Source: Candidatus Zixiibacteriota bacterium
Lineage (GTDB): Bacteria; Zixibacteria; MSB-5A5; GN15; PGXB01
Length of the DNA: 46,616 bases
Direction of reading: 5' to 3'
NCBI GenBank assembly: GCA_020058225.1
Contig: JAGVEJ010000045.1
Coordinates: 1-46,616, forward strand
Shown: piece by piece, positions 1-46,616 of the stretch
Layout of the letters: each line of letters begins with the position of its first letter
Numbering within the stretch: position 1 is the first letter of the stretch
The notes under the pieces: generated by a model
Databases searched by the model: none
What the model was told of the DNA's origin: nothing
What the model saw: only the letters and a program-made list of their open reading frames with translations
Made by a program: the position numbers and the translations under genes

Positions 1-1173
1 AAGCCCGGGGGGAAGCTTTTTACCAAATTGACCGGTGATGACATCAATGTTACTTGGGAAATGATTGCCCGTCTGGCCGAACTGTCCTACCGATGCACGC
101 TCTGCCGTCGATGCGCCATGACCTGCCCCATCGGGGCGGATAATGGACTGGTAACGCATGAACTACGCAAGATATTCAGTCAGGAGATGGGGATAGCCGT
201 TAAGCAGTTACATGAACTCGGTTCGGTACAGCATCTTCGGAAAGGTTCATCTACGGGTATGACTCCAGTTGCCTTTTTGGATAATGTTGAATTCATGGAG
301 GATGAAATAAAAGAGCGGACTGGGATGGAATTCAAATGGCCTATCGATAAGGCTGGAGCCGATGTTTTATTGCTTCATAATGCCGGTGAATATCTGGCTT
401 GGCCGGAAAATCCGGAGGCTTTTGCCATTATTCTCGAGGCGGCTGGAGTCAGCTATACGTTATCATCCGATATAATTGCCTATGATGGAGTCAATTATGG
501 ATTGTGGTATGATGATATCCAGTTGGCAAGAGTGGCGCTGAAGCATATCGAAGCGGCCAAGAAGCTGGGAGTAAAAAAGATAGTTATAGGTGAATGCGGG
601 CATTCTCATAAGGCGTTGACCGTGATTGCCGATAGAATTCTCACCGGCGATTATAACATTCCACGGGAAAGCTCGATGGCACTGTTGGCCGATATTGTAA
701 AATCAGGCCGATTAAAACTGGACCCATCTCGGAATGAAGATATTTATGTCACCCTGCACGACCCTTGCAACATGGTGCGCCTGATGGGTATTGTTGAACC
801 CCAGCGTGAAATTCTTCGCGCCATCGCTCCGAAATTCAGGGAAATGACTCCTCACGGTGTGGAAAATTATTGCTGTGGAGGCGGAAGCGGATTTGCCATC
901 ATGCCCAATACCAATTTCCCCGAGTGGCGCAATATTGTGGCGGGGAGAATGAAACTCCGTCAGATACTCGATGTTTTCCAAGATGTCATCCAGCCGGAGC
1001 ATAGGAAATATGTCTGCGCCCCGTGCTCAAATTGCAAGGGGCAGATTCGTGAAATTTTAACCGCTTATGGTGTTTTTGAGCGATGTAATATTCTTTATGG
1101 CGGACTGGTTGAATTAATGGTCAATGCCATGCCCGAAATAAAGGAACCATTCCTCCATTGGGAATTTCATTGA
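1..1173 (+). CDS. DsrK/TmcB-like iron-sulfur protein (5' end cut by window)
   Basis: Cytoplasmic HdrD/DsrK-family protein that would pass electrons between a membrane quinone-linked partner and a cytoplasmic thiol/disulfide or iron-sulfur partner. The frame is open from base 1, and the first possible start, TTG at 28, has no clear ribosome site, so the gene very likely begins upstream. Visible codons 32-42 carry a CxxCxxCxxxC 4Fe-4S motif (CTLCRRCAMTC) that corresponds to the second ferredoxin motif of DsrK. A CCG-type domain follows, with HDPCN, YCCGGGSG (about codon 291) and CAPCSNC (about codon 339). It is a paralogue of the dsrK at 22.7 kb, not a duplicate. A response regulator follows after 20 bases. 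The closest named relative may be TmcB of the Tmc complex, but the diagnostic partner genes lie outside the window, so DsrK-like is the safe name. Confidence 0.8.
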   Translation, partial: KPGGKLFTKLTGDDINVTWEMIARLAELSYRCTLCRRCAMTCPIGADNGLVTHELRKIFSQEMGIAVKQLHELGSVQHLRKGSSTGMTPVAFLDNVEFMEDEIKERTGMEFKWPIDKAGADVLLLHNAGEYLAWPENPEAFAIILEAAGVSYTLSSDIIAYDGVNYGLWYDDIQLARVALKHIEAAKKLGVKKIVIGECGHSHKALTVIADRILTGDYNIPRESSMALLADIVKSGRLKLDPSRNEDIYVTLHDPCNMVRLMGIVEPQREILRAIAPKFREMTPHGVENYCCGGGSGFAIMPNTNFPEWRNIVAGRMKLRQILDVFQDVIQPEHRKYVCAPCSNCKGQIREILTAYGVFERCNILYGGLVELMVNAMPEIKEPFLHWEFH

Positions 1174-1193
1174 TGAAGGGAGAGGATTAAAGT

Positions 1194-1571
1194 ATGGCCA
1201 AGAAAATATTAATAGTAGATGATGAAAATGACCCGCGCGTTTACCTTGAAACCTTATTCAAGGAAAACGGCTATCAGACGGCAGTCGCTTTTGATGGCGA
1301 TGAAGCTCTGCCAAAAGTAAAAGACTTCAAGCCGGATTTAATTACGCTTGATATAATCATGCCGCATGAAACGGGCGTGAAATTCTACCGCGAATTGCAG
1401 AAGGATGCGACCTACGCCGGAATACCGGTAATAATCTTAAGCGGGGTCACCCGATATAAAGAATTATTTGCGCGCGACCATGCGACTATGCCAAAACCGT
1501 TTGCCTTTATTGAGAAGCCTATTAACCGTGATGAACTTCTTGAGAAGGTTAAACAAGCAATCGGGAAATAA
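1194..1571 (+). CDS. Single-domain response regulator (DivK/CheY-like)
   Basis: A 125-residue receiver domain with no output domain, so it signals by protein-protein contact or acts in a phosphorelay. It shows the acidic pair D9-D10, phosphoacceptor D53 in TLDIIMP, the switch residue S83 in IILSG and the conserved lysine K108 in IEKP. The ATG at 1194 follows a GGGAGAGG ribosome site. It sits 20 bases behind the DsrK-like gene and is probably co-transcribed, with a strong terminator just after it. The histidine kinase at 5.4 kb is a possible partner, but nothing in the sequence proves the pairing. Confidence 0.9.
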   Translation: MAKKILIVDDENDPRVYLETLFKENGYQTAVAFDGDEALPKVKDFKPDLITLDIIMPHETGVKFYRELQKDATYAGIPVIILSGVTRYKELFARDHATMPKPFAFIEKPINRDELLEKVKQAIGK

Positions 1572-1602
1572 TTCGGAGATTATCTATTTTTACAGAAATT
1601 CG

Positions 1603-1632
1603 GCCGACCGGGGGTAAACCGGTCGGCTATTT
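1603..1632 (+). terminator. Rho-independent terminator
   Basis: Perfect 9-bp stem GCCGACCGG / CCGGTCGGC (1603-1611 and 1619-1627) with a 7-base loop, followed by TATTTT. It closes the DsrK-like/response-regulator unit. Confidence 0.85.
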
Positions 1633-1665
1633 TAATTATTGTTGGCAATGAGATGTAATGGCTTT

Positions 1666-1706
1666 GGGGCAGATGTGGATCCCGACAGGGTGTCGGGACC
1701 GCGCAC
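1666..1706. repeat. 41-bp dispersed repeat, copy 1
   Basis: A 41-base sequence beginning GGGGCAGATG and ending CCGCGCAC that recurs identically at 10527-10567. Inside it is a small hairpin, CCCGACA-GGG-TGTCGGG. Ten bases later comes TTTTTCAACAGGCC (1716-1729), another motif shared with the second locus. It does not look coding. Confidence 0.85.
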
Positions 1707-2136
1707 ATCTCGGGGTTTTTCAACAGGCCCCAAGCGGTGGAACACCCGATGAAAAAAACTGTCAATTGGCGCCATCGGTCCGTCGCAGGCGGATTTCCCG
1801 ACGAAATTCCGGCAGGAAAGGGTTCCTGCCGGCGCATTCTCATAAGTTAAAAAGTTTCGTCTGGTCTCGGTTTCAGATTAGCGATTGCTAATCTGTTGGT
1901 AAATCCGGCTTTTGACGGAAAAGTGTGGCCAGACGATTACAAATCTTTGCGCTACAATTCGCCTGTGACGGGCGCCAGTTTATCCGCCTATGGCGTGATT
2001 CACACGCCCCCAATAAACTGGTAAGCCCTATGGCTTATTGGGGTCGCAAGAACCGGCGCAACTATAGCACGACTTAGGAGACAGTCTCGGGACTCCTGCC
2101 GGCGCATAATGTGGGTTTTTAACAGGCTCTGGGAGC
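1707..2136. other. Noncoding hairpin-rich patch
   Basis: No credible gene. Contains several perfect inverted repeats: a 10-bp stem at 1809-1818/1823-1832 (CCGGCAGGAA), a 9-bp stem at 1874-1882/1887-1895 (CAGATTAGC), and a pairing CCAGTTTAT / ATAAACTGG around 1976-2022. The segment is bracketed by TTTTTCAACAGG near 1716 and TTTTTAACAGG near 2116, like fragments of the repeat family seen at 10.4-10.7 kb. Confidence 0.6.
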
Positions 2137-2574
2137 TTATGCGTATGGATACATTCCCTTTTTAATCATGCCAAGATTGTCAAGAATTCTATTATGCTTG
2201 GTTTCATCATCAAGAAGATAATTCAGAAGATATTCCTGAATCAGCATCTTTTTCCCTTTGAGCGCTGAGAGGGATTTCTCGGCGAGGTTGACTGTCTTCT
2301 TCTCCAAATCAATATGATTTTCAATCATTTGCCAGACATCTTTCAATTCATCGGTAGAAAGAACTATCGCATTCGATTGTAAGCTCATGGCGATAAGCTC
2401 CTGTACCCGATAATGCATCTGGGAGTCATGCTGAATTATTTCCATGATAATTCTGACGATGGGGTTTTCCGTCTTTTCCATGACTTTGCCGGTAGAAATA
2501 ACTGAAGCATTTTCAATTCTCTGCCACTGGCGCATGTTGTTGACGATTTCTTCTTGAATTTCTTTTGTTTTCAT
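2137..2574 (-). CDS. Small helical, ferritin-like protein
   Basis: A 145-residue, strongly helical soluble protein of no assigned function. The start MKTKEIQ at 2574 is chosen because AGGAG lies 9 bases upstream; a longer frame reaching 2673 has no ribosome site and an odd composition. Repeated acidic/histidine patches (EIIQHDSQMH, ENHIDLEKK, LLDDETKHNRIL) with E/D-x-x-H spacing suggest a four-helix bundle of the ferritin/rubrerythrin type that could hold a metal pair. It is transcribed away from the PEP-synthase-like cassette and shares a 320-base AT-rich divergent region with it. The ferritin-like reading is inference from pattern only; a non-metal helical protein is equally possible. Confidence 0.7.
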   Translation of the reverse strand: MKTKEIQEEIVNNMRQWQRIENASVISTGKVMEKTENPIVRIIMEIIQHDSQMHYRVQELIAMSLQSNAIVLSTDELKDVWQMIENHIDLEKKTVNLAEKSLSALKGKKMLIQEYLLNYLLDDETKHNRILDNLGMIKKGMYPYA

Positions 2575-2892
2575 TGTAAAAGTCTCCTTTGGATTGATAA
2601 AAGCTGTTATAAATATTAATCTCAAATATTCGCTATGATAAACCATCAGTTTGTTGTCAAGATTCAATCCCAAGATTCACTGAAAAATATACTTTTATAT
2701 CAAATATGTCCATTATTTATGATTCAATGACTCCTAATATTTTCCCAATGCCGCATTTCTTGACATTTATGAACAATTATAATCTACAAAATGTTTTGAT
2801 TTTATTTAAATTGGGGGATATATTTTGTAAAATTTTATTCTCGCCATGTTTTTGATGAGAATAATTAAGCCGTGAGGTTGGACCTAAGAACA
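2575..2892. other. AT-rich divergent intergenic region
   Basis: About 320 bases between divergent genes. It holds the ribosome site for the minus-strand gene. It also has TTGACA at 2760 and TATAAT at 2778, but they are only 12 bases apart, which is too close to be a single normal promoter. No HcpR-type palindrome is seen here, in contrast to the sulfate-reduction operons. Confidence 0.5.
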
Positions 2893-5442
2893 ATGAGTTG
2901 GTTCCAAAATCTATTTTTAAGCAAGCGTCGTTATTCCGATGAAATTCTAAAGTCCATAAGGGATAAATTCAGGCATTTTCAAACGATTCTTGATAAGAAT
3001 AATCAGGTTCTCCGAATAATGAGCGACATGGAGGAAAAATCCCAAGGGGAATACCTCTTTGATATCAATTATATACAAGGATGCCTTAAAGAGATTAATG
3101 ATGGATTGAATACCATTATTGAAGAGCTAATGGGATTAGGGGGATCGTCGTATGGCAAGCTTAAAGACAAATTCGTCCAAATAAGCAACGAAGTTGACAG
3201 CATTATAACCGGCAATTTGCCCATTGAACGCGACGAATACACTATTCCATTTGATAAACTGGGGAAGGAAAAGACCTTTAGTGTCGGCAGTAAAAATGCC
3301 CAGCTTGGCGAGCTTAAAACCATATTACGTCTGCCGGCGCCTGATGGATTTGCAATCAGCGCCTGGGCTTATAAAAGATTTGTCGATGCCAACAATCTTC
3401 AATCACGCATATCTCAAAAAATTGAATCGCTGGATATAAAAAGCTTCTCCGATTTGGAACGAATAAGCCACGAAATCAGAGGTATGGTAATCTCGGGGCA
3501 GATTCCGGAGGATTTATCCTCAGCCATTCGCAAAGAATATGATTCCCTTGCCGGGCGCTCTCAATCCGACCGCTTTTCTCTGCGTTCCAGCGCCATAGGT
3601 GAAGATACATTGTTCAGCTTTGCCGGACAATACGCTACTTTTTTGAATGTCCGCGGCGATGAAATACTTGAAAGATATAGAGAAGTAATAGCCAGTAAAT
3701 TCACCCCTCAAGCAATCTATTATTTCCTGAGCCATTCTCTTGCCGAAACTGAATTGGCCATGAGCGTGGGGTGCATTTCGATGATTAATTCTGCGGTGGC
3801 GGGGGTTATTTACACCCGAAATCCGGTAAATCCGGACGATGATGTTTTGCTTATCAATTCAGTCTTCGGTTTGGGTAAATATTTGGTTGATGGCACATTG
3901 ACTCCGGATTCATTCCATATATCAAGAACGGATAAAAGCATTATATCATCATCGATAAGCAAAAAACCGGTAAAACTGACGCTTTCCCCAGAAGGTGGGA
4001 CAATTCAGGAAATAGTTCCGGATGAGCAACAAAGTTCGCCTTCATTGAATCCGGATCAAATCAGGCGATTGGCTGAATATGCCATAAAAATTGAACAGCA
4101 TTACGGTTCACCACAAGATATTGAATGGGCAATTGGAAAAGACGACAAAATATATTTGTTGCAGACCCGTCCCTTACAGGTAGTCAAATCAAAAGCTCCG
4201 GTTGTTTTCCCCGGCTTGAATAACCTTAAATTTATTTTAAAAGGGGGTAACACCGTTTGCCCTGGAGCTGGAGCCGGTAAGGTATTTCAGGCATTATCCG
4301 GCAAAGACCTTGCCTCAGTGCCCGAAGGCGCGGTGCTTGTGGCCCCGAATCCTTTTCCCGGACTAATAACGGTCATGGGAAAGATTTCGGCCATAGTCAC
4401 TCAGGTGGGGAATGTGGCCAGCCACATGGCCACCATTGCGCGGGAATATAGGATACCAACCATCGTTGGCGTAACCGATATAGACAAGCTGAAACCCGGC
4501 ACCTTAGTCACTGTTGATGCCACCGAGGGGATAATATATGAGGGGATACAAAACGACTTAATCGAGGCCCGGCGTCCGGAATATGATATATTCGAGGATA
4601 CCGGCATTTATAATATTCTGAAAAGAGTTCTGACGCATATCTCGCCGCTAAATCTGATTGGATATGAGGAGGTTGGTTTTGCGCCGGAATTCTGTCGGAC
4701 CTATCATGATATTACGCGATATGCCCATCAGATGGCAATGGTGGAAATGTTCCATCGCACAATTAAAATAGATGGGAAAGATAGTATTGGGTTGCGGTTA
4801 AAAAGCGCCATCCCTCTGAATGTAAACATTATATATATTGACCGAGATTATTCTGAATTTGGAGGATCCAAATTTGTGGTTGAAGAAAAAATCGGTTCGT
4901 CGCCCATGGAGGCTTTTTGGTCGGGTATTAAGAAAGAAGGTTGGCCGGCAGGCCCTCCGGGAGGAGACTTCAAGGGGTTTGTCAATGTCCTTGCCACCAC
5001 CATGTCCAGAGGCGAACAGGCGGAATATTCCGAGAATAGTTATGCAATCCTTGGCGAAGATTATATGATTCTAAGTTTGCGTATGGGATATCATTTTTCC
5101 ACCATTGAGGCCATGAGCGCCTCGGATCTGAATAAAAATTACATTCGAATGCAATTCAAAGAAGGGGGAGCGTCACTTGACAGAAGAATTAGACGGATTA
5201 AGTTGTTAATTACTCTTCTATCGGCGATAGGATTCGAGCAACGCAGTCGGGGCGATTTTCTTGATGCGATACTTTCATATCAAGACAGGCAGAGCATTGC
5301 CGAAAAATTACACCTGCTGGGACGAATGACTATTTTAACCAAACAGCTGGATATGGCCCTTTCCAGCGATTCGGTGGCTCAATGGTACACCGATGATATC
5401 ATGAAAAAGCTCGGTCTGAAACCGGCGGGAGCGAAATCTTGA
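2893..5442 (+). CDS. PEP-synthase-like protein (ATP-grasp + phosphohistidine domain, novel C-terminus)
   Basis: About 849 residues. After an N-terminal helical segment (about 120 residues) comes a PEP/pyruvate dikinase-type ATP-binding domain (about 130-430, with SLRSSAIGEDT, FAGQYATFLNV and DIEWAIG). A swivelling PEP-utiliser domain follows, whose catalytic histidine lies in GNVASHMATIAREY (about H511). The TIM-barrel pyruvate/PEP-binding domain of true PpsA/PpdK is not recognisable. In its place is a roughly 280-residue domain of unknown fold, containing CRTYHDITRYAHQ and GGASLDRRIRR. A phosphotransfer or phosphorylating role is therefore likely, but the acceptor is unknown. ATG 2893 is preferred (GAGG 15 bases upstream); GTG 2872 would add seven residues. 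The stop overlaps the start of the histidine kinase, so the two are translationally coupled. Confidence 0.8.
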   Translation: MSWFQNLFLSKRRYSDEILKSIRDKFRHFQTILDKNNQVLRIMSDMEEKSQGEYLFDINYIQGCLKEINDGLNTIIEELMGLGGSSYGKLKDKFVQISNEVDSIITGNLPIERDEYTIPFDKLGKEKTFSVGSKNAQLGELKTILRLPAPDGFAISAWAYKRFVDANNLQSRISQKIESLDIKSFSDLERISHEIRGMVISGQIPEDLSSAIRKEYDSLAGRSQSDRFSLRSSAIGEDTLFSFAGQYATFLNVRGDEILERYREVIASKFTPQAIYYFLSHSLAETELAMSVGCISMINSAVAGVIYTRNPVNPDDDVLLINSVFGLGKYLVDGTLTPDSFHISRTDKSIISSSISKKPVKLTLSPEGGTIQEIVPDEQQSSPSLNPDQIRRLAEYAIKIEQHYGSPQDIEWAIGKDDKIYLLQTRPLQVVKSKAPVVFPGLNNLKFILKGGNTVCPGAGAGKVFQALSGKDLASVPEGAVLVAPNPFPGLITVMGKISAIVTQVGNVASHMATIAREYRIPTIVGVTDIDKLKPGTLVTVDATEGIIYEGIQNDLIEARRPEYDIFEDTGIYNILKRVLTHISPLNLIGYEEVGFAPEFCRTYHDITRYAHQMAMVEMFHRTIKIDGKDSIGLRLKSAIPLNVNIIYIDRDYSEFGGSKFVVEEKIGSSPMEAFWSGIKKEGWPAGPPGGDFKGFVNVLATTMSRGEQAEYSENSYAILGEDYMILSLRMGYHFSTIEAMSASDLNKNYIRMQFKEGGASLDRRIRRIKLLITLLSAIGFEQRSRGDFLDAILSYQDRQSIAEKLHLLGRMTILTKQLDMALSSDSVAQWYTDDIMKKLGLKPAGAKS

Positions 5443-7604
5443 GGCGGATTGTCAACATTTTTACCGGCATCTTTGAATTCATAATCACTTTCAAATATCT
5501 GATACCGGTCAGTTCCATACTACTTTTTTCCATACTTGGGGCCGCCATATATCTTGTTTATCAAAACACTGAAATAATGCGCAATCGAATTAATGAAGAT
5601 TTCAATCAACAACAATTGATTTTGGCTCGGCAGGTGGCCTCGCAAATTGACGCCATTCTCCATGATTTTGAAGGCGAAATGAAAAGTCTTGAAAATATAT
5701 CCATATCAAATGGAAACCGGCAGGTCAATTATGACGCCTTAAAAGCAATGGCAGAGCGAACCCGAAATAAAGGTTTTTGGGAAGCGGGTGTAATTTCTGA
5801 TGGAGCAATTGAAATATCCTATACTGCCCAAAATGCATTCATACAAGACAAGCAAATCATTATTCAGGATTACCCTATTGATGATCAACAGACCTTAAGG
5901 CTCGGCAACGTTAGGGCTTCGTCGACTTATAAGGATACTACAATCATTGTCGCCCTCTATATGAATATAGCCAACGGCAAGACGCTTTTTGCCCTGCTTG
6001 ATCTGACCAGCCTCATGGGAAGAGCAACCAGCCAGATACATTCGGGCAAGACCGGATATGCCTGGGTGATTGATGAAACCGGAATGTTTATTTATCACCC
6101 AGATAAGACCTTTATCGGGAAAAATGCCTTCACGGCAAGATATCAAAGAATGCCATATATCAGTTTTGCGCAGATTAATAGCATCATGCGTGATCGAATG
6201 CTTAAAGGTGAAGAAGGCACCGGCATGTATGAAAGCGGATGGCATCGCGGCGTAGAAGGCAAAGTAACCAAATTGATCGCTTTTACGCCCATTCAGAGTA
6301 CGGCGCTCTCCAAAAATAAAGTGTGGTCGGTAGCGGTGGCGGCGCCGATTTCCGAAGTTGCCGAAGCGGTGCATCAGGTGTATGTCAGTCACCTGGCGAT
6401 TCAATTAGCCATGGTTGCCAGCATGTTTGTTTTTGGCCTATTGGTAATAATATATCAACAGAGGGTTTCACGAGCCCTTAAAGAGCGAGTTAGCCAGCAA
6501 GAGGAATTAATTTCCAGTATTTTGCAAAATTCGGTCGATGCAATTATTTTTATTGATAATGATAATAGGGTGAAGGTCTGGAACCGCGGGGCGGAACTTA
6601 TTTTTGGATATAAAGCGGAAGAAATGATCGGTCAGACATTTCATAGGCTTGTGCCATCTGATGTTGATGCCGATGAAGAGTTGCGCAATATCCAGGAAGA
6701 AGTGAATAAAACCGGCTATATAAGAAATTACCGCGCTCCCAGAATAACAAAGGAGGGCCGACGGATAACCATTGACCTTTCTCGTACGGCAATATATACC
6801 AGCGATAATGAAGTTATTGGAAGTACCGCTATTATCAAGGATGTTACCGATAAAATGGAATTGGAGCAGAGGATCTACAATACGGAAAAACTTGCATCAA
6901 TTGGTATTCTTGCCGCCGGCGTAGCTCATGAGATCAACAATCCGTTGGCCATCATTCTGGGATTCACGGATCTGCTTTTGGAGAAGTATAGACCGGGCAT
7001 GGCGGAATATGATGATCTGAAGATGATAGAGGAAAACGCCAATCATGCCAAAAAGGTAGTGGAGAATATGCTCGGATTTGCCAGAATTACGGAAGGGATG
7101 GAAGAAATTGTGGATATTGATCGCAGTCTCGCCACCGTCATGAATATTATAAAAAATACTTTGATGACCAAAAAGATTAACATTGAGGCGGAAATTGCCA
7201 ATCGATTACCCCGGGTTCGAGGTGATGCCCGAGAATTCCAGCAGGTAATTTTCAACCTAATTAACAACGGAATTGCGGCTATGGAAAAATCCGGAGGTAA
7301 AATAATGATCACCGCGCGGGCAGATGATAATTGGGTTCATGTTGATGTCAGCGATACCGGCATTGGAATCCCCGAAAAAATAAAGCCCCGTATCTTTGAC
7401 CCATTTTTTACGACCAAAAAGGTTGGCGAAGGAACCGGTTTAGGCTTATCTTTATGTTATGGCATTGTCAAAAAATATGGAGGGGCGATAACATTTAATA
7501 GCTCGACTTTAGCAGACTATCCCGATAAACCAAGCGGCACAACTTTTACAGTTTCAATGCCTATTATACTGACCGATGATGATGAGAAAGGAGGCGAGGT
7601 ATGA
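5439..7604 (+). CDS. Membrane sensor histidine kinase (Cache-PAS-HisKA-HATPase)
   Basis: A 721-residue sensor kinase. TM1 is at about 17-38. An extracytoplasmic Cache-type sensor follows (about 45-310; [20 protein letters not shown] is typical). TM2 is at about 317-341, a PAS domain at about 355-470, the H-box at [11 protein letters not shown] (H497), then an ATPase domain with N-box [10 protein letters not shown]1 DTGIGIP and G2 GTGLGLSL. The TTG start at 5439 overlaps the previous stop and has GGGAG upstream; the next ATG would remove TM1. It overlaps the following response regulator by ATGA, so the cassette is one operon. Cache domains usually bind small organic or inorganic ligands in the periplasm; the ligand here is unknown. 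Confidence 0.92.
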
Positions 7605-8167
7605 TTCAAAAAATATTAGCCGTTGATGACGAACCGCATATGCTTAAGCTCCTTGAGAGAATAATTAAGGAAAAAACGGCCTTTAATATTATGACTATCA
7701 ACAACTCGCTTGAAATACCATCCGTTCTTGAACAAAATCAATTTGATTTGATAATCACCGACCTGAAAATGCCCGGCATGGATGGGCTTGATGTACTGAG
7801 ATATATCAAGGAAAAAAAATATGAGGCCGAGGTGATTATCATAACCGCCTTCGGCTCGCTGGAGTCGGCCATTGAGGCTCTCTCGCACGGAGTATTTGAT
7901 TACATAACAAAGCCCTTTAAGAAGGAGCAGATTATATATACGGTCGATAGGGCGTTGCGATTTCAGGGGATGAAAAAGGAAATAGCCGGATTGGCAGGAA
8001 TATTCAATATGGAACCATACAGCGCCGCCTTAAAATCGTTTGAAAAAGAATATATCCAGCGTTTGGCATCAAAAATCGGGGATGACATTAATATCTTAGC
8101 CGAACATTCCGGTCTTTCCAGAGATATTATATTATCAATCCTTCAATCTTCCCGACCAACTGATTAA
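7601..8167 (+). CDS. Response regulator with short Fis-like C-terminus
   Basis: A 188-residue regulator. The receiver domain (about 1-120) has D9-D10, phosphoacceptor D54 in ITDLKMPGMDG, T82 and K104 in YITKPF, the NtrC-type pattern. The AAA+ domain of NtrC proteins is missing. The last 45 residues (FEKEYIQRLASKIGD...HSGLSRDIILSIL) resemble a Fis-type helix-turn-helix such as ends NtrC proteins, but with weak conservation. It may bind DNA as a sigma54-independent regulator, or keep only a dimer helix. It starts with ATGA overlapping the kinase stop, so it is very likely the cognate partner. Confidence 0.88.
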   Translation: MIQKILAVDDEPHMLKLLERIIKEKTAFNIMTINNSLEIPSVLEQNQFDLIITDLKMPGMDGLDVLRYIKEKKYEAEVIIITAFGSLESAIEALSHGVFDYITKPFKKEQIIYTVDRALRFQGMKKEIAGLAGIFNMEPYSAALKSFEKEYIQRLASKIGDDINILAEHSGLSRDIILSILQSSRPTD

Positions 8168-8207
8168 GGCTGAGGTCATAACAGGATTTAGAACAGGAGC
8201 ATTGCCC

Positions 8208-8732
8208 ATGGAAATAAAAAAAGCAGAAGAAGTAATGATTCCTCTGGATAAATACCCTCATATTCCATATTGGTTTTCTCTACGGCAGGCGATTGCAGAG
8301 ATGGAAAAATCGGAACTGGAGGTAATGGGGAAAAAATCATTACCGCGCGTAGTGCTTGTTTTTGACGAAAAGTATCGTCTTATGGGAATGGTAAGGCGGA
8401 GGGATTTACTTCGTGGATTGGAGCCAAAATTCCAGCTTGAAAGCTCCAGAGCTTCCGAAAAAAGATGGTTCGACATCAAAATTGACCCTGAACTTGCGGA
8501 ATTATCTTATGATAATATATTGAAAGGGATTTGTGAACGAGCAAAACATCCGGTAAGTGATATCATGATTCCGGTCACCATGACGGTGAATGCCGACGAC
8601 CACTTGATGAAGGTTATTTATGAAATGGTTGAAAACAACCTTAGCCTGCTTCCGGTATTGAAGGACAATAGGATAATCGGGGTGGTGCGATCGGTTGATG
8701 TTTTCCATGAAGTTGCACAATTACTATTATAA
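8208..8732 (+). CDS. CBS-domain pair protein
   Basis: A 174-residue soluble protein made of two CBS repeats. The first spans about 10-65 (ending VFDEKYRLMGMVRRRDLL) and the second about 110-170 (VSDIMIPVTMTVNADD to DNRIIGVVRSVDVFHEV). CBS pairs normally sense adenosine nucleotides or related ligands and relay energy state. ATG 8208 is preferred over TTG 8202 because ACAGGAGC lies at the right distance. It lies 40 bases after the response regulator and 35 bases before the DASS carrier, so it could connect nucleotide status with the two-component system or with transport. No extra catalytic domain is present. Confidence 0.85.
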   Translation: MEIKKAEEVMIPLDKYPHIPYWFSLRQAIAEMEKSELEVMGKKSLPRVVLVFDEKYRLMGMVRRRDLLRGLEPKFQLESSRASEKRWFDIKIDPELAELSYDNILKGICERAKHPVSDIMIPVTMTVNADDHLMKVIYEMVENNLSLLPVLKDNRIIGVVRSVDVFHEVAQLLL

Positions 8733-8767
8733 TCAATCTTTGACCAAGCAAACCATCCGGAGTATCA

Positions 8768-10306
8768 ATGTTTTGGAAAAATAAGAAAGAAAATAATAAT
8801 ACCGGAAAACGCGGCAGTCTTCCGCCGATGCCCTCCAATATATATCTGGCCACATTCGGAAAAAGGACCGATTGGCGTCGGATATTTTTTATTCTTCTTG
8901 GGGTAGCCTTATTTTGCGTTGTTTATTTTTCGCCGGCATGGAATGATGCCGTTGATCCCCAAGGAAATCACTTTCAATTATCCCGCGAAGGGAAAGCCTC
9001 AATTGCGCTGTTTCTTCTCGCCGCCACATGGTGGATATTTGAGGTGGTCCCAATCGGTATTACCGGAATTGCCATTGGGGTGATACAGGCTCTCTTTTTG
9101 ATTCGCGATGCTCGAGTGGCCTTCACCGATTATATGGACCCATCGGTGTGGTTTATATTCGGGTCTCTGGTCATTGGTATGGTCTTCTCCAAGACGGGAT
9201 TGACCAAACGAATGGCTTACAAGATGCTTATCTTGGTGGGTGAAAGAACAAGCCGAATATATTTCGGATGTTTTGCCATGACCGCAGTTCTTACCCTTAT
9301 TATGGCGCATACGGCGGTGGCGGCGGCGCTATTTCCTCTTTTGATGGCAATTTATTCTTTGTATGACGAAGAACAAAAACCAAGCAAATTTGGTAAAGGG
9401 CTGTTTATAGGAATGGCTTTTGCGGCCGGCGCCGGAAGCGTGGTAACTTTGCTGGGTTCGGCGCGGGCGGCCGTGGCGTTTGGTTTTTTCAAGGATATGG
9501 CGGGGCGTGAAATTTCTTTCTTTGAGCTTCCATTTTATATGCTTCCCATCGGCTGGATAATGGTCGTCCTGATTTGGGTAATAATGATGATTTTATTCAA
9601 GCCGGAGAAAAGCATCATACCTGGACTTCGCGAGAGAGCCTCATCGCTTTATGCCAAGCTTGGACCGATGAGTCGTGATGAAAAAATCACTCTTATTATT
9701 GTGATGTCGGCCATCGGTATCATGAGCGTTCGAGCATTCATACCCATACTGAAACCGCTGGATAAAAGCGCCATAATACTTGCCGGCACCTTATTATTTT
9801 TCATCCTGAAGATTTTAGGTATTAAAGATTTGGAGGATATTCCCTGGAATATCGCCTTGCTGTTTGGGGGAGCTATGAGTATTGGATATTGCCTCTGGCA
9901 GACTGGAGCGGCACAATGGCTGGCAATCAATTGGCTTATTTTATTTCAAGACGCTCATTGGCTTATTTTTGTAATGGGTGTAGCCTTTTTCGTCTTGGTG
10001 ATGACAAATTTTATTATGAATGTCGCCGCCATCGCTATTTCCTTGCCGGTGGCATTTGTTATTGCGCCATATCTTGGTGTCTCCCCTGAGGTGATTTTAT
10101 ATTCATCGCTGGCGACAGCCGGTATGCCATTCCTGCTGTTAATAGGCGCCGCCCCTAATGCCATGGCTTACGAGAGCAAGCAGTTTTCATCCGGCGAATT
10201 TTTTAGGGCGGGAATTATCCCCAGTATTGTCTTAATGATAATATTGGCGCTATTCATCTGGTTTATCTGGCCGATGATGGGAATGCCGATTTTGAAAGCG
10301 GCATAA
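8768..10306 (+). CDS. DASS/SLC13-family anion:cation symporter (candidate sulfate importer)
   Basis: A 512-residue polytopic membrane protein with about 11-12 hydrophobic segments and a short charged cytoplasmic N-terminus. Family signs include the WWIFEVVPIGITGIAIG region and the two repeated halves with MAHTAVAAALFPLL and NFIMNVAAIAISLPVAF. DASS proteins carry dicarboxylates, sulfate or related anions with Na+. The location directly in front of qmoAB, in a sulfate-reduction island without any other classical sulfate permease, makes sulfate a reasonable substrate. This is inference from context; a dicarboxylate carrier cannot be excluded. Ends about 545 bases before qmoA. Confidence 0.87.
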   Translation: MFWKNKKENNNTGKRGSLPPMPSNIYLATFGKRTDWRRIFFILLGVALFCVVYFSPAWNDAVDPQGNHFQLSREGKASIALFLLAATWWIFEVVPIGITGIAIGVIQALFLIRDARVAFTDYMDPSVWFIFGSLVIGMVFSKTGLTKRMAYKMLILVGERTSRIYFGCFAMTAVLTLIMAHTAVAAALFPLLMAIYSLYDEEQKPSKFGKGLFIGMAFAAGAGSVVTLLGSARAAVAFGFFKDMAGREISFFELPFYMLPIGWIMVVLIWVIMMILFKPEKSIIPGLRERASSLYAKLGPMSRDEKITLIIVMSAIGIMSVRAFIPILKPLDKSAIILAGTLLFFILKILGIKDLEDIPWNIALLFGGAMSIGYCLWQTGAAQWLAINWLILFQDAHWLIFVMGVAFFVLVMTNFIMNVAAIAISLPVAFVIAPYLGVSPEVILYSSLATAGMPFLLLIGAAPNAMAYESKQFSSGEFFRAGIIPSIVLMIILALFIWFIWPMMGMPILKAA

Positions 10307-10486
10307 GGATAGAGTATTATATTTTTTTGGCAAAACCAGCTACCGAATCCGCATTGTCTATCCGTCTTTGGCGGGACTCAACCCAGGGGGCCTATTGAAA
10401 AAGCCCCATTAATAGGGAAAAGCATATTCTTGGGCAATAGGACATAGGAATTGTCATGTCCCCGCCGGATGTGCCGTGTCCGTGCA

Positions 10487-10508
10487 TGGCAGATGTCCAC
10501 ATCTGCCA
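10487..10508. repeat. Perfect 22-bp palindrome
   Basis: Arms TGGCAGATGT and ACATCTGCCA around a 2-base centre. The CAGATGT core also occurs in the 41-bp repeat 40 bases further on, so the palindrome appears to be built from the same repeat family. Confidence 0.75.
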
Positions 10509-10526
10509 ATGTGCGAGAACAACTTA

Positions 10527-10567
10527 GGGGCAGATGTGGATCCCGACAGGGTGTCGGGACCGCGCAC
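10527..10567. repeat. 41-bp dispersed repeat, copy 2
   Basis: Identical over 41 bases to 1666-1706, 8.9 kb away and in the same orientation. Sequences diverge immediately after CGCGCAC. Confidence 0.85.
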
Positions 10568-10724
10568 GTTTTTGGGATTATGACACAGCCTCTCAAGGCA
10601 CGGGATGACAGGTCGGGGTACGGCGATGAACTTGAATGGGCACTCTTGCCATAATATACACTTTTTCAACAGCCTCCATGGATACCGCGGTATAAAATGC
10701 CACAATAAAAAAGAAGATATATTC

Positions 10725-10753
10725 TTGACAAAATTGTATTCAGGAATTATATA
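10725..10753 (+). promoter_or_regulatory. Promoter of qmoAB
   Basis: TTGACA (10725-10730), a 17-base spacer, and TATATA (10748-10753): a near-consensus housekeeping-sigma promoter. Transcription would start near 10760, leaving a leader of about 90 bases before qmoA. Confidence 0.7.
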
Positions 10754-10763
10754 TTCCAAAAGT

Positions 10764-10781
10764 TTGTTAATATGTTCACAA
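10764..10781. promoter_or_regulatory. HcpR-like (CRP/FNR-type) operator of qmoAB
   Basis: TTGTTAATATGTTCACAA matches TTGTGA-N6-TCACAA at 11 of 12 fixed positions. It lies about 10 bases downstream of the -10 box, over or just after the expected transcription start, which fits repression. Near-identical sites precede dsrA, qmoC and sat. Confidence 0.65.
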
Positions 10782-10851
10782 GCTCAAATTGGAGATGTTG
10801 TTATAAGACATTAACCTTCAAAAACTTGAGCGAGGTAACAAGGAGATAAAT

Positions 10852-12126
10852 ATGGCCGATTATCAACCAGTTCCAGACCAGATTAGGGGCGATATTCTGG
10901 TCGTAGGCGGCGGTATATCCGGAATGACCACCGCCATTGAGGCCGCCGAAGTCGGGAAACATTCCATCCTGGTTGAAATAAAACCCTCAATTGGAGGGCG
11001 AGTCATTTCGACTAATCAGTATTTTCCCAAACTTTGTCCCCCCACCTGCGGCATTGAAATAAACCTAAAAAGAATTAGACTAAATCCTTTTATAAGGATA
11101 ATTACATTGGCCGAGGTTTTGCAGGTTTCCGGCTCGCCGGGCAATTATGAGGTTCAGATTAAGCTAAATCCTCGCTATGTAAATGAGAAATGTACCGCCT
11201 GCGGTGATTGCGCAACGGTATGCGAGATAGAAAGAGATAATGATCTCAATTATGGCCTTGATAAAACCAAGGCAATCTATTTGCCACACCTAATGGCATA
11301 CCCGATGCGTTATGTAATCGACCCTCAATTTGCAAAAGATGAGCGGATGAAAAAATGCGTCGAGGCCTGCCAGTATAAGGCAATTGAGCTTGATATGCAA
11401 CCTCGCACCATAACAGCCAAGGTGGGCGCAATTGTATGGGCCACGGGCTGGAAACCCTATGATGCCACAAAAATCGACAATCTCGGCTTCGGCAAATATA
11501 AAAATATTATCACCAATGTCATGATGGAGAGAATATCATCCCAGACCGGGCCGACTGGCGGAAAAATTGTTCGTCCATCGGATGGCAAAGAAGTCAAGAC
11601 TATCGGCTTTGTACAATGCGCCGGTTCCCGCGATGAAAATCATCTCCCCTATTGCTCAGCAGTCTGCTGTCTGGCCTCCATGAAACAGGCAACCTATGTT
11701 CGCACGCAGTATCCTGAGGCGGATATTCACCTGTTTTATATCGATGTTCGCTCTCCAGGGCGACTGGAAGATTTTTATGTTAAAATGCAAGCTGACCAAA
11801 AATTCTATTTCCACCGCGGCAAAGTTGCCAAGATTACGGAAACGGCCAACGGCAATTTGATGCTTGAGGCCGAGAATACTCTCACCGGAGAAGTCAGTAA
11901 GGTCGAAGTCGATATGGCAGTTCTTGCGGTCGGCATGGTGCCGAATACGGTCGATGCCAAACCGCCTTTGGAAACGACTCTGGATCCATACGGATTTATT
12001 GCGGGAGATTCAGATAAAGGCGTTATCGGAGCGGGAACGGCAATGCTTCCCTGTGATGTTGCTGTATCGGTTCAGCAAGCAACCGGTGCGGCATTGAAAG
12101 CCATTAATATCGCGGGAAGGAGATAG
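10852..12126 (+). CDS. qmoA: QmoA, quinone-interacting membrane-bound oxidoreductase subunit A
   Basis: A 424-residue HdrA-like flavoprotein of the Qmo complex, which carries electrons from menaquinol to APS reductase. The FAD-binding GGGISG is at 19-24. A CxxCxxCxxxC motif (C114, C117, C120, C124) and CVEAC follow. The HdrA-family stretch VQCAGSRDENHLPYCSAVCC lies in the second half. Its length matches known QmoA. The start follows AAGGAG. The qmoB start is 4 bases after its stop. qmoC, normally the next gene, is absent here and found at 34.2 kb instead. Confidence 0.95.
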   Translation: MADYQPVPDQIRGDILVVGGGISGMTTAIEAAEVGKHSILVEIKPSIGGRVISTNQYFPKLCPPTCGIEINLKRIRLNPFIRIITLAEVLQVSGSPGNYEVQIKLNPRYVNEKCTACGDCATVCEIERDNDLNYGLDKTKAIYLPHLMAYPMRYVIDPQFAKDERMKKCVEACQYKAIELDMQPRTITAKVGAIVWATGWKPYDATKIDNLGFGKYKNIITNVMMERISSQTGPTGGKIVRPSDGKEVKTIGFVQCAGSRDENHLPYCSAVCCLASMKQATYVRTQYPEADIHLFYIDVRSPGRLEDFYVKMQADQKFYFHRGKVAKITETANGNLMLEAENTLTGEVSKVEVDMAVLAVGMVPNTVDAKPPLETTLDPYGFIAGDSDKGVIGAGTAMLPCDVAVSVQQATGAALKAINIAGRR

Positions 12127-12129
12127 AAA

Positions 12130-14364
12130 ATGGATTCCAAAATTGGCGTATATATATGCAAAGGTTGCGACATTGCGAAATCAGTTGATGTCGAAAAGCT
12201 TATCAATACAGCTATAAAAGACGGCAAAGTGCCGTTATGCAAGACACATGAGGTTCTCTGCAGTCATGAAGGTATTGAGTTGATCAAGGCCGATATTGGC
12301 GGTGAAGGGATCAACAGGGTGGTTGTTGCCGCCTGCTCCAATCGAGTATTTCCGGAACTATTTGATTTTGGCCAAGATATTCTAACCGATAGAGCCAACA
12401 TCCGTGAATATGTCGTTTGGAGTCACAAACCAAATGACGATGATACTCAGATGATGGCTGAAGATTATATTCGAATGAGTATCGCCCGCATGAAAAGCAG
12501 TGAACCGGCTCAACCTTATACCGAGGAAACCAGCAAGACGATTATGGTTATCGGTGGGGGCATGACCGGTTTGACATCGGCCAAAGCGGCCGCGGATGCC
12601 GGATATCAAGTTGTACTCGTGGAAAAAGAGAGCCAGCTTGGCGGTTGGGCAACAAAATTCGCGAAAGCTTTCCCGAAACATGCTCCTTATCAGGAACTCG
12701 AAGATACCGGATATAAGACATTAGCTCAGGCGGTTGAGTCACATACCAATATCAAAGTGCATAAATCAGCAACTATCGAAAAGACTTCCGGACAACCGGG
12801 GAAATTCGCCGTGAAATTGAGTACCGGTGCAGAATTTAATGTCGGCGCCATAGTACAGGCCACCGGATGGAGACCATATCCAGCGGAAAAACTGACTCAT
12901 TTGGGATACGGAATATCTCCGAATATAATTGCCAATATCGATATGGAAGCAATGGTATCCAATGGCGGAATTAAAAAGCCATCAGATGGGCAATCGATTG
13001 ACAGCATTGTTTTTATTCAATGCGCCGGTTCTCGCGATCAGGAGCATCTTCCCTATTGTTCGGCAGTTTGCTGTCGGGTATCACTCAAACAGGCCAAATA
13101 TGTGCGCGAGAAATACCCTGATGCAAAGATTTATATTATCTACAAAGATGTAAGGACTCCCGCCCAGTCTGAGCTTTTCTATGCTCATATTCAAAATGAT
13201 GATGCCATCTTCATGACCAAGGGAGAAATTGCCGGAGTCTCCAAAGCTTCCGATGGCAAAATTTTGATTGATGTCAAAGAGACTCTTCTTGGTGAAGATA
13301 TTAAGATTAAGGCTGATATGGTGGTTCTGGCGACCGGTATGGTTCCCTCTACCAAGGTCGATGAAGAACCGGTTGCCACGGAGGAAGCTCCTGCCGATGG
13401 ACAACCTCAAGATGGAGTCACGGCAGATGGCAAGAAAGAAGCCGCTGGAGCCGAAAAGGGCGCCAAAATATTAAATCTGACATATCGACAGGGAACTGAT
13501 CTTCCTACGCTCAAATATGGATTCCCTGATTCACATTTTATCTGTTTCCCGTATGAAACGAGACGCACCGCCATCTACGCCGCCGGTGGAGTTCGGGCTC
13601 CTATGGATCTCTCCGCCGCAAGCGATGATGCCTATGGCGCAACTCTTAAAGCAATTCAGGCGGTTGAATCGGTGGCGCGAGGCGCCGCGGTTCATCCTCG
13701 CGCGGGTGATATGAGTTTCCCTGAATTATTCCTGCAAAGATGCACCCAGTGCAAGCGATGCACCGAAGAATGCCCATTCGGCGCACTTGATGAAGATGAA
13801 AAAGGAACGCCTCTTCCCAACCCATTTCGTTGCAGAAGATGCGCCATTTGTCTTGGCGCTTGTCCCGAGAGAATCATTTCCTTCAAAAATTATAATGTCA
13901 ATATGATATCGCAGATGATAAAAGTGATTCATATACCCGATGAATTTGAAGAGAAGCCGCGTATTTTGGCCTTTATCTGCGAGAATGACGCGCTTCCATC
14001 GGTTGATATGGCAGGATTGAAACGCTTGCAGTACAATGCGATGATACGAATCATCCCCCTCAGATGTCTCGGCTCGATGAATATTGTCTGGGTTGGCGAT
14101 GCTCTCGCCAGCGGATTCGACGGCGTTTTGCTGATTGGCTGTAAGAAGGGCGATGATTATCAGTGCCATTTTGTCAGAGGAAGTGAACTGGCTGATACCA
14201 GAATGACCAATGTTCGCGATAAGCTAAAGCAATTGGTGCTTGAAGAAGAAAGAGTGCAGATTCACGAATTGGCCATTTCCGATTATCATAAGATTCCCCA
14301 AATCTTTGATGATTTTCTGGCGACGATCGAAGGTGTCGGCCCCAATCCTTATAAGGGAATGTAA
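12130..14364 (+). CDS. qmoB: QmoB, HdrA/MvhD-like subunit of the Qmo complex
   Basis: A 744-residue flavo-iron-sulfur protein. The N-terminal segment carries CKGCD. The HdrA-like FAD domain has GGGMTG at about 140. A second HdrA signature reads IQCAGSRDQEHLPYCSAVCC. A low-complexity Ala/Glu/Asp/Gly-rich insert lies at about 415-440. Two ferredoxin motifs follow (CTQCKRCTEEC from C538, CRRCAICLGAC from C568). The C-terminal MvhD-like domain includes RCLGSMN and LIGCKKGDDYQC. Together with QmoA and QmoC it should connect menaquinol oxidation with APS reduction, possibly by flavin-based electron confurcation as has been proposed. A strong terminator follows, so qmoAB is a separate two-gene operon. 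Confidence 0.95.
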   Translation: MDSKIGVYICKGCDIAKSVDVEKLINTAIKDGKVPLCKTHEVLCSHEGIELIKADIGGEGINRVVVAACSNRVFPELFDFGQDILTDRANIREYVVWSHKPNDDDTQMMAEDYIRMSIARMKSSEPAQPYTEETSKTIMVIGGGMTGLTSAKAAADAGYQVVLVEKESQLGGWATKFAKAFPKHAPYQELEDTGYKTLAQAVESHTNIKVHKSATIEKTSGQPGKFAVKLSTGAEFNVGAIVQATGWRPYPAEKLTHLGYGISPNIIANIDMEAMVSNGGIKKPSDGQSIDSIVFIQCAGSRDQEHLPYCSAVCCRVSLKQAKYVREKYPDAKIYIIYKDVRTPAQSELFYAHIQNDDAIFMTKGEIAGVSKASDGKILIDVKETLLGEDIKIKADMVVLATGMVPSTKVDEEPVATEEAPADGQPQDGVTADGKKEAAGAEKGAKILNLTYRQGTDLPTLKYGFPDSHFICFPYETRRTAIYAAGGVRAPMDLSAASDDAYGATLKAIQAVESVARGAAVHPRAGDMSFPELFLQRCTQCKRCTEECPFGALDEDEKGTPLPNPFRCRRCAICLGACPERIISFKNYNVNMISQMIKVIHIPDEFEEKPRILAFICENDALPSVDMAGLKRLQYNAMIRIIPLRCLGSMNIVWVGDALASGFDGVLLIGCKKGDDYQCHFVRGSELADTRMTNVRDKLKQLVLEEERVQIHELAISDYHKIPQIFDDFLATIEGVGPNPYKGM

Positions 14365-14383
14365 AGCCGATTAGATATATAAT

Positions 14384-14416
14384 AAAAAGTCCCCTGCTAA
14401 AGGCGGGGGCTTTTTT
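14384..14416 (+). terminator. Terminator of qmoAB
   Basis: A-rich flank, then GTCCCC pairing with GGGGGC, with a loop of about ten bases, then six T. The A5 and T5 flanks extend the stem to about 11 bp. Confidence 0.85.
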
Positions 14417-14577
14417 CATTATATTGACCCTATTATGCCTTTCGGCCAAAATTCGGCAATGTAACCTATTTGGCATATCAAAAATGGCATTCGGTATAAT
14501 ATATTGTTATACAATAGGATAACATAATATAATTAGGCCTTGCAGTGTTGGATGTCAATAATGAACCACAACAAAGT

Positions 14578-14595
14578 TAATGAAATTTTTCACAA
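14578..14595. promoter_or_regulatory. HcpR-like operator of dsrAB (imperfect)
   Basis: TAATGAAATTTTTCACAA has a perfect right half (TCACAA) and 4 of 6 matches in the left half. Its reverse complement, TTGTGAAAAATTTCATTA, shares the TTGTGAAAAA core with the sites before qmoC and sat. It ends 7 bases upstream of the -35 box, a position compatible with activation or with a blocked polymerase. Confidence 0.5.
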
Positions 14596-14602
14596 ATTAT
14601 GC

Positions 14603-14631
14603 TTGACTATACAAGCGTATTTAATTAAAAT
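14603..14631 (+). promoter_or_regulatory. Promoter of the dsr operon
   Basis: TTGACT (14603-14608), a 17-base spacer, and TAAAAT (14626-14631). It predicts a start near 14638 and a leader of about 165 bases before dsrA. Confidence 0.65.
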
Positions 14632-14660
14632 ATGACTTGTTGTTGTGCAAAAAATTTAGG

Positions 14661-14750
14661 TGATTTTTCCACCCACGGCCTCAAACGGATGTTCGTGAGA
14701 CATTTGGAAAAATCAGGGTGTGAGGATTATGAGGGGTCAAGGACTCCTCA
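14661..14750 (+). promoter_or_regulatory. Structured 5' leader of dsrA
   Basis: Perfect 10-bp inverted repeat TGATTTTTCC (14661-14670) with GGAAAAATCA (14706-14715), enclosing a shorter CTCA/TGAG pairing. A second 7-bp hairpin follows (14730-14736 with 14744-14750). Neither is followed by a T-run, so neither is an evident terminator. The ribosome site AAGGAG (about 14792) is outside both. It does not match a riboswitch class I can recognise. Confidence 0.45.
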
Positions 14751-14802
14751 GTCAAAATGTAAAGATTCAGTCAGATTTCATACCTATAGATAAGGAGAAA
14801 TA

Positions 14803-16011
14803 ATGGCGGACAATACCGTAAAAACACCAATGCTTGACGAGCTTGAAAAAGGAAAATGGCCAAGCTTTGTCAAGGAAATCAAGATGGCGGCAAAAAAGAG
14901 CCCCATGGCTCAGGACCTGCTTGGCCAGCTGGAGCAATCCTATAATGAAAAGATAGGTCACTGGAAGCATGGCGGCATCGTAGGAGTTATGGGTTATGGC
15001 GGAGGTGTCATCGGCAGATACTCCGATTTACCCGACAAATTTCCCAATGTATCGCACTTTCACACTATCCGTATCAACCATCCCTCAGGTTGGTTCTATA
15101 CCTCCAAAGCCCTGCGAACGCTATGTGATATATGGGAAAGACATGGTTCCGGTTTGACCAACATGCACGGTTCCACCGGCGACATAATCTTCCTTGGCAC
15201 CAGCACTCCACATCTTGAGCCAATTTTTTCAGAATTGACAAAAGAGGGATTCGACCTTGGCGGTTCCGGTTCTGATGTTAGAACTCCCAGCTGTTGTGTC
15301 GGTCCGGCTCGGTGCGAATGGGCCTGTTATGACACTCTGGCTCTTACCTACGACTTGACAATGTCATTTCAAGATGAACTCCATCGCCCGGCATTTCCCT
15401 ACAAATATAAATTTAAAATGTCCGGCTGTCCGAATGACTGTGTGGCATCGATTGCCCGTTCGGATATGTCAATTATTGGCACCTGGCGTGACAGCATTCA
15501 GGTTAATAAAGATGCCGTGCTTGAGTATGCCAGCAAAGGGATGAACATTCAAAAGGACATAGTCGAAAACTGCCCGGCCAAGTGTATGGAGTGGGATGGC
15601 AAGGAACTTCATATTGAGAATAGTTATTGCCGTCGCTGTATGCATTGCATTAATATCATGCCCAAGGCTCTTCGTCCCGGGAAAGATCGCGGAGCTACCG
15701 TCCTGATTGGCGCAAAAGCCCCGATTATTGAAGGCGCACTCCTTTCTTCCGTGCTGTTCCCCTTCATCAAAATCGAACCCCCTTATAAGCAGATTAAGGA
15801 TGTAGTTGCAAAAATCTGGGATGTCTGGAGTGAGGAAGGAAAGAACCGCGAGCGCATCGGAGAATTTATTCAGCGTGTGGGCCTCGGCAATTTCCTCGAA
15901 GCTATCGAGGTCGAGCCTGTCGCTGAGATGGTTGCGCACCCGCGCGAGAATCCGTATGTCTTCTATGAAGAGTATTTCGAAGAAGACGAGGGTGAAGAAG
16001 AAGAGAAGTAA
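14803..16011 (+). CDS. dsrA: Dissimilatory sulfite reductase alpha subunit
   Basis: A 402-residue DsrA. With DsrB it forms the cytoplasmic A2B2 enzyme that reduces sulfite with siroheme coupled to a 4Fe-4S cluster. Seen directly: the siroheme/cluster motif C-x5-C (CVGPARC) and C-x3-C (CPNDC) in the middle, then an inserted ferredoxin domain with CPAKC and CRRCMHC. The C-terminus is very acidic (EDEGEEEE). Length and order are typical. ATG 14803 follows AAGGAG. dsrB follows after 45 bases. Confidence 0.98.
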
Positions 16012-16056
16012 TTTGTCAACTAGAGAATATTAACTTTATTGCAAATAGAGGAAAAT

Positions 16057-17139
16057 ATGCCTGAAGCAATGCAGGAAAGATTAACCGACATAGGACCTCC
16101 AAAGTATGATAAATTTTTGCCCCCGATAATTAAAGAGAATTACGGCAAATGGGCTTATCATGAGGTTCTCAAACCCGGCGTTATGGTGCATGTCTCCGAA
16201 ACCGGAAAAAAGCTGTTCACGGTACGAGCCGGCTCGCCAAGATTAATCAGCGTGGAAAAAATCCGTAATTATGCCGATCTGGCCGATAAATACTGTGACG
16301 GATATCTTCGTTTTACCAGCCGTAATAATGTCGAATTTCTTCTTACCAAGGAAGAAAATATCGATCCTTTGATAAAGGATTTAAGGACAATTGGTCATCC
16401 GGTGGGCGGAATGCAGAATTCTATCTCCAACATAGTTCATACACAGGGCTGGATTCACTGCCACTCGGCGGCGACAGATGCCTCGGGTATTGTTAAGTCT
16501 GTTATGGATGAGCTGATTGGCCATTTTGAAAATATGGATCTGCCCGGTAAGCTGAGAATCGCCCTCGCCTGCTGTCTGAATATGTGTGGCGCGGTCCACT
16601 GCTCAGATATTGCTATTCTTGGAGTTCACCGCAGACCACCCAAAATCGACCATGAACATCTATATAAGACCTGTGAAATTCCGAGTGTAAGCGCTTCCTG
16701 TCCGACTGCGGCGATTCGACCAGTGGTGGTTAATGGCAAACAATCAGTGGAGGTCATTGAAGAGCGCTGTATGTTCTGCGCCAATTGCTACACGGTTTGC
16801 CCCTCGATGAAACTAAACGATCCGCTTAATGACGGCGTTTCGATTTGGGTCGGCGGTAAAGTCTCCAACGCCCGCCATGAACCGATGTTCTCCAAGCTGG
16901 CAATTCCATTCCTGCCGAACAATCCGCCCCGCTGGCCGGAAGTTACCACGGCAGTGAAGGACCTGGTTGAGCTCTGGGCCAAGAATGCCAGAAAATACGA
17001 AAGAATGGGCGAATGGATTGAGAGAATCGGTTGGCCTAAATTTTTCAGGATGGCCGGTATTGAATTCCGCAAAGAACATATTGACGATTTCAAGCATGCC
17101 GGCTTGACTTTTAAACGGTCAACACATTTAACCTTTTAA
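16057..17139 (+). CDS. dsrB: Dissimilatory sulfite reductase beta subunit
   Basis: A 360-residue DsrB. It has the characteristic [18 protein letters not shown], the cluster motif [16 protein letters not shown], and a ferredoxin domain with CPTAA and [14 protein letters not shown] 16057 is chosen because AGAGGA lies just upstream; an in-frame TTG at 16039 overlaps that ribosome site and is unlikely. dsrD follows after 11 bases. The gene pair is suitable for phylogenetic placement of the host as a bacterial-type reductive Dsr. Confidence 0.98.
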
Positions 17140-17150
17140 GGGGAAATAAA

Positions 17151-17393
17151 GTGGCCAAGACAGCAGAAGAAATAGCGGACGTCATATTTAATATGGTCAA
17201 GGAGGCGACCGGCCTGAAAAAGCTGAAAGCCACCGACCTAACCAAAGCTGTTATTGAATTGCATCCTGATGTTGACAAACAGCTTTGCAAAGATGCCATA
17301 AAAATCCTTATGAATTCCGGAAGATGCGTTTATACATATTTCGGAGGCAGTTATATTGAACTTCCACATAGGGAAAGCGCCGCAAACGATTAA
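17151..17393 (+). CDS. dsrD: DsrD, activator of sulfite reductase
   Basis: An 80-residue winged-helix protein (KTAEEIADVIFNMV at the start; RCVYTYFGGSYIELP near the end, the family signature). DsrD is an allosteric activator of DsrAB and is confined almost entirely to sulfate/sulfite reducers, so it is a main marker for the reductive direction here. The start is GTG at 17151 with GGGGAAATAAA upstream. It lies between dsrB and dsrN as in many sulfate reducers. Confidence 0.95.
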   Translation: MAKTAEEIADVIFNMVKEATGLKKLKATDLTKAVIELHPDVDKQLCKDAIKILMNSGRCVYTYFGGSYIELPHRESAAND

Positions 17394-17419
17394 TTCCGAG
17401 CTGATCGGTATATGCTTCT

Positions 17420-18916
17420 ATGAATGTCAGAATTCCTCGGCTGGTAGTCGCCGGACTCTCCGGCGACTCCGGCAAGACAATAGTTTGCCTGAGTCTTGTT
17501 ACGGCTCTCCGAAAGAAAGGGCTGAAAACTGCGGTATTCAAGAAGGGACCTGATTATATCGACTCAGCATGGTTAACCCGCTTGGCGGGCGCCCTTTGCC
17601 GCAACCTTGATACTTTTATGGTTGAGCCGCAGAATTTATATGATTCATTCATCAACAATACTCGGAATTTTGATATTGCCATTGTTGAAGGCAATCGGGG
17701 AATCTTTGACGGCATGGATATCGAAGGAACTCATAGCACCGCGGGGCTTGCAAAAATATTGCACGCCCCTATTGTGCTGGTGATTAACTGCAGTAAAGCA
17801 ACCAGAACAATTGCGGCCATTGTCAAAGGTTGCATTGAATTTGATTCTGAGATTAAAATAGCCGGTGTGATTCTTAACAATGTCGCCGGTGAACGTCACA
17901 AAAAAGTAATTGCCGGCTCGGTGGAAAAATACACCGGTTTGCCGGTTTTGGGGGCGATTCCGCGACTCACGGAAAATGAGAAGCTGATTCCCGGACGTCA
18001 TCTGGGACTTATTCCCCCCTCGGAATTTGCGACCGATGAAAAATTGGTTGGCTTGCTCTCTGAAATCGCAGAAAAATTTCTTGATGTTGACAGAATGGTT
18101 GAAATAGCCAAAAATGTTGATGATATGCGATTAAATATTCAGCCCGAATTTGAAAAAAAATCGGTTGATGTCAAAATTGGATATTTCAACGATTCTGTTT
18201 TCACATTTTATTATCCCGAAAATCTTGAGGCGCTGAAAAATGAAGGCGCTGAATTGGTAAGGATATCATCATTGAATAATAAATCCCTTCCGGAAATCGA
18301 TGCGCTTTACATCGGAGGCGGATTTCCCGAGACATTTGCCGAGCGTCTGGTGCAAAATCAATCAATGCTTGAATCGGTAAAAAATGCCGCTGAAGGCGGA
18401 TTGCCGATTTACGCTGAATGCGGCGGATTGATTTACTTGTCTCGCTCGCTGATTTTCGAAAACAGAAAATACTTTTTTGCAAATATTTTCCCCATTGATT
18501 TGGAAATGAATAAAAAACCGATAGGGCATGGATATACAACTTTAGTGACAGACAATATCAACCCCTATTTTCCTATCGGAACAATGATAAAAGGGCATGA
18601 ATTTCATTATTCGGGATTATCTGCAAACTGCAGCTCCGAATATAAAACCTGTATGACAGTCAAATCCGGAACCGGCGTGGCCGGAAAAAGGGATGGATTA
18701 TTGTATAAATGCACTTTTGCCGCATATACGCATATTCACGCTGACGGCGCCTTGGGATGGGCGACAGCAATGGTTAAGAATGCGGCAAATTATAAGAAAT
18801 ATCGTTTAAGAAATAATCGTAGTACAAATATGGATTCAGACACGAATGTAAATGAGCGTGATTTTCCCTGTTACGAAATAGCTGAAGAAATCAATCGCGG
18901 CGTTTCAGCGGGGTGA
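17420..18916 (+). CDS. dsrN: DsrN, cobyrinate a,c-diamide synthase-like amidase
   Basis: A 498-residue CbiA/CobB-type glutamine-dependent amidotransferase. The N-terminal ATP-binding domain has GLSGDSGKT, KKGPDYID and VEGNRGIFDG. The C-terminal class I glutaminase domain has YIGGGFPE, the nucleophile in YAECGGLIYL, and HEFHYS. In dsr clusters this protein is thought to convert siroheme to the siroheme-amide of DsrAB. Its place between dsrD and dsrL and the absence of other cobalamin genes nearby support that use over a cobalamin role. About 55 residues at the C-terminus (KKYRLRNNRSTNMD...) follow the glutaminase domain and have no recognised function. Confidence 0.92.
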   Translation: MNVRIPRLVVAGLSGDSGKTIVCLSLVTALRKKGLKTAVFKKGPDYIDSAWLTRLAGALCRNLDTFMVEPQNLYDSFINNTRNFDIAIVEGNRGIFDGMDIEGTHSTAGLAKILHAPIVLVINCSKATRTIAAIVKGCIEFDSEIKIAGVILNNVAGERHKKVIAGSVEKYTGLPVLGAIPRLTENEKLIPGRHLGLIPPSEFATDEKLVGLLSEIAEKFLDVDRMVEIAKNVDDMRLNIQPEFEKKSVDVKIGYFNDSVFTFYYPENLEALKNEGAELVRISSLNNKSLPEIDALYIGGGFPETFAERLVQNQSMLESVKNAAEGGLPIYAECGGLIYLSRSLIFENRKYFFANIFPIDLEMNKKPIGHGYTTLVTDNINPYFPIGTMIKGHEFHYSGLSANCSSEYKTCMTVKSGTGVAGKRDGLLYKCTFAAYTHIHADGALGWATAMVKNAANYKKYRLRNNRSTNMDSDTNVNERDFPCYEIAEEINRGVSAG

Positions 18917-18952
18917 ACAGGCTAACTTTTCTGCATACAAGAGAGTGATACT

Positions 18953-20635
18953 ATGGCAAAGATTGTGAAAAAAGAGAAGAAGGGACTAAAAGGCTTATCT
19001 CGCGCATCAGGATCATCGAGCGTTGAAACTTCTCCCCTTCGTCCGAAATTTGTGGAAAAACTTCCTCCCTGTATCCACAACTGCCCGAATCATAATCAGA
19101 TTCGGAAAATAATCATGACATTGTCCAAGACTGAGGAATATGGCAAAACCTACGATCAGACCATGGAGGAAGCATGGAATCTTTTTATGGAGACAACTCC
19201 ATTTCCATCAACTATGGGGCGCGTCTGCCCACATCCATGCGAAGACGACTGCAACCGCTCTGCCATTGATGGCGGCGTTGCCATAAATAGTCTTGAAAGA
19301 TTTATTGGCGATTTAGGTCTTCAGAAGAACTTTATCCCAAAGAAATTGACCGAAGACAAAAGGGCCGAAAAAATTGCCATCATCGGTTCCGGCCCTGCCG
19401 GTATGTCTTGCGCATATCAGCTGGCCCGCCGTGGTTATGGCGTGACTGTATTTGAAGCTTTCCCCAAAGCGGGCGGTATGCTTCGCTACGGTATTCCGGA
19501 TTATCGCCTTCCCCAAGATACTCTTGACGGCGAAATCAATCGGATATTGGCCATGGGGGTTGAGTTGAAGCTCAATACCATGGTTGGGAAAGATATTCCC
19601 TATGAGACTTTGCAAAAAGAATATAAGGCAATTTTTGTCGGGATCGGAGCTCACAGAGGATTACAACTTGGCGTGAAGGGCGAGGATGCAAGCAATGTTT
19701 ACACCGGCACTGATTTCCTTCACCGAATCAATTGCGGTGATAAGGTAGAAGTCGGCGATCACGTGGTAGTCATCGGCGGCGGCGATACCGCTATCGATGC
19801 GGCTCGCGTGGCTCGCAGACTTGGCGCCAAATCAACCATTCTATATCGCCGTACCAGAGCCGAAATGCCTGCCATAAGCGAAGAAATTGAAGGCGCTTTG
19901 GAAGAGGGAGTCAATATTGAGTTCCTCGCCGCCCCAATTGAGATTGCAAAAAATAGCGATAAGGCGATCAGCATGAAATGCCAGCGTATGCAGTTAGGCG
20001 AACCGGACGCATCCGGCCGTCGTCGTCCCGTGCCAATTGATGGCGATGTATATGACCTTCCATTCACCACACTAATTGCGGCCATCAGTCAGGAGCCTGA
20101 TTTCACAGGAGCCGAAAATCTGAAGGAAGGGCGAGACTGGATTAAGACCGATGAAAAATTTAAAACCAAAATGGATAACACCTATTCGGGCGGCGACAAC
20201 ATTGGATTGGGCATTGCCGTAACTGCCATATATCATGGACGCAAAGCGGCCGAGGCCATTCATGAAATGATCACCGGCGAGCCAATGATAGATCTTCCCC
20301 TTCAAGATATTATCAAGCATGACAAGATGAAACTTTCTTATTATGAGCCAAAAGAAAAGGCCAAACCTCAGCATATGCCGGTTGATGATAGATTTGCCAA
20401 AATGGATGCAGAGATTGTCAAGACCCTTTCTGAGGCTGAAGCTATCGCCGAAGCCAAGAGATGCTTGAGTTGCGGTATGTGCTTTGACTGCGGGTCATGC
20501 TGGAGTTATTGCCAGGATAACGCCATTCACAAACCGCCGGTTAAGGGTCAGGCATATACATTTAAGATGGAATTCTGCAATGGGTGCAAGAAATGCGCTG
20601 AAAACTGCCCTTGCGGATATATTGAGATGCATTAA
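18953..20635 (+). CDS. dsrL: DsrL, NAD(P)H:acceptor oxidoreductase
   Basis: A 560-residue flavo-iron-sulfur protein related to the small subunit of glutamate synthase. The N-terminal cysteine segment has CIHNCPNH and CPHPCEDDC. The FAD site GSGPAG is at about 145, and the NAD(P)H site GGGDTAIDAARVARRLGA at about 275. A C-terminal ferredoxin region contains CLSCGMCFDCGSC (from C504) and CNGCKKCAENC. DsrL acts with DsrAB and passes electrons to or from NAD(P)H. It is essential in sulfur oxidisers, and a reductive version (DsrL-2) occurs in some sulfate reducers; the company of dsrD points to the latter. It is shorter than the roughly 650-residue oxidiser form. Confidence 0.9.
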   Translation: MAKIVKKEKKGLKGLSRASGSSSVETSPLRPKFVEKLPPCIHNCPNHNQIRKIIMTLSKTEEYGKTYDQTMEEAWNLFMETTPFPSTMGRVCPHPCEDDCNRSAIDGGVAINSLERFIGDLGLQKNFIPKKLTEDKRAEKIAIIGSGPAGMSCAYQLARRGYGVTVFEAFPKAGGMLRYGIPDYRLPQDTLDGEINRILAMGVELKLNTMVGKDIPYETLQKEYKAIFVGIGAHRGLQLGVKGEDASNVYTGTDFLHRINCGDKVEVGDHVVVIGGGDTAIDAARVARRLGAKSTILYRRTRAEMPAISEEIEGALEEGVNIEFLAAPIEIAKNSDKAISMKCQRMQLGEPDASGRRRPVPIDGDVYDLPFTTLIAAISQEPDFTGAENLKEGRDWIKTDEKFKTKMDNTYSGGDNIGLGIAVTAIYHGRKAAEAIHEMITGEPMIDLPLQDIIKHDKMKLSYYEPKEKAKPQHMPVDDRFAKMDAEIVKTLSEAEAIAEAKRCLSCGMCFDCGSCWSYCQDNAIHKPPVKGQAYTFKMEFCNGCKKCAENCPCGYIEMH

Positions 20636-20692
20636 ACCTGAAAATTGAGAAAAATTAAATAAATTAAATGTAACAATTTCGGAGGTATAACA

Positions 20693-21010
20693 ATGCCGAT
20701 ATTTGAGCAGGGCGATGTTAAGATTGATGTTGACGAAGATGGTTTTATGGAAGAGCCGGAACAGTGGAATGAAAAGGTAGCTATGGCGCTGGCCACCACT
20801 GAGGGCGTAAACGAACTGACCGAGAGACACTGGAAACTTGTCAACTATCTTAGAGATTATTATGCAAAATTCGGAATAGCTCCCATGATTCGCAAGCTGT
20901 GTAAAGAAACCGGATTTTCTCTTAAGGAAGTCTATGAAATGTTTCCATCCGGACCGGCCAAAGGCGCCTGCAAAGTAGCGGGATTGGCCAAGCCGACCGG
21001 CTGTGTATGA
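20693..21010 (+). CDS. dsrC: DsrC sulfur carrier
   Basis: A 105-residue DsrC/TusE-family protein that receives sulfite-level sulfur from DsrAB as a DsrC trisulfide and is then reduced by DsrMKJOP. Both redox cysteines of a true DsrC are present on the C-terminal arm (C93 in GACKVAG and C104 in PTGCV), so it is not a TusE or RspA-type variant. CGGAGGT precedes the ATG. A hairpin terminator follows. Confidence 0.97.
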   Translation: MPIFEQGDVKIDVDEDGFMEEPEQWNEKVAMALATTEGVNELTERHWKLVNYLRDYYAKFGIAPMIRKLCKETGFSLKEVYEMFPSGPAKGACKVAGLAKPTGCV

Positions 21011-21094
21011 TATTTTAAAGAAAGGCTGCTTTTTATTTTTATAGAAGCATGCAAAATTGTGGTCGATAGGTCATTGGATTTGTCGCATCGTTTC

Positions 21095-21139
21095 ACCGGC
21101 GGGACTAAAAACCCGCCGGTCACTTATAATCAGTTTTTT
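21095..21139 (+). terminator. Terminator after dsrC
   Basis: Perfect 9-bp stem ACCGGCGGG / CCCGCCGGT (21095-21103, 21112-21120), 8-base loop. The T-run comes 13 bases later, so termination may be partial, allowing read-through to dsrMKJOP. Confidence 0.7.
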
Positions 21140-21160
21140 TCGACGGCAGATTAAAAATAT

Positions 21161-21694
21161 ATGTTAAATGATCTTCTAACTAAAAAGAAAAATGCAATTC
21201 TCAAACGATGGTTTCAATCAATTATTGATACTTATCATCCCGATGCCGCCAACTTTCTTACAAAACAAAAAGACCGCTTTGCAAATCCTGTCGGATATAC
21301 TTTAACCGCTGAAACCGAAAATATCTTTAATGCCCTGATTGCCGGAGATTTTACGGAGCCTACAGTATCCTCACTTGAAAATATAATCAGAATTCGTTCG
21401 GTGCAGGAATTCTCTCCATCTCAAGCGGTATCTTTTGCATTCTTTCTGAAGAAAGCCATCAGAGAAGAGCTTAAGCCGGAATTGAAAGACGTCAAAATGC
21501 TTGAAGAGCTAACGAATTTTGAAACTACTATTGATCGTCTGGCATTGATTGCTTTTGATATTTATTCGGCTTGCCGCGAAAAGCTTTATGACATAAAAGT
21601 CAAAGAAATAAAATCTCGGTCATATAAAATCATGGAAAGGACAAACATATTTATCGGAAATACAGAGCAGGAGGAAAATAATGACAATTCCTGA
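21161..21694 (+). CDS. RsbRD N-terminal-like protein preceding dsrM
   Basis: A 177-residue all-helical soluble protein resembling the RsbRD_N family (N-terminal module of stressosome sensor proteins), here without any STAS domain. Characteristic stretches are LKRWFQSIIDTYHPDA, FANPVGYTLTAE and RSVQEFSPSQAVSF. Such genes are commonly found in front of dsrMKJOP in sulfate reducers, function unproven. The dsrM start is 30 bases downstream with GGAGGAAAT in between, so it is in the dsrMKJOP operon. Confidence 0.82.
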   Translation: MLNDLLTKKKNAILKRWFQSIIDTYHPDAANFLTKQKDRFANPVGYTLTAETENIFNALIAGDFTEPTVSSLENIIRIRSVQEFSPSQAVSFAFFLKKAIREELKPELKDVKMLEELTNFETTIDRLALIAFDIYSACREKLYDIKVKEIKSRSYKIMERTNIFIGNTEQEENNDNS

Positions 21695-21724
21695 TAAATA
21701 TTGGGGCATAGGAGGAAATAACCG

Positions 21725-22717
21725 ATGAATATTTTCCTCTCCCTCATTGCCGTACTGGTTTTGATCTTAATTGCTTGGGTTGGGGCGGGCGCCGCCAATT
21801 TGCAATTTATATTCGGTATGATTATGCCGATCATTGGGCTTATGCTTTTTCTTGGCGGCATTGTTTACCGAGTAATTAAATGGGCCCGAGCGCCGGTTCC
21901 ATTTCACATACCAACATCATGCGGCCAGCAAAAAAGCCTGACATGGATGCAATCAAGCAAGCTGGATAATCCAAGCAGTTCTTTAGGCGTCATCGGACGC
22001 ATGTTGCTTGAAGTTCTCTTTTTCCGCTCCCTTTTCAGAAACACCAAAATGGAATTAAAAAATGGCCCGAAACTTGTTTATGGTTCGGCCAAATATCTCT
22101 GGTTGGGAGCTCTGGCATTTCACTGGTCATTTTTGATTATAGTAATAAGGCATTTTCGCTTCTTTACCGAGCCGATACCATTCTTTGTGAATTTTATGAG
22201 TAGCCTTGATGGTTTTTTCCAAATAGGAGTGCCAGTTTTGTACCTAACTGATGCTCTGATTGTCGGAGGATTGACATACTTATTTTTCAGACGTGTGGTT
22301 ATTCCCCAGCTGAGATATATTTCACTTTTTTCAGATTATTTCATCTTATTTAACATTCTTGCGATTGTCATAACCGGTATATTGATGAGATATTTTACCA
22401 AGGTTGATTTGATTTTGGTCAAACAGTTGACTCTTGGTTTCTTTAGTTTTAATCCGGTTATTCCAGAGGGAATCGGCTCGATTTTTTATATTCATCTTTT
22501 CCTTGTCAGCGCATTACTGACCTATTTCCCTGCCAGCAAACTGGTGCACATGGCGGGAGTTTTTCTTAGTCCGACAAGGAATCTGGCCAACAACAGCCGA
22601 ATGAAAAGACATATCAATCCATGGAATTACCCTGTAAAAGTGCATACTTATGAAGAGTATGAAGATGAATTCCGGGATTTGATGAAGGGCGCCGGACTAC
22701 CATTGGAGAAGGAATAG
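21725..22717 (+). CDS. dsrM: DsrM, NarI-like cytochrome b subunit
   Basis: A 330-residue membrane protein with about six transmembrane helices, a NarI-like diheme cytochrome b that oxidises menaquinol in the DsrMKJOP complex. Histidines within helices (GALAFHWSFLIIVIRHFRFF, SIFYIHLFLVS, SKLVHMAGVF) fit heme ligation. A cytoplasmic loop with MKRHINPWNYPVKV lies near the end. The dsrK start is 4 bases after the stop, indicating close coupling. Confidence 0.95.
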   Translation: MNIFLSLIAVLVLILIAWVGAGAANLQFIFGMIMPIIGLMLFLGGIVYRVIKWARAPVPFHIPTSCGQQKSLTWMQSSKLDNPSSSLGVIGRMLLEVLFFRSLFRNTKMELKNGPKLVYGSAKYLWLGALAFHWSFLIIVIRHFRFFTEPIPFFVNFMSSLDGFFQIGVPVLYLTDALIVGGLTYLFFRRVVIPQLRYISLFSDYFILFNILAIVITGILMRYFTKVDLILVKQLTLGFFSFNPVIPEGIGSIFYIHLFLVSALLTYFPASKLVHMAGVFLSPTRNLANNSRMKRHINPWNYPVKVHTYEEYEDEFRDLMKGAGLPLEKE

Positions 22718-22721
22718 CGAC

Positions 22722-24338
22722 ATGTCAGAACGTTTCGATAAAAAACCGGATGAATTGGTACAAATAGATCACAAGCCGCCGCGCAAGAGCTGGATGGACC
22801 CCAAAGTGGAATTCCGAAGGGGATTTTTTAACTACTCGGCCAATCCCAAATCGGTGGAATATTTGGGTCTCCCCTATGCGCGTAAATGGCAACCGACCGA
22901 TGCCGACTGGAAGTTGCCCCCAAATTGGAAAGAAATAATTCTTGACGGTTTGCGGGAACGAATTCATAGATTCCGCTCACTCCAGCTTTTTATGGATATC
23001 TGCGTTCGTTGCGGAGCCTGCGCTGATAAATGCCATTATTTTATCGGTTCCGGCGACCCCAAAAATATGCCGGTCATGAGAGCAGAACTACTTCGCTCGG
23101 TCTATAGAAAAGAATATACAGCGGCCGGAAAAATCATGGGGGAAATGGCCGGCGCACGAGAGCTAACGGTCGATGTCCTGAAAGAATGGTTTTACTATTT
23201 CTTCCAGTGTACCGAATGCCGACGTTGCTCGGTTTTCTGTCCGTATGGTATCGATACCGCCGAAATCACCATGGTTGGGCGTGAGTTGTTGAATCTTGTG
23301 GGATGCGACATCGACTGGATCACAACGCCGGCGGCGAATTGCTTCAGGACAGGAAATCACCTCGGCATTCAGCCACATGGATTCAAGGACAGCGTCGAAT
23401 TTGCGATTGATGATCTTGAAAGCATTATCGGCATCAAAACAGCGCCATCAATCAACCGCAAAGGGGCTGAAATCCTATTTGTGGTGCCATCAGCCGATTA
23501 CTTTGGCGATCCACATTATTTTGGATTCCTTGGTTATATGGCGTTATTCCATGAAATCGGACTGGATTACACCTTCAGCTCATTCGCCTCGGAGGGAGGC
23601 AATTTTGGGCTTTTCCACTCGCATGAGATGATGAAGAGGTTAAACTCTAAGATTTACATGGAAGCCAAAAGATTGAAGGTTAAATGGATTATCGGCGCCG
23701 AATGCGGCCACATGTGGCGGGTGCTTCATCAATATATGGATACCATGAATGGCCCAGCCGATTTCCTTGAGGAACCTGTTTCTCCTATCACCGGCACCAA
23801 ATTCGAGAATGCCAAAACCACCAAGATGGTGCATATCGCCGAATTCACGGCAGATCTTATCAAAAACGGCAAACTCAAGTTTGATCCGACCCGCAACGAC
23901 GCCTATAAAGTCACTTTCCATGATTCCTGCAATCCTGCGCGAGCGATGGGACTTTTGGAAGAACCACGCTATGTCCTGAAAAATGTCTGTAATTATTTTT
24001 ATGAAATGCCGGAGAATACTATCAAAGAGCAGACTTTCTGCTGTGGAAGCGGGTCAGGTCTTGGAACTGATGAGAATTTGGAAATGCGTCTTCGCGGCGG
24101 ATTCCCTCGTGGAAATGCCGTGAAGTTTGTTAAGGATAAGTATGGTGTCAATATGCTCTGCTGTGTTTGCGCCATTGACAAAGCGACTTTACCGGCCGTT
24201 GTCGATTACTGGGCCGGTGATGTCGGCGTCTGCGCTCTCCATGAATTGGTGGGGAATGCCCTCATTATGAAGGGTGAAAAGGAAAGGGATACTGACCTCC
24301 GCGGTGAACCGCTGATTGGAAAGGAGGGTGGCAAATAA
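22722..24338 (+). CDS. dsrK: DsrK, catalytic HdrD-like subunit
   Basis: A 538-residue cytoplasmic subunit of DsrMKJOP that reduces the DsrC trisulfide. Two ferredoxin motifs, CVRCGACADKC (from C94) and CTECRRCSVFC (from C163), are followed by the CCG-type site with HDSCNPARAMG, FCCGSGSGLG and LCCVCAIDK that holds the special 4Fe-4S cluster. Length is typical. The stop TAA shares its last base with the start of dsrJ. Confidence 0.96.
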   Translation: MSERFDKKPDELVQIDHKPPRKSWMDPKVEFRRGFFNYSANPKSVEYLGLPYARKWQPTDADWKLPPNWKEIILDGLRERIHRFRSLQLFMDICVRCGACADKCHYFIGSGDPKNMPVMRAELLRSVYRKEYTAAGKIMGEMAGARELTVDVLKEWFYYFFQCTECRRCSVFCPYGIDTAEITMVGRELLNLVGCDIDWITTPAANCFRTGNHLGIQPHGFKDSVEFAIDDLESIIGIKTAPSINRKGAEILFVVPSADYFGDPHYFGFLGYMALFHEIGLDYTFSSFASEGGNFGLFHSHEMMKRLNSKIYMEAKRLKVKWIIGAECGHMWRVLHQYMDTMNGPADFLEEPVSPITGTKFENAKTTKMVHIAEFTADLIKNGKLKFDPTRNDAYKVTFHDSCNPARAMGLLEEPRYVLKNVCNYFYEMPENTIKEQTFCCGSGSGLGTDENLEMRLRGGFPRGNAVKFVKDKYGVNMLCCVCAIDKATLPAVVDYWAGDVGVCALHELVGNALIMKGEKERDTDLRGEPLIGKEGGK

Positions 24339-24724
24339 TGTATGACGCAGGGAAAATAATAACCGGAATAATCATTTTCCTGGTTTTAATGACTTCGCCA
24401 TTCTGGCTTAACATTGCCAGCGGCAAAGGGTCATATAAACCTGAGATAAAAATTGCCACCGAGGAGAAGCAGTGCGTGGCTGACACCGATTACATGAAAG
24501 CGGCCCACATGGACCTTATCTATGAATGGCGCGATCAGGTTGTCAGAAACGAGAAGAGAATATACACTTCTTCCAACGGCAAAACATATAATATGAGTCT
24601 CACAAAAACATGTATGAACTGCCATTCCAATAAATCCGAATTCTGCGATCGCTGTCACAGTTATGTCGGGGTAACTCCTTATTGCTGGGATTGCCATGTC
24701 GAGCCAAAGGAGGTTGTCCAATGA
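24338..24724 (+). CDS. dsrJ: DsrJ, triheme cytochrome c
   Basis: A 128-residue periplasmic cytochrome anchored by an N-terminal signal/transmembrane segment (about 6-26). Three CxxCH heme sites are seen: CMNCH (92-96), CDRCH (103-107) and CWDCH (116-120). C46 in EEKQCVAD corresponds to the conserved cysteine reported as the unusual distal heme ligand of DsrJ, and is retained. It overlaps dsrK by one base and dsrO by ATGA. Confidence 0.95.
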   Translation: MYDAGKIITGIIIFLVLMTSPFWLNIASGKGSYKPEIKIATEEKQCVADTDYMKAAHMDLIYEWRDQVVRNEKRIYTSSNGKTYNMSLTKTCMNCHSNKSEFCDRCHSYVGVTPYCWDCHVEPKEVVQ

Positions 24725-25497
24725 GTTTTGACAGAAGAAAATTTATCAAGATCGCCGGTCTGACAACAATTGTTACTCTTACCGGTAAGCCTGTTTTTGA
24801 TGCCATTGCCGCCGATTCGCCATTAAATGTTTCAACAGAACCCAATCGCTTAACCGCAAAAAGATGGGCAATGGCGGTTAATACAAAAAAATGCCTCGAA
24901 AAAGAAGGGTGCACTGATTGTATTACGGCCTGCCATCATATCCATAATGTTCCTGATTTTGGCAATCCTAAAGATGAAGTCAAATGGATATGGCATGAAA
25001 AATACGAGAATGCTTTTCTCGACCAAGAAAATGAATATATGGAAGAAAAGCTGAAGGACAAACCGGTTTTGGTTTTCTGCAATCACTGCGACAATCCTCC
25101 TTGCGTCCGGGTTTGCCCAACTCAGGCGACTTTCAGACGCGAGGATGGCATAGTTATGATGGATTGGCATCGCTGTATTGGTTGTCGCTACTGTGTTGCC
25201 GCCTGCCCTTACGGTTCACGCAGTTTCAATTGGCGCGACCCGCGGCCGTTTATTAAGGAAATCGTTCCGGATTTTCCCACAAGGACTCGCGGCGTGGTTG
25301 AGAAATGCACTTTCTGCGATGAGCGACTTGCCATCGGCCTCCAGCCTGCATGTGTTGAGGCTTGCAAAGAAAAGGCTCTGGTATTTGGCGACTTGGAAGA
25401 CCCGAAATCGGAAATTCGGGAACTGCTGAAGGCCAATTTCAGCATCAGGCGGAAACCGGCCCTTGGAACTCAACCTGAAGTGTACTACATAGTGTGA
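24721..25497 (+). CDS. dsrO: DsrO, periplasmic ferredoxin-like subunit
   Basis: A 258-residue Tat-exported iron-sulfur protein. The twin-arginine signal (SFDRRKFIK) is at the N-terminus when ATG 24721 is used, with AAGGAGG 5 bases upstream; a longer frame from 24682 would bury the signal. The cysteine groups (CTDCITAC, CNHCDNPPCVRVC, CIGCRYCVAAC, CTFCDERL...CVEACK) match the four-cluster arrangement of the family. It passes electrons between DsrJ and DsrP. Confidence 0.95.
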   Translation: MSFDRRKFIKIAGLTTIVTLTGKPVFDAIAADSPLNVSTEPNRLTAKRWAMAVNTKKCLEKEGCTDCITACHHIHNVPDFGNPKDEVKWIWHEKYENAFLDQENEYMEEKLKDKPVLVFCNHCDNPPCVRVCPTQATFRREDGIVMMDWHRCIGCRYCVAACPYGSRSFNWRDPRPFIKEIVPDFPTRTRGVVEKCTFCDERLAIGLQPACVEACKEKALVFGDLEDPKSEIRELLKANFSIRRKPALGTQPEVYYIV

Positions 25498-25504
25498 GGT
25501 AATT

Positions 25505-26662
25505 ATGTTAGAAAAAGCTCTATATGGTGATAGACGATATTGGACTTGGGTAATATTCCTTATGACCCTCATGGGTATTGGATTCCTGTTTTACCTTCGC
25601 CAGCTTGAATATGGTTTGGGTATTACGGGACTGAGCCGCGATGTTACATGGGGATTCTATATCGCCCAATTCACTTTCTTGGTTGGTGTGGCGGCTTCGG
25701 CGGTGATGGTTGTCTTGCCCTATTATCTGCATGATTATAAAGTATTCAGCAAAATGACCATTCTTGGAGAATTCCTCGCAATCTCCGCTGTGACAATGTG
25801 CGTGCTCTTTGTTGTAATTGATCTTGGTCAGCCGATGCGGGCCGTAAATATAATTCTCCATCCAACGCCAAGTTCCATCATCTTTTGGGATTTGATCGTG
25901 CTTAATGGATATCTCGTTTTGAATGCGCTAATCAGCCGGGTTACTCTTGATGCTGAACGGAAAAGCATTGCCCCGCCAAAGTGGATAAAGCCCATAATTA
26001 TCCTGTCCATACCATGGGCCATCAGTATTCATACGGTAACGGCATTTATTTATTGCGGATTGGGCGGTCGTCCTTTCTGGTTTACAGCCATTCTGACTCC
26101 GAGATTTTTGGCGTCGGCATTCGCATCCGGCCCGGCATTTTTGATTTTGCTGGTTATGATTTTAAAGAAATTCACCAAATTTGATCCCGGCAAAGAACCA
26201 ATTTTCAAACTGAGTGAAATTATTACCTATGCCATGTCATTAAATGTATTTTTTATACTGCTTGAATTATTCACCGCTTTTTATAGCGGAATGCACGAAC
26301 ATCAGCAGAGTTTTCTATACCTCTTCTTTGGAATCGATGGTCATGCTCGTTTGGTGCCATGGATTTGGACATCAATAATTCTGGCGGTCTTCTCCCTGAT
26401 ACTCCTTTTCAATCCCAAGACACGAAGAAATGAGAAATTTTTGACAATTGCCTGTATATCGGTATTTTTATCAATATGGATTGATAAGGGTATCGGTATG
26501 GTAGTTGCGGGGTTTGTACCGTCGCCGCTTGGAAAAGTCACCGAATACTGGCCCACAATACCTGAGGCTTTAATTGCCCTTGGAGTCTATGCGCTGGGAT
26601 TCTTATTGATTACGATATTTTATAAGATCGCCCTATCGGTGCGAGGTGAGGTGGCTAAGTAA
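25505..26662 (+). CDS. dsrP: DsrP, NrfD-like quinone-interacting membrane subunit
   Basis: A 385-residue membrane protein with about ten transmembrane segments, NrfD/PsrC family. It contains no heme motif, as expected. It begins 7 bases after dsrO and is the last gene of dsrMKJOP before a hairpin. With DsrJ and DsrO it forms the periplasm-facing module of the complex. Confidence 0.94.
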   Translation: MLEKALYGDRRYWTWVIFLMTLMGIGFLFYLRQLEYGLGITGLSRDVTWGFYIAQFTFLVGVAASAVMVVLPYYLHDYKVFSKMTILGEFLAISAVTMCVLFVVIDLGQPMRAVNIILHPTPSSIIFWDLIVLNGYLVLNALISRVTLDAERKSIAPPKWIKPIIILSIPWAISIHTVTAFIYCGLGGRPFWFTAILTPRFLASAFASGPAFLILLVMILKKFTKFDPGKEPIFKLSEIITYAMSLNVFFILLELFTAFYSGMHEHQQSFLYLFFGIDGHARLVPWIWTSIILAVFSLILLFNPKTRRNEKFLTIACISVFLSIWIDKGIGMVVAGFVPSPLGKVTEYWPTIPEALIALGVYALGFLLITIFYKIALSVRGEVAK

Positions 26663-26690
26663 TTAGAAGCAGAACAAACTTTAATCTATA

Positions 26691-26724
26691 TGAGGGGTTG
26701 TCTTTCGCAACCCCTCAAGTTTTC
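26691..26724 (+). terminator. Hairpin after dsrP, overlapping the next gene's leader
   Basis: Perfect 10-bp stem TGAGGGGTTG / CAACCCCTCA (26691-26700, 26708-26717) with a 7-base loop, then AGTTTTCT. It is probably a terminator, but the T-run is short and the following ATG is only 9 bases from the stem. The left arm holds the only purine-rich GAGGGG near that start. Confidence 0.6.
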
Positions 26725-26725
26725 T

Positions 26726-28411
26726 ATGGATATGAAAAGCAACTATTCCGATTTTATTATCATCGGCGGAGTTGCGGCCGGGCCAAAAACCGCGGCCACA
26801 CTGGCGCGCCGAATGCCCAACGTTAAAATTACGCTCTTTGAGAAAGGCGAACATATCTCCTATGGCGCCTGCGGTCTGCCATATTTTGCTTCGGGGGATA
26901 TTAACAATTTTGCGGAATTGACCCAAACTTCTTACGGTCTTCCCCGCTCACCGGAATTTTTCAAAAAAAGCAAAGGGTTTGAGGTTATCACCGGCACGGA
27001 AGTTATCGCAATTAATAGAGCAACAAAAACTGTAATCGCCAGGAATGTAAAGACCGGTGAATCATTTGAACATACTTATGGTAAGCTGATATTTGCCACC
27101 GGCGCATTGCCCAATACCCCGCTCTTCCCAATCCCATCAAGCGATAGAGTTAGATCATTTACTCGCCCTGATGACGCCATTCATTTCCGCACTCTGGCCG
27201 AAAGAGGTCAGATTGGAACTGTGCTCATAATCGGAGGCGGTTTTATCGGATGCGAACTGGCTGAAACGTGCGGGGGGATGTGGGGAATCGAAACGACCCT
27301 AATGGAAAAGGAAAATCAGCTTCTCCCCTATGTTCTTGATAGTGAAATGTCTGCCATCATAGAGCGAGAATTGGAAAGAAAAAAAATCGGGGTTCTTACC
27401 AATACCTGTATTAAGGAAATAAAACTCAATAATGATGGTGATCTATTAGGAATATTATCAAATGGGAAAAGCATTGCGGCCGATTATGTTTTTTTATGTC
27501 TCGGTGTTCACCCCAATGCGTCACTGGCCCGAGAAACCGGCCTTAAAATCGGCGAAACCGGCGGAATTGTCGTAAATGGCAAAATGCAGACATCAGATAC
27601 GGATATTTATGCCGGAGGTGATTGCGTCGAGCTTTATCATCAGACTACCAAACAGAAAATATATATGCCGATGGGTTCACTGGCCAACCGGCACGGTTGG
27701 ATAATCGCCGAAAATTTATCCGGCCATGAGATCGAATTTCCCGGAGTATTGGGCGCTTTTCTGGTGAAGATTTTTGACCTCAATATTGGAGCGGTGGGGC
27801 TATCGCAACTTGCGGCACAAAGGGCTGGATTTAAGACACGGGCAATCTGGGGTTCATTCGCGGACAAACCGGATTATTATCCCGAAAGCAACTCCATGAC
27901 TCTCAAGATGATTTATTCTCCGGATGATAATAAATTGCTTGGATTGCAGGCTATCGGCAACGGCGATATATTCAGAAGAATAGATGTTTTTTCTTCATTC
28001 CTGCAAAATCATGGCTTAATAAATGATTTGCTTTCACTGGAGCATGGTTATGCCCCTCCTTATGCCGAAGCTTTGGATCCACTGCACCATCTGGCCTCTA
28101 TGGCGTTGGCACAGGAACGAGGAATGGTGATACACAGCCCTGACTATAAACCTAATAACGAAACAATCATACTTGATGTTCGCGAAAAAGCTGAATCAGA
28201 GGCTGAACCCTATCCTGTGGGGGCGAATAATCACATAATAAATATTCCTTTGAACGAATTGACAGAGCATCTAAATAAATTAGATTACAGTAAAAAAACT
28301 CTGGTGATATGTAAGCGCGGCCCAAGGGCCTATCAGGCGGCTTTGATTTTAAAAAATGCCGGATTCGAAAATTTGAGTATCCTTGGCGGCGGCATGCAGG
28401 CTTTGATATAG
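26726..28411 (+). CDS. CoA-disulfide-reductase-like FAD oxidoreductase fused to rhodanese
   Basis: About 561 residues. The N-terminal pyridine nucleotide-disulfide oxidoreductase domain has FAD motif IIIGGVAAGP, the single redox cysteine in YGACGLPYF (about C49) typical of CoA-disulfide or CoA-persulfide reductases, the NAD(P)H motif IIGGGFIGCELAE, and DIYAGGDCVE. A C-terminal rhodanese domain (about 465-561) keeps the sulfur-binding cysteine in LVICKRGPRAY (about C529). Such fusions reduce polysulfide or persulfide with NAD(P)H. Placed between dsrP and siroheme genes, it may deal with sulfane sulfur from Dsr metabolism. ATG 26726 or 26732 is preferred because the 26690 ATG lies at the hairpin; no clear ribosome site settles it. 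Confidence 0.88.
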   Translation: MDMKSNYSDFIIIGGVAAGPKTAATLARRMPNVKITLFEKGEHISYGACGLPYFASGDINNFAELTQTSYGLPRSPEFFKKSKGFEVITGTEVIAINRATKTVIARNVKTGESFEHTYGKLIFATGALPNTPLFPIPSSDRVRSFTRPDDAIHFRTLAERGQIGTVLIIGGGFIGCELAETCGGMWGIETTLMEKENQLLPYVLDSEMSAIIERELERKKIGVLTNTCIKEIKLNNDGDLLGILSNGKSIAADYVFLCLGVHPNASLARETGLKIGETGGIVVNGKMQTSDTDIYAGGDCVELYHQTTKQKIYMPMGSLANRHGWIIAENLSGHEIEFPGVLGAFLVKIFDLNIGAVGLSQLAAQRAGFKTRAIWGSFADKPDYYPESNSMTLKMIYSPDDNKLLGLQAIGNGDIFRRIDVFSSFLQNHGLINDLLSLEHGYAPPYAEALDPLHHLASMALAQERGMVIHSPDYKPNNETIILDVREKAESEAEPYPVGANNHIINIPLNELTEHLNKLDYSKKTLVICKRGPRAYQAALILKNAGFENLSILGGGMQALI

Positions 28412-28436
28412 AAAATATTGATGGGAAAATAATAAA

Positions 28437-29654
28437 ATGGCAAACTGGCATCTTTATGTTTGCGGAATAAACCATAAGAGTTCAACTCTGGATCAAAGAG
28501 AACCACTTCAATTGATTCAGAATGAACTCTCAAAGGCCAACGCCGTATTCGGCAATACGCATGGCGTGATGGAATCGGCGATTATTTCCACTTGCAACCG
28601 AGTGGAGTTTTATTTTGTGGCCGACCAATCTCACGAGCCGTTCTCCATAGTGGAGAAATTTTACAGAGAATATAAAAAATTGGATATCCTTTCCAATCGC
28701 GGGAATTTCTATATCAAGAAAGACAAACATACCGCTGATCATCTTTTCCGGGTAGCGGCCGGAGTTGATTCAATGATCGTCGGCGAAAATCAGATTGTCG
28801 GTCAGCTTAAGGATGCCTATAGTTCCGCTTGCGCTGTCAAGACCACCGGTAAAGTAATTCACAGATTATTCCATCAGGCTTTTCGCACCGGCAAACTGGT
28901 GCGTACCGATACTGAAATGGGAAAAGGCTCATGTTCAGTCAGTAGCGCCGCTGTGGAATTATTGAAGCTGAAAATACCGGAGATTGAATCTCCAAAAATA
29001 TTATTTGTCGGTATCAATCAGATGATTGCTTTAGCGGCAAACGGACTTAATAATATCGATGGCCGTTTATTTTTCTTCGCTAACCGCACCGAAGAAAAAG
29101 CCATCCACTTTGCACGCAAATTTGAGAATGCATCGGGATTATCCCTTGATGAAATGCCAACGCTTCTGCCTGATGTTGATATTGTTATTACCTGCACCGG
29201 TGCAACTCAATCAATTATCACTCAAGAAATGATTGATAATGCCCTCGCGGTAAATCATGGTAGGAAATTGCTGATAATGGATTTGGCGGTACCTCGCGAT
29301 ACGGAAATCGGCAAGGATTATCATCCAAAAATTAAATTATATGATTTGGAGGATATACACGAATTTGTCAAAGCGCAGCAGGAAAAACGAGAGCAGGCAA
29401 TTCCGGAAGCCGAGGCGATTATTGAGCGGAAACTGAGTGAATATATGTATTGGTTTGGCCAGATTCATCATGAGCCGGTGTATAACGGTCTTGATGGTTC
29501 TTTCGAGGCCATTCGTATTCAAGAAATAACACCACTTCTTGATAAATTGTCCCCCGAAATGAAAGAACAGTTTGAGGATGTTACCAAGCGTCTTGTTACA
29601 AGACTATTACATATCAAAATTAGAACTTCCACAGATTCATCAAAATCGGAGTAA
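28437..29654 (+). CDS. hemA: Glutamyl-tRNA reductase
   Basis: A 405-residue enzyme for the first committed step of C5-pathway tetrapyrrole synthesis (glutamyl-tRNA to glutamate-1-semialdehyde, NADPH). The catalytic cysteine is C53 in STCNRVE; GVDSMIVGENQIVGQLK and KILFVGIN...FANRTEEKA (NADPH domain) are as in the family. The C-terminal dimerisation helix is present. Part of a local siroheme supply unit: the next gene starts 5 bases later. Confidence 0.95.
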   Translation: MANWHLYVCGINHKSSTLDQREPLQLIQNELSKANAVFGNTHGVMESAIISTCNRVEFYFVADQSHEPFSIVEKFYREYKKLDILSNRGNFYIKKDKHTADHLFRVAAGVDSMIVGENQIVGQLKDAYSSACAVKTTGKVIHRLFHQAFRTGKLVRTDTEMGKGSCSVSSAAVELLKLKIPEIESPKILFVGINQMIALAANGLNNIDGRLFFFANRTEEKAIHFARKFENASGLSLDEMPTLLPDVDIVITCTGATQSIITQEMIDNALAVNHGRKLLIMDLAVPRDTEIGKDYHPKIKLYDLEDIHEFVKAQQEKREQAIPEAEAIIERKLSEYMYWFGQIHHEPVYNGLDGSFEAIRIQEITPLLDKLSPEMKEQFEDVTKRLVTRLLHIKIRTSTDSSKSE

Positions 29655-29659
29655 TCATA

Positions 29660-30304
29660 ATGCCCCATCAATATCTTCCAATAGGAATCTCTTTGCATAA
29701 TCGCCGTTGTCTGGTTGTGGGCGGCGGCAATGTGGCGCTGAGAAAAATCGACACGCTTCTGGAATACGACGCTGATATCACAGTCATTGCCCCCGAAATT
29801 AATGAGAAAATTGAATACTATGCCCAAAAAGGAATGTTAAAAATTGAAAACCGGGAATATCTGTCTCCGGAATCATCAAAATACGGACTGGTAATATCCG
29901 CCAGTAACAATAAAGAAGTAAATAGAATGGTATCCGAAGATTGTCATAAATCCGGAGCGCCCGTTAATGTAGTGGATACGCCGGAATTGTGCGATTTTAT
30001 ATTCCCGGCGATATTACGGCGGGATTGCCTGTCATTGGCGATTTCCACCGATGGCAAAGCGCCGTTTTTATCGGGACATCTCCGCTTGATATTGGAAAGT
30101 ATTTTCCCCGAGCATTGGAATAAAGTCGCCAAATATGCTTCCGTATATCGTAATAAAGTTATGAGCCACTGGCCTGATGACAAAGAAAAAAAATTGTCCG
30201 CCTTTGGCAAATTTCTCGATGCCGATTGGAAGAGCATGGTGAAAGAAAAAGATGATGCCGCCATCATGCATGAGCTTGACCTAATGTTGGAAGCGACCCA
30301 ATGA
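29660..30304 (+). CDS. Precorrin-2 dehydrogenase / siroheme synthase N-terminal type
   Basis: A 214-residue Met8/CysG-N-type protein that oxidises precorrin-2 to sirohydrochlorin with NAD+. VVGGGNVALRK binds the nucleotide; DTPELCDFIFPAILRRD contains the conserved acidic residue; STDGKAPFLSGHLR is typical. It may also insert iron, as Met8p does, since no separate ferrochelatase is in the window. The stop overlaps the next start by ATGA. Confidence 0.92.
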   Translation: MPHQYLPIGISLHNRRCLVVGGGNVALRKIDTLLEYDADITVIAPEINEKIEYYAQKGMLKIENREYLSPESSKYGLVISASNNKEVNRMVSEDCHKSGAPVNVVDTPELCDFIFPAILRRDCLSLAISTDGKAPFLSGHLRLILESIFPEHWNKVAKYASVYRNKVMSHWPDDKEKKLSAFGKFLDADWKSMVKEKDDAAIMHELDLMLEATQ

Positions 30305-31842
30305 ACCATTCCATAGAAAAAAGGGGCATTGTCTATTTAATCGGCGCTGGACCGGGCGACCCCGATTTAATTACGGTTAAGGGGAAAATGCTTTTGGAAT
30401 CATGCGATGTGGTTGTTTATGATAATCTCGTTCCCGACGAATTGGTGGTATCACTTCCGCCTGAGATGGAGAAACATTATGTCGGTAAACGATCCGGTAG
30501 GCATTGCATGTCTCAGGACGATATTAATACCCTTCTTGTCAAGTTGGCGTTGGAAGGGAAAAATGTGGCCCGTCTGAAGGGAAGCGATCCGCTGATTTTT
30601 GGCCGCGGCGGCGAAGAAGCCAAATTCCTTAAATCCAATAAAATCAAATTCGAAATCATACCGGGGGTGACATCGGGAATAGCGGCGCCGACTTACTGCG
30701 GGATTCCACCAACTGACCGGCAAAAAAGCTCTTTTATTCTTTTCGTAACCGGTCATAAAGCCGGGGAAAAACAATTATCAAGCGTTGATTGGGAATGGGT
30801 AGCCAAAGGGGTAAACGGTACCATAATTATTTATATGGGAGTGACCGAAATCGACAATATTGTTTCAAAACTCCTGCGCTCCGGCATGTCGCCGGAAATT
30901 CCATCGGCCGCAATCGAAAGGGGAACTTTTCCAACCCAGAAAATTATCACCTGTTCGTTAAATCAACTTCCCAATAAAGTGAAAATCGAAAATATCAAGG
31001 CTCCTGCGATATTTGTTATCGGCGATGTGGTCAACCTCAAGCCATACATGAGCTGGTTTGAAGATAAACCATTATTTGGGAAAAGAATCATGGTTACCCG
31101 TCCTGCCGATCAATCTCAGGAAATGTATAAGGCTCTGCGGAAGTTAGGAGCTGAAGTTCAGGCATACCCGACGACATCTACCGCTAATTATTTTGACCGG
31201 GATGGCTGGGAGTCTTTCAGAAAGATTAATACAAAGGAGAGGTGGCTGGTTTTTACGAGCGGCTCAGGGGTCAGAAATTTTATCAGGCAATTCACGGACG
31301 GTTGCGGTGATATCCGAAGTCTGGGCAATTTCAAAATTGCCGCTATGGGAGATGGCACTGCCGGAATTCTAAAAAAGTATTCCCTGATGACTGATTTCAA
31401 GCCGACAAAACCGGCTATAACAGATTTTGCAGATGAGCTTGCCGGTATCCTGTCATCAAATGATACAACCATAGTGCGAATAAGGGGAAATAAAGCTGAT
31501 AATTCATTTGAAAGCAAATTGGTTGCGAAGGGAATACCAATTCTCCCACTTACAGTTTTCAGAACTATTCATCCGGATTGGCCCGACGATTTCAAAGATA
31601 AGTTATTTGAATATCCGCCTGCGGCAATAATATTTACCAGCAGTTCCACGGTCGATGGCCTATTTGAGCTGATGTCTGAAGAACAAATAAGAAGGCTGGC
31701 AGAAAATTCAGCTATTGTTTCTATCGGACCAGCCACAACCCGCAGACTAAAAGCGCGCGGATTTTCAGTGGCAATTGAGCCGAAGGAGCACACCGTCCAA
31801 GCGCTTATTGACGAACTGGTGTATTACTTCCAAAAAAAATAG
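30301..31842 (+). CDS. Uroporphyrinogen-III methyltransferase fused to uroporphyrinogen-III synthase
   Basis: A 513-residue bifunctional CobA-HemD fusion. The methyltransferase half (about 1-250) has GAGPGDPDLITVKG, GSDPLIFGRGGEE, PGVTSGIAAPTYCGIPPTDR and ends with IFVIGDVV. The synthase half begins at about 260 (GKRIMVTRPADQSQEMYKALRKLGAEV) and contains VFTSGSGVRNF and IFTSSSTVDG. It makes uroporphyrinogen III and methylates it twice to precorrin-2 for siroheme. The same fusion is common in sulfate reducers and clostridia. Confidence 0.94.
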   Translation: MNHSIEKRGIVYLIGAGPGDPDLITVKGKMLLESCDVVVYDNLVPDELVVSLPPEMEKHYVGKRSGRHCMSQDDINTLLVKLALEGKNVARLKGSDPLIFGRGGEEAKFLKSNKIKFEIIPGVTSGIAAPTYCGIPPTDRQKSSFILFVTGHKAGEKQLSSVDWEWVAKGVNGTIIIYMGVTEIDNIVSKLLRSGMSPEIPSAAIERGTFPTQKIITCSLNQLPNKVKIENIKAPAIFVIGDVVNLKPYMSWFEDKPLFGKRIMVTRPADQSQEMYKALRKLGAEVQAYPTTSTANYFDRDGWESFRKINTKERWLVFTSGSGVRNFIRQFTDGCGDIRSLGNFKIAAMGDGTAGILKKYSLMTDFKPTKPAITDFADELAGILSSNDTTIVRIRGNKADNSFESKLVAKGIPILPLTVFRTIHPDWPDDFKDKLFEYPPAAIIFTSSSTVDGLFELMSEEQIRRLAENSAIVSIGPATTRRLKARGFSVAIEPKEHTVQALIDELVYYFQKK

Positions 31843-31863
31843 CCGGCAACATAAATTGCCGGC
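31842..31863. terminator. Bidirectional terminator between cobA-hemD and the kinase-like gene
   Basis: Perfect 8-bp stem GCCGGCAA / TTGCCGGC with a 6-base loop. On the minus strand it is followed by a TATTTTTTTT tract, so it is a strong terminator for the minus-strand gene; on the plus strand the tail is A-rich and weaker. Confidence 0.85.
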
Positions 31864-31888
31864 CATGAAATATAATATAATTATATCA

Positions 31889-32701
31889 TCAGATATTTAT
31901 TTCGATTCCACTTACCCGCGGGACTTTTGATACCACATCCTTGATATCACTGTGCCAAATTTCGGTTCCATAGACGGGAGCGGCGCCTGTTACGATTACT
32001 TTTCCGGAATCGGAATCACAATCAATTTTAAGATCCATGCCGCGCGTGCGTGGAGAACGAACGAGATGAGCAAAAATAACAGCTCTAAGATGGGCGTCTT
32101 TCAGCTGTTTGAATGATTGGGTATCCTGTTTGAATTCAGGTCTTTCAGTGGCGCAAGCAATAATTCCGGCCATAGTGTCGATACTCATCTTATCCATATT
32201 CAATATCAAATCAAAATTAAGGTTGCTGTCAAATTCAACGCCATAAAGGAATTTTGCCCAACTTCTCCGTTTGATATCTATTTCTTTTACATACTGTTCG
32301 GCCTGGATTTCTGTCATACCGGATTCTTTCATAAGAGTATTCACGCGGAATTGTATCGAGGCATTGGCTCTGACGCGAAGCAATTTTGGAACATCGCTGA
32401 GTAAAAATTGTCCAAGATGGCCATTATAAACGGCATTCCCTTCAACCATATAATCCAGCAGGGCGGCTTTAAATATTGTCAAATAATGTCTGCGCTCGGC
32501 GGAGTGACGATCCCAAAAATGCGGCGGCTCTTTCTCCATAAATCCGGCCACACCGATACCGGTTTCTTTTATACCATATTTTTCGGCATGCTCAAGCACT
32601 TCTTCTCTTGATACCGGTTTACAGCCAAGCAACTCAGAGAGCTTTTGCGTAAGCCTAAAAGTTGCACTTAGCGAACCGCGAGTTATTGTAATAAGTGGCA
32701 T
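31889..32701 (-). CDS. Cytidylate-kinase-like protein with C-terminal BON-like domain
   Basis: A 270-residue protein of the cytidylate-kinase-like family common in sulfate reducers. The N-terminus aligns with nucleotide kinases (LITITRGSLSATFRLTQKLSEL), but the canonical P-loop GxGKS is not preserved, which raises doubt about kinase activity. Kinase-like FDLILNMDKMSIDTMAGII is present. The last 75 residues (AHLVRSPRTRGMDLKIDCDSDSGKVIVTGAAP...VPRVSGIEINI) look like a BON-type small domain. AAGGAGG lies just before the ATG. It is downstream of the TauE/SafE gene on the same strand. Confidence 0.8.
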   Translation of the reverse strand: MPLITITRGSLSATFRLTQKLSELLGCKPVSREEVLEHAEKYGIKETGIGVAGFMEKEPPHFWDRHSAERRHYLTIFKAALLDYMVEGNAVYNGHLGQFLLSDVPKLLRVRANASIQFRVNTLMKESGMTEIQAEQYVKEIDIKRRSWAKFLYGVEFDSNLNFDLILNMDKMSIDTMAGIIACATERPEFKQDTQSFKQLKDAHLRAVIFAHLVRSPRTRGMDLKIDCDSDSGKVIVTGAAPVYGTEIWHSDIKDVVSKVPRVSGIEINI

Positions 32702-32793
32702 AACTGCCTCCTTGCTTTTATGACGACTCCCTAATCAAATCAAAAACATATATAATTAATCGGCCTCAAAATAAAACGCTTTATGGTATAGGC

Positions 32794-33831
32794 TCAGTCT
32801 TTATCCTGTTTCATTCCAATCAGTAATTTGACAAAAATAAACAGCGTCATGCTTCCGGCTGAACCCATAACAAAATATGCGGCCATTGTATTAAACATGT
32901 CAAGTTTAAATATCCCTTCCGCCTGTTTGAAAGTGACGGAGATTCCGGCGAGAATAATCATTATTGCGAACAACAATCGAATGCCATATCCACGAATATA
33001 TTTCGTCGCCAAAACGCCGATCTGGGCGCCTATAGCGGCGCCAATCAGCATAATCATAGCCGCCACCAATTCCGTCCGACCGGACATGGAATAGCTAAAA
33101 CAACCATACCCTGACATAAAACATACGCTAAGTAATGAAGTTCCGACGGCGACTGTGGTGGGGCATCCGACAAGATAAATCAATGCCGGCAGAAGAATAA
33201 ACCCACCGCCGACTCCCATAAATCCCGAGAGGAATCCGGTTATCAGAAATATGAAGAAGACCACCCAAAAAGAGATATGAACTATACCGGATGCCGGGAG
33301 CGAAATAATTGGTGGAAGCTTAATATGTCTCAATTTCATGGCCATGGGGCTAACAGCTTCAACAGGAGCTTTTGAGATATCACCCGATTTTTGCTGTTCC
33401 TTCTGTATTTTCATAACGCCGACATAATCATAAATCATATAAATGCCCAATCCGAACAAGAATATCATATATACCCATCGCACAACCGGGCCGACATTTC
33501 CTGATGCCTCAAGCATCAGCACAAACCTTTTTCCCGCCTCTATGCCAATAATGGAGCCAATAATGGAAAACAGGCCAAGCCGCCAATCGACATTACCCAT
33601 TTTGCTGTGCTTTTTGGTGGCAATAATTGATTTGCCGAAAATATGGGCAAGGTCGGTACCAATGGCAAACGGCATATTAAAACCAAAAATGTTTAGAGCC
33701 GGAGTTACAATCCAGGCGCCGCCCACGCCAAAAAATCCCCCAAGAGTTCCCACGCAAAAGCCAATGGTGATTAATATCAAAATATTAAAATCTATTCCGG
33801 CTATCGGAAGATGAATATTAAACATGTCCAT
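32794..33831 (-). CDS. TauE/SafE-family anion transporter
   Basis: A 345-residue membrane protein with about eight transmembrane helices and the internally repeated glycine-rich motifs of the family (GTLGGFFGVGGAWIVTPAL and GFLSGFMGVGGGFILLPAL). A hydrophilic loop (about 145-180) separates the halves. TauE/SafE proteins export or import sulfite, sulfoacetate or related anions. Position downstream of qmoC suggests a sulfate or sulfite substrate, direction unknown. It begins 16 bases after the small membrane protein. Confidence 0.9.
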   Translation of the reverse strand: MDMFNIHLPIAGIDFNILILITIGFCVGTLGGFFGVGGAWIVTPALNIFGFNMPFAIGTDLAHIFGKSIIATKKHSKMGNVDWRLGLFSIIGSIIGIEAGKRFVLMLEASGNVGPVVRWVYMIFLFGLGIYMIYDYVGVMKIQKEQQKSGDISKAPVEAVSPMAMKLRHIKLPPIISLPASGIVHISFWVVFFIFLITGFLSGFMGVGGGFILLPALIYLVGCPTTVAVGTSLLSVCFMSGYGCFSYSMSGRTELVAAMIMLIGAAIGAQIGVLATKYIRGYGIRLLFAIMIILAGISVTFKQAEGIFKLDMFNTMAAYFVMGSAGSMTLFIFVKLLIGMKQDKD

Positions 33832-33847
33832 AAATTATCTTCCTTTG

Positions 33848-34165
33848 CTAATGACCTTTGGAGATTTTTCTAATGCCCAACAATCTCAAGACATAATCTG
33901 TCGAAACCGCAACCAACATCCCAAGAAATGCCATTGTCAAGGTAACTACCAGTGAATAAAGAATGCGATGTTCATTATAGAGTTTGCCAAGGAGAAGGTT
34001 AAAACCCGTCATTTCACTGGTGTTCACCTCATACTTTAGTTCACCGCCCGCTTCCTCGTCGTCGGCAAATATATTGGAAGGAATCAATGGCACGACAAGC
34101 AACGCCAAAAATAAAAGAGAGATAAAATATCTAAGCCCGAATGATAACCTCACCTTTCCCTCCAT
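33848..34165 (-). CDS. Small two-helix membrane protein between qmoC and TauE/SafE
   Basis: A 105-residue protein of no assigned family. An N-terminal hydrophobic segment (about 13-33, signal-anchor-like, ending before FADDEEAGG), a periplasm-like acidic loop of about 35 residues, and a second transmembrane helix (about 70-92) with a basic C-terminal tail (RLLGIRKISKGH). Located 42 bases after qmoC and 16 before the transporter, it may be an accessory subunit of either. The ribosome site is weak. Confidence 0.75.
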   Translation of the reverse strand: MEGKVRLSFGLRYFISLLFLALLVVPLIPSNIFADDEEAGGELKYEVNTSEMTGFNLLLGKLYNEHRILYSLVVTLTMAFLGMLVAVSTDYVLRLLGIRKISKGH

Positions 34166-34207
34166 TATTAATTTTCCAAATCGAAATCAAAGCCCTCTAT
34201 TTCACAA

Positions 34208-35332
34208 CTAATCTTTTGCCTTTCGGCCAATGGATCGCGCATACACCAAAGCCAAAGTCCTATAGAACATGTGGGCGAATTTTAAGTATGGCGCGTACCA
34301 TAATAAGAAAAATACAACCACCAGATGGATAAAATAAACGGAATATGCCAAGGCGGCAATATCTGCCAATCTGATAAATTGAGTCAAAAGTCCGGTGATG
34401 AAAACCAGATATAGCATTACAAGGAAAAGCCAATCCGGATATCCATTTGCGCCCACTTGATCATGGCCTTTCACCCGACGAAAAACAAGAATTGTCAGGC
34501 CGGCAAATCCGGCAATACCGCTGGCATTACCCAGCCATTTAATGGGGTGGCTTAGCGGAATTGGCGATTCGAGACCAATCAAAACCAGCCCAAGTACAGC
34601 CAGTCCGGCGGTTATCATAGCGCCGATAAACCCAAAAAACACAAGAGCATGGGCGAAAAATCTCGGTTTATTGGCGGTGCATTTGGCAAAATTCATGTGG
34701 GAAATAATATCTTTAATAGTCATAATTAAGCTTGAAACAAAGCCGGGTCCGGATTGATCCGGTGTCATTGATTGCAGACCCTTCCAGAATTTCCAAAGTC
34801 CCATAAAGGCAAATAGAAATATGAGAGCATTACCTCCCATAAATAAACCTTCAATCCATCCATGAGGAATAAATTTGGAGAATTTTATTTCTTCACTCAT
34901 AAAACCAAACTCGCCACCCGTGAAAGAAAGCATTAATACGCCAATAACTATTATCGGTACCAATAATAACAACGGCAAAGCCTTTGGGCTTGCCAAAGCT
35001 TTCCCCATAAATGAGGGAAAAGAATAATGTTCATAGACATAGGCTCGAATGGCGGCCATGACATCACCCGGTTTTGCCCCACGGGGGCAATAAATGGTGC
35101 AGTCATTACACTGGTAACATAACCAGAGATCGGGGTCTTTTATCAATTTATCAAATTGACCCCACTGAGCCATAATCATTTCTTTCCGCGGAAATGGCTT
35201 GTGCGCTGGTGAAAGATTGCAAACAACGGAACAAGTGGCGCATTGAAAGCATTTCTTCAATGTATCACCACCGGCCTGTTTGACAGCTTTAATAAACTTA
35301 AGGTCAGGTTCTATTATTTGCCCTTGAGACAT
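34208..35332 (-). CDS. qmoC: QmoC, HdrC/HdrE-like membrane subunit of Qmo
   Basis: A 374-residue fusion of an HdrC-like ferredoxin domain (CFQCATCSVVC at about 28-38; CYQCNDCTIYC at about 72-82) and a cytochrome b-like membrane domain with about six helices. It binds menaquinol and passes electrons to QmoAB and on to APS reductase. GAGGAG precedes the ATG. Unusually, it is separated from qmoAB by 20 kb and transcribed divergently from sat-aprBA, with its own promoter and operator. Confidence 0.95.
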   Translation of the reverse strand: MSQGQIIEPDLKFIKAVKQAGGDTLKKCFQCATCSVVCNLSPAHKPFPRKEMIMAQWGQFDKLIKDPDLWLCYQCNDCTIYCPRGAKPGDVMAAIRAYVYEHYSFPSFMGKALASPKALPLLLLVPIIVIGVLMLSFTGGEFGFMSEEIKFSKFIPHGWIEGLFMGGNALIFLFAFMGLWKFWKGLQSMTPDQSGPGFVSSLIMTIKDIISHMNFAKCTANKPRFFAHALVFFGFIGAMITAGLAVLGLVLIGLESPIPLSHPIKWLGNASGIAGFAGLTILVFRRVKGHDQVGANGYPDWLFLVMLYLVFITGLLTQFIRLADIAALAYSVYFIHLVVVFFLLWYAPYLKFAHMFYRTLALVYARSIGRKAKD

Positions 35333-35403
35333 GAATTATCTCCTCAAAAAAAGGAAATCCGGTTCCGGCAAAGCCGACTGAAATATTGCATCTTTAACAA
35401 TCG

Positions 35404-35432
35404 AAAATATCCTTGAGAAAGAAAAGTGTCAA
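35404..35432 (-). promoter_or_regulatory. Promoter of qmoC
   Basis: On the minus strand: TTGACA (35432-35427), a 17-base spacer, TATTTT (35409-35404). The predicted start leaves a leader of about 65 bases. Confidence 0.6.
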
Positions 35433-35439
35433 GCCTTTT

Positions 35440-35457
35440 TTGTTAATTTTTTCACAA
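35440..35457. promoter_or_regulatory. HcpR-like operator of qmoC
   Basis: TTGTTAATTTTTTCACAA, 11 of 12 fixed positions of TTGTGA-N6-TCACAA, with the same half-site variant (TTGTTA) as the qmoAB site. It lies 8 bases upstream of the qmoC -35 box. Confidence 0.65.
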
Positions 35458-35815
35458 TGTACAATGGCAATCAATTTATATATAAATGCGATTATTAAGA
35501 AATCTCTGGATAAACGCATTTTAATGATTCTAATAAATTTCCACATTTTTATCAACATCTTATCCACGCATTAGTGAATTTATAAAAATGATCTTATGGT
35601 TTTGTTGTGTAAGTCTGGAATAGTAATAAAGATACAAGCGCCTTCCATCCTTTAAATAATTAAATAAAGCAATTCACATAAAAAGCGGATAAAATGCATC
35701 GCAATTAAGTAGTTACTAGAGTATATGATAAATTTTCCGCACCATATTCTATTCCCCATTTCGAAAAAATGTTGGCGATTTTATTTATTACACATACCAA
35801 AACCAAAATTTTTTC

Positions 35816-35844
35816 TTGACATAGCTTGTGAAAAAAGTTACATT
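35816..35844 (+). promoter_or_regulatory. Promoter P1 of sat-aprBA
   Basis: TTGACA (35816-35821), a 17-base spacer, TACATT (35839-35844). The first operator overlaps the -10 box. Confidence 0.55.
35826..35843. promoter_or_regulatory. HcpR-like operator 1 of sat-aprBA
   Basis: TTGTGAAAAAAGTTACAT: perfect left half and 4 of 6 in the right half. It spans the spacer and -10 of P1, so a bound regulator would exclude polymerase. Confidence 0.6.
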
Positions 35845-35904
35845 CTCGCTAATTCTTTTTAGAAGATTAATAGTTATGCCTATATTAAAATTAAATCATA
35901 AGGA

Positions 35905-35922
35905 TTGTGAAAAAAGTCACAT
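35905..35922. promoter_or_regulatory. HcpR-like operator 2 of sat-aprBA
   Basis: TTGTGAAAAAAGTCACAT differs from operator 1 at one base and lies 79 bases downstream. A possible second promoter overlaps it (TTGTGA as -35, 18-base spacer, TATAAT at 35929-35934). Confidence 0.65.
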
Positions 35923-35973
35923 ATTATTTATAATCGAAATCAAGACATTTAATCATTTTTACAGGGATTAAAA

Positions 35974-37200
35974 ATGGCAAAAACAACACTTATCTCTCCG
36001 CATGGTAGTCCAACGCTCAAGATACTCCTTCTTGAGGGAAAAGAGCGTGATGACGAACTTAAGAGAGCCGAAAAACTACCCAAGCTGGTGATGAGCTCTC
36101 GCGAAACCGGCGACCTTATCATGATGGGTATCGGCGGATTTACCCCGCTTGAAGGTTTTATGGGGTATGACGATTGGAAGGGCGTCTGCCAGGATATGAA
36201 AATGAAAAATGGCCTTTTTTGGCCAATTCCTGTGACCCTATCCAATAATGAAAAAATTAACCAGGGGACTGAGCTTTGTCTGATTTCCGGTGAGACCAAT
36301 GAAATCATGGGTACCATGAAAGTCACCGAGTCTTACAAGATTGACAAAGAATTTGAATGCAAGAATGTATTCAAGACCAATGATCCGGAACATCCGGGTG
36401 TCAAAATGGTAATGGAACAGAAGGAATGGAATATTGCCGGTCCGGTGAAAGTTCTCTCCGAAAGCTACTTCCCCACCGATTTCAAGGGCATCTATCAACG
36501 TCCAGCCGAAAGCCGCAAAATTTTTATGGAAAGAGGCTGGAAAACCATCGCCGCCCTACAGCTTCGCAATCCGATGCATCGTTCGCATGAATATCTAGCC
36601 AAAATAGCCATTGAAGTCAGCGATGGCCTTTATATCCACCAGCTGGTTGGACAGCTTAAACCGGGTGACATTCCGGCTGATGTTCGTGTAAAATGCATTG
36701 ACAAGCTTGTCGAACTTTATTTTGACAAATCAAGGGTTCTTCAAGGCGGTTATCCTCTGGATATGCGCTATGCCGGTCCTCGCGAGGCACTGCTTCATGC
36801 CTTATTCCGCCAGAACTTTGGTTGCACCCACATGATTATTGGTCGCGACCATGCCGGCGTAGGCAATTACTACGGTCCCTTTGATGCGCAGGAAATTTTC
36901 TTCCAGCTCTGGGATGGCGCTTTGGAATGCAAAATGTTGCCGATTGACTGGACCTTCTGGTGTTACAAATGCGGCGGCATGGCTTCCATGAAAACCTGCC
37001 CGCATGCGAAAGAAGACCGTCTTTTCTTGAGTGGCACGGCTCTGCGTAAATCTCTGTCCGAGGGCGGAGATGTTGCGGTTGAATTCAGCCGTAAGGAAGT
37101 GCTCGAAGTCCTTCGGGAGTATTATGCCAGTTTGACTGAAAAAGTGGAAATCAAGATGCATGGGCATGCCACCGGCGATGCTGATACAAAGAGAAAGTAA
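35974..37200 (+). CDS. sat: ATP sulfurylase
   Basis: A 408-residue homomeric Sat that adenylates sulfate to APS. Active-site HxxH is H202/H205 in [11 protein letters not shown]; the second nucleotide motif is GRDHAGVG. A cysteine/histidine set, [15 protein letters not shown] (from about C330), is the zinc-type site seen in several dissimilatory enzymes. No APS kinase domain follows, consistent with a dissimilatory role. First gene of sat-aprB-aprA. Confidence 0.97.
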
Positions 37201-37250
37201 GAAGTAAACTTTATAAACCTTAAGGAAACTTAAAACAATAAGAGGAACAA

Positions 37251-37691
37251 ATGCCAAGTTATGTGATCCCCGATAAGTGCGACGGGTGCAAGGCGCTGGA
37301 TAAGACCGCATGCCAGCACATTTGTCCCAACGACCTCATGGTCTTGAATAAAGACCTTATGAAGGCCTACAATCGCGCTCCGGAGATGTGCTGGGAGTGC
37401 TACAGCTGTGTCAAGATTTGCCCGACTCAGGCAATTGAGGTGCGCGGTTATGCGGATTTTGTCCCGATGGGCGCCAGCGTTACTCCCCTGAGAAGCTCCG
37501 ATAGCATCATGTGGACGGTAAAATTTAGAAACGGTACGCTTAAGAGATTCAAATTCCCGATTCGGACCACCCCCGAGGGTACCGCGGTCCCTAACGGCGG
37601 ATTTAATGAAGGCAAGGGTGATTTGAAGAGCCATGAATTGTACACCGAGCCAGAGTCTTGCGGCATGGCCAACATCCCACCAGTAAAGTAA
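37251..37691 (+). CDS. aprB: APS reductase beta subunit
   Basis: A 146-residue ferredoxin-type subunit with two 4Fe-4S motifs (CDGCKALDKTACQHIC and CWECYSCVKIC), followed by the C-terminal extension that embraces AprA (MGASVTPLRSSDSIMWTVKFRNG). It accepts electrons, likely from Qmo, and hands them to the FAD of AprA. It begins 50 bases after sat, with aprA 18 bases downstream. Confidence 0.97.
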   Translation: MPSYVIPDKCDGCKALDKTACQHICPNDLMVLNKDLMKAYNRAPEMCWECYSCVKICPTQAIEVRGYADFVPMGASVTPLRSSDSIMWTVKFRNGTLKRFKFPIRTTPEGTAVPNGGFNEGKGDLKSHELYTEPESCGMANIPPVK

Positions 37692-37709
37692 GAAAGGATT
37701 GAGACGAAT

Positions 37710-39578
37710 ATGGCGAATTTTCAAACTGTGGAAGTTAATAGCGATGTTCTGATTCTCGGTGGCGGTATGGCGGCTTGCGGAGCGGCTGTCGAGGCGGCCT
37801 ACTGGGCAAAGAAGAACAATCTCAAGGTAGTCCTTGTGGATAAAGCGGCCATGGATCGCTCCGGCGCTGTCGCGATGGGTCTTTCCGCCATCAACCAGTA
37901 CGTCGGCGTCAAAGACGGCCAGAATACGATTCATAATTATGTCGATTATGTCAGAAACGATTTGATGGGAATCACGCGCGAGGATCTCGTGGCCAATATT
38001 GCCCGCCACGTCGATTCGAGCGTACATCTTTTCGAAAAATGGGGACTCCCGATTTGGAAAGATGAAAAGGGCGCTTATGTTCATGAAGGTCGTTGGCAGT
38101 TGATGATCAACGGGGAATCATATAAAGTTATCGTATCCGAAGCCGCCAAGAATGCCATTGGCGCGGAGAATGTTTACGAGAGAGTATTCATTGTTGATCC
38201 TTTGGTTGAAGGCGACAGATGCGTTGGTGCGGTTGGATTCAGCACCCGCGAAAATAAATTCTATGTTTTTAAAGCCAAGGCCGTTATTGCCGCTATGGGC
38301 GGGGCAGTGCACGTGTTCAAGCCTCGTTCCGCCGGCGAAGGTCTCGGTCGTTCATGGTATCCTCCATTCAATTCCGGCGCCAGCGCATATTTCACAATCA
38401 AGGCGGGCGCGGAGATGACCTGTCAGGAAGTCCGCTTTATACCGGTTCGCTTCAAAGACGCTTATGGTCCGGTCGGCGCATGGTTCCTTCTTTTCAAATC
38501 CCGCGCCACTAACGGCCAGGGCGAAAATTACATGGAGACTCGCAAATCCGAATTGGAGAATTGGAAACCATACGGTCAGGTTAAGCCGGTACCGGCCAAC
38601 CTCCGTAACTGGTTAATGATGCTTGATGTTAAAGATGGCAAAGGCCCGATCCTTATGAGAACGGAAGAAGCGATTGCTAATCTTTCCAAGGCCGTTCCGG
38701 ATGAGAAAGAACGCAAGAAAAAACTCAGAGAGCTCGAATCTGAAGCGTGGGAAGACTTCCTTGACATGACAATTTCTCAGGCCATTCTTTGGGCGGCTCA
38801 GAATATTGCCCCCGAAGAGAAACCATCTGAAATCGCCGCTTGCGAACCGTACTTCATCGGCTCCCATTCCGGCGCTTCCGGCGCATGGGTTAGCGGTCCT
38901 GAAGATATCGCTCCCAAGGAATATTTCTGGGGTTATGCCAATATGTGCACCGTGAAGGGTTTGTTCGCCGCCGGCGACGCTTCAGGCGCCTCCAGTCATA
39001 AATTCTCCTCCGGCTCCCATGCTGAGGGTAGAATTTGTGCCAAAGCCGCAGTGAAATATGCGGTTGAAAATCCTACGATGCCGAATATTGACAATGCCAA
39101 AATCGAAGCCCTCAGGACGACCATTCTGGCTCCGGTTGACATGTTTGAACAGTTCAAAAAGGCTTCTTCCGATCCCGATATTAACCCTAATTATATGAAG
39201 CCGAAAATGTTCATGTTCCGTCTGCAGAAGATTATGGATGAGTATGCAGGCGGCGTCTCAACAGCCTTTACAACCAGTAAACCTCTCCTTGAGAGAGGCC
39301 TCGAATTGTTGGCCTTCCTAAAAGAGGACTCCACTAAGTTGGCGGCCGAGAGTCTGCATGAACTGATGCGCTGCTGGGAAAATGTCCACCGTATGTGGCA
39401 GGCCGAAGCTCATATCAGAACTATTCTGTTCCGCGAAGAAACTCGCTGGCCGGGATATTATTTCAGAGCTGACTTCCCCGCAATGAAAGATGATTGGAAA
39501 GTCTTTGCCAATTGCAAATGGGATCCTAAGACCGGCAATTGGGAAATGATGAAGAGAAACATTCTTTCCATCTACTAA
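37710..39578 (+). CDS. aprA: APS reductase alpha subunit
   Basis: A 622-residue FAD protein of the fumarate-reductase type that reduces APS to sulfite and AMP. FAD binding begins with ILGGGMAACGAAVEA; DKAAMDRSGAVAMGLSAINQY, ARHVDSSVHLFEKWGLP and FAAGDASGASSHKFSSGSHAEGR are typical. The final WDPKTGNWEMMKRNILSIY matches the conserved end of AprA. A terminator follows. Confidence 0.98.
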   Translation: MANFQTVEVNSDVLILGGGMAACGAAVEAAYWAKKNNLKVVLVDKAAMDRSGAVAMGLSAINQYVGVKDGQNTIHNYVDYVRNDLMGITREDLVANIARHVDSSVHLFEKWGLPIWKDEKGAYVHEGRWQLMINGESYKVIVSEAAKNAIGAENVYERVFIVDPLVEGDRCVGAVGFSTRENKFYVFKAKAVIAAMGGAVHVFKPRSAGEGLGRSWYPPFNSGASAYFTIKAGAEMTCQEVRFIPVRFKDAYGPVGAWFLLFKSRATNGQGENYMETRKSELENWKPYGQVKPVPANLRNWLMMLDVKDGKGPILMRTEEAIANLSKAVPDEKERKKKLRELESEAWEDFLDMTISQAILWAAQNIAPEEKPSEIAACEPYFIGSHSGASGAWVSGPEDIAPKEYFWGYANMCTVKGLFAAGDASGASSHKFSSGSHAEGRICAKAAVKYAVENPTMPNIDNAKIEALRTTILAPVDMFEQFKKASSDPDINPNYMKPKMFMFRLQKIMDEYAGGVSTAFTTSKPLLERGLELLAFLKEDSTKLAAESLHELMRCWENVHRMWQAEAHIRTILFREETRWPGYYFRADFPAMKDDWKVFANCKWDPKTGNWEMMKRNILSIY

Positions 39579-39612
39579 TTTGAATAGGATGCCGATTCAG
39601 GCATAAACAAGT

Positions 39613-39653
39613 CCTCCGTCCCGACCTCGGTCGGGATGGGGGATTTAATTTTT
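39613..39653 (+). terminator. Terminator after aprA
   Basis: CCCGACC-TC-GGTCGGG core extended by GT-containing pairs to about 14 bp (39613-39642), followed by ATTTAATTTTT. Confidence 0.8.
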
Positions 39654-39891
39654 GCTGGAGTAAATTCGGAGGGGCACATATATTAATTCTAAGAAGTATT
39701 TTCCGTTTTATTTATGTTTTTGGTTTCTCCAAAGATGACGGCATCTCTCCCGACGCAATTTCCGGCAGAAGATCTCGACCTGTCGGGATTGCCGGAGCGC
39801 AAAAGTGAAAATATTTCTGAGAACTATTATAGAAGTACTTGCCGACCATGAAATTTGGTCGTATTTTACTGATAAATAGAGGCGAGTTGAT
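39654..39891. other. Intergenic segment after sat-aprBA
   Basis: No gene or promoter that I can support. It contains CCCGACGC and CTGTCGGGATTGCCGG words resembling the repeat family of the other intergenic regions, and a weak GACCA/TGGTC hairpin (about 39844-39860). The ribosome site GAGGCGAG of the next gene is at its end. Confidence 0.4.
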
Positions 39892-40155
39892 ATGCATGAA
39901 CCAAGCGAAAAATGCCCGCACTGCGGGTTGAAAATGTCAAAATGGGCGGCTCCGGCTGATTCCAAATGGGGCACTGATGTTCAACTGATTTGTTTTAATG
40001 ATGATTGCCCATATTATATTCGCGGCTGGGAATGGATGAAGACAAAATTTAATCAGAATGTCTCTTATCGCCATAGATATAATCCCTCTACCGGTGAAAA
40101 TGGCCCTCTGCCGGTGTGGTCGTCTTCTGCCTTAAGAGAAGGAATTATCGAATAG
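39892..40155 (+). CDS. Ogr/Delta-type small zinc-finger protein
   Basis: An 87-residue protein with an N-terminal zinc-binding set, CPHCG...CFNDDCPYYIRGWEWM. The spacing (C-x2-C, then C-x4-C) fits the Ogr/Delta-like zinc-finger family, and small proteins with CFNDDCPYYxxGW-type motifs are common in sulfate reducers. The remaining residues (MKTKFNQNVSYRHRYNPSTG) are basic. It is 14 bases from the next gene. Either DNA binding or protein contact is possible; no function is proven. Confidence 0.75.
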   Translation: MHEPSEKCPHCGLKMSKWAAPADSKWGTDVQLICFNDDCPYYIRGWEWMKTKFNQNVSYRHRYNPSTGENGPLPVWSSSALREGIIE

Positions 40156-40168
40156 ACTGGAGTTCCCA

Positions 40169-41002
40169 ATGAAAGAAATTGAAAAACTCAAAGAGACAAT
40201 TCTTAAAGAATATCCCCGGCTTTCAGGCGACAGTACCTTTTCCTTCAGATGCCACAAAGATGTTCCCTGTTTTAATGATTGCTGTGGCGATGTAAATATT
40301 TTTCTAACACCCTATGATGTCATCAGATTGAGAAAAAAACTCGGGATAACATCCGGAGAATTCCTCCGAAAATATACCATATCTCCCTTTGATGATAACC
40401 TCAAATATCCGGTCGTGCTTCTTCAGATGCAAGATAATGAGAAGAAGACCTGCCCCTTTGTCGGCAAAAACGGCTGTGGGGTATATGCCGACCGTCCCTG
40501 GGCTTGCCGCATGTATCCTCTTGGATTGGCATCTCCGGGCGAAAACTCGGCGGAACTGGATAAAGAATTTTTCTTTCTTATCAAAGAATACTTTTGCAAG
40601 GGATTTGGCGAAAATAAAAACTGGACAGTAAACGAATGGATGACGGATCAGGGAATCGAAGAATATAACAAGATGGGCGAACACTTTAAAGAACTGACTC
40701 TCCATAAATATTTCAGAGATGGCCATAATCTCCCTCCCAAAAAGATAGAGATGTTTTTCATGGCCAGTTATGATATTGACCGTTTTCGGGAATTCATATT
40801 TGAAAGTTCCTTTTTTGAAAAATTCGATGTTGACGATGCCACCAAAGAAAAAATTAAAACAGATGACACCGAGCTAATGAAATTTGCCCATAAATGGCTA
40901 CTTTTTGCCTTATTCAATAAAAAAACAATTGCTGTAAGAGATAATGTTTTGCAGGCCAAGCAAAAAGAGCTTACAGATAAGGATGAATTAAAAAAGAAAT
41001 AA
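40169..41002 (+). CDS. YkgJ-family cysteine-cluster protein
   Basis: A 277-residue soluble protein. The cysteine groups FRCHKDVPCFNDCCGDVNIF (about 25-45) and CPFVGKNGCGVYADRPWACRMYPLG (about 94-120) are the YkgJ/CxxCxxCC pattern, which binds zinc or an iron-sulfur cluster. The second half is helical and lysine/glutamate rich, without a second domain I can name. It probably shares an operon with the zinc-finger gene. Function unknown. Confidence 0.85.
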   Translation: MKEIEKLKETILKEYPRLSGDSTFSFRCHKDVPCFNDCCGDVNIFLTPYDVIRLRKKLGITSGEFLRKYTISPFDDNLKYPVVLLQMQDNEKKTCPFVGKNGCGVYADRPWACRMYPLGLASPGENSAELDKEFFFLIKEYFCKGFGENKNWTVNEWMTDQGIEEYNKMGEHFKELTLHKYFRDGHNLPPKKIEMFFMASYDIDRFREFIFESSFFEKFDVDDATKEKIKTDDTELMKFAHKWLLFALFNKKTIAVRDNVLQAKQKELTDKDELKKK

Positions 41003-41027
41003 ATTATAGCAATTCTATTACTATAAC

Positions 41028-41048
41028 ATACACTTTTTCAACAAGCCT
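41028..41048. repeat. Dispersed TTTTTCAACA repeat
   Basis: ATACACTTTTTCAACA (41028-41043) is identical over 16 bases to 10656-10671, the right end of the MITE-like element. Related words occur near 1716, 2116 and, inverted, at 10392. Confidence 0.65.
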
Positions 41049-41101
41049 ATTTAATCGGGAATTTGGACGTCGGCTTTTGCTGAAATAGATATCTGTGTTT
41101 C

Positions 41102-41356
41102 CTAATCCTTGAAAATACTATTATCCTGATGGGTTGGCGCCAATTCAGCCGTTTCGGTCAAAAGTTCAAGATTAAATGCCCGCATGCCGCGTGGCCCCCT
41201 GCCAATCTCAAAAACCACCTCATCCCCCTCATTCAAATCCCGGAATTTAATCTTTCTTAACCAACGTTGATGAAAGAACACCTTGTCGCCATCATCGGTT
41301 TCAATAAAACCAAATCCCTGAGGACGATCGACTGTTTTGATCTTCCCTCTCTCCAT
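41102..41356 (-). CDS. Cold-shock-domain protein
   Basis: An 84-residue single-domain OB-fold protein that binds single-stranded nucleic acid. RNP1-like GFGFIE and RNP2-like VFFHQ are present, with GDEVVFEIGRGPRGMRAFNLEL at the end of the fold. The sequence is more divergent than CspA (KIKTVDRPQGFGF instead of the usual VKWFNxxKGFGF), so a specialised role is possible. Single-gene unit. Confidence 0.9.
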   Translation of the reverse strand: MERGKIKTVDRPQGFGFIETDDGDKVFFHQRWLRKIKFRDLNEGDEVVFEIGRGPRGMRAFNLELLTETAELAPTHQDNSIFKD

Positions 41357-41440
41357 AACTGCTATTATCTATGATGCGTTAACTATTTTATGAATAAATT
41401 AAACCCACGATTAGTGAATCTTATATTTGTAATAACTATG

Positions 41441-41905
41441 CTATTTGTTTGAAGACACAGTCTTAAAGCTGTATATCTTCCAGAGGTCATTTGCCAGATG
41501 CAACCCAAATTTATTATAGTATTGAATATTTGTATTCTTATTAATAAAAGAAACCTCAACAAAAGCAGTATCCCTTACCATTTCCGTCTGGCCAATTACC
41601 CTTTGCATGGAGAACCATCTTGTTTTGGTTAACCCCAGTCCGGTAAGGTCATCAAGAATATCCATAGGATTATGGAATACTCTGGGGTTATCGTTTGATA
41701 AGGCATAATCCTCATCTCGAATACTCATCAAGGCCGGTATATCAAGAAGGTGGGCAATGGCGGCCTTATCATTTCTTTCCATCGCCCCGAATAATTTGAT
41801 GACAGCATCCTTGGGCGATTCGGCCCCTTTCTGAGCACATCCCGATAATACTAAAAAAGCAAAACCAAGAATCAAAAGTGGATATTTATATCTCGTCCTA
41901 CGCAA
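41441..41905 (-). CDS. Outer-membrane or periplasmic lipoprotein, NTF2-like
   Basis: A 154-residue lipoprotein precursor. A basic N-terminus, a hydrophobic signal and lipobox VLSGC (cysteine at about 23) are seen. The mature part has the alpha-plus-beta pattern of NTF2-like/DUF4878 proteins (SPKDAVIKLFGAMERNDKAAI at the front, FGLHLANDLWKIYSF at the end). It begins 6 bases after the PorV-like gene. Function unknown. Confidence 0.8.
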   Translation of the reverse strand: MRRTRYKYPLLILGFAFLVLSGCAQKGAESPKDAVIKLFGAMERNDKAAIAHLLDIPALMSIRDEDYALSNDNPRVFHNPMDILDDLTGLGLTKTRWFSMQRVIGQTEMVRDTAFVEVSFINKNTNIQYYNKFGLHLANDLWKIYSFKTVSSNK

Positions 41906-41911
41906 TTTTTA

Positions 41912-42859
41912 TCAAATACCTCCAGTAAATGTTACCCTATGGCTGGTTCCGAGTTCAGCTTGAGGCGAAATGGAGTAAGATATTTGCATCTTATTATATT
42001 CGATACCAAAACCGGCGGAGAAGCCGGCCAATGATTCATTATCGCTACCGGTTTTATAATTCTCCCCAAATTTTGTCCAGCCAAGGCGCAAATAAAGAGG
42101 CTTCAAATCAAGAAATTCCGCTCCCAGACAAAAATAGATATCATTATCGGTCGGAATCACTACATCGGCGGCCACAAGCAGAGGCAATCCGCGAAGACGG
42201 CTGGAGGCGCCTCCCCTAAAAGTTAAGGGAAGGGATTTCTTCTCAGAACTATCAGTATAAGATGAAAACTGGGCGCCAAGATTCTGGACCATTATTCCAA
42301 ATGAAGTTAATTTATTCTCCAATATCATTTTAGCAGATAAATCGACGGCGGCACCCATAGAAGAATATTGGTCAATTTTATCATAAATAAATTTGGCGGT
42401 TCCGCCAAATTGGAAATTTTCTTTCAACACTGCCGCATACCCAGCCGCGAAAACCATATTGCTTCCTGAAAAAGTCCCATGCTCGCTACCATCAACATCG
42501 GTCCGAATAAAATCGCCATAGTTTAGATAGTTAATATAGGAAAAAGCTTTTTGTCCAGTAGCAATAGGGTGAACATATCCCAGAAAACCTGATTGCATCT
42601 CAAAAATATTATTATGATATGCGGCAATAAAATTGGCCCCTTCAAGATTGGCCAAACCGGCCGGGTTATAATATAAGGTCGAAGCATCATCGGCCACACC
42701 GGTAAATGCCCCACCCATGGATGTGGGTCGGGCGAAAACTTCAATCTTCAGAAAACTGAAGGCGCTTGTTCCCACTTTGGAGTTATCAACGGCAAAGGAA
42801 TCGCCAATTATTAAAAACAGCAGTGCAATTATGATTAAATGGATTCTTATAAGCTTCAT
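41912..42859 (-). CDS. PorV/PorQ-type outer-membrane beta-barrel protein
   Basis: A 315-residue barrel with an N-terminal signal peptide. The signature after it (GTSAFSFLKIEVFARPTSMGGAFTG...ASTLYYNPAGLANLEG) is that of the PorV/PorQ (UPF0164) family, related to FadL-like barrels. These proteins are typical of Bacteroidota, Chlorobi, Gemmatimonadota and related candidate phyla, and help to place the host. In type IX secretion, PorV handles secreted proteins, but no other secretion genes are visible here. Confidence 0.85.
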   Translation of the reverse strand: MKLIRIHLIIIALLFLIIGDSFAVDNSKVGTSAFSFLKIEVFARPTSMGGAFTGVADDASTLYYNPAGLANLEGANFIAAYHNNIFEMQSGFLGYVHPIATGQKAFSYINYLNYGDFIRTDVDGSEHGTFSGSNMVFAAGYAAVLKENFQFGGTAKFIYDKIDQYSSMGAAVDLSAKMILENKLTSFGIMVQNLGAQFSSYTDSSEKKSLPLTFRGGASSRLRGLPLLVAADVVIPTDNDIYFCLGAEFLDLKPLYLRLGWTKFGENYKTGSDNESLAGFSAGFGIEYNKMQISYSISPQAELGTSHRVTFTGGI

Positions 42860-42918
42860 TGGATTCCTTTCTGTCGCATAAGCAATATAGGGTATTGTCG
42901 GATACTGTCAAATAAAAA

Positions 42919-43404
42919 TTACCAGCTTTTGGTAGTCCTGTTTATAATATCTACAACCAGTTTTTCCGCGGCGCGAACCTGACCGATATCCTCGGCCTCG
43001 GATGAGGTATTATATATCCCCTCGCTATAAAAATTTTCATGCCAGATTTCTTTCTCTCCATTTGGTTCGGCCAATATTATATCAAACGAAAGATATACGG
43101 CATATTCAGTGACATTGTCGGATTCATCGTATGTTTTGGGTTTTCTTTCGTAGCGTGATAATGTTCCCTTAAGAACCGCATCGGCGACATCAAGTGAAAC
43201 GACTTTTAGATTTCCATTTGCAATGAAGGCATCTATGACCAAATCGGTCAAATGGCTGGAAAGGCCGGATTCCAAAGTTTTATTCTCAAATGAAGTTATA
43301 GCAATAGTCTTAATACTGGATTTCCCGCCTGGGGAGAAGGAATATATTCCACAACCGAAAGATATGGTCAAAAAAAGCGATAATATCGATAAAAAGACTC
43401 TCAT
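42919..43404 (-). CDS. LptE-like LPS-assembly lipoprotein
   Basis: A 161-residue lipoprotein with lipobox ISFGC (C18). It shows the LptE-type beginning CGIYSFSPGG, IKTIAITSFENKTLESGL and KVVSLDVADAVLKGTLSRY, as in LptE-family proteins that plug the LptD barrel. ATG 43404 is chosen because the longer frame to 43464 would overlap hutI and hide the signal peptide. Same strand as hutI, 43 bases downstream. It indicates an LPS-bearing outer membrane. Confidence 0.82.
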   Translation of the reverse strand: MRVFLSILSLFLTISFGCGIYSFSPGGKSSIKTIAITSFENKTLESGLSSHLTDLVIDAFIANGNLKVVSLDVADAVLKGTLSRYERKPKTYDESDNVTEYAVYLSFDIILAEPNGEKEIWHENFYSEGIYNTSSEAEDIGQVRAAEKLVVDIINRTTKSW

Positions 43405-43447
43405 CAATAAATTAGAACCCTTATAACACTCAAGGGTTTCATTTAAT

Positions 43448-44716
43448 TTATTGGCCGTAAACAACCTTCCCTTTTTTAATCACTTTGTTTACAAGATTTA
43501 CACCGTAATGATATGGCAGTTCCCGATAATCAAGCATATTCCAAATAATAATATCGGCCGGCCGGCTAACCCTTAATTGCCCCAATCGATTGGCGCGGTC
43601 AACGGCACAGGCGGCATTAACAGTCACGGCCGATATTGCTTCGGCGGCCGTCATTTTATAATGGAGAGCGGCCAGAGTAATCATCATCTGCAAAGATTCA
43701 GAATAACTTGACCCCGGATTACAATCGGTAGAAATAGCCACCACTACCTTATTTTCTATCATTTTTCTGGCCGGGGCGTAATATCCTTTATTCAGCGAAA
43801 AACTGGTTCCGGGTAGCAAAACCGCCACCGTGCCGGATTTGGCCATAGCCTGAATACCTTCGTTTGAAATGTAAACCAAATGGTCGGCGGAAATCGCCCC
43901 CATTTCGGCGGCCAGTTCTGCTCCACCGGAATGGGTTAATTCATCGGCATGGAATTTTAATTTCAAGCCATTATCCAAAGCGGCTTGCATAATCTTACGG
44001 GATTCCCTAATGCTGAAAACACCATCCTCGCAAAAGATATCACAGAATTCCGCCAGTTTTTTTTCAGCAATGGTAGGAATCATCTCCTTGATAAGTAAAT
44101 CAATATATTTCGCCCGATTTTCGCGGTACTCATCGGGAACTTCATGGGCGCCAAGAAATGTGGGGATAATTTCAATCGGATGGGTATCAGAAATATTTTT
44201 CAGTATTTCCAATGACTTTATTTCGGATTCGGTGGAAAGCCCATACCCTGATTTGGCTTCTATTGTGGTCGAACCTGAAGCGAGCATCATATCCAATCTA
44301 TGGGTGGTTTTTTCCGTAAGAATCGGCACGGATGTCTCTCGCAAATCGCGAACTGAGGCCCTGATACCTCCGCCCGCGGCGGCGATTTCTTGATAGGTTT
44401 TGCCTAATAAACGCATTTCAAATTCGTCATGCCGCGTTTTTGAAAAAACAGGGTGAGTATGAGGATCAATAAATCCCGGAGTTACAACGCATTTTTTGGC
44501 ATCAATAACTTTGCATCCCTCGGCCAGGCTGATTTTGCCGGCAGTCTCATCAGATTTTCCTACCGCCAAAATTTCATCACCGGCAATGGCCACGCCGCCA
44601 TTTTCGATGAGGTCGATTTCTTTCATTTTGTCCCCAATTCTGGGGACAGGGCCTTCCATAGTAATGAGCTGGCCGATATTTTTAATAAGCAAAGTTGCTT
44701 TTTTTTCAGGCGCCAT
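43448..44716 (-). CDS. hutI: Imidazolonepropionase
   Basis: A 422-residue amidohydrolase of histidine degradation (imidazolonepropionate to formiminoglutamate). The metal HxH is in PGFIDPHTHPVF; TIEAKSGYGLSTESE, FHADELTHSGGAELAAE and ISTDCNPGSSYSESLQMMITLA are family motifs. It follows hutU on the same strand, about 250 bases away. No good ribosome site precedes the ATG. Confidence 0.95.
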   Translation of the reverse strand: MAPEKKATLLIKNIGQLITMEGPVPRIGDKMKEIDLIENGGVAIAGDEILAVGKSDETAGKISLAEGCKVIDAKKCVVTPGFIDPHTHPVFSKTRHDEFEMRLLGKTYQEIAAAGGGIRASVRDLRETSVPILTEKTTHRLDMMLASGSTTIEAKSGYGLSTESEIKSLEILKNISDTHPIEIIPTFLGAHEVPDEYRENRAKYIDLLIKEMIPTIAEKKLAEFCDIFCEDGVFSIRESRKIMQAALDNGLKLKFHADELTHSGGAELAAEMGAISADHLVYISNEGIQAMAKSGTVAVLLPGTSFSLNKGYYAPARKMIENKVVVAISTDCNPGSSYSESLQMMITLAALHYKMTAAEAISAVTVNAACAVDRANRLGQLRVSRPADIIIWNMLDYRELPYHYGVNLVNKVIKKGKVVYGQ

Positions 44717-44967
44717 GGAGGGAAATATAAGCTATCATAGAAGAAGGTCAATCATTTTTCAATTAAATATAATAGAGGAATGATGAGCCGGAGGACAGCC
44801 AAATTCCATATCCTTCTCTCTACATCTTGACAACGCTCTCCTCCTAAATATCTTTGATTTTGGGTTTGCCAAGAATTAATCCGACACGGCGCGCCGTGTC
44901 GCTACGATCTTTAACCGGACTAAACTGATAATTCGATATAAATGCAAATTTGCTTCAAATAGATATC
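44717..44967. other. Intergenic region between hutU and hutI
   Basis: Contains a perfect 20-bp palindrome (44882-44901; arms CGACACGGCG / CGCCGTGTCG). It is not followed by a T-run in either direction, so it is more likely a repeat than a terminator. No promoter is obvious for hutI. Confidence 0.55.
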
Positions 44968-46616
44968 TCATTTCATCATTGGTATTTTGACTTTGTTCTT
45001 CTTGGCGAAGGTGATCGCTTCTTTATAGCCGGCATCGACATGACGCATAATACCGGTTCCCGGATCGTTGGTTAGTACCCGATTAAGACGCACCGCCATC
45101 TCCTTTGAACCATCGGCAACAATCACCATTCCGGCATGAATAGAATTGCCGATACCAACTCCGCCGCCATGATGAATCGAAACCCAACTGGCGCCGGAAA
45201 CGGCATTAAGAAGGCCGTTTAATAGCGGCCAATCGGCAATAGCATCACTGCCGTCTTTCATCGCTTCGGTCTCTCGATAGGGTGATGCCACCGAACCGCA
45301 ATCAAGGTGATCACGGCCAATAACTATTGGCGCTGATATCTTGCCTTTTTTCACCAAATCATTGATGATTTCACCAAAATGCGCTCTTTCACCATATCCA
45401 AGCCAGCAGATTCTGGCCGGAAGTCCCTGGAAAGATACTCTATCATGGGCCATTTTTATCCAGCGACAGAGAGATTTATTTTCCTTAAATTCTTTTAGAA
45501 TTACATCATCGGTTATATAAATATCTTTCGGGTCGCCGGAAAGCGCTACCCAGCGAAAAGGTCCCTTTCCACTGCAAAACAGAGGTCGAATATATGCGGG
45601 AACAAATCCGGGAAATTCAAAGGCTTCTTTCAGGCCGCCCTTTTCCGCCTGTCCGCGAAGATTATTGCCATAATCAAATACGACGGAACCGGCTCTCATA
45701 AACTTGATCATGGCTCCGCAATGTTTTACCATTGATTCATAGGAGCGCGCAATATAATCTTTCGGATTGGTGCGACGCAAACGATCGGCCTCTGTAATGG
45801 TCAACCCTTCCGGAACATATCCATTCAATTCATCATGCGCCGACGTTTGGTCGGTCACAATATCCGGAATAATTCCCCTGCGGAAAATCTCTGAGAATAT
45901 TTCAGCGCAATTTCCAACCAGACCCACTGAAAGCGGCTTCTTTTCCTTGATACTATCTTTGATAGCCTTCAAAGCCTTATCAAGAGTCTTTACCTTTACA
46001 TCGCAATAATTGAATTTCACACGACGGTTGATTCGTTCTTCATCGACCTCAACGCATAAAATCGAGGCCCCATTCATGGTTGCCGAAAGAGGCTGGGCGC
46101 CTCCCATACCTCCCATTCCACCGGTGAGAATCCACCGTCCGGTTAGATCGGAACCGAAATGTTGATCGGCGATGGCGGCAAAAGTTTCGTAAGTCCCCTG
46201 AAGAATCCCCTGGGTCCCGATATAAATCCAGCTTCCCGCAGTCATCTGGCCAAACATGATAAGGCCAAGTTTCTCCAATTGGCGAAATTTTTCCCAAGTG
46301 GCCCAGGCAGGAACAAGATGGGCATTGGCTATCAGAACCCGAGGCGCATAATCATGCGTTTTGAAAATTCCCACCGGTTTGCCGGATTGAACCAATAAAG
46401 TTTCGTCATTTTCAAGAGATTTAAGCGATTTTATAATGGCATGATAACATTCCCAATTGCGAGCGGCTTTGCCGGAGCCGCCATAGATTATCAATTCCTT
46501 GGGTTTCTCGGCGACTTCCTCGTCGAGATTGTTGTTAATCATCCGAAAGGCGGCTTCCTGCGCCCATCCCTTGCATATCATCTTACTGCCGCGAGCGGCC
46601 TTGACCGGGGTATATT
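44968..46616 (-). CDS. hutU: Urocanate hydratase (N-terminus cut by window)
   Basis: At least 548 residues of HutU, which hydrates urocanate to imidazolonepropionate with tightly bound NAD+. The urocanase signature [10 protein letters not shown] with the adjoining GYGERAHFG, plus [23 protein letters not shown] and [19 protein letters not shown], are present. The frame remains open to the window edge and encodes [17 protein letters not shown], matching the known N-terminal region of HutU, so the internal ATG at 46581 is not the start. Only a short N-terminal piece is missing. Confidence 0.96.

Follow-up and report, generated by a model that had tools for sequence, protein, structure and literature searches.

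The clustering of dsrL with a dsrD-position gene and dsrC raises the question of which donor supplies electrons to the sulfite reductase DsrAB in this Zixiibacteriota genome, and in which direction the pathway runs. An earlier note on this DNA had placed dsrL, dsrD, and dsrC in one operon and proposed an NAD(P)H-fed route to DsrAB beside a quinol-fed DsrMKJOP route, or a pathway that could be reversed. Our preferred reading, to which we assign a probability of about 0.82, is that the window (the whole stretch of 46,616 nucleotides analysed) encodes a complete dissimilatory sulfate-reduction locus from an uncultured bacterium of Zixibacteria type, in which a DsrL-2 (2C by context) would pass electrons from NADPH to DsrAB, with DsrMKJOP acting separately and a DsrD-like protein as activator.

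Organization and conservation of the locus

The dsr cluster extends from 14803 to 26662 and consists of dsrAB, the dsrD-position gene, cbiA/dsrN, dsrL, dsrC, an RsbRD-domain gene, and dsrMKJOP. The same contig also carries qmoAB, qmoC, sat, and aprBA, arranged as follows:

10852..12126, + strand: qmoA, HdrA-like flavoprotein (HdrA-family matches; synteny)
12130..14364, + strand: qmoB (HdrA/MvhD-type matches; synteny)
14391..14409, + strand: predicted terminator-like hairpin between qmoB and dsrA, 8 pairs with a T-run (consensus scan only)
14803..16011, + strand: dsrA (TIGR02064, 585 bits)
16039..17139, + strand: dsrB (TIGR02066, 504 bits)
17151..17393, + strand: dsrD-position gene, 80 aa, predicted winged helix (11 bp 3′ of dsrB; without PF08679 match)
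17420..18916, + strand: cbiA/dsrN, cobyrinate a,c-diamide synthase homologue (TIGR00379, 418 bits; conserved position)
18953..20635, + strand: dsrL, DsrL-2 type, 560 aa, predicted NAD(P)H:acceptor Fe-S flavoprotein (NF009410, 578 bits; motifs; tree)
20693..21010, + strand: dsrC, 105 aa, two C-terminal redox cysteines (PF04358, 1.5e-37; translation)
21161..21694, + strand: RsbRD_N-domain protein, likely dsrT (PF14361, 3.8e-20; immediately 5′ of dsrM)
21725..26662, + strand: dsrM, dsrK, dsrJ, dsrO, dsrP (NF038037, NF045796, NF038038, and NF045798 above cut-off for M, K, J, and P)
26691..26717, + strand: predicted terminator-like hairpin 3′ of dsrP, 11 pairs (consensus scan only)
34208..35332, − strand: qmoC (NF038018, 432 bits, cut-off 300)
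35974..37200, + strand: sat (NF003166, 489 bits; TIGR00339, 370 bits)
37251-37691, + strand: aprB (TIGR02060, 203 bits)
37710-39578, + strand: aprA (TIGR02061, 906 bits)

Both dsrL and dsrC follow just 3′ of dsrA/dsrB in one closely packed gene run and are supported by profile models (NF009410 and PF04358), so that this part of the proposed operon stands. Its dsrD member lacks a Pfam DsrD match, and the earlier note had passed over cbiA/dsrN, which sits between the dsrD-position gene and dsrL and whose product is presumed to be a siroheme amidase. The closest solved structure to DsrB is the D. vulgaris-type DsrB (2v4j_B, 472 bits). While dsrO was assigned from translation and synteny, the RsbRD_N-domain gene likely deserves the name dsrT by its position (PMC10504309), and the hairpin 3′ of dsrP is the likely end of the dsr transcript.

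The unit is conserved in gene content and order throughout the phylum. dsrB is present in 51 of 133 phylum genomes, and the DsrD-like gene occurs in the same genomes (51/51) as well as at one contig edge. DsrL is encoded in 49 of these 51; in the other two, an assembly gap (N run) or a contig edge falls at the dsrL position. An apparent loss of dsrL in one genome was rejected, as undetermined bases (N) in the assembly account for the break. The order dsrAB-D-cbiA-dsrL-dsrC recurs in relatives across the phylum, and qmoA lies 5′ of dsrA in most relatives whose contig is long enough to show it.

The 560-residue flavoprotein

The earlier note had described a DsrL of about 560 residues with FAD, NAD(P)H, and ferredoxin sites, and each of these is borne out by the 560-aa translation. 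GSGPAG at position 145 and GGGDTA at 275 form the FAD and NAD(P) motifs, and Fe-S cysteines are present at the N- and the C-terminus, the latter of ferredoxin type. The NADP(H) motif YRR (Y298, R299, R300) is invariant across 14 aligned homologues. Equally invariant in 14 aligned DsrLs are S27 and R30, which replace two N-terminal Fe-S cysteines and were equated by spacing with Cys39 and Cys42 of NfnB. Reductive DsrAB has been reported together with this form of DsrL-2, in which Arg occupies an Fe-S ligand position (PMC7596348). Aligned with dsr-linked homologues, the protein shows none of the insertions of the size that marks DsrL-1A, a type known here from the text of PMC7596348 and characterized there by a ~32-aa insertion in the NAD domain and a long linker.

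In the tree, DsrL and its dsr-linked homologues form one clade with 100% support, apart from NfnB/GltA and the PFOR-partner flavoproteins. The outgroups came from a plasmid search for DsrL references, which among the relatives inspected returned only PFOR-linked and GltA/NfnB-type proteins; viral contigs scanned with DsrL yielded no useful relatives. As NfnB/GltA and PFOR partners are the tree references, the DsrL-2 assignment draws on the published diagnostic motifs together with context. On this basis the 560-aa protein is supported as a DsrL-2, the reductive kind, and context would make it subtype 2C.

That the protein is instead a glutamate synthase small subunit or an NfnB-type enzyme, placed in the operon by accident, is scarcely credible. 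DsrL does belong to the same flavoprotein superfamily, and the relatives of known structure that it matches best include NfnB/GltD-type chains. However, the grouping with glutamate synthase small subunits that the earlier note named as the opposing outcome is contradicted by the fully supported split from NfnB/GltA, a separate NfnAB pair is encoded elsewhere in the genome, and the position of dsrL between cbiA/dsrN and dsrC is fixed across the phylum.

The gene following dsrB

The reading frame at 17151-17393 is a real, conserved gene. By hmmscan at E<=10, neither the window protein nor any of its 25 homologues matches the Pfam DsrD model PF08679, while D. vulgaris DsrD, as positive control, scores 118 bits, so that position, size, and predicted fold are what the name DsrD draws on here. 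A six-frame search with PF08679 gave no match in 133 phylum genomes; as no control genome scored in it either, hmmscan was preferred. In the reverse direction, the DsrD-like family profile scores D. vulgaris DsrD at 1.9 bits, a value equalled or exceeded by 187 of 2000 shuffles. Among PDB matches at E<=10 to the DsrD-like protein, characterized DsrD is absent, and viral contigs scanned with D. vulgaris DsrD and with the DsrD-like family gave no useful relatives.

The AF2 model of the 80-aa protein (pLDDT 89) predicts a winged helix. Foldseek recovers DsrD (1wq2) at TM 0.61/0.73 (0.73 by DsrD length) among many winged helices and places Fur and histone H1 folds above it, so the fold match is not specific for DsrD. 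Many of the 25 homologues weakly match winged-helix models, the best being TBPIP at 3.5e-05. Together, these profile and fold results leave some room for an unrelated winged-helix protein in the slot after dsrB, for example a DNA-binding operon regulator, a reading we regard as unlikely, at perhaps one chance in five. Against it stand the place and size typical of DsrD, the compatible predicted fold, the perfect co-occurrence with dsrB, and the literature, in which the gene is treated as dsrD in these lineages and shared hydrophobic residues are reported for Acidobacteria (PMC6018796).

Direction of the pathway

With dsrAB, dsrC, dsrMKJOP, sat, aprBA, and qmoABC, the gene set of the reductive pathway is complete. 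No DsrE of the DsrEFH type, searched alone as proxy for DsrEFH, was found above cut-off in the genome itself or in 133 phylum genomes, and thus the gene inventory favours the reductive direction. A weak DsrE match in the genome was rejected as dsrEFH: It is a lone DsrE-like gene adjoining an SQR-like gene. The gene for this SQR-type protein also neighbours an ArsR-rhodanese regulator.

The locus might run oxidatively, in sulfide or sulfur oxidation or in disproportionation, with NADP+ as acceptor of the electrons that DsrL would draw from DsrAB. In vitro, DsrL works in both directions, some established sulfur oxidizers carry a DsrL-2 (PMC7596348), Desulfurivibrio, as cited in that paper, oxidizes sulfide with a reductive-type gene set, and the SQR-type neighbourhood could be read in the same sense. 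Nevertheless, we consider this quite improbable given the missing DsrEFH-type DsrE, the Arg at the Fe-S ligand position, and the use of DsrL-2C beside reductive DsrAB as a reductive marker (Diao 2023, PMC10591310). The same absence of DsrE and the same marker leave the reversible pathway suggested earlier unsupported.

Proposed electron flow

For the reductive reading, an NADPH-fed route to DsrAB is to be expected (Loffler 2020, PMC7596348) because the motifs mark the protein as a DsrL-2 of reductive type and the tree sets it apart from NfnB/GltA. The NAD(P)H route of the earlier note is thereby upheld as an expected role and narrowed to NADPH rather than NADH, since DsrL-2 of Desulfurella amilsii was NADP(H)-specific and YRR is kept. 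The FAD of DsrL would accept a hydride from NADPH, and electrons would travel on through the Fe-S clusters of the protein to DsrAB, which would convert sulfite to the DsrC-bound trisulfide. Quinol electrons, which the earlier note had directed to DsrAB, would enter separately through DsrMKJOP and reduce the DsrC-trisulfide with release of sulfide. The small winged-helix protein encoded 3′ of dsrB would fill the DsrD role by binding and activating DsrAB. By analogy with published biochemistry, this NADPH specificity, electron flow, and DsrD-like role are the most likely. NADPH could be supplied by NfnAB or by the NADP-isocitrate dehydrogenase that is likewise encoded elsewhere in the genome.

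Comparison with known systems

Compared with described DsrL-2/DsrL-2C systems (PMC7596348; PMC10591310), in which Zixibacteria are explicitly listed, the locus shows no difference in kind. YRR, the Arg at the N-terminal Fe-S ligand, the lack of DsrL-1A insertions, and linkage to reductive dsrAB and a dsrD-position gene are all shared; new are the genome and a dsrD-position protein that fails Pfam DsrD. The order dsrAB, D, N, L, C is common to Ca. Thermonerobacter (dsrAB-dsrD-dsrN-hyp-dsrL-dsrC; PMC6338057) and acidobacterial clusters (PMC6018796, PMC8528874), as are dsrTMKJOP and sat/apr/qmo genes. In contrast to these, qmoAB lies directly 5′ of dsrA here, qmoC is separate, and no gene intervenes between dsrN and dsrL.

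The oxidative DsrL-1A of Allochromatium vinosum shares the N-terminal Fe-S domain, the FAD/NAD(P) domains, and the C-terminal ferredoxin. By its description, it differs from the window protein, which has YRR and lacks both the NAD-domain insertion and the long linker, and dsrEFH (DsrE as proxy) is missing above cut-off from the window genome. D. vulgaris DsrD (1UCR/1WQ2; PF08679) likewise has ~80 aa, a winged helix, and a gene 3′ of dsrAB, but no sequence similarity above chance; where it has YWSSGSTTMYGL, the DsrD-like family conserves YTYFGGSxxELPH in the wing and C-terminal region.

Discussion

For Zixibacteria, reductive clusters that combine DsrD with DsrL-2(C) have been described before (PMC10591310, PMC7596348), and the co-occurrence is not surprising, being known also from Acidobacteria, Bacteroidota/Kapabacteria, and others. 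New here is that the DsrD-like proteins of this group appear, by profile comparison, to show no similarity to DsrD above chance. dsrD is a widely used marker of the reductive direction, and in this locus it is named by position for a protein that the standard DsrD model does not match. We tentatively raise the idea, itself unlikely, that the post-dsrB protein of DsrL-2C operons is a family separate or far diverged from PF08679 and co-adapted with DsrL to NADPH-fed DsrAB. If true, sulfite-reductase activators would come in two kinds, that of the classical sulfate reducers lacking DsrL and that of DsrL-2C lineages, and Pfam-based dsrD surveys would overlook the latter. For DsrL, the locus adds one further well-preserved, phylum-wide case of DsrL-2 as a fixed member of a reductive dsr operon and thereby lends support to the view that DsrL-2C marks NADPH-fed sulfite reduction and not sulfur oxidation.

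Gene content and organization of the dsr locus

The window derives from a draft genome of 2.9 Mb (94% complete), in which open reading frames (ORFs) and family scans delineate the genes and hairpins listed here.

Features of the qmo-dsr region, with coordinates, strand and basis
10852-12126, plus strand: qmoA (ORF and family scans)
12130-14364, plus strand: qmoB (ORF and family scans)
14391-14409: terminator-like hairpin after qmoB (consensus match only)
14803-16011, plus strand: dsrA (ORF and family scans)
16039-17139, plus strand: dsrB (ORF and family scans)
17151-17393, plus strand: 80-aa gene at the dsrD position (ORF)
17420-18916, plus strand: cbiA/dsrN (ORF and family scans)
18953-20635, plus strand: dsrL (ORF and family scans)
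20693-21010, plus strand: dsrC (ORF and family scans)
21161-21694, plus strand: RsbRD_N-domain gene, likely dsrT (ORF and family scans)
21725-26662, plus strand: dsrM-K-J-O-P (ORF and family scans)
26691-26717: terminator-like hairpin after dsrP (consensus match only)
34208-35332, minus strand: qmoC (family scan)
35974-39578, downstream of the dsr run: sat, aprB, aprA (family scan)

Intergenic gaps measure 11-57 bp from dsrA through dsrC and 150 bp downstream of dsrC. Because terminator-like hairpins flank the run after qmoB and after dsrP, dsrA to dsrP may form a single transcription unit. The order qmoAB-dsrAB-(80-aa gene)-cbiA-dsrL-dsrC-rsbRD-dsrMKJOP is held in most relatives, as far as their contigs reach. 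LCP-89 and an Ignavibacteriota MAG retain most of it, while dsrL and cbiA are exchanged in a MAG assigned to Myxococcota by NCBI. Among 133 genomes of the phylum, 51 carry dsrB (49 above cut-off, two truncated), and DsrL is found in 49 of these; in the other two, the contig ends inside cbiA (G096) or dsrL runs into N (G004).

Downstream of dsrP, 26690-28411 encodes a protein that resembles CoA-disulfide reductase and ends in a rhodanese domain; it also follows dsrP in nearly all relatives with contigs long enough. As the hairpin at 26691-26717 lies within its called 5′ end, the gene probably begins close to 26726 instead. Translations 3′ of the operon (28437-31842) reveal hemA, precorrin-2 dehydrogenase, and a fused uroporphyrinogen methyltransferase/synthase, presumably supplying siroheme for DsrAB. 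At the contig start, a truncated DsrK/HmcF/TmcB-like protein (28-1173) is possibly part of a second membrane electron-transfer complex.

DsrL is probably of the DsrL-2 type

The earlier note described a DsrL of about 560 residues with FAD, NAD(P)H, and ferredoxin sites, and the translation bears this out: the 560-aa protein contains the dinucleotide motifs GSGPAG and GGGDTA, N-terminal cysteines at positions 40, 44, 92, 96, and 100, and, toward the C-terminus, eleven cysteines that would serve a ferredoxin domain with two clusters. In a maximum-likelihood tree, it falls inside a clade (support 100*) that comprises 43 dsr-linked DsrLs, separate from the NfnB of its own genome and from pyruvate:ferredoxin oxidoreductase-partner flavoproteins, which speaks for DsrL and against a glutamate synthase small subunit. 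Nine outgroup loci were inspected, and all lack dsrAB in their vicinity.

The YRR motif for NADP(H) is diagnostic of DsrL-2, and in the forms accompanying reductive DsrA an arginine replaces a cysteine of the N-terminal domain (Loffler et al. 2020, PMC7596348). Both Y298-R299-R300 and S27/R30 are present in the window DsrL and invariant across a 14-member alignment. In contrast, DsrL-1A is marked by an insertion of ~32 aa in the NAD domain and a longer linker (Loffler et al. 2020, PMC7596348), whereas the window protein has only 560 aa. Published motifs, rather than the tree, thus set it apart from DsrL-1 as a predicted DsrL-2.

The nearest named DsrL matches among species genomes are from Candidatus Zixiibacteriota (63-69% identity). 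Moreover, some named Zixiibacteriota contigs represent the same loci as genomes grouped in the window's order or class: locus L051 agrees with that of genome G043 in dsrL coordinates, length, and score, and DsrL rows are identical within the locus/genome pairs L061/G091 and L053/G132. Judged by these matches and shared loci, the host is a Zixibacteria-type bacterium.

The protein at the dsrD position

The proposal that dsrL, dsrD, and dsrC share one operon holds for the tightly spaced dsrL and dsrC, but not by sequence for dsrD. The 80-aa protein has no Pfam DsrD match up to E = 10, nor has any of its 25 homologues, including the LCP-89, Ignavibacteriota, and Myxococcota members, while the control, DsrD of D. 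vulgaris with its sequence verified against PDB 1UCR, scores 118 bits. 1UCR is absent among the PDB hits of the family profile; compared with it directly, the profile gives only 1.9 bits, a score that 187 of 2000 shuffles equal or exceed. The hhalign score of 11.6 is likewise attained in 41 of 200 shuffles. The AlphaFold model is a confident winged helix (pLDDT 89) that matches DsrD 1wq2 in Foldseek with TM 0.61/0.73, yet Fur proteins and a linker-histone domain rank higher.

Taken alone, these scores and the unspecific fold match would suit a protein unrelated to DsrD, which is a possible reading. Against it stand the same position, size, and fold class, and a strict co-occurrence with dsrB (51/51 phylum genomes): the family occurs in exactly the dsrB-bearing genomes plus one contig-edge fragment. 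Identification as DsrD consequently draws on position, size, fold class, and co-occurrence, and the protein is most likely a highly diverged DsrD. In the literature, dsrD is the name for the gene at this position in DsrL-2-bearing lineages, and shared hydrophobic residues have been reported for Acidobacteria DsrD (PMC6018796). The window protein and its 25 homologues have the conserved C-terminus YTYFGGS(F/Y)xE(L/I)PH(R/K)EGAAND.

Electron flow and direction

A DsrL-DsrAB complex has been shown in A. vinosum, and the DsrL-2 of Desulfurella amilsii is active only with NADP(H) (PMC7596348). By analogy with both, we infer that the window DsrL feeds NADPH electrons to DsrAB, which would use them to convert sulfite to DsrC-trisulfide; DsrMKJOP would then reduce the trisulfide with quinol electrons. 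The quinol-fed DsrMKJOP route to DsrAB proposed earlier is inexact, as DsrMKJOP would act on DsrC-trisulfide. Elsewhere in the genome (contig C77, 2345-6237 of locus L079), NfnA and NfnB genes adjoin NADP-isocitrate dehydrogenase, and these enzymes are plausible NADPH sources for DsrL-2.

A reversal of the pathway toward sulfur oxidation is possible but less likely: the dsr locus holds nothing in its support, and a hint in its favor lies elsewhere in the genome, where an SQR-like gene accompanies a solitary DsrE-like gene. There (contig C235, 4924-7261 of locus L078), a type III-like SQR, the DsrE-like protein, and an ArsR-rhodanese regulator lie together, possibly serving the response of this putative sulfate reducer to sulfide or persulfide. 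No DsrE from the oxidative DsrEFH set scores above cut-off in any of the 133 phylum genomes, while E. coli, one of the controls, was detected.

Relation to described dsr loci

The order dsrAB-D-N-hyp-L-C is known from Thermonerobacter (PMC6338057), where a hypothetical gene separates dsrN and dsrL, whereas dsrL directly follows cbiA/dsrN in the window. DsrL accompanies DsrD in dsr clusters of marine Acidobacteriota (PMC8528874); the combination of DsrL-2C with DsrD has since been generalized, with Zixibacteria named (PMC10591310), and set into an evolutionary scheme (PMC11406059). Given these cases, the window locus is an ordinary, well-made member of the described DsrL-2C plus DsrD kind, and the sole part that may be useful to specialists is the dsrD-position protein without a DsrD match.
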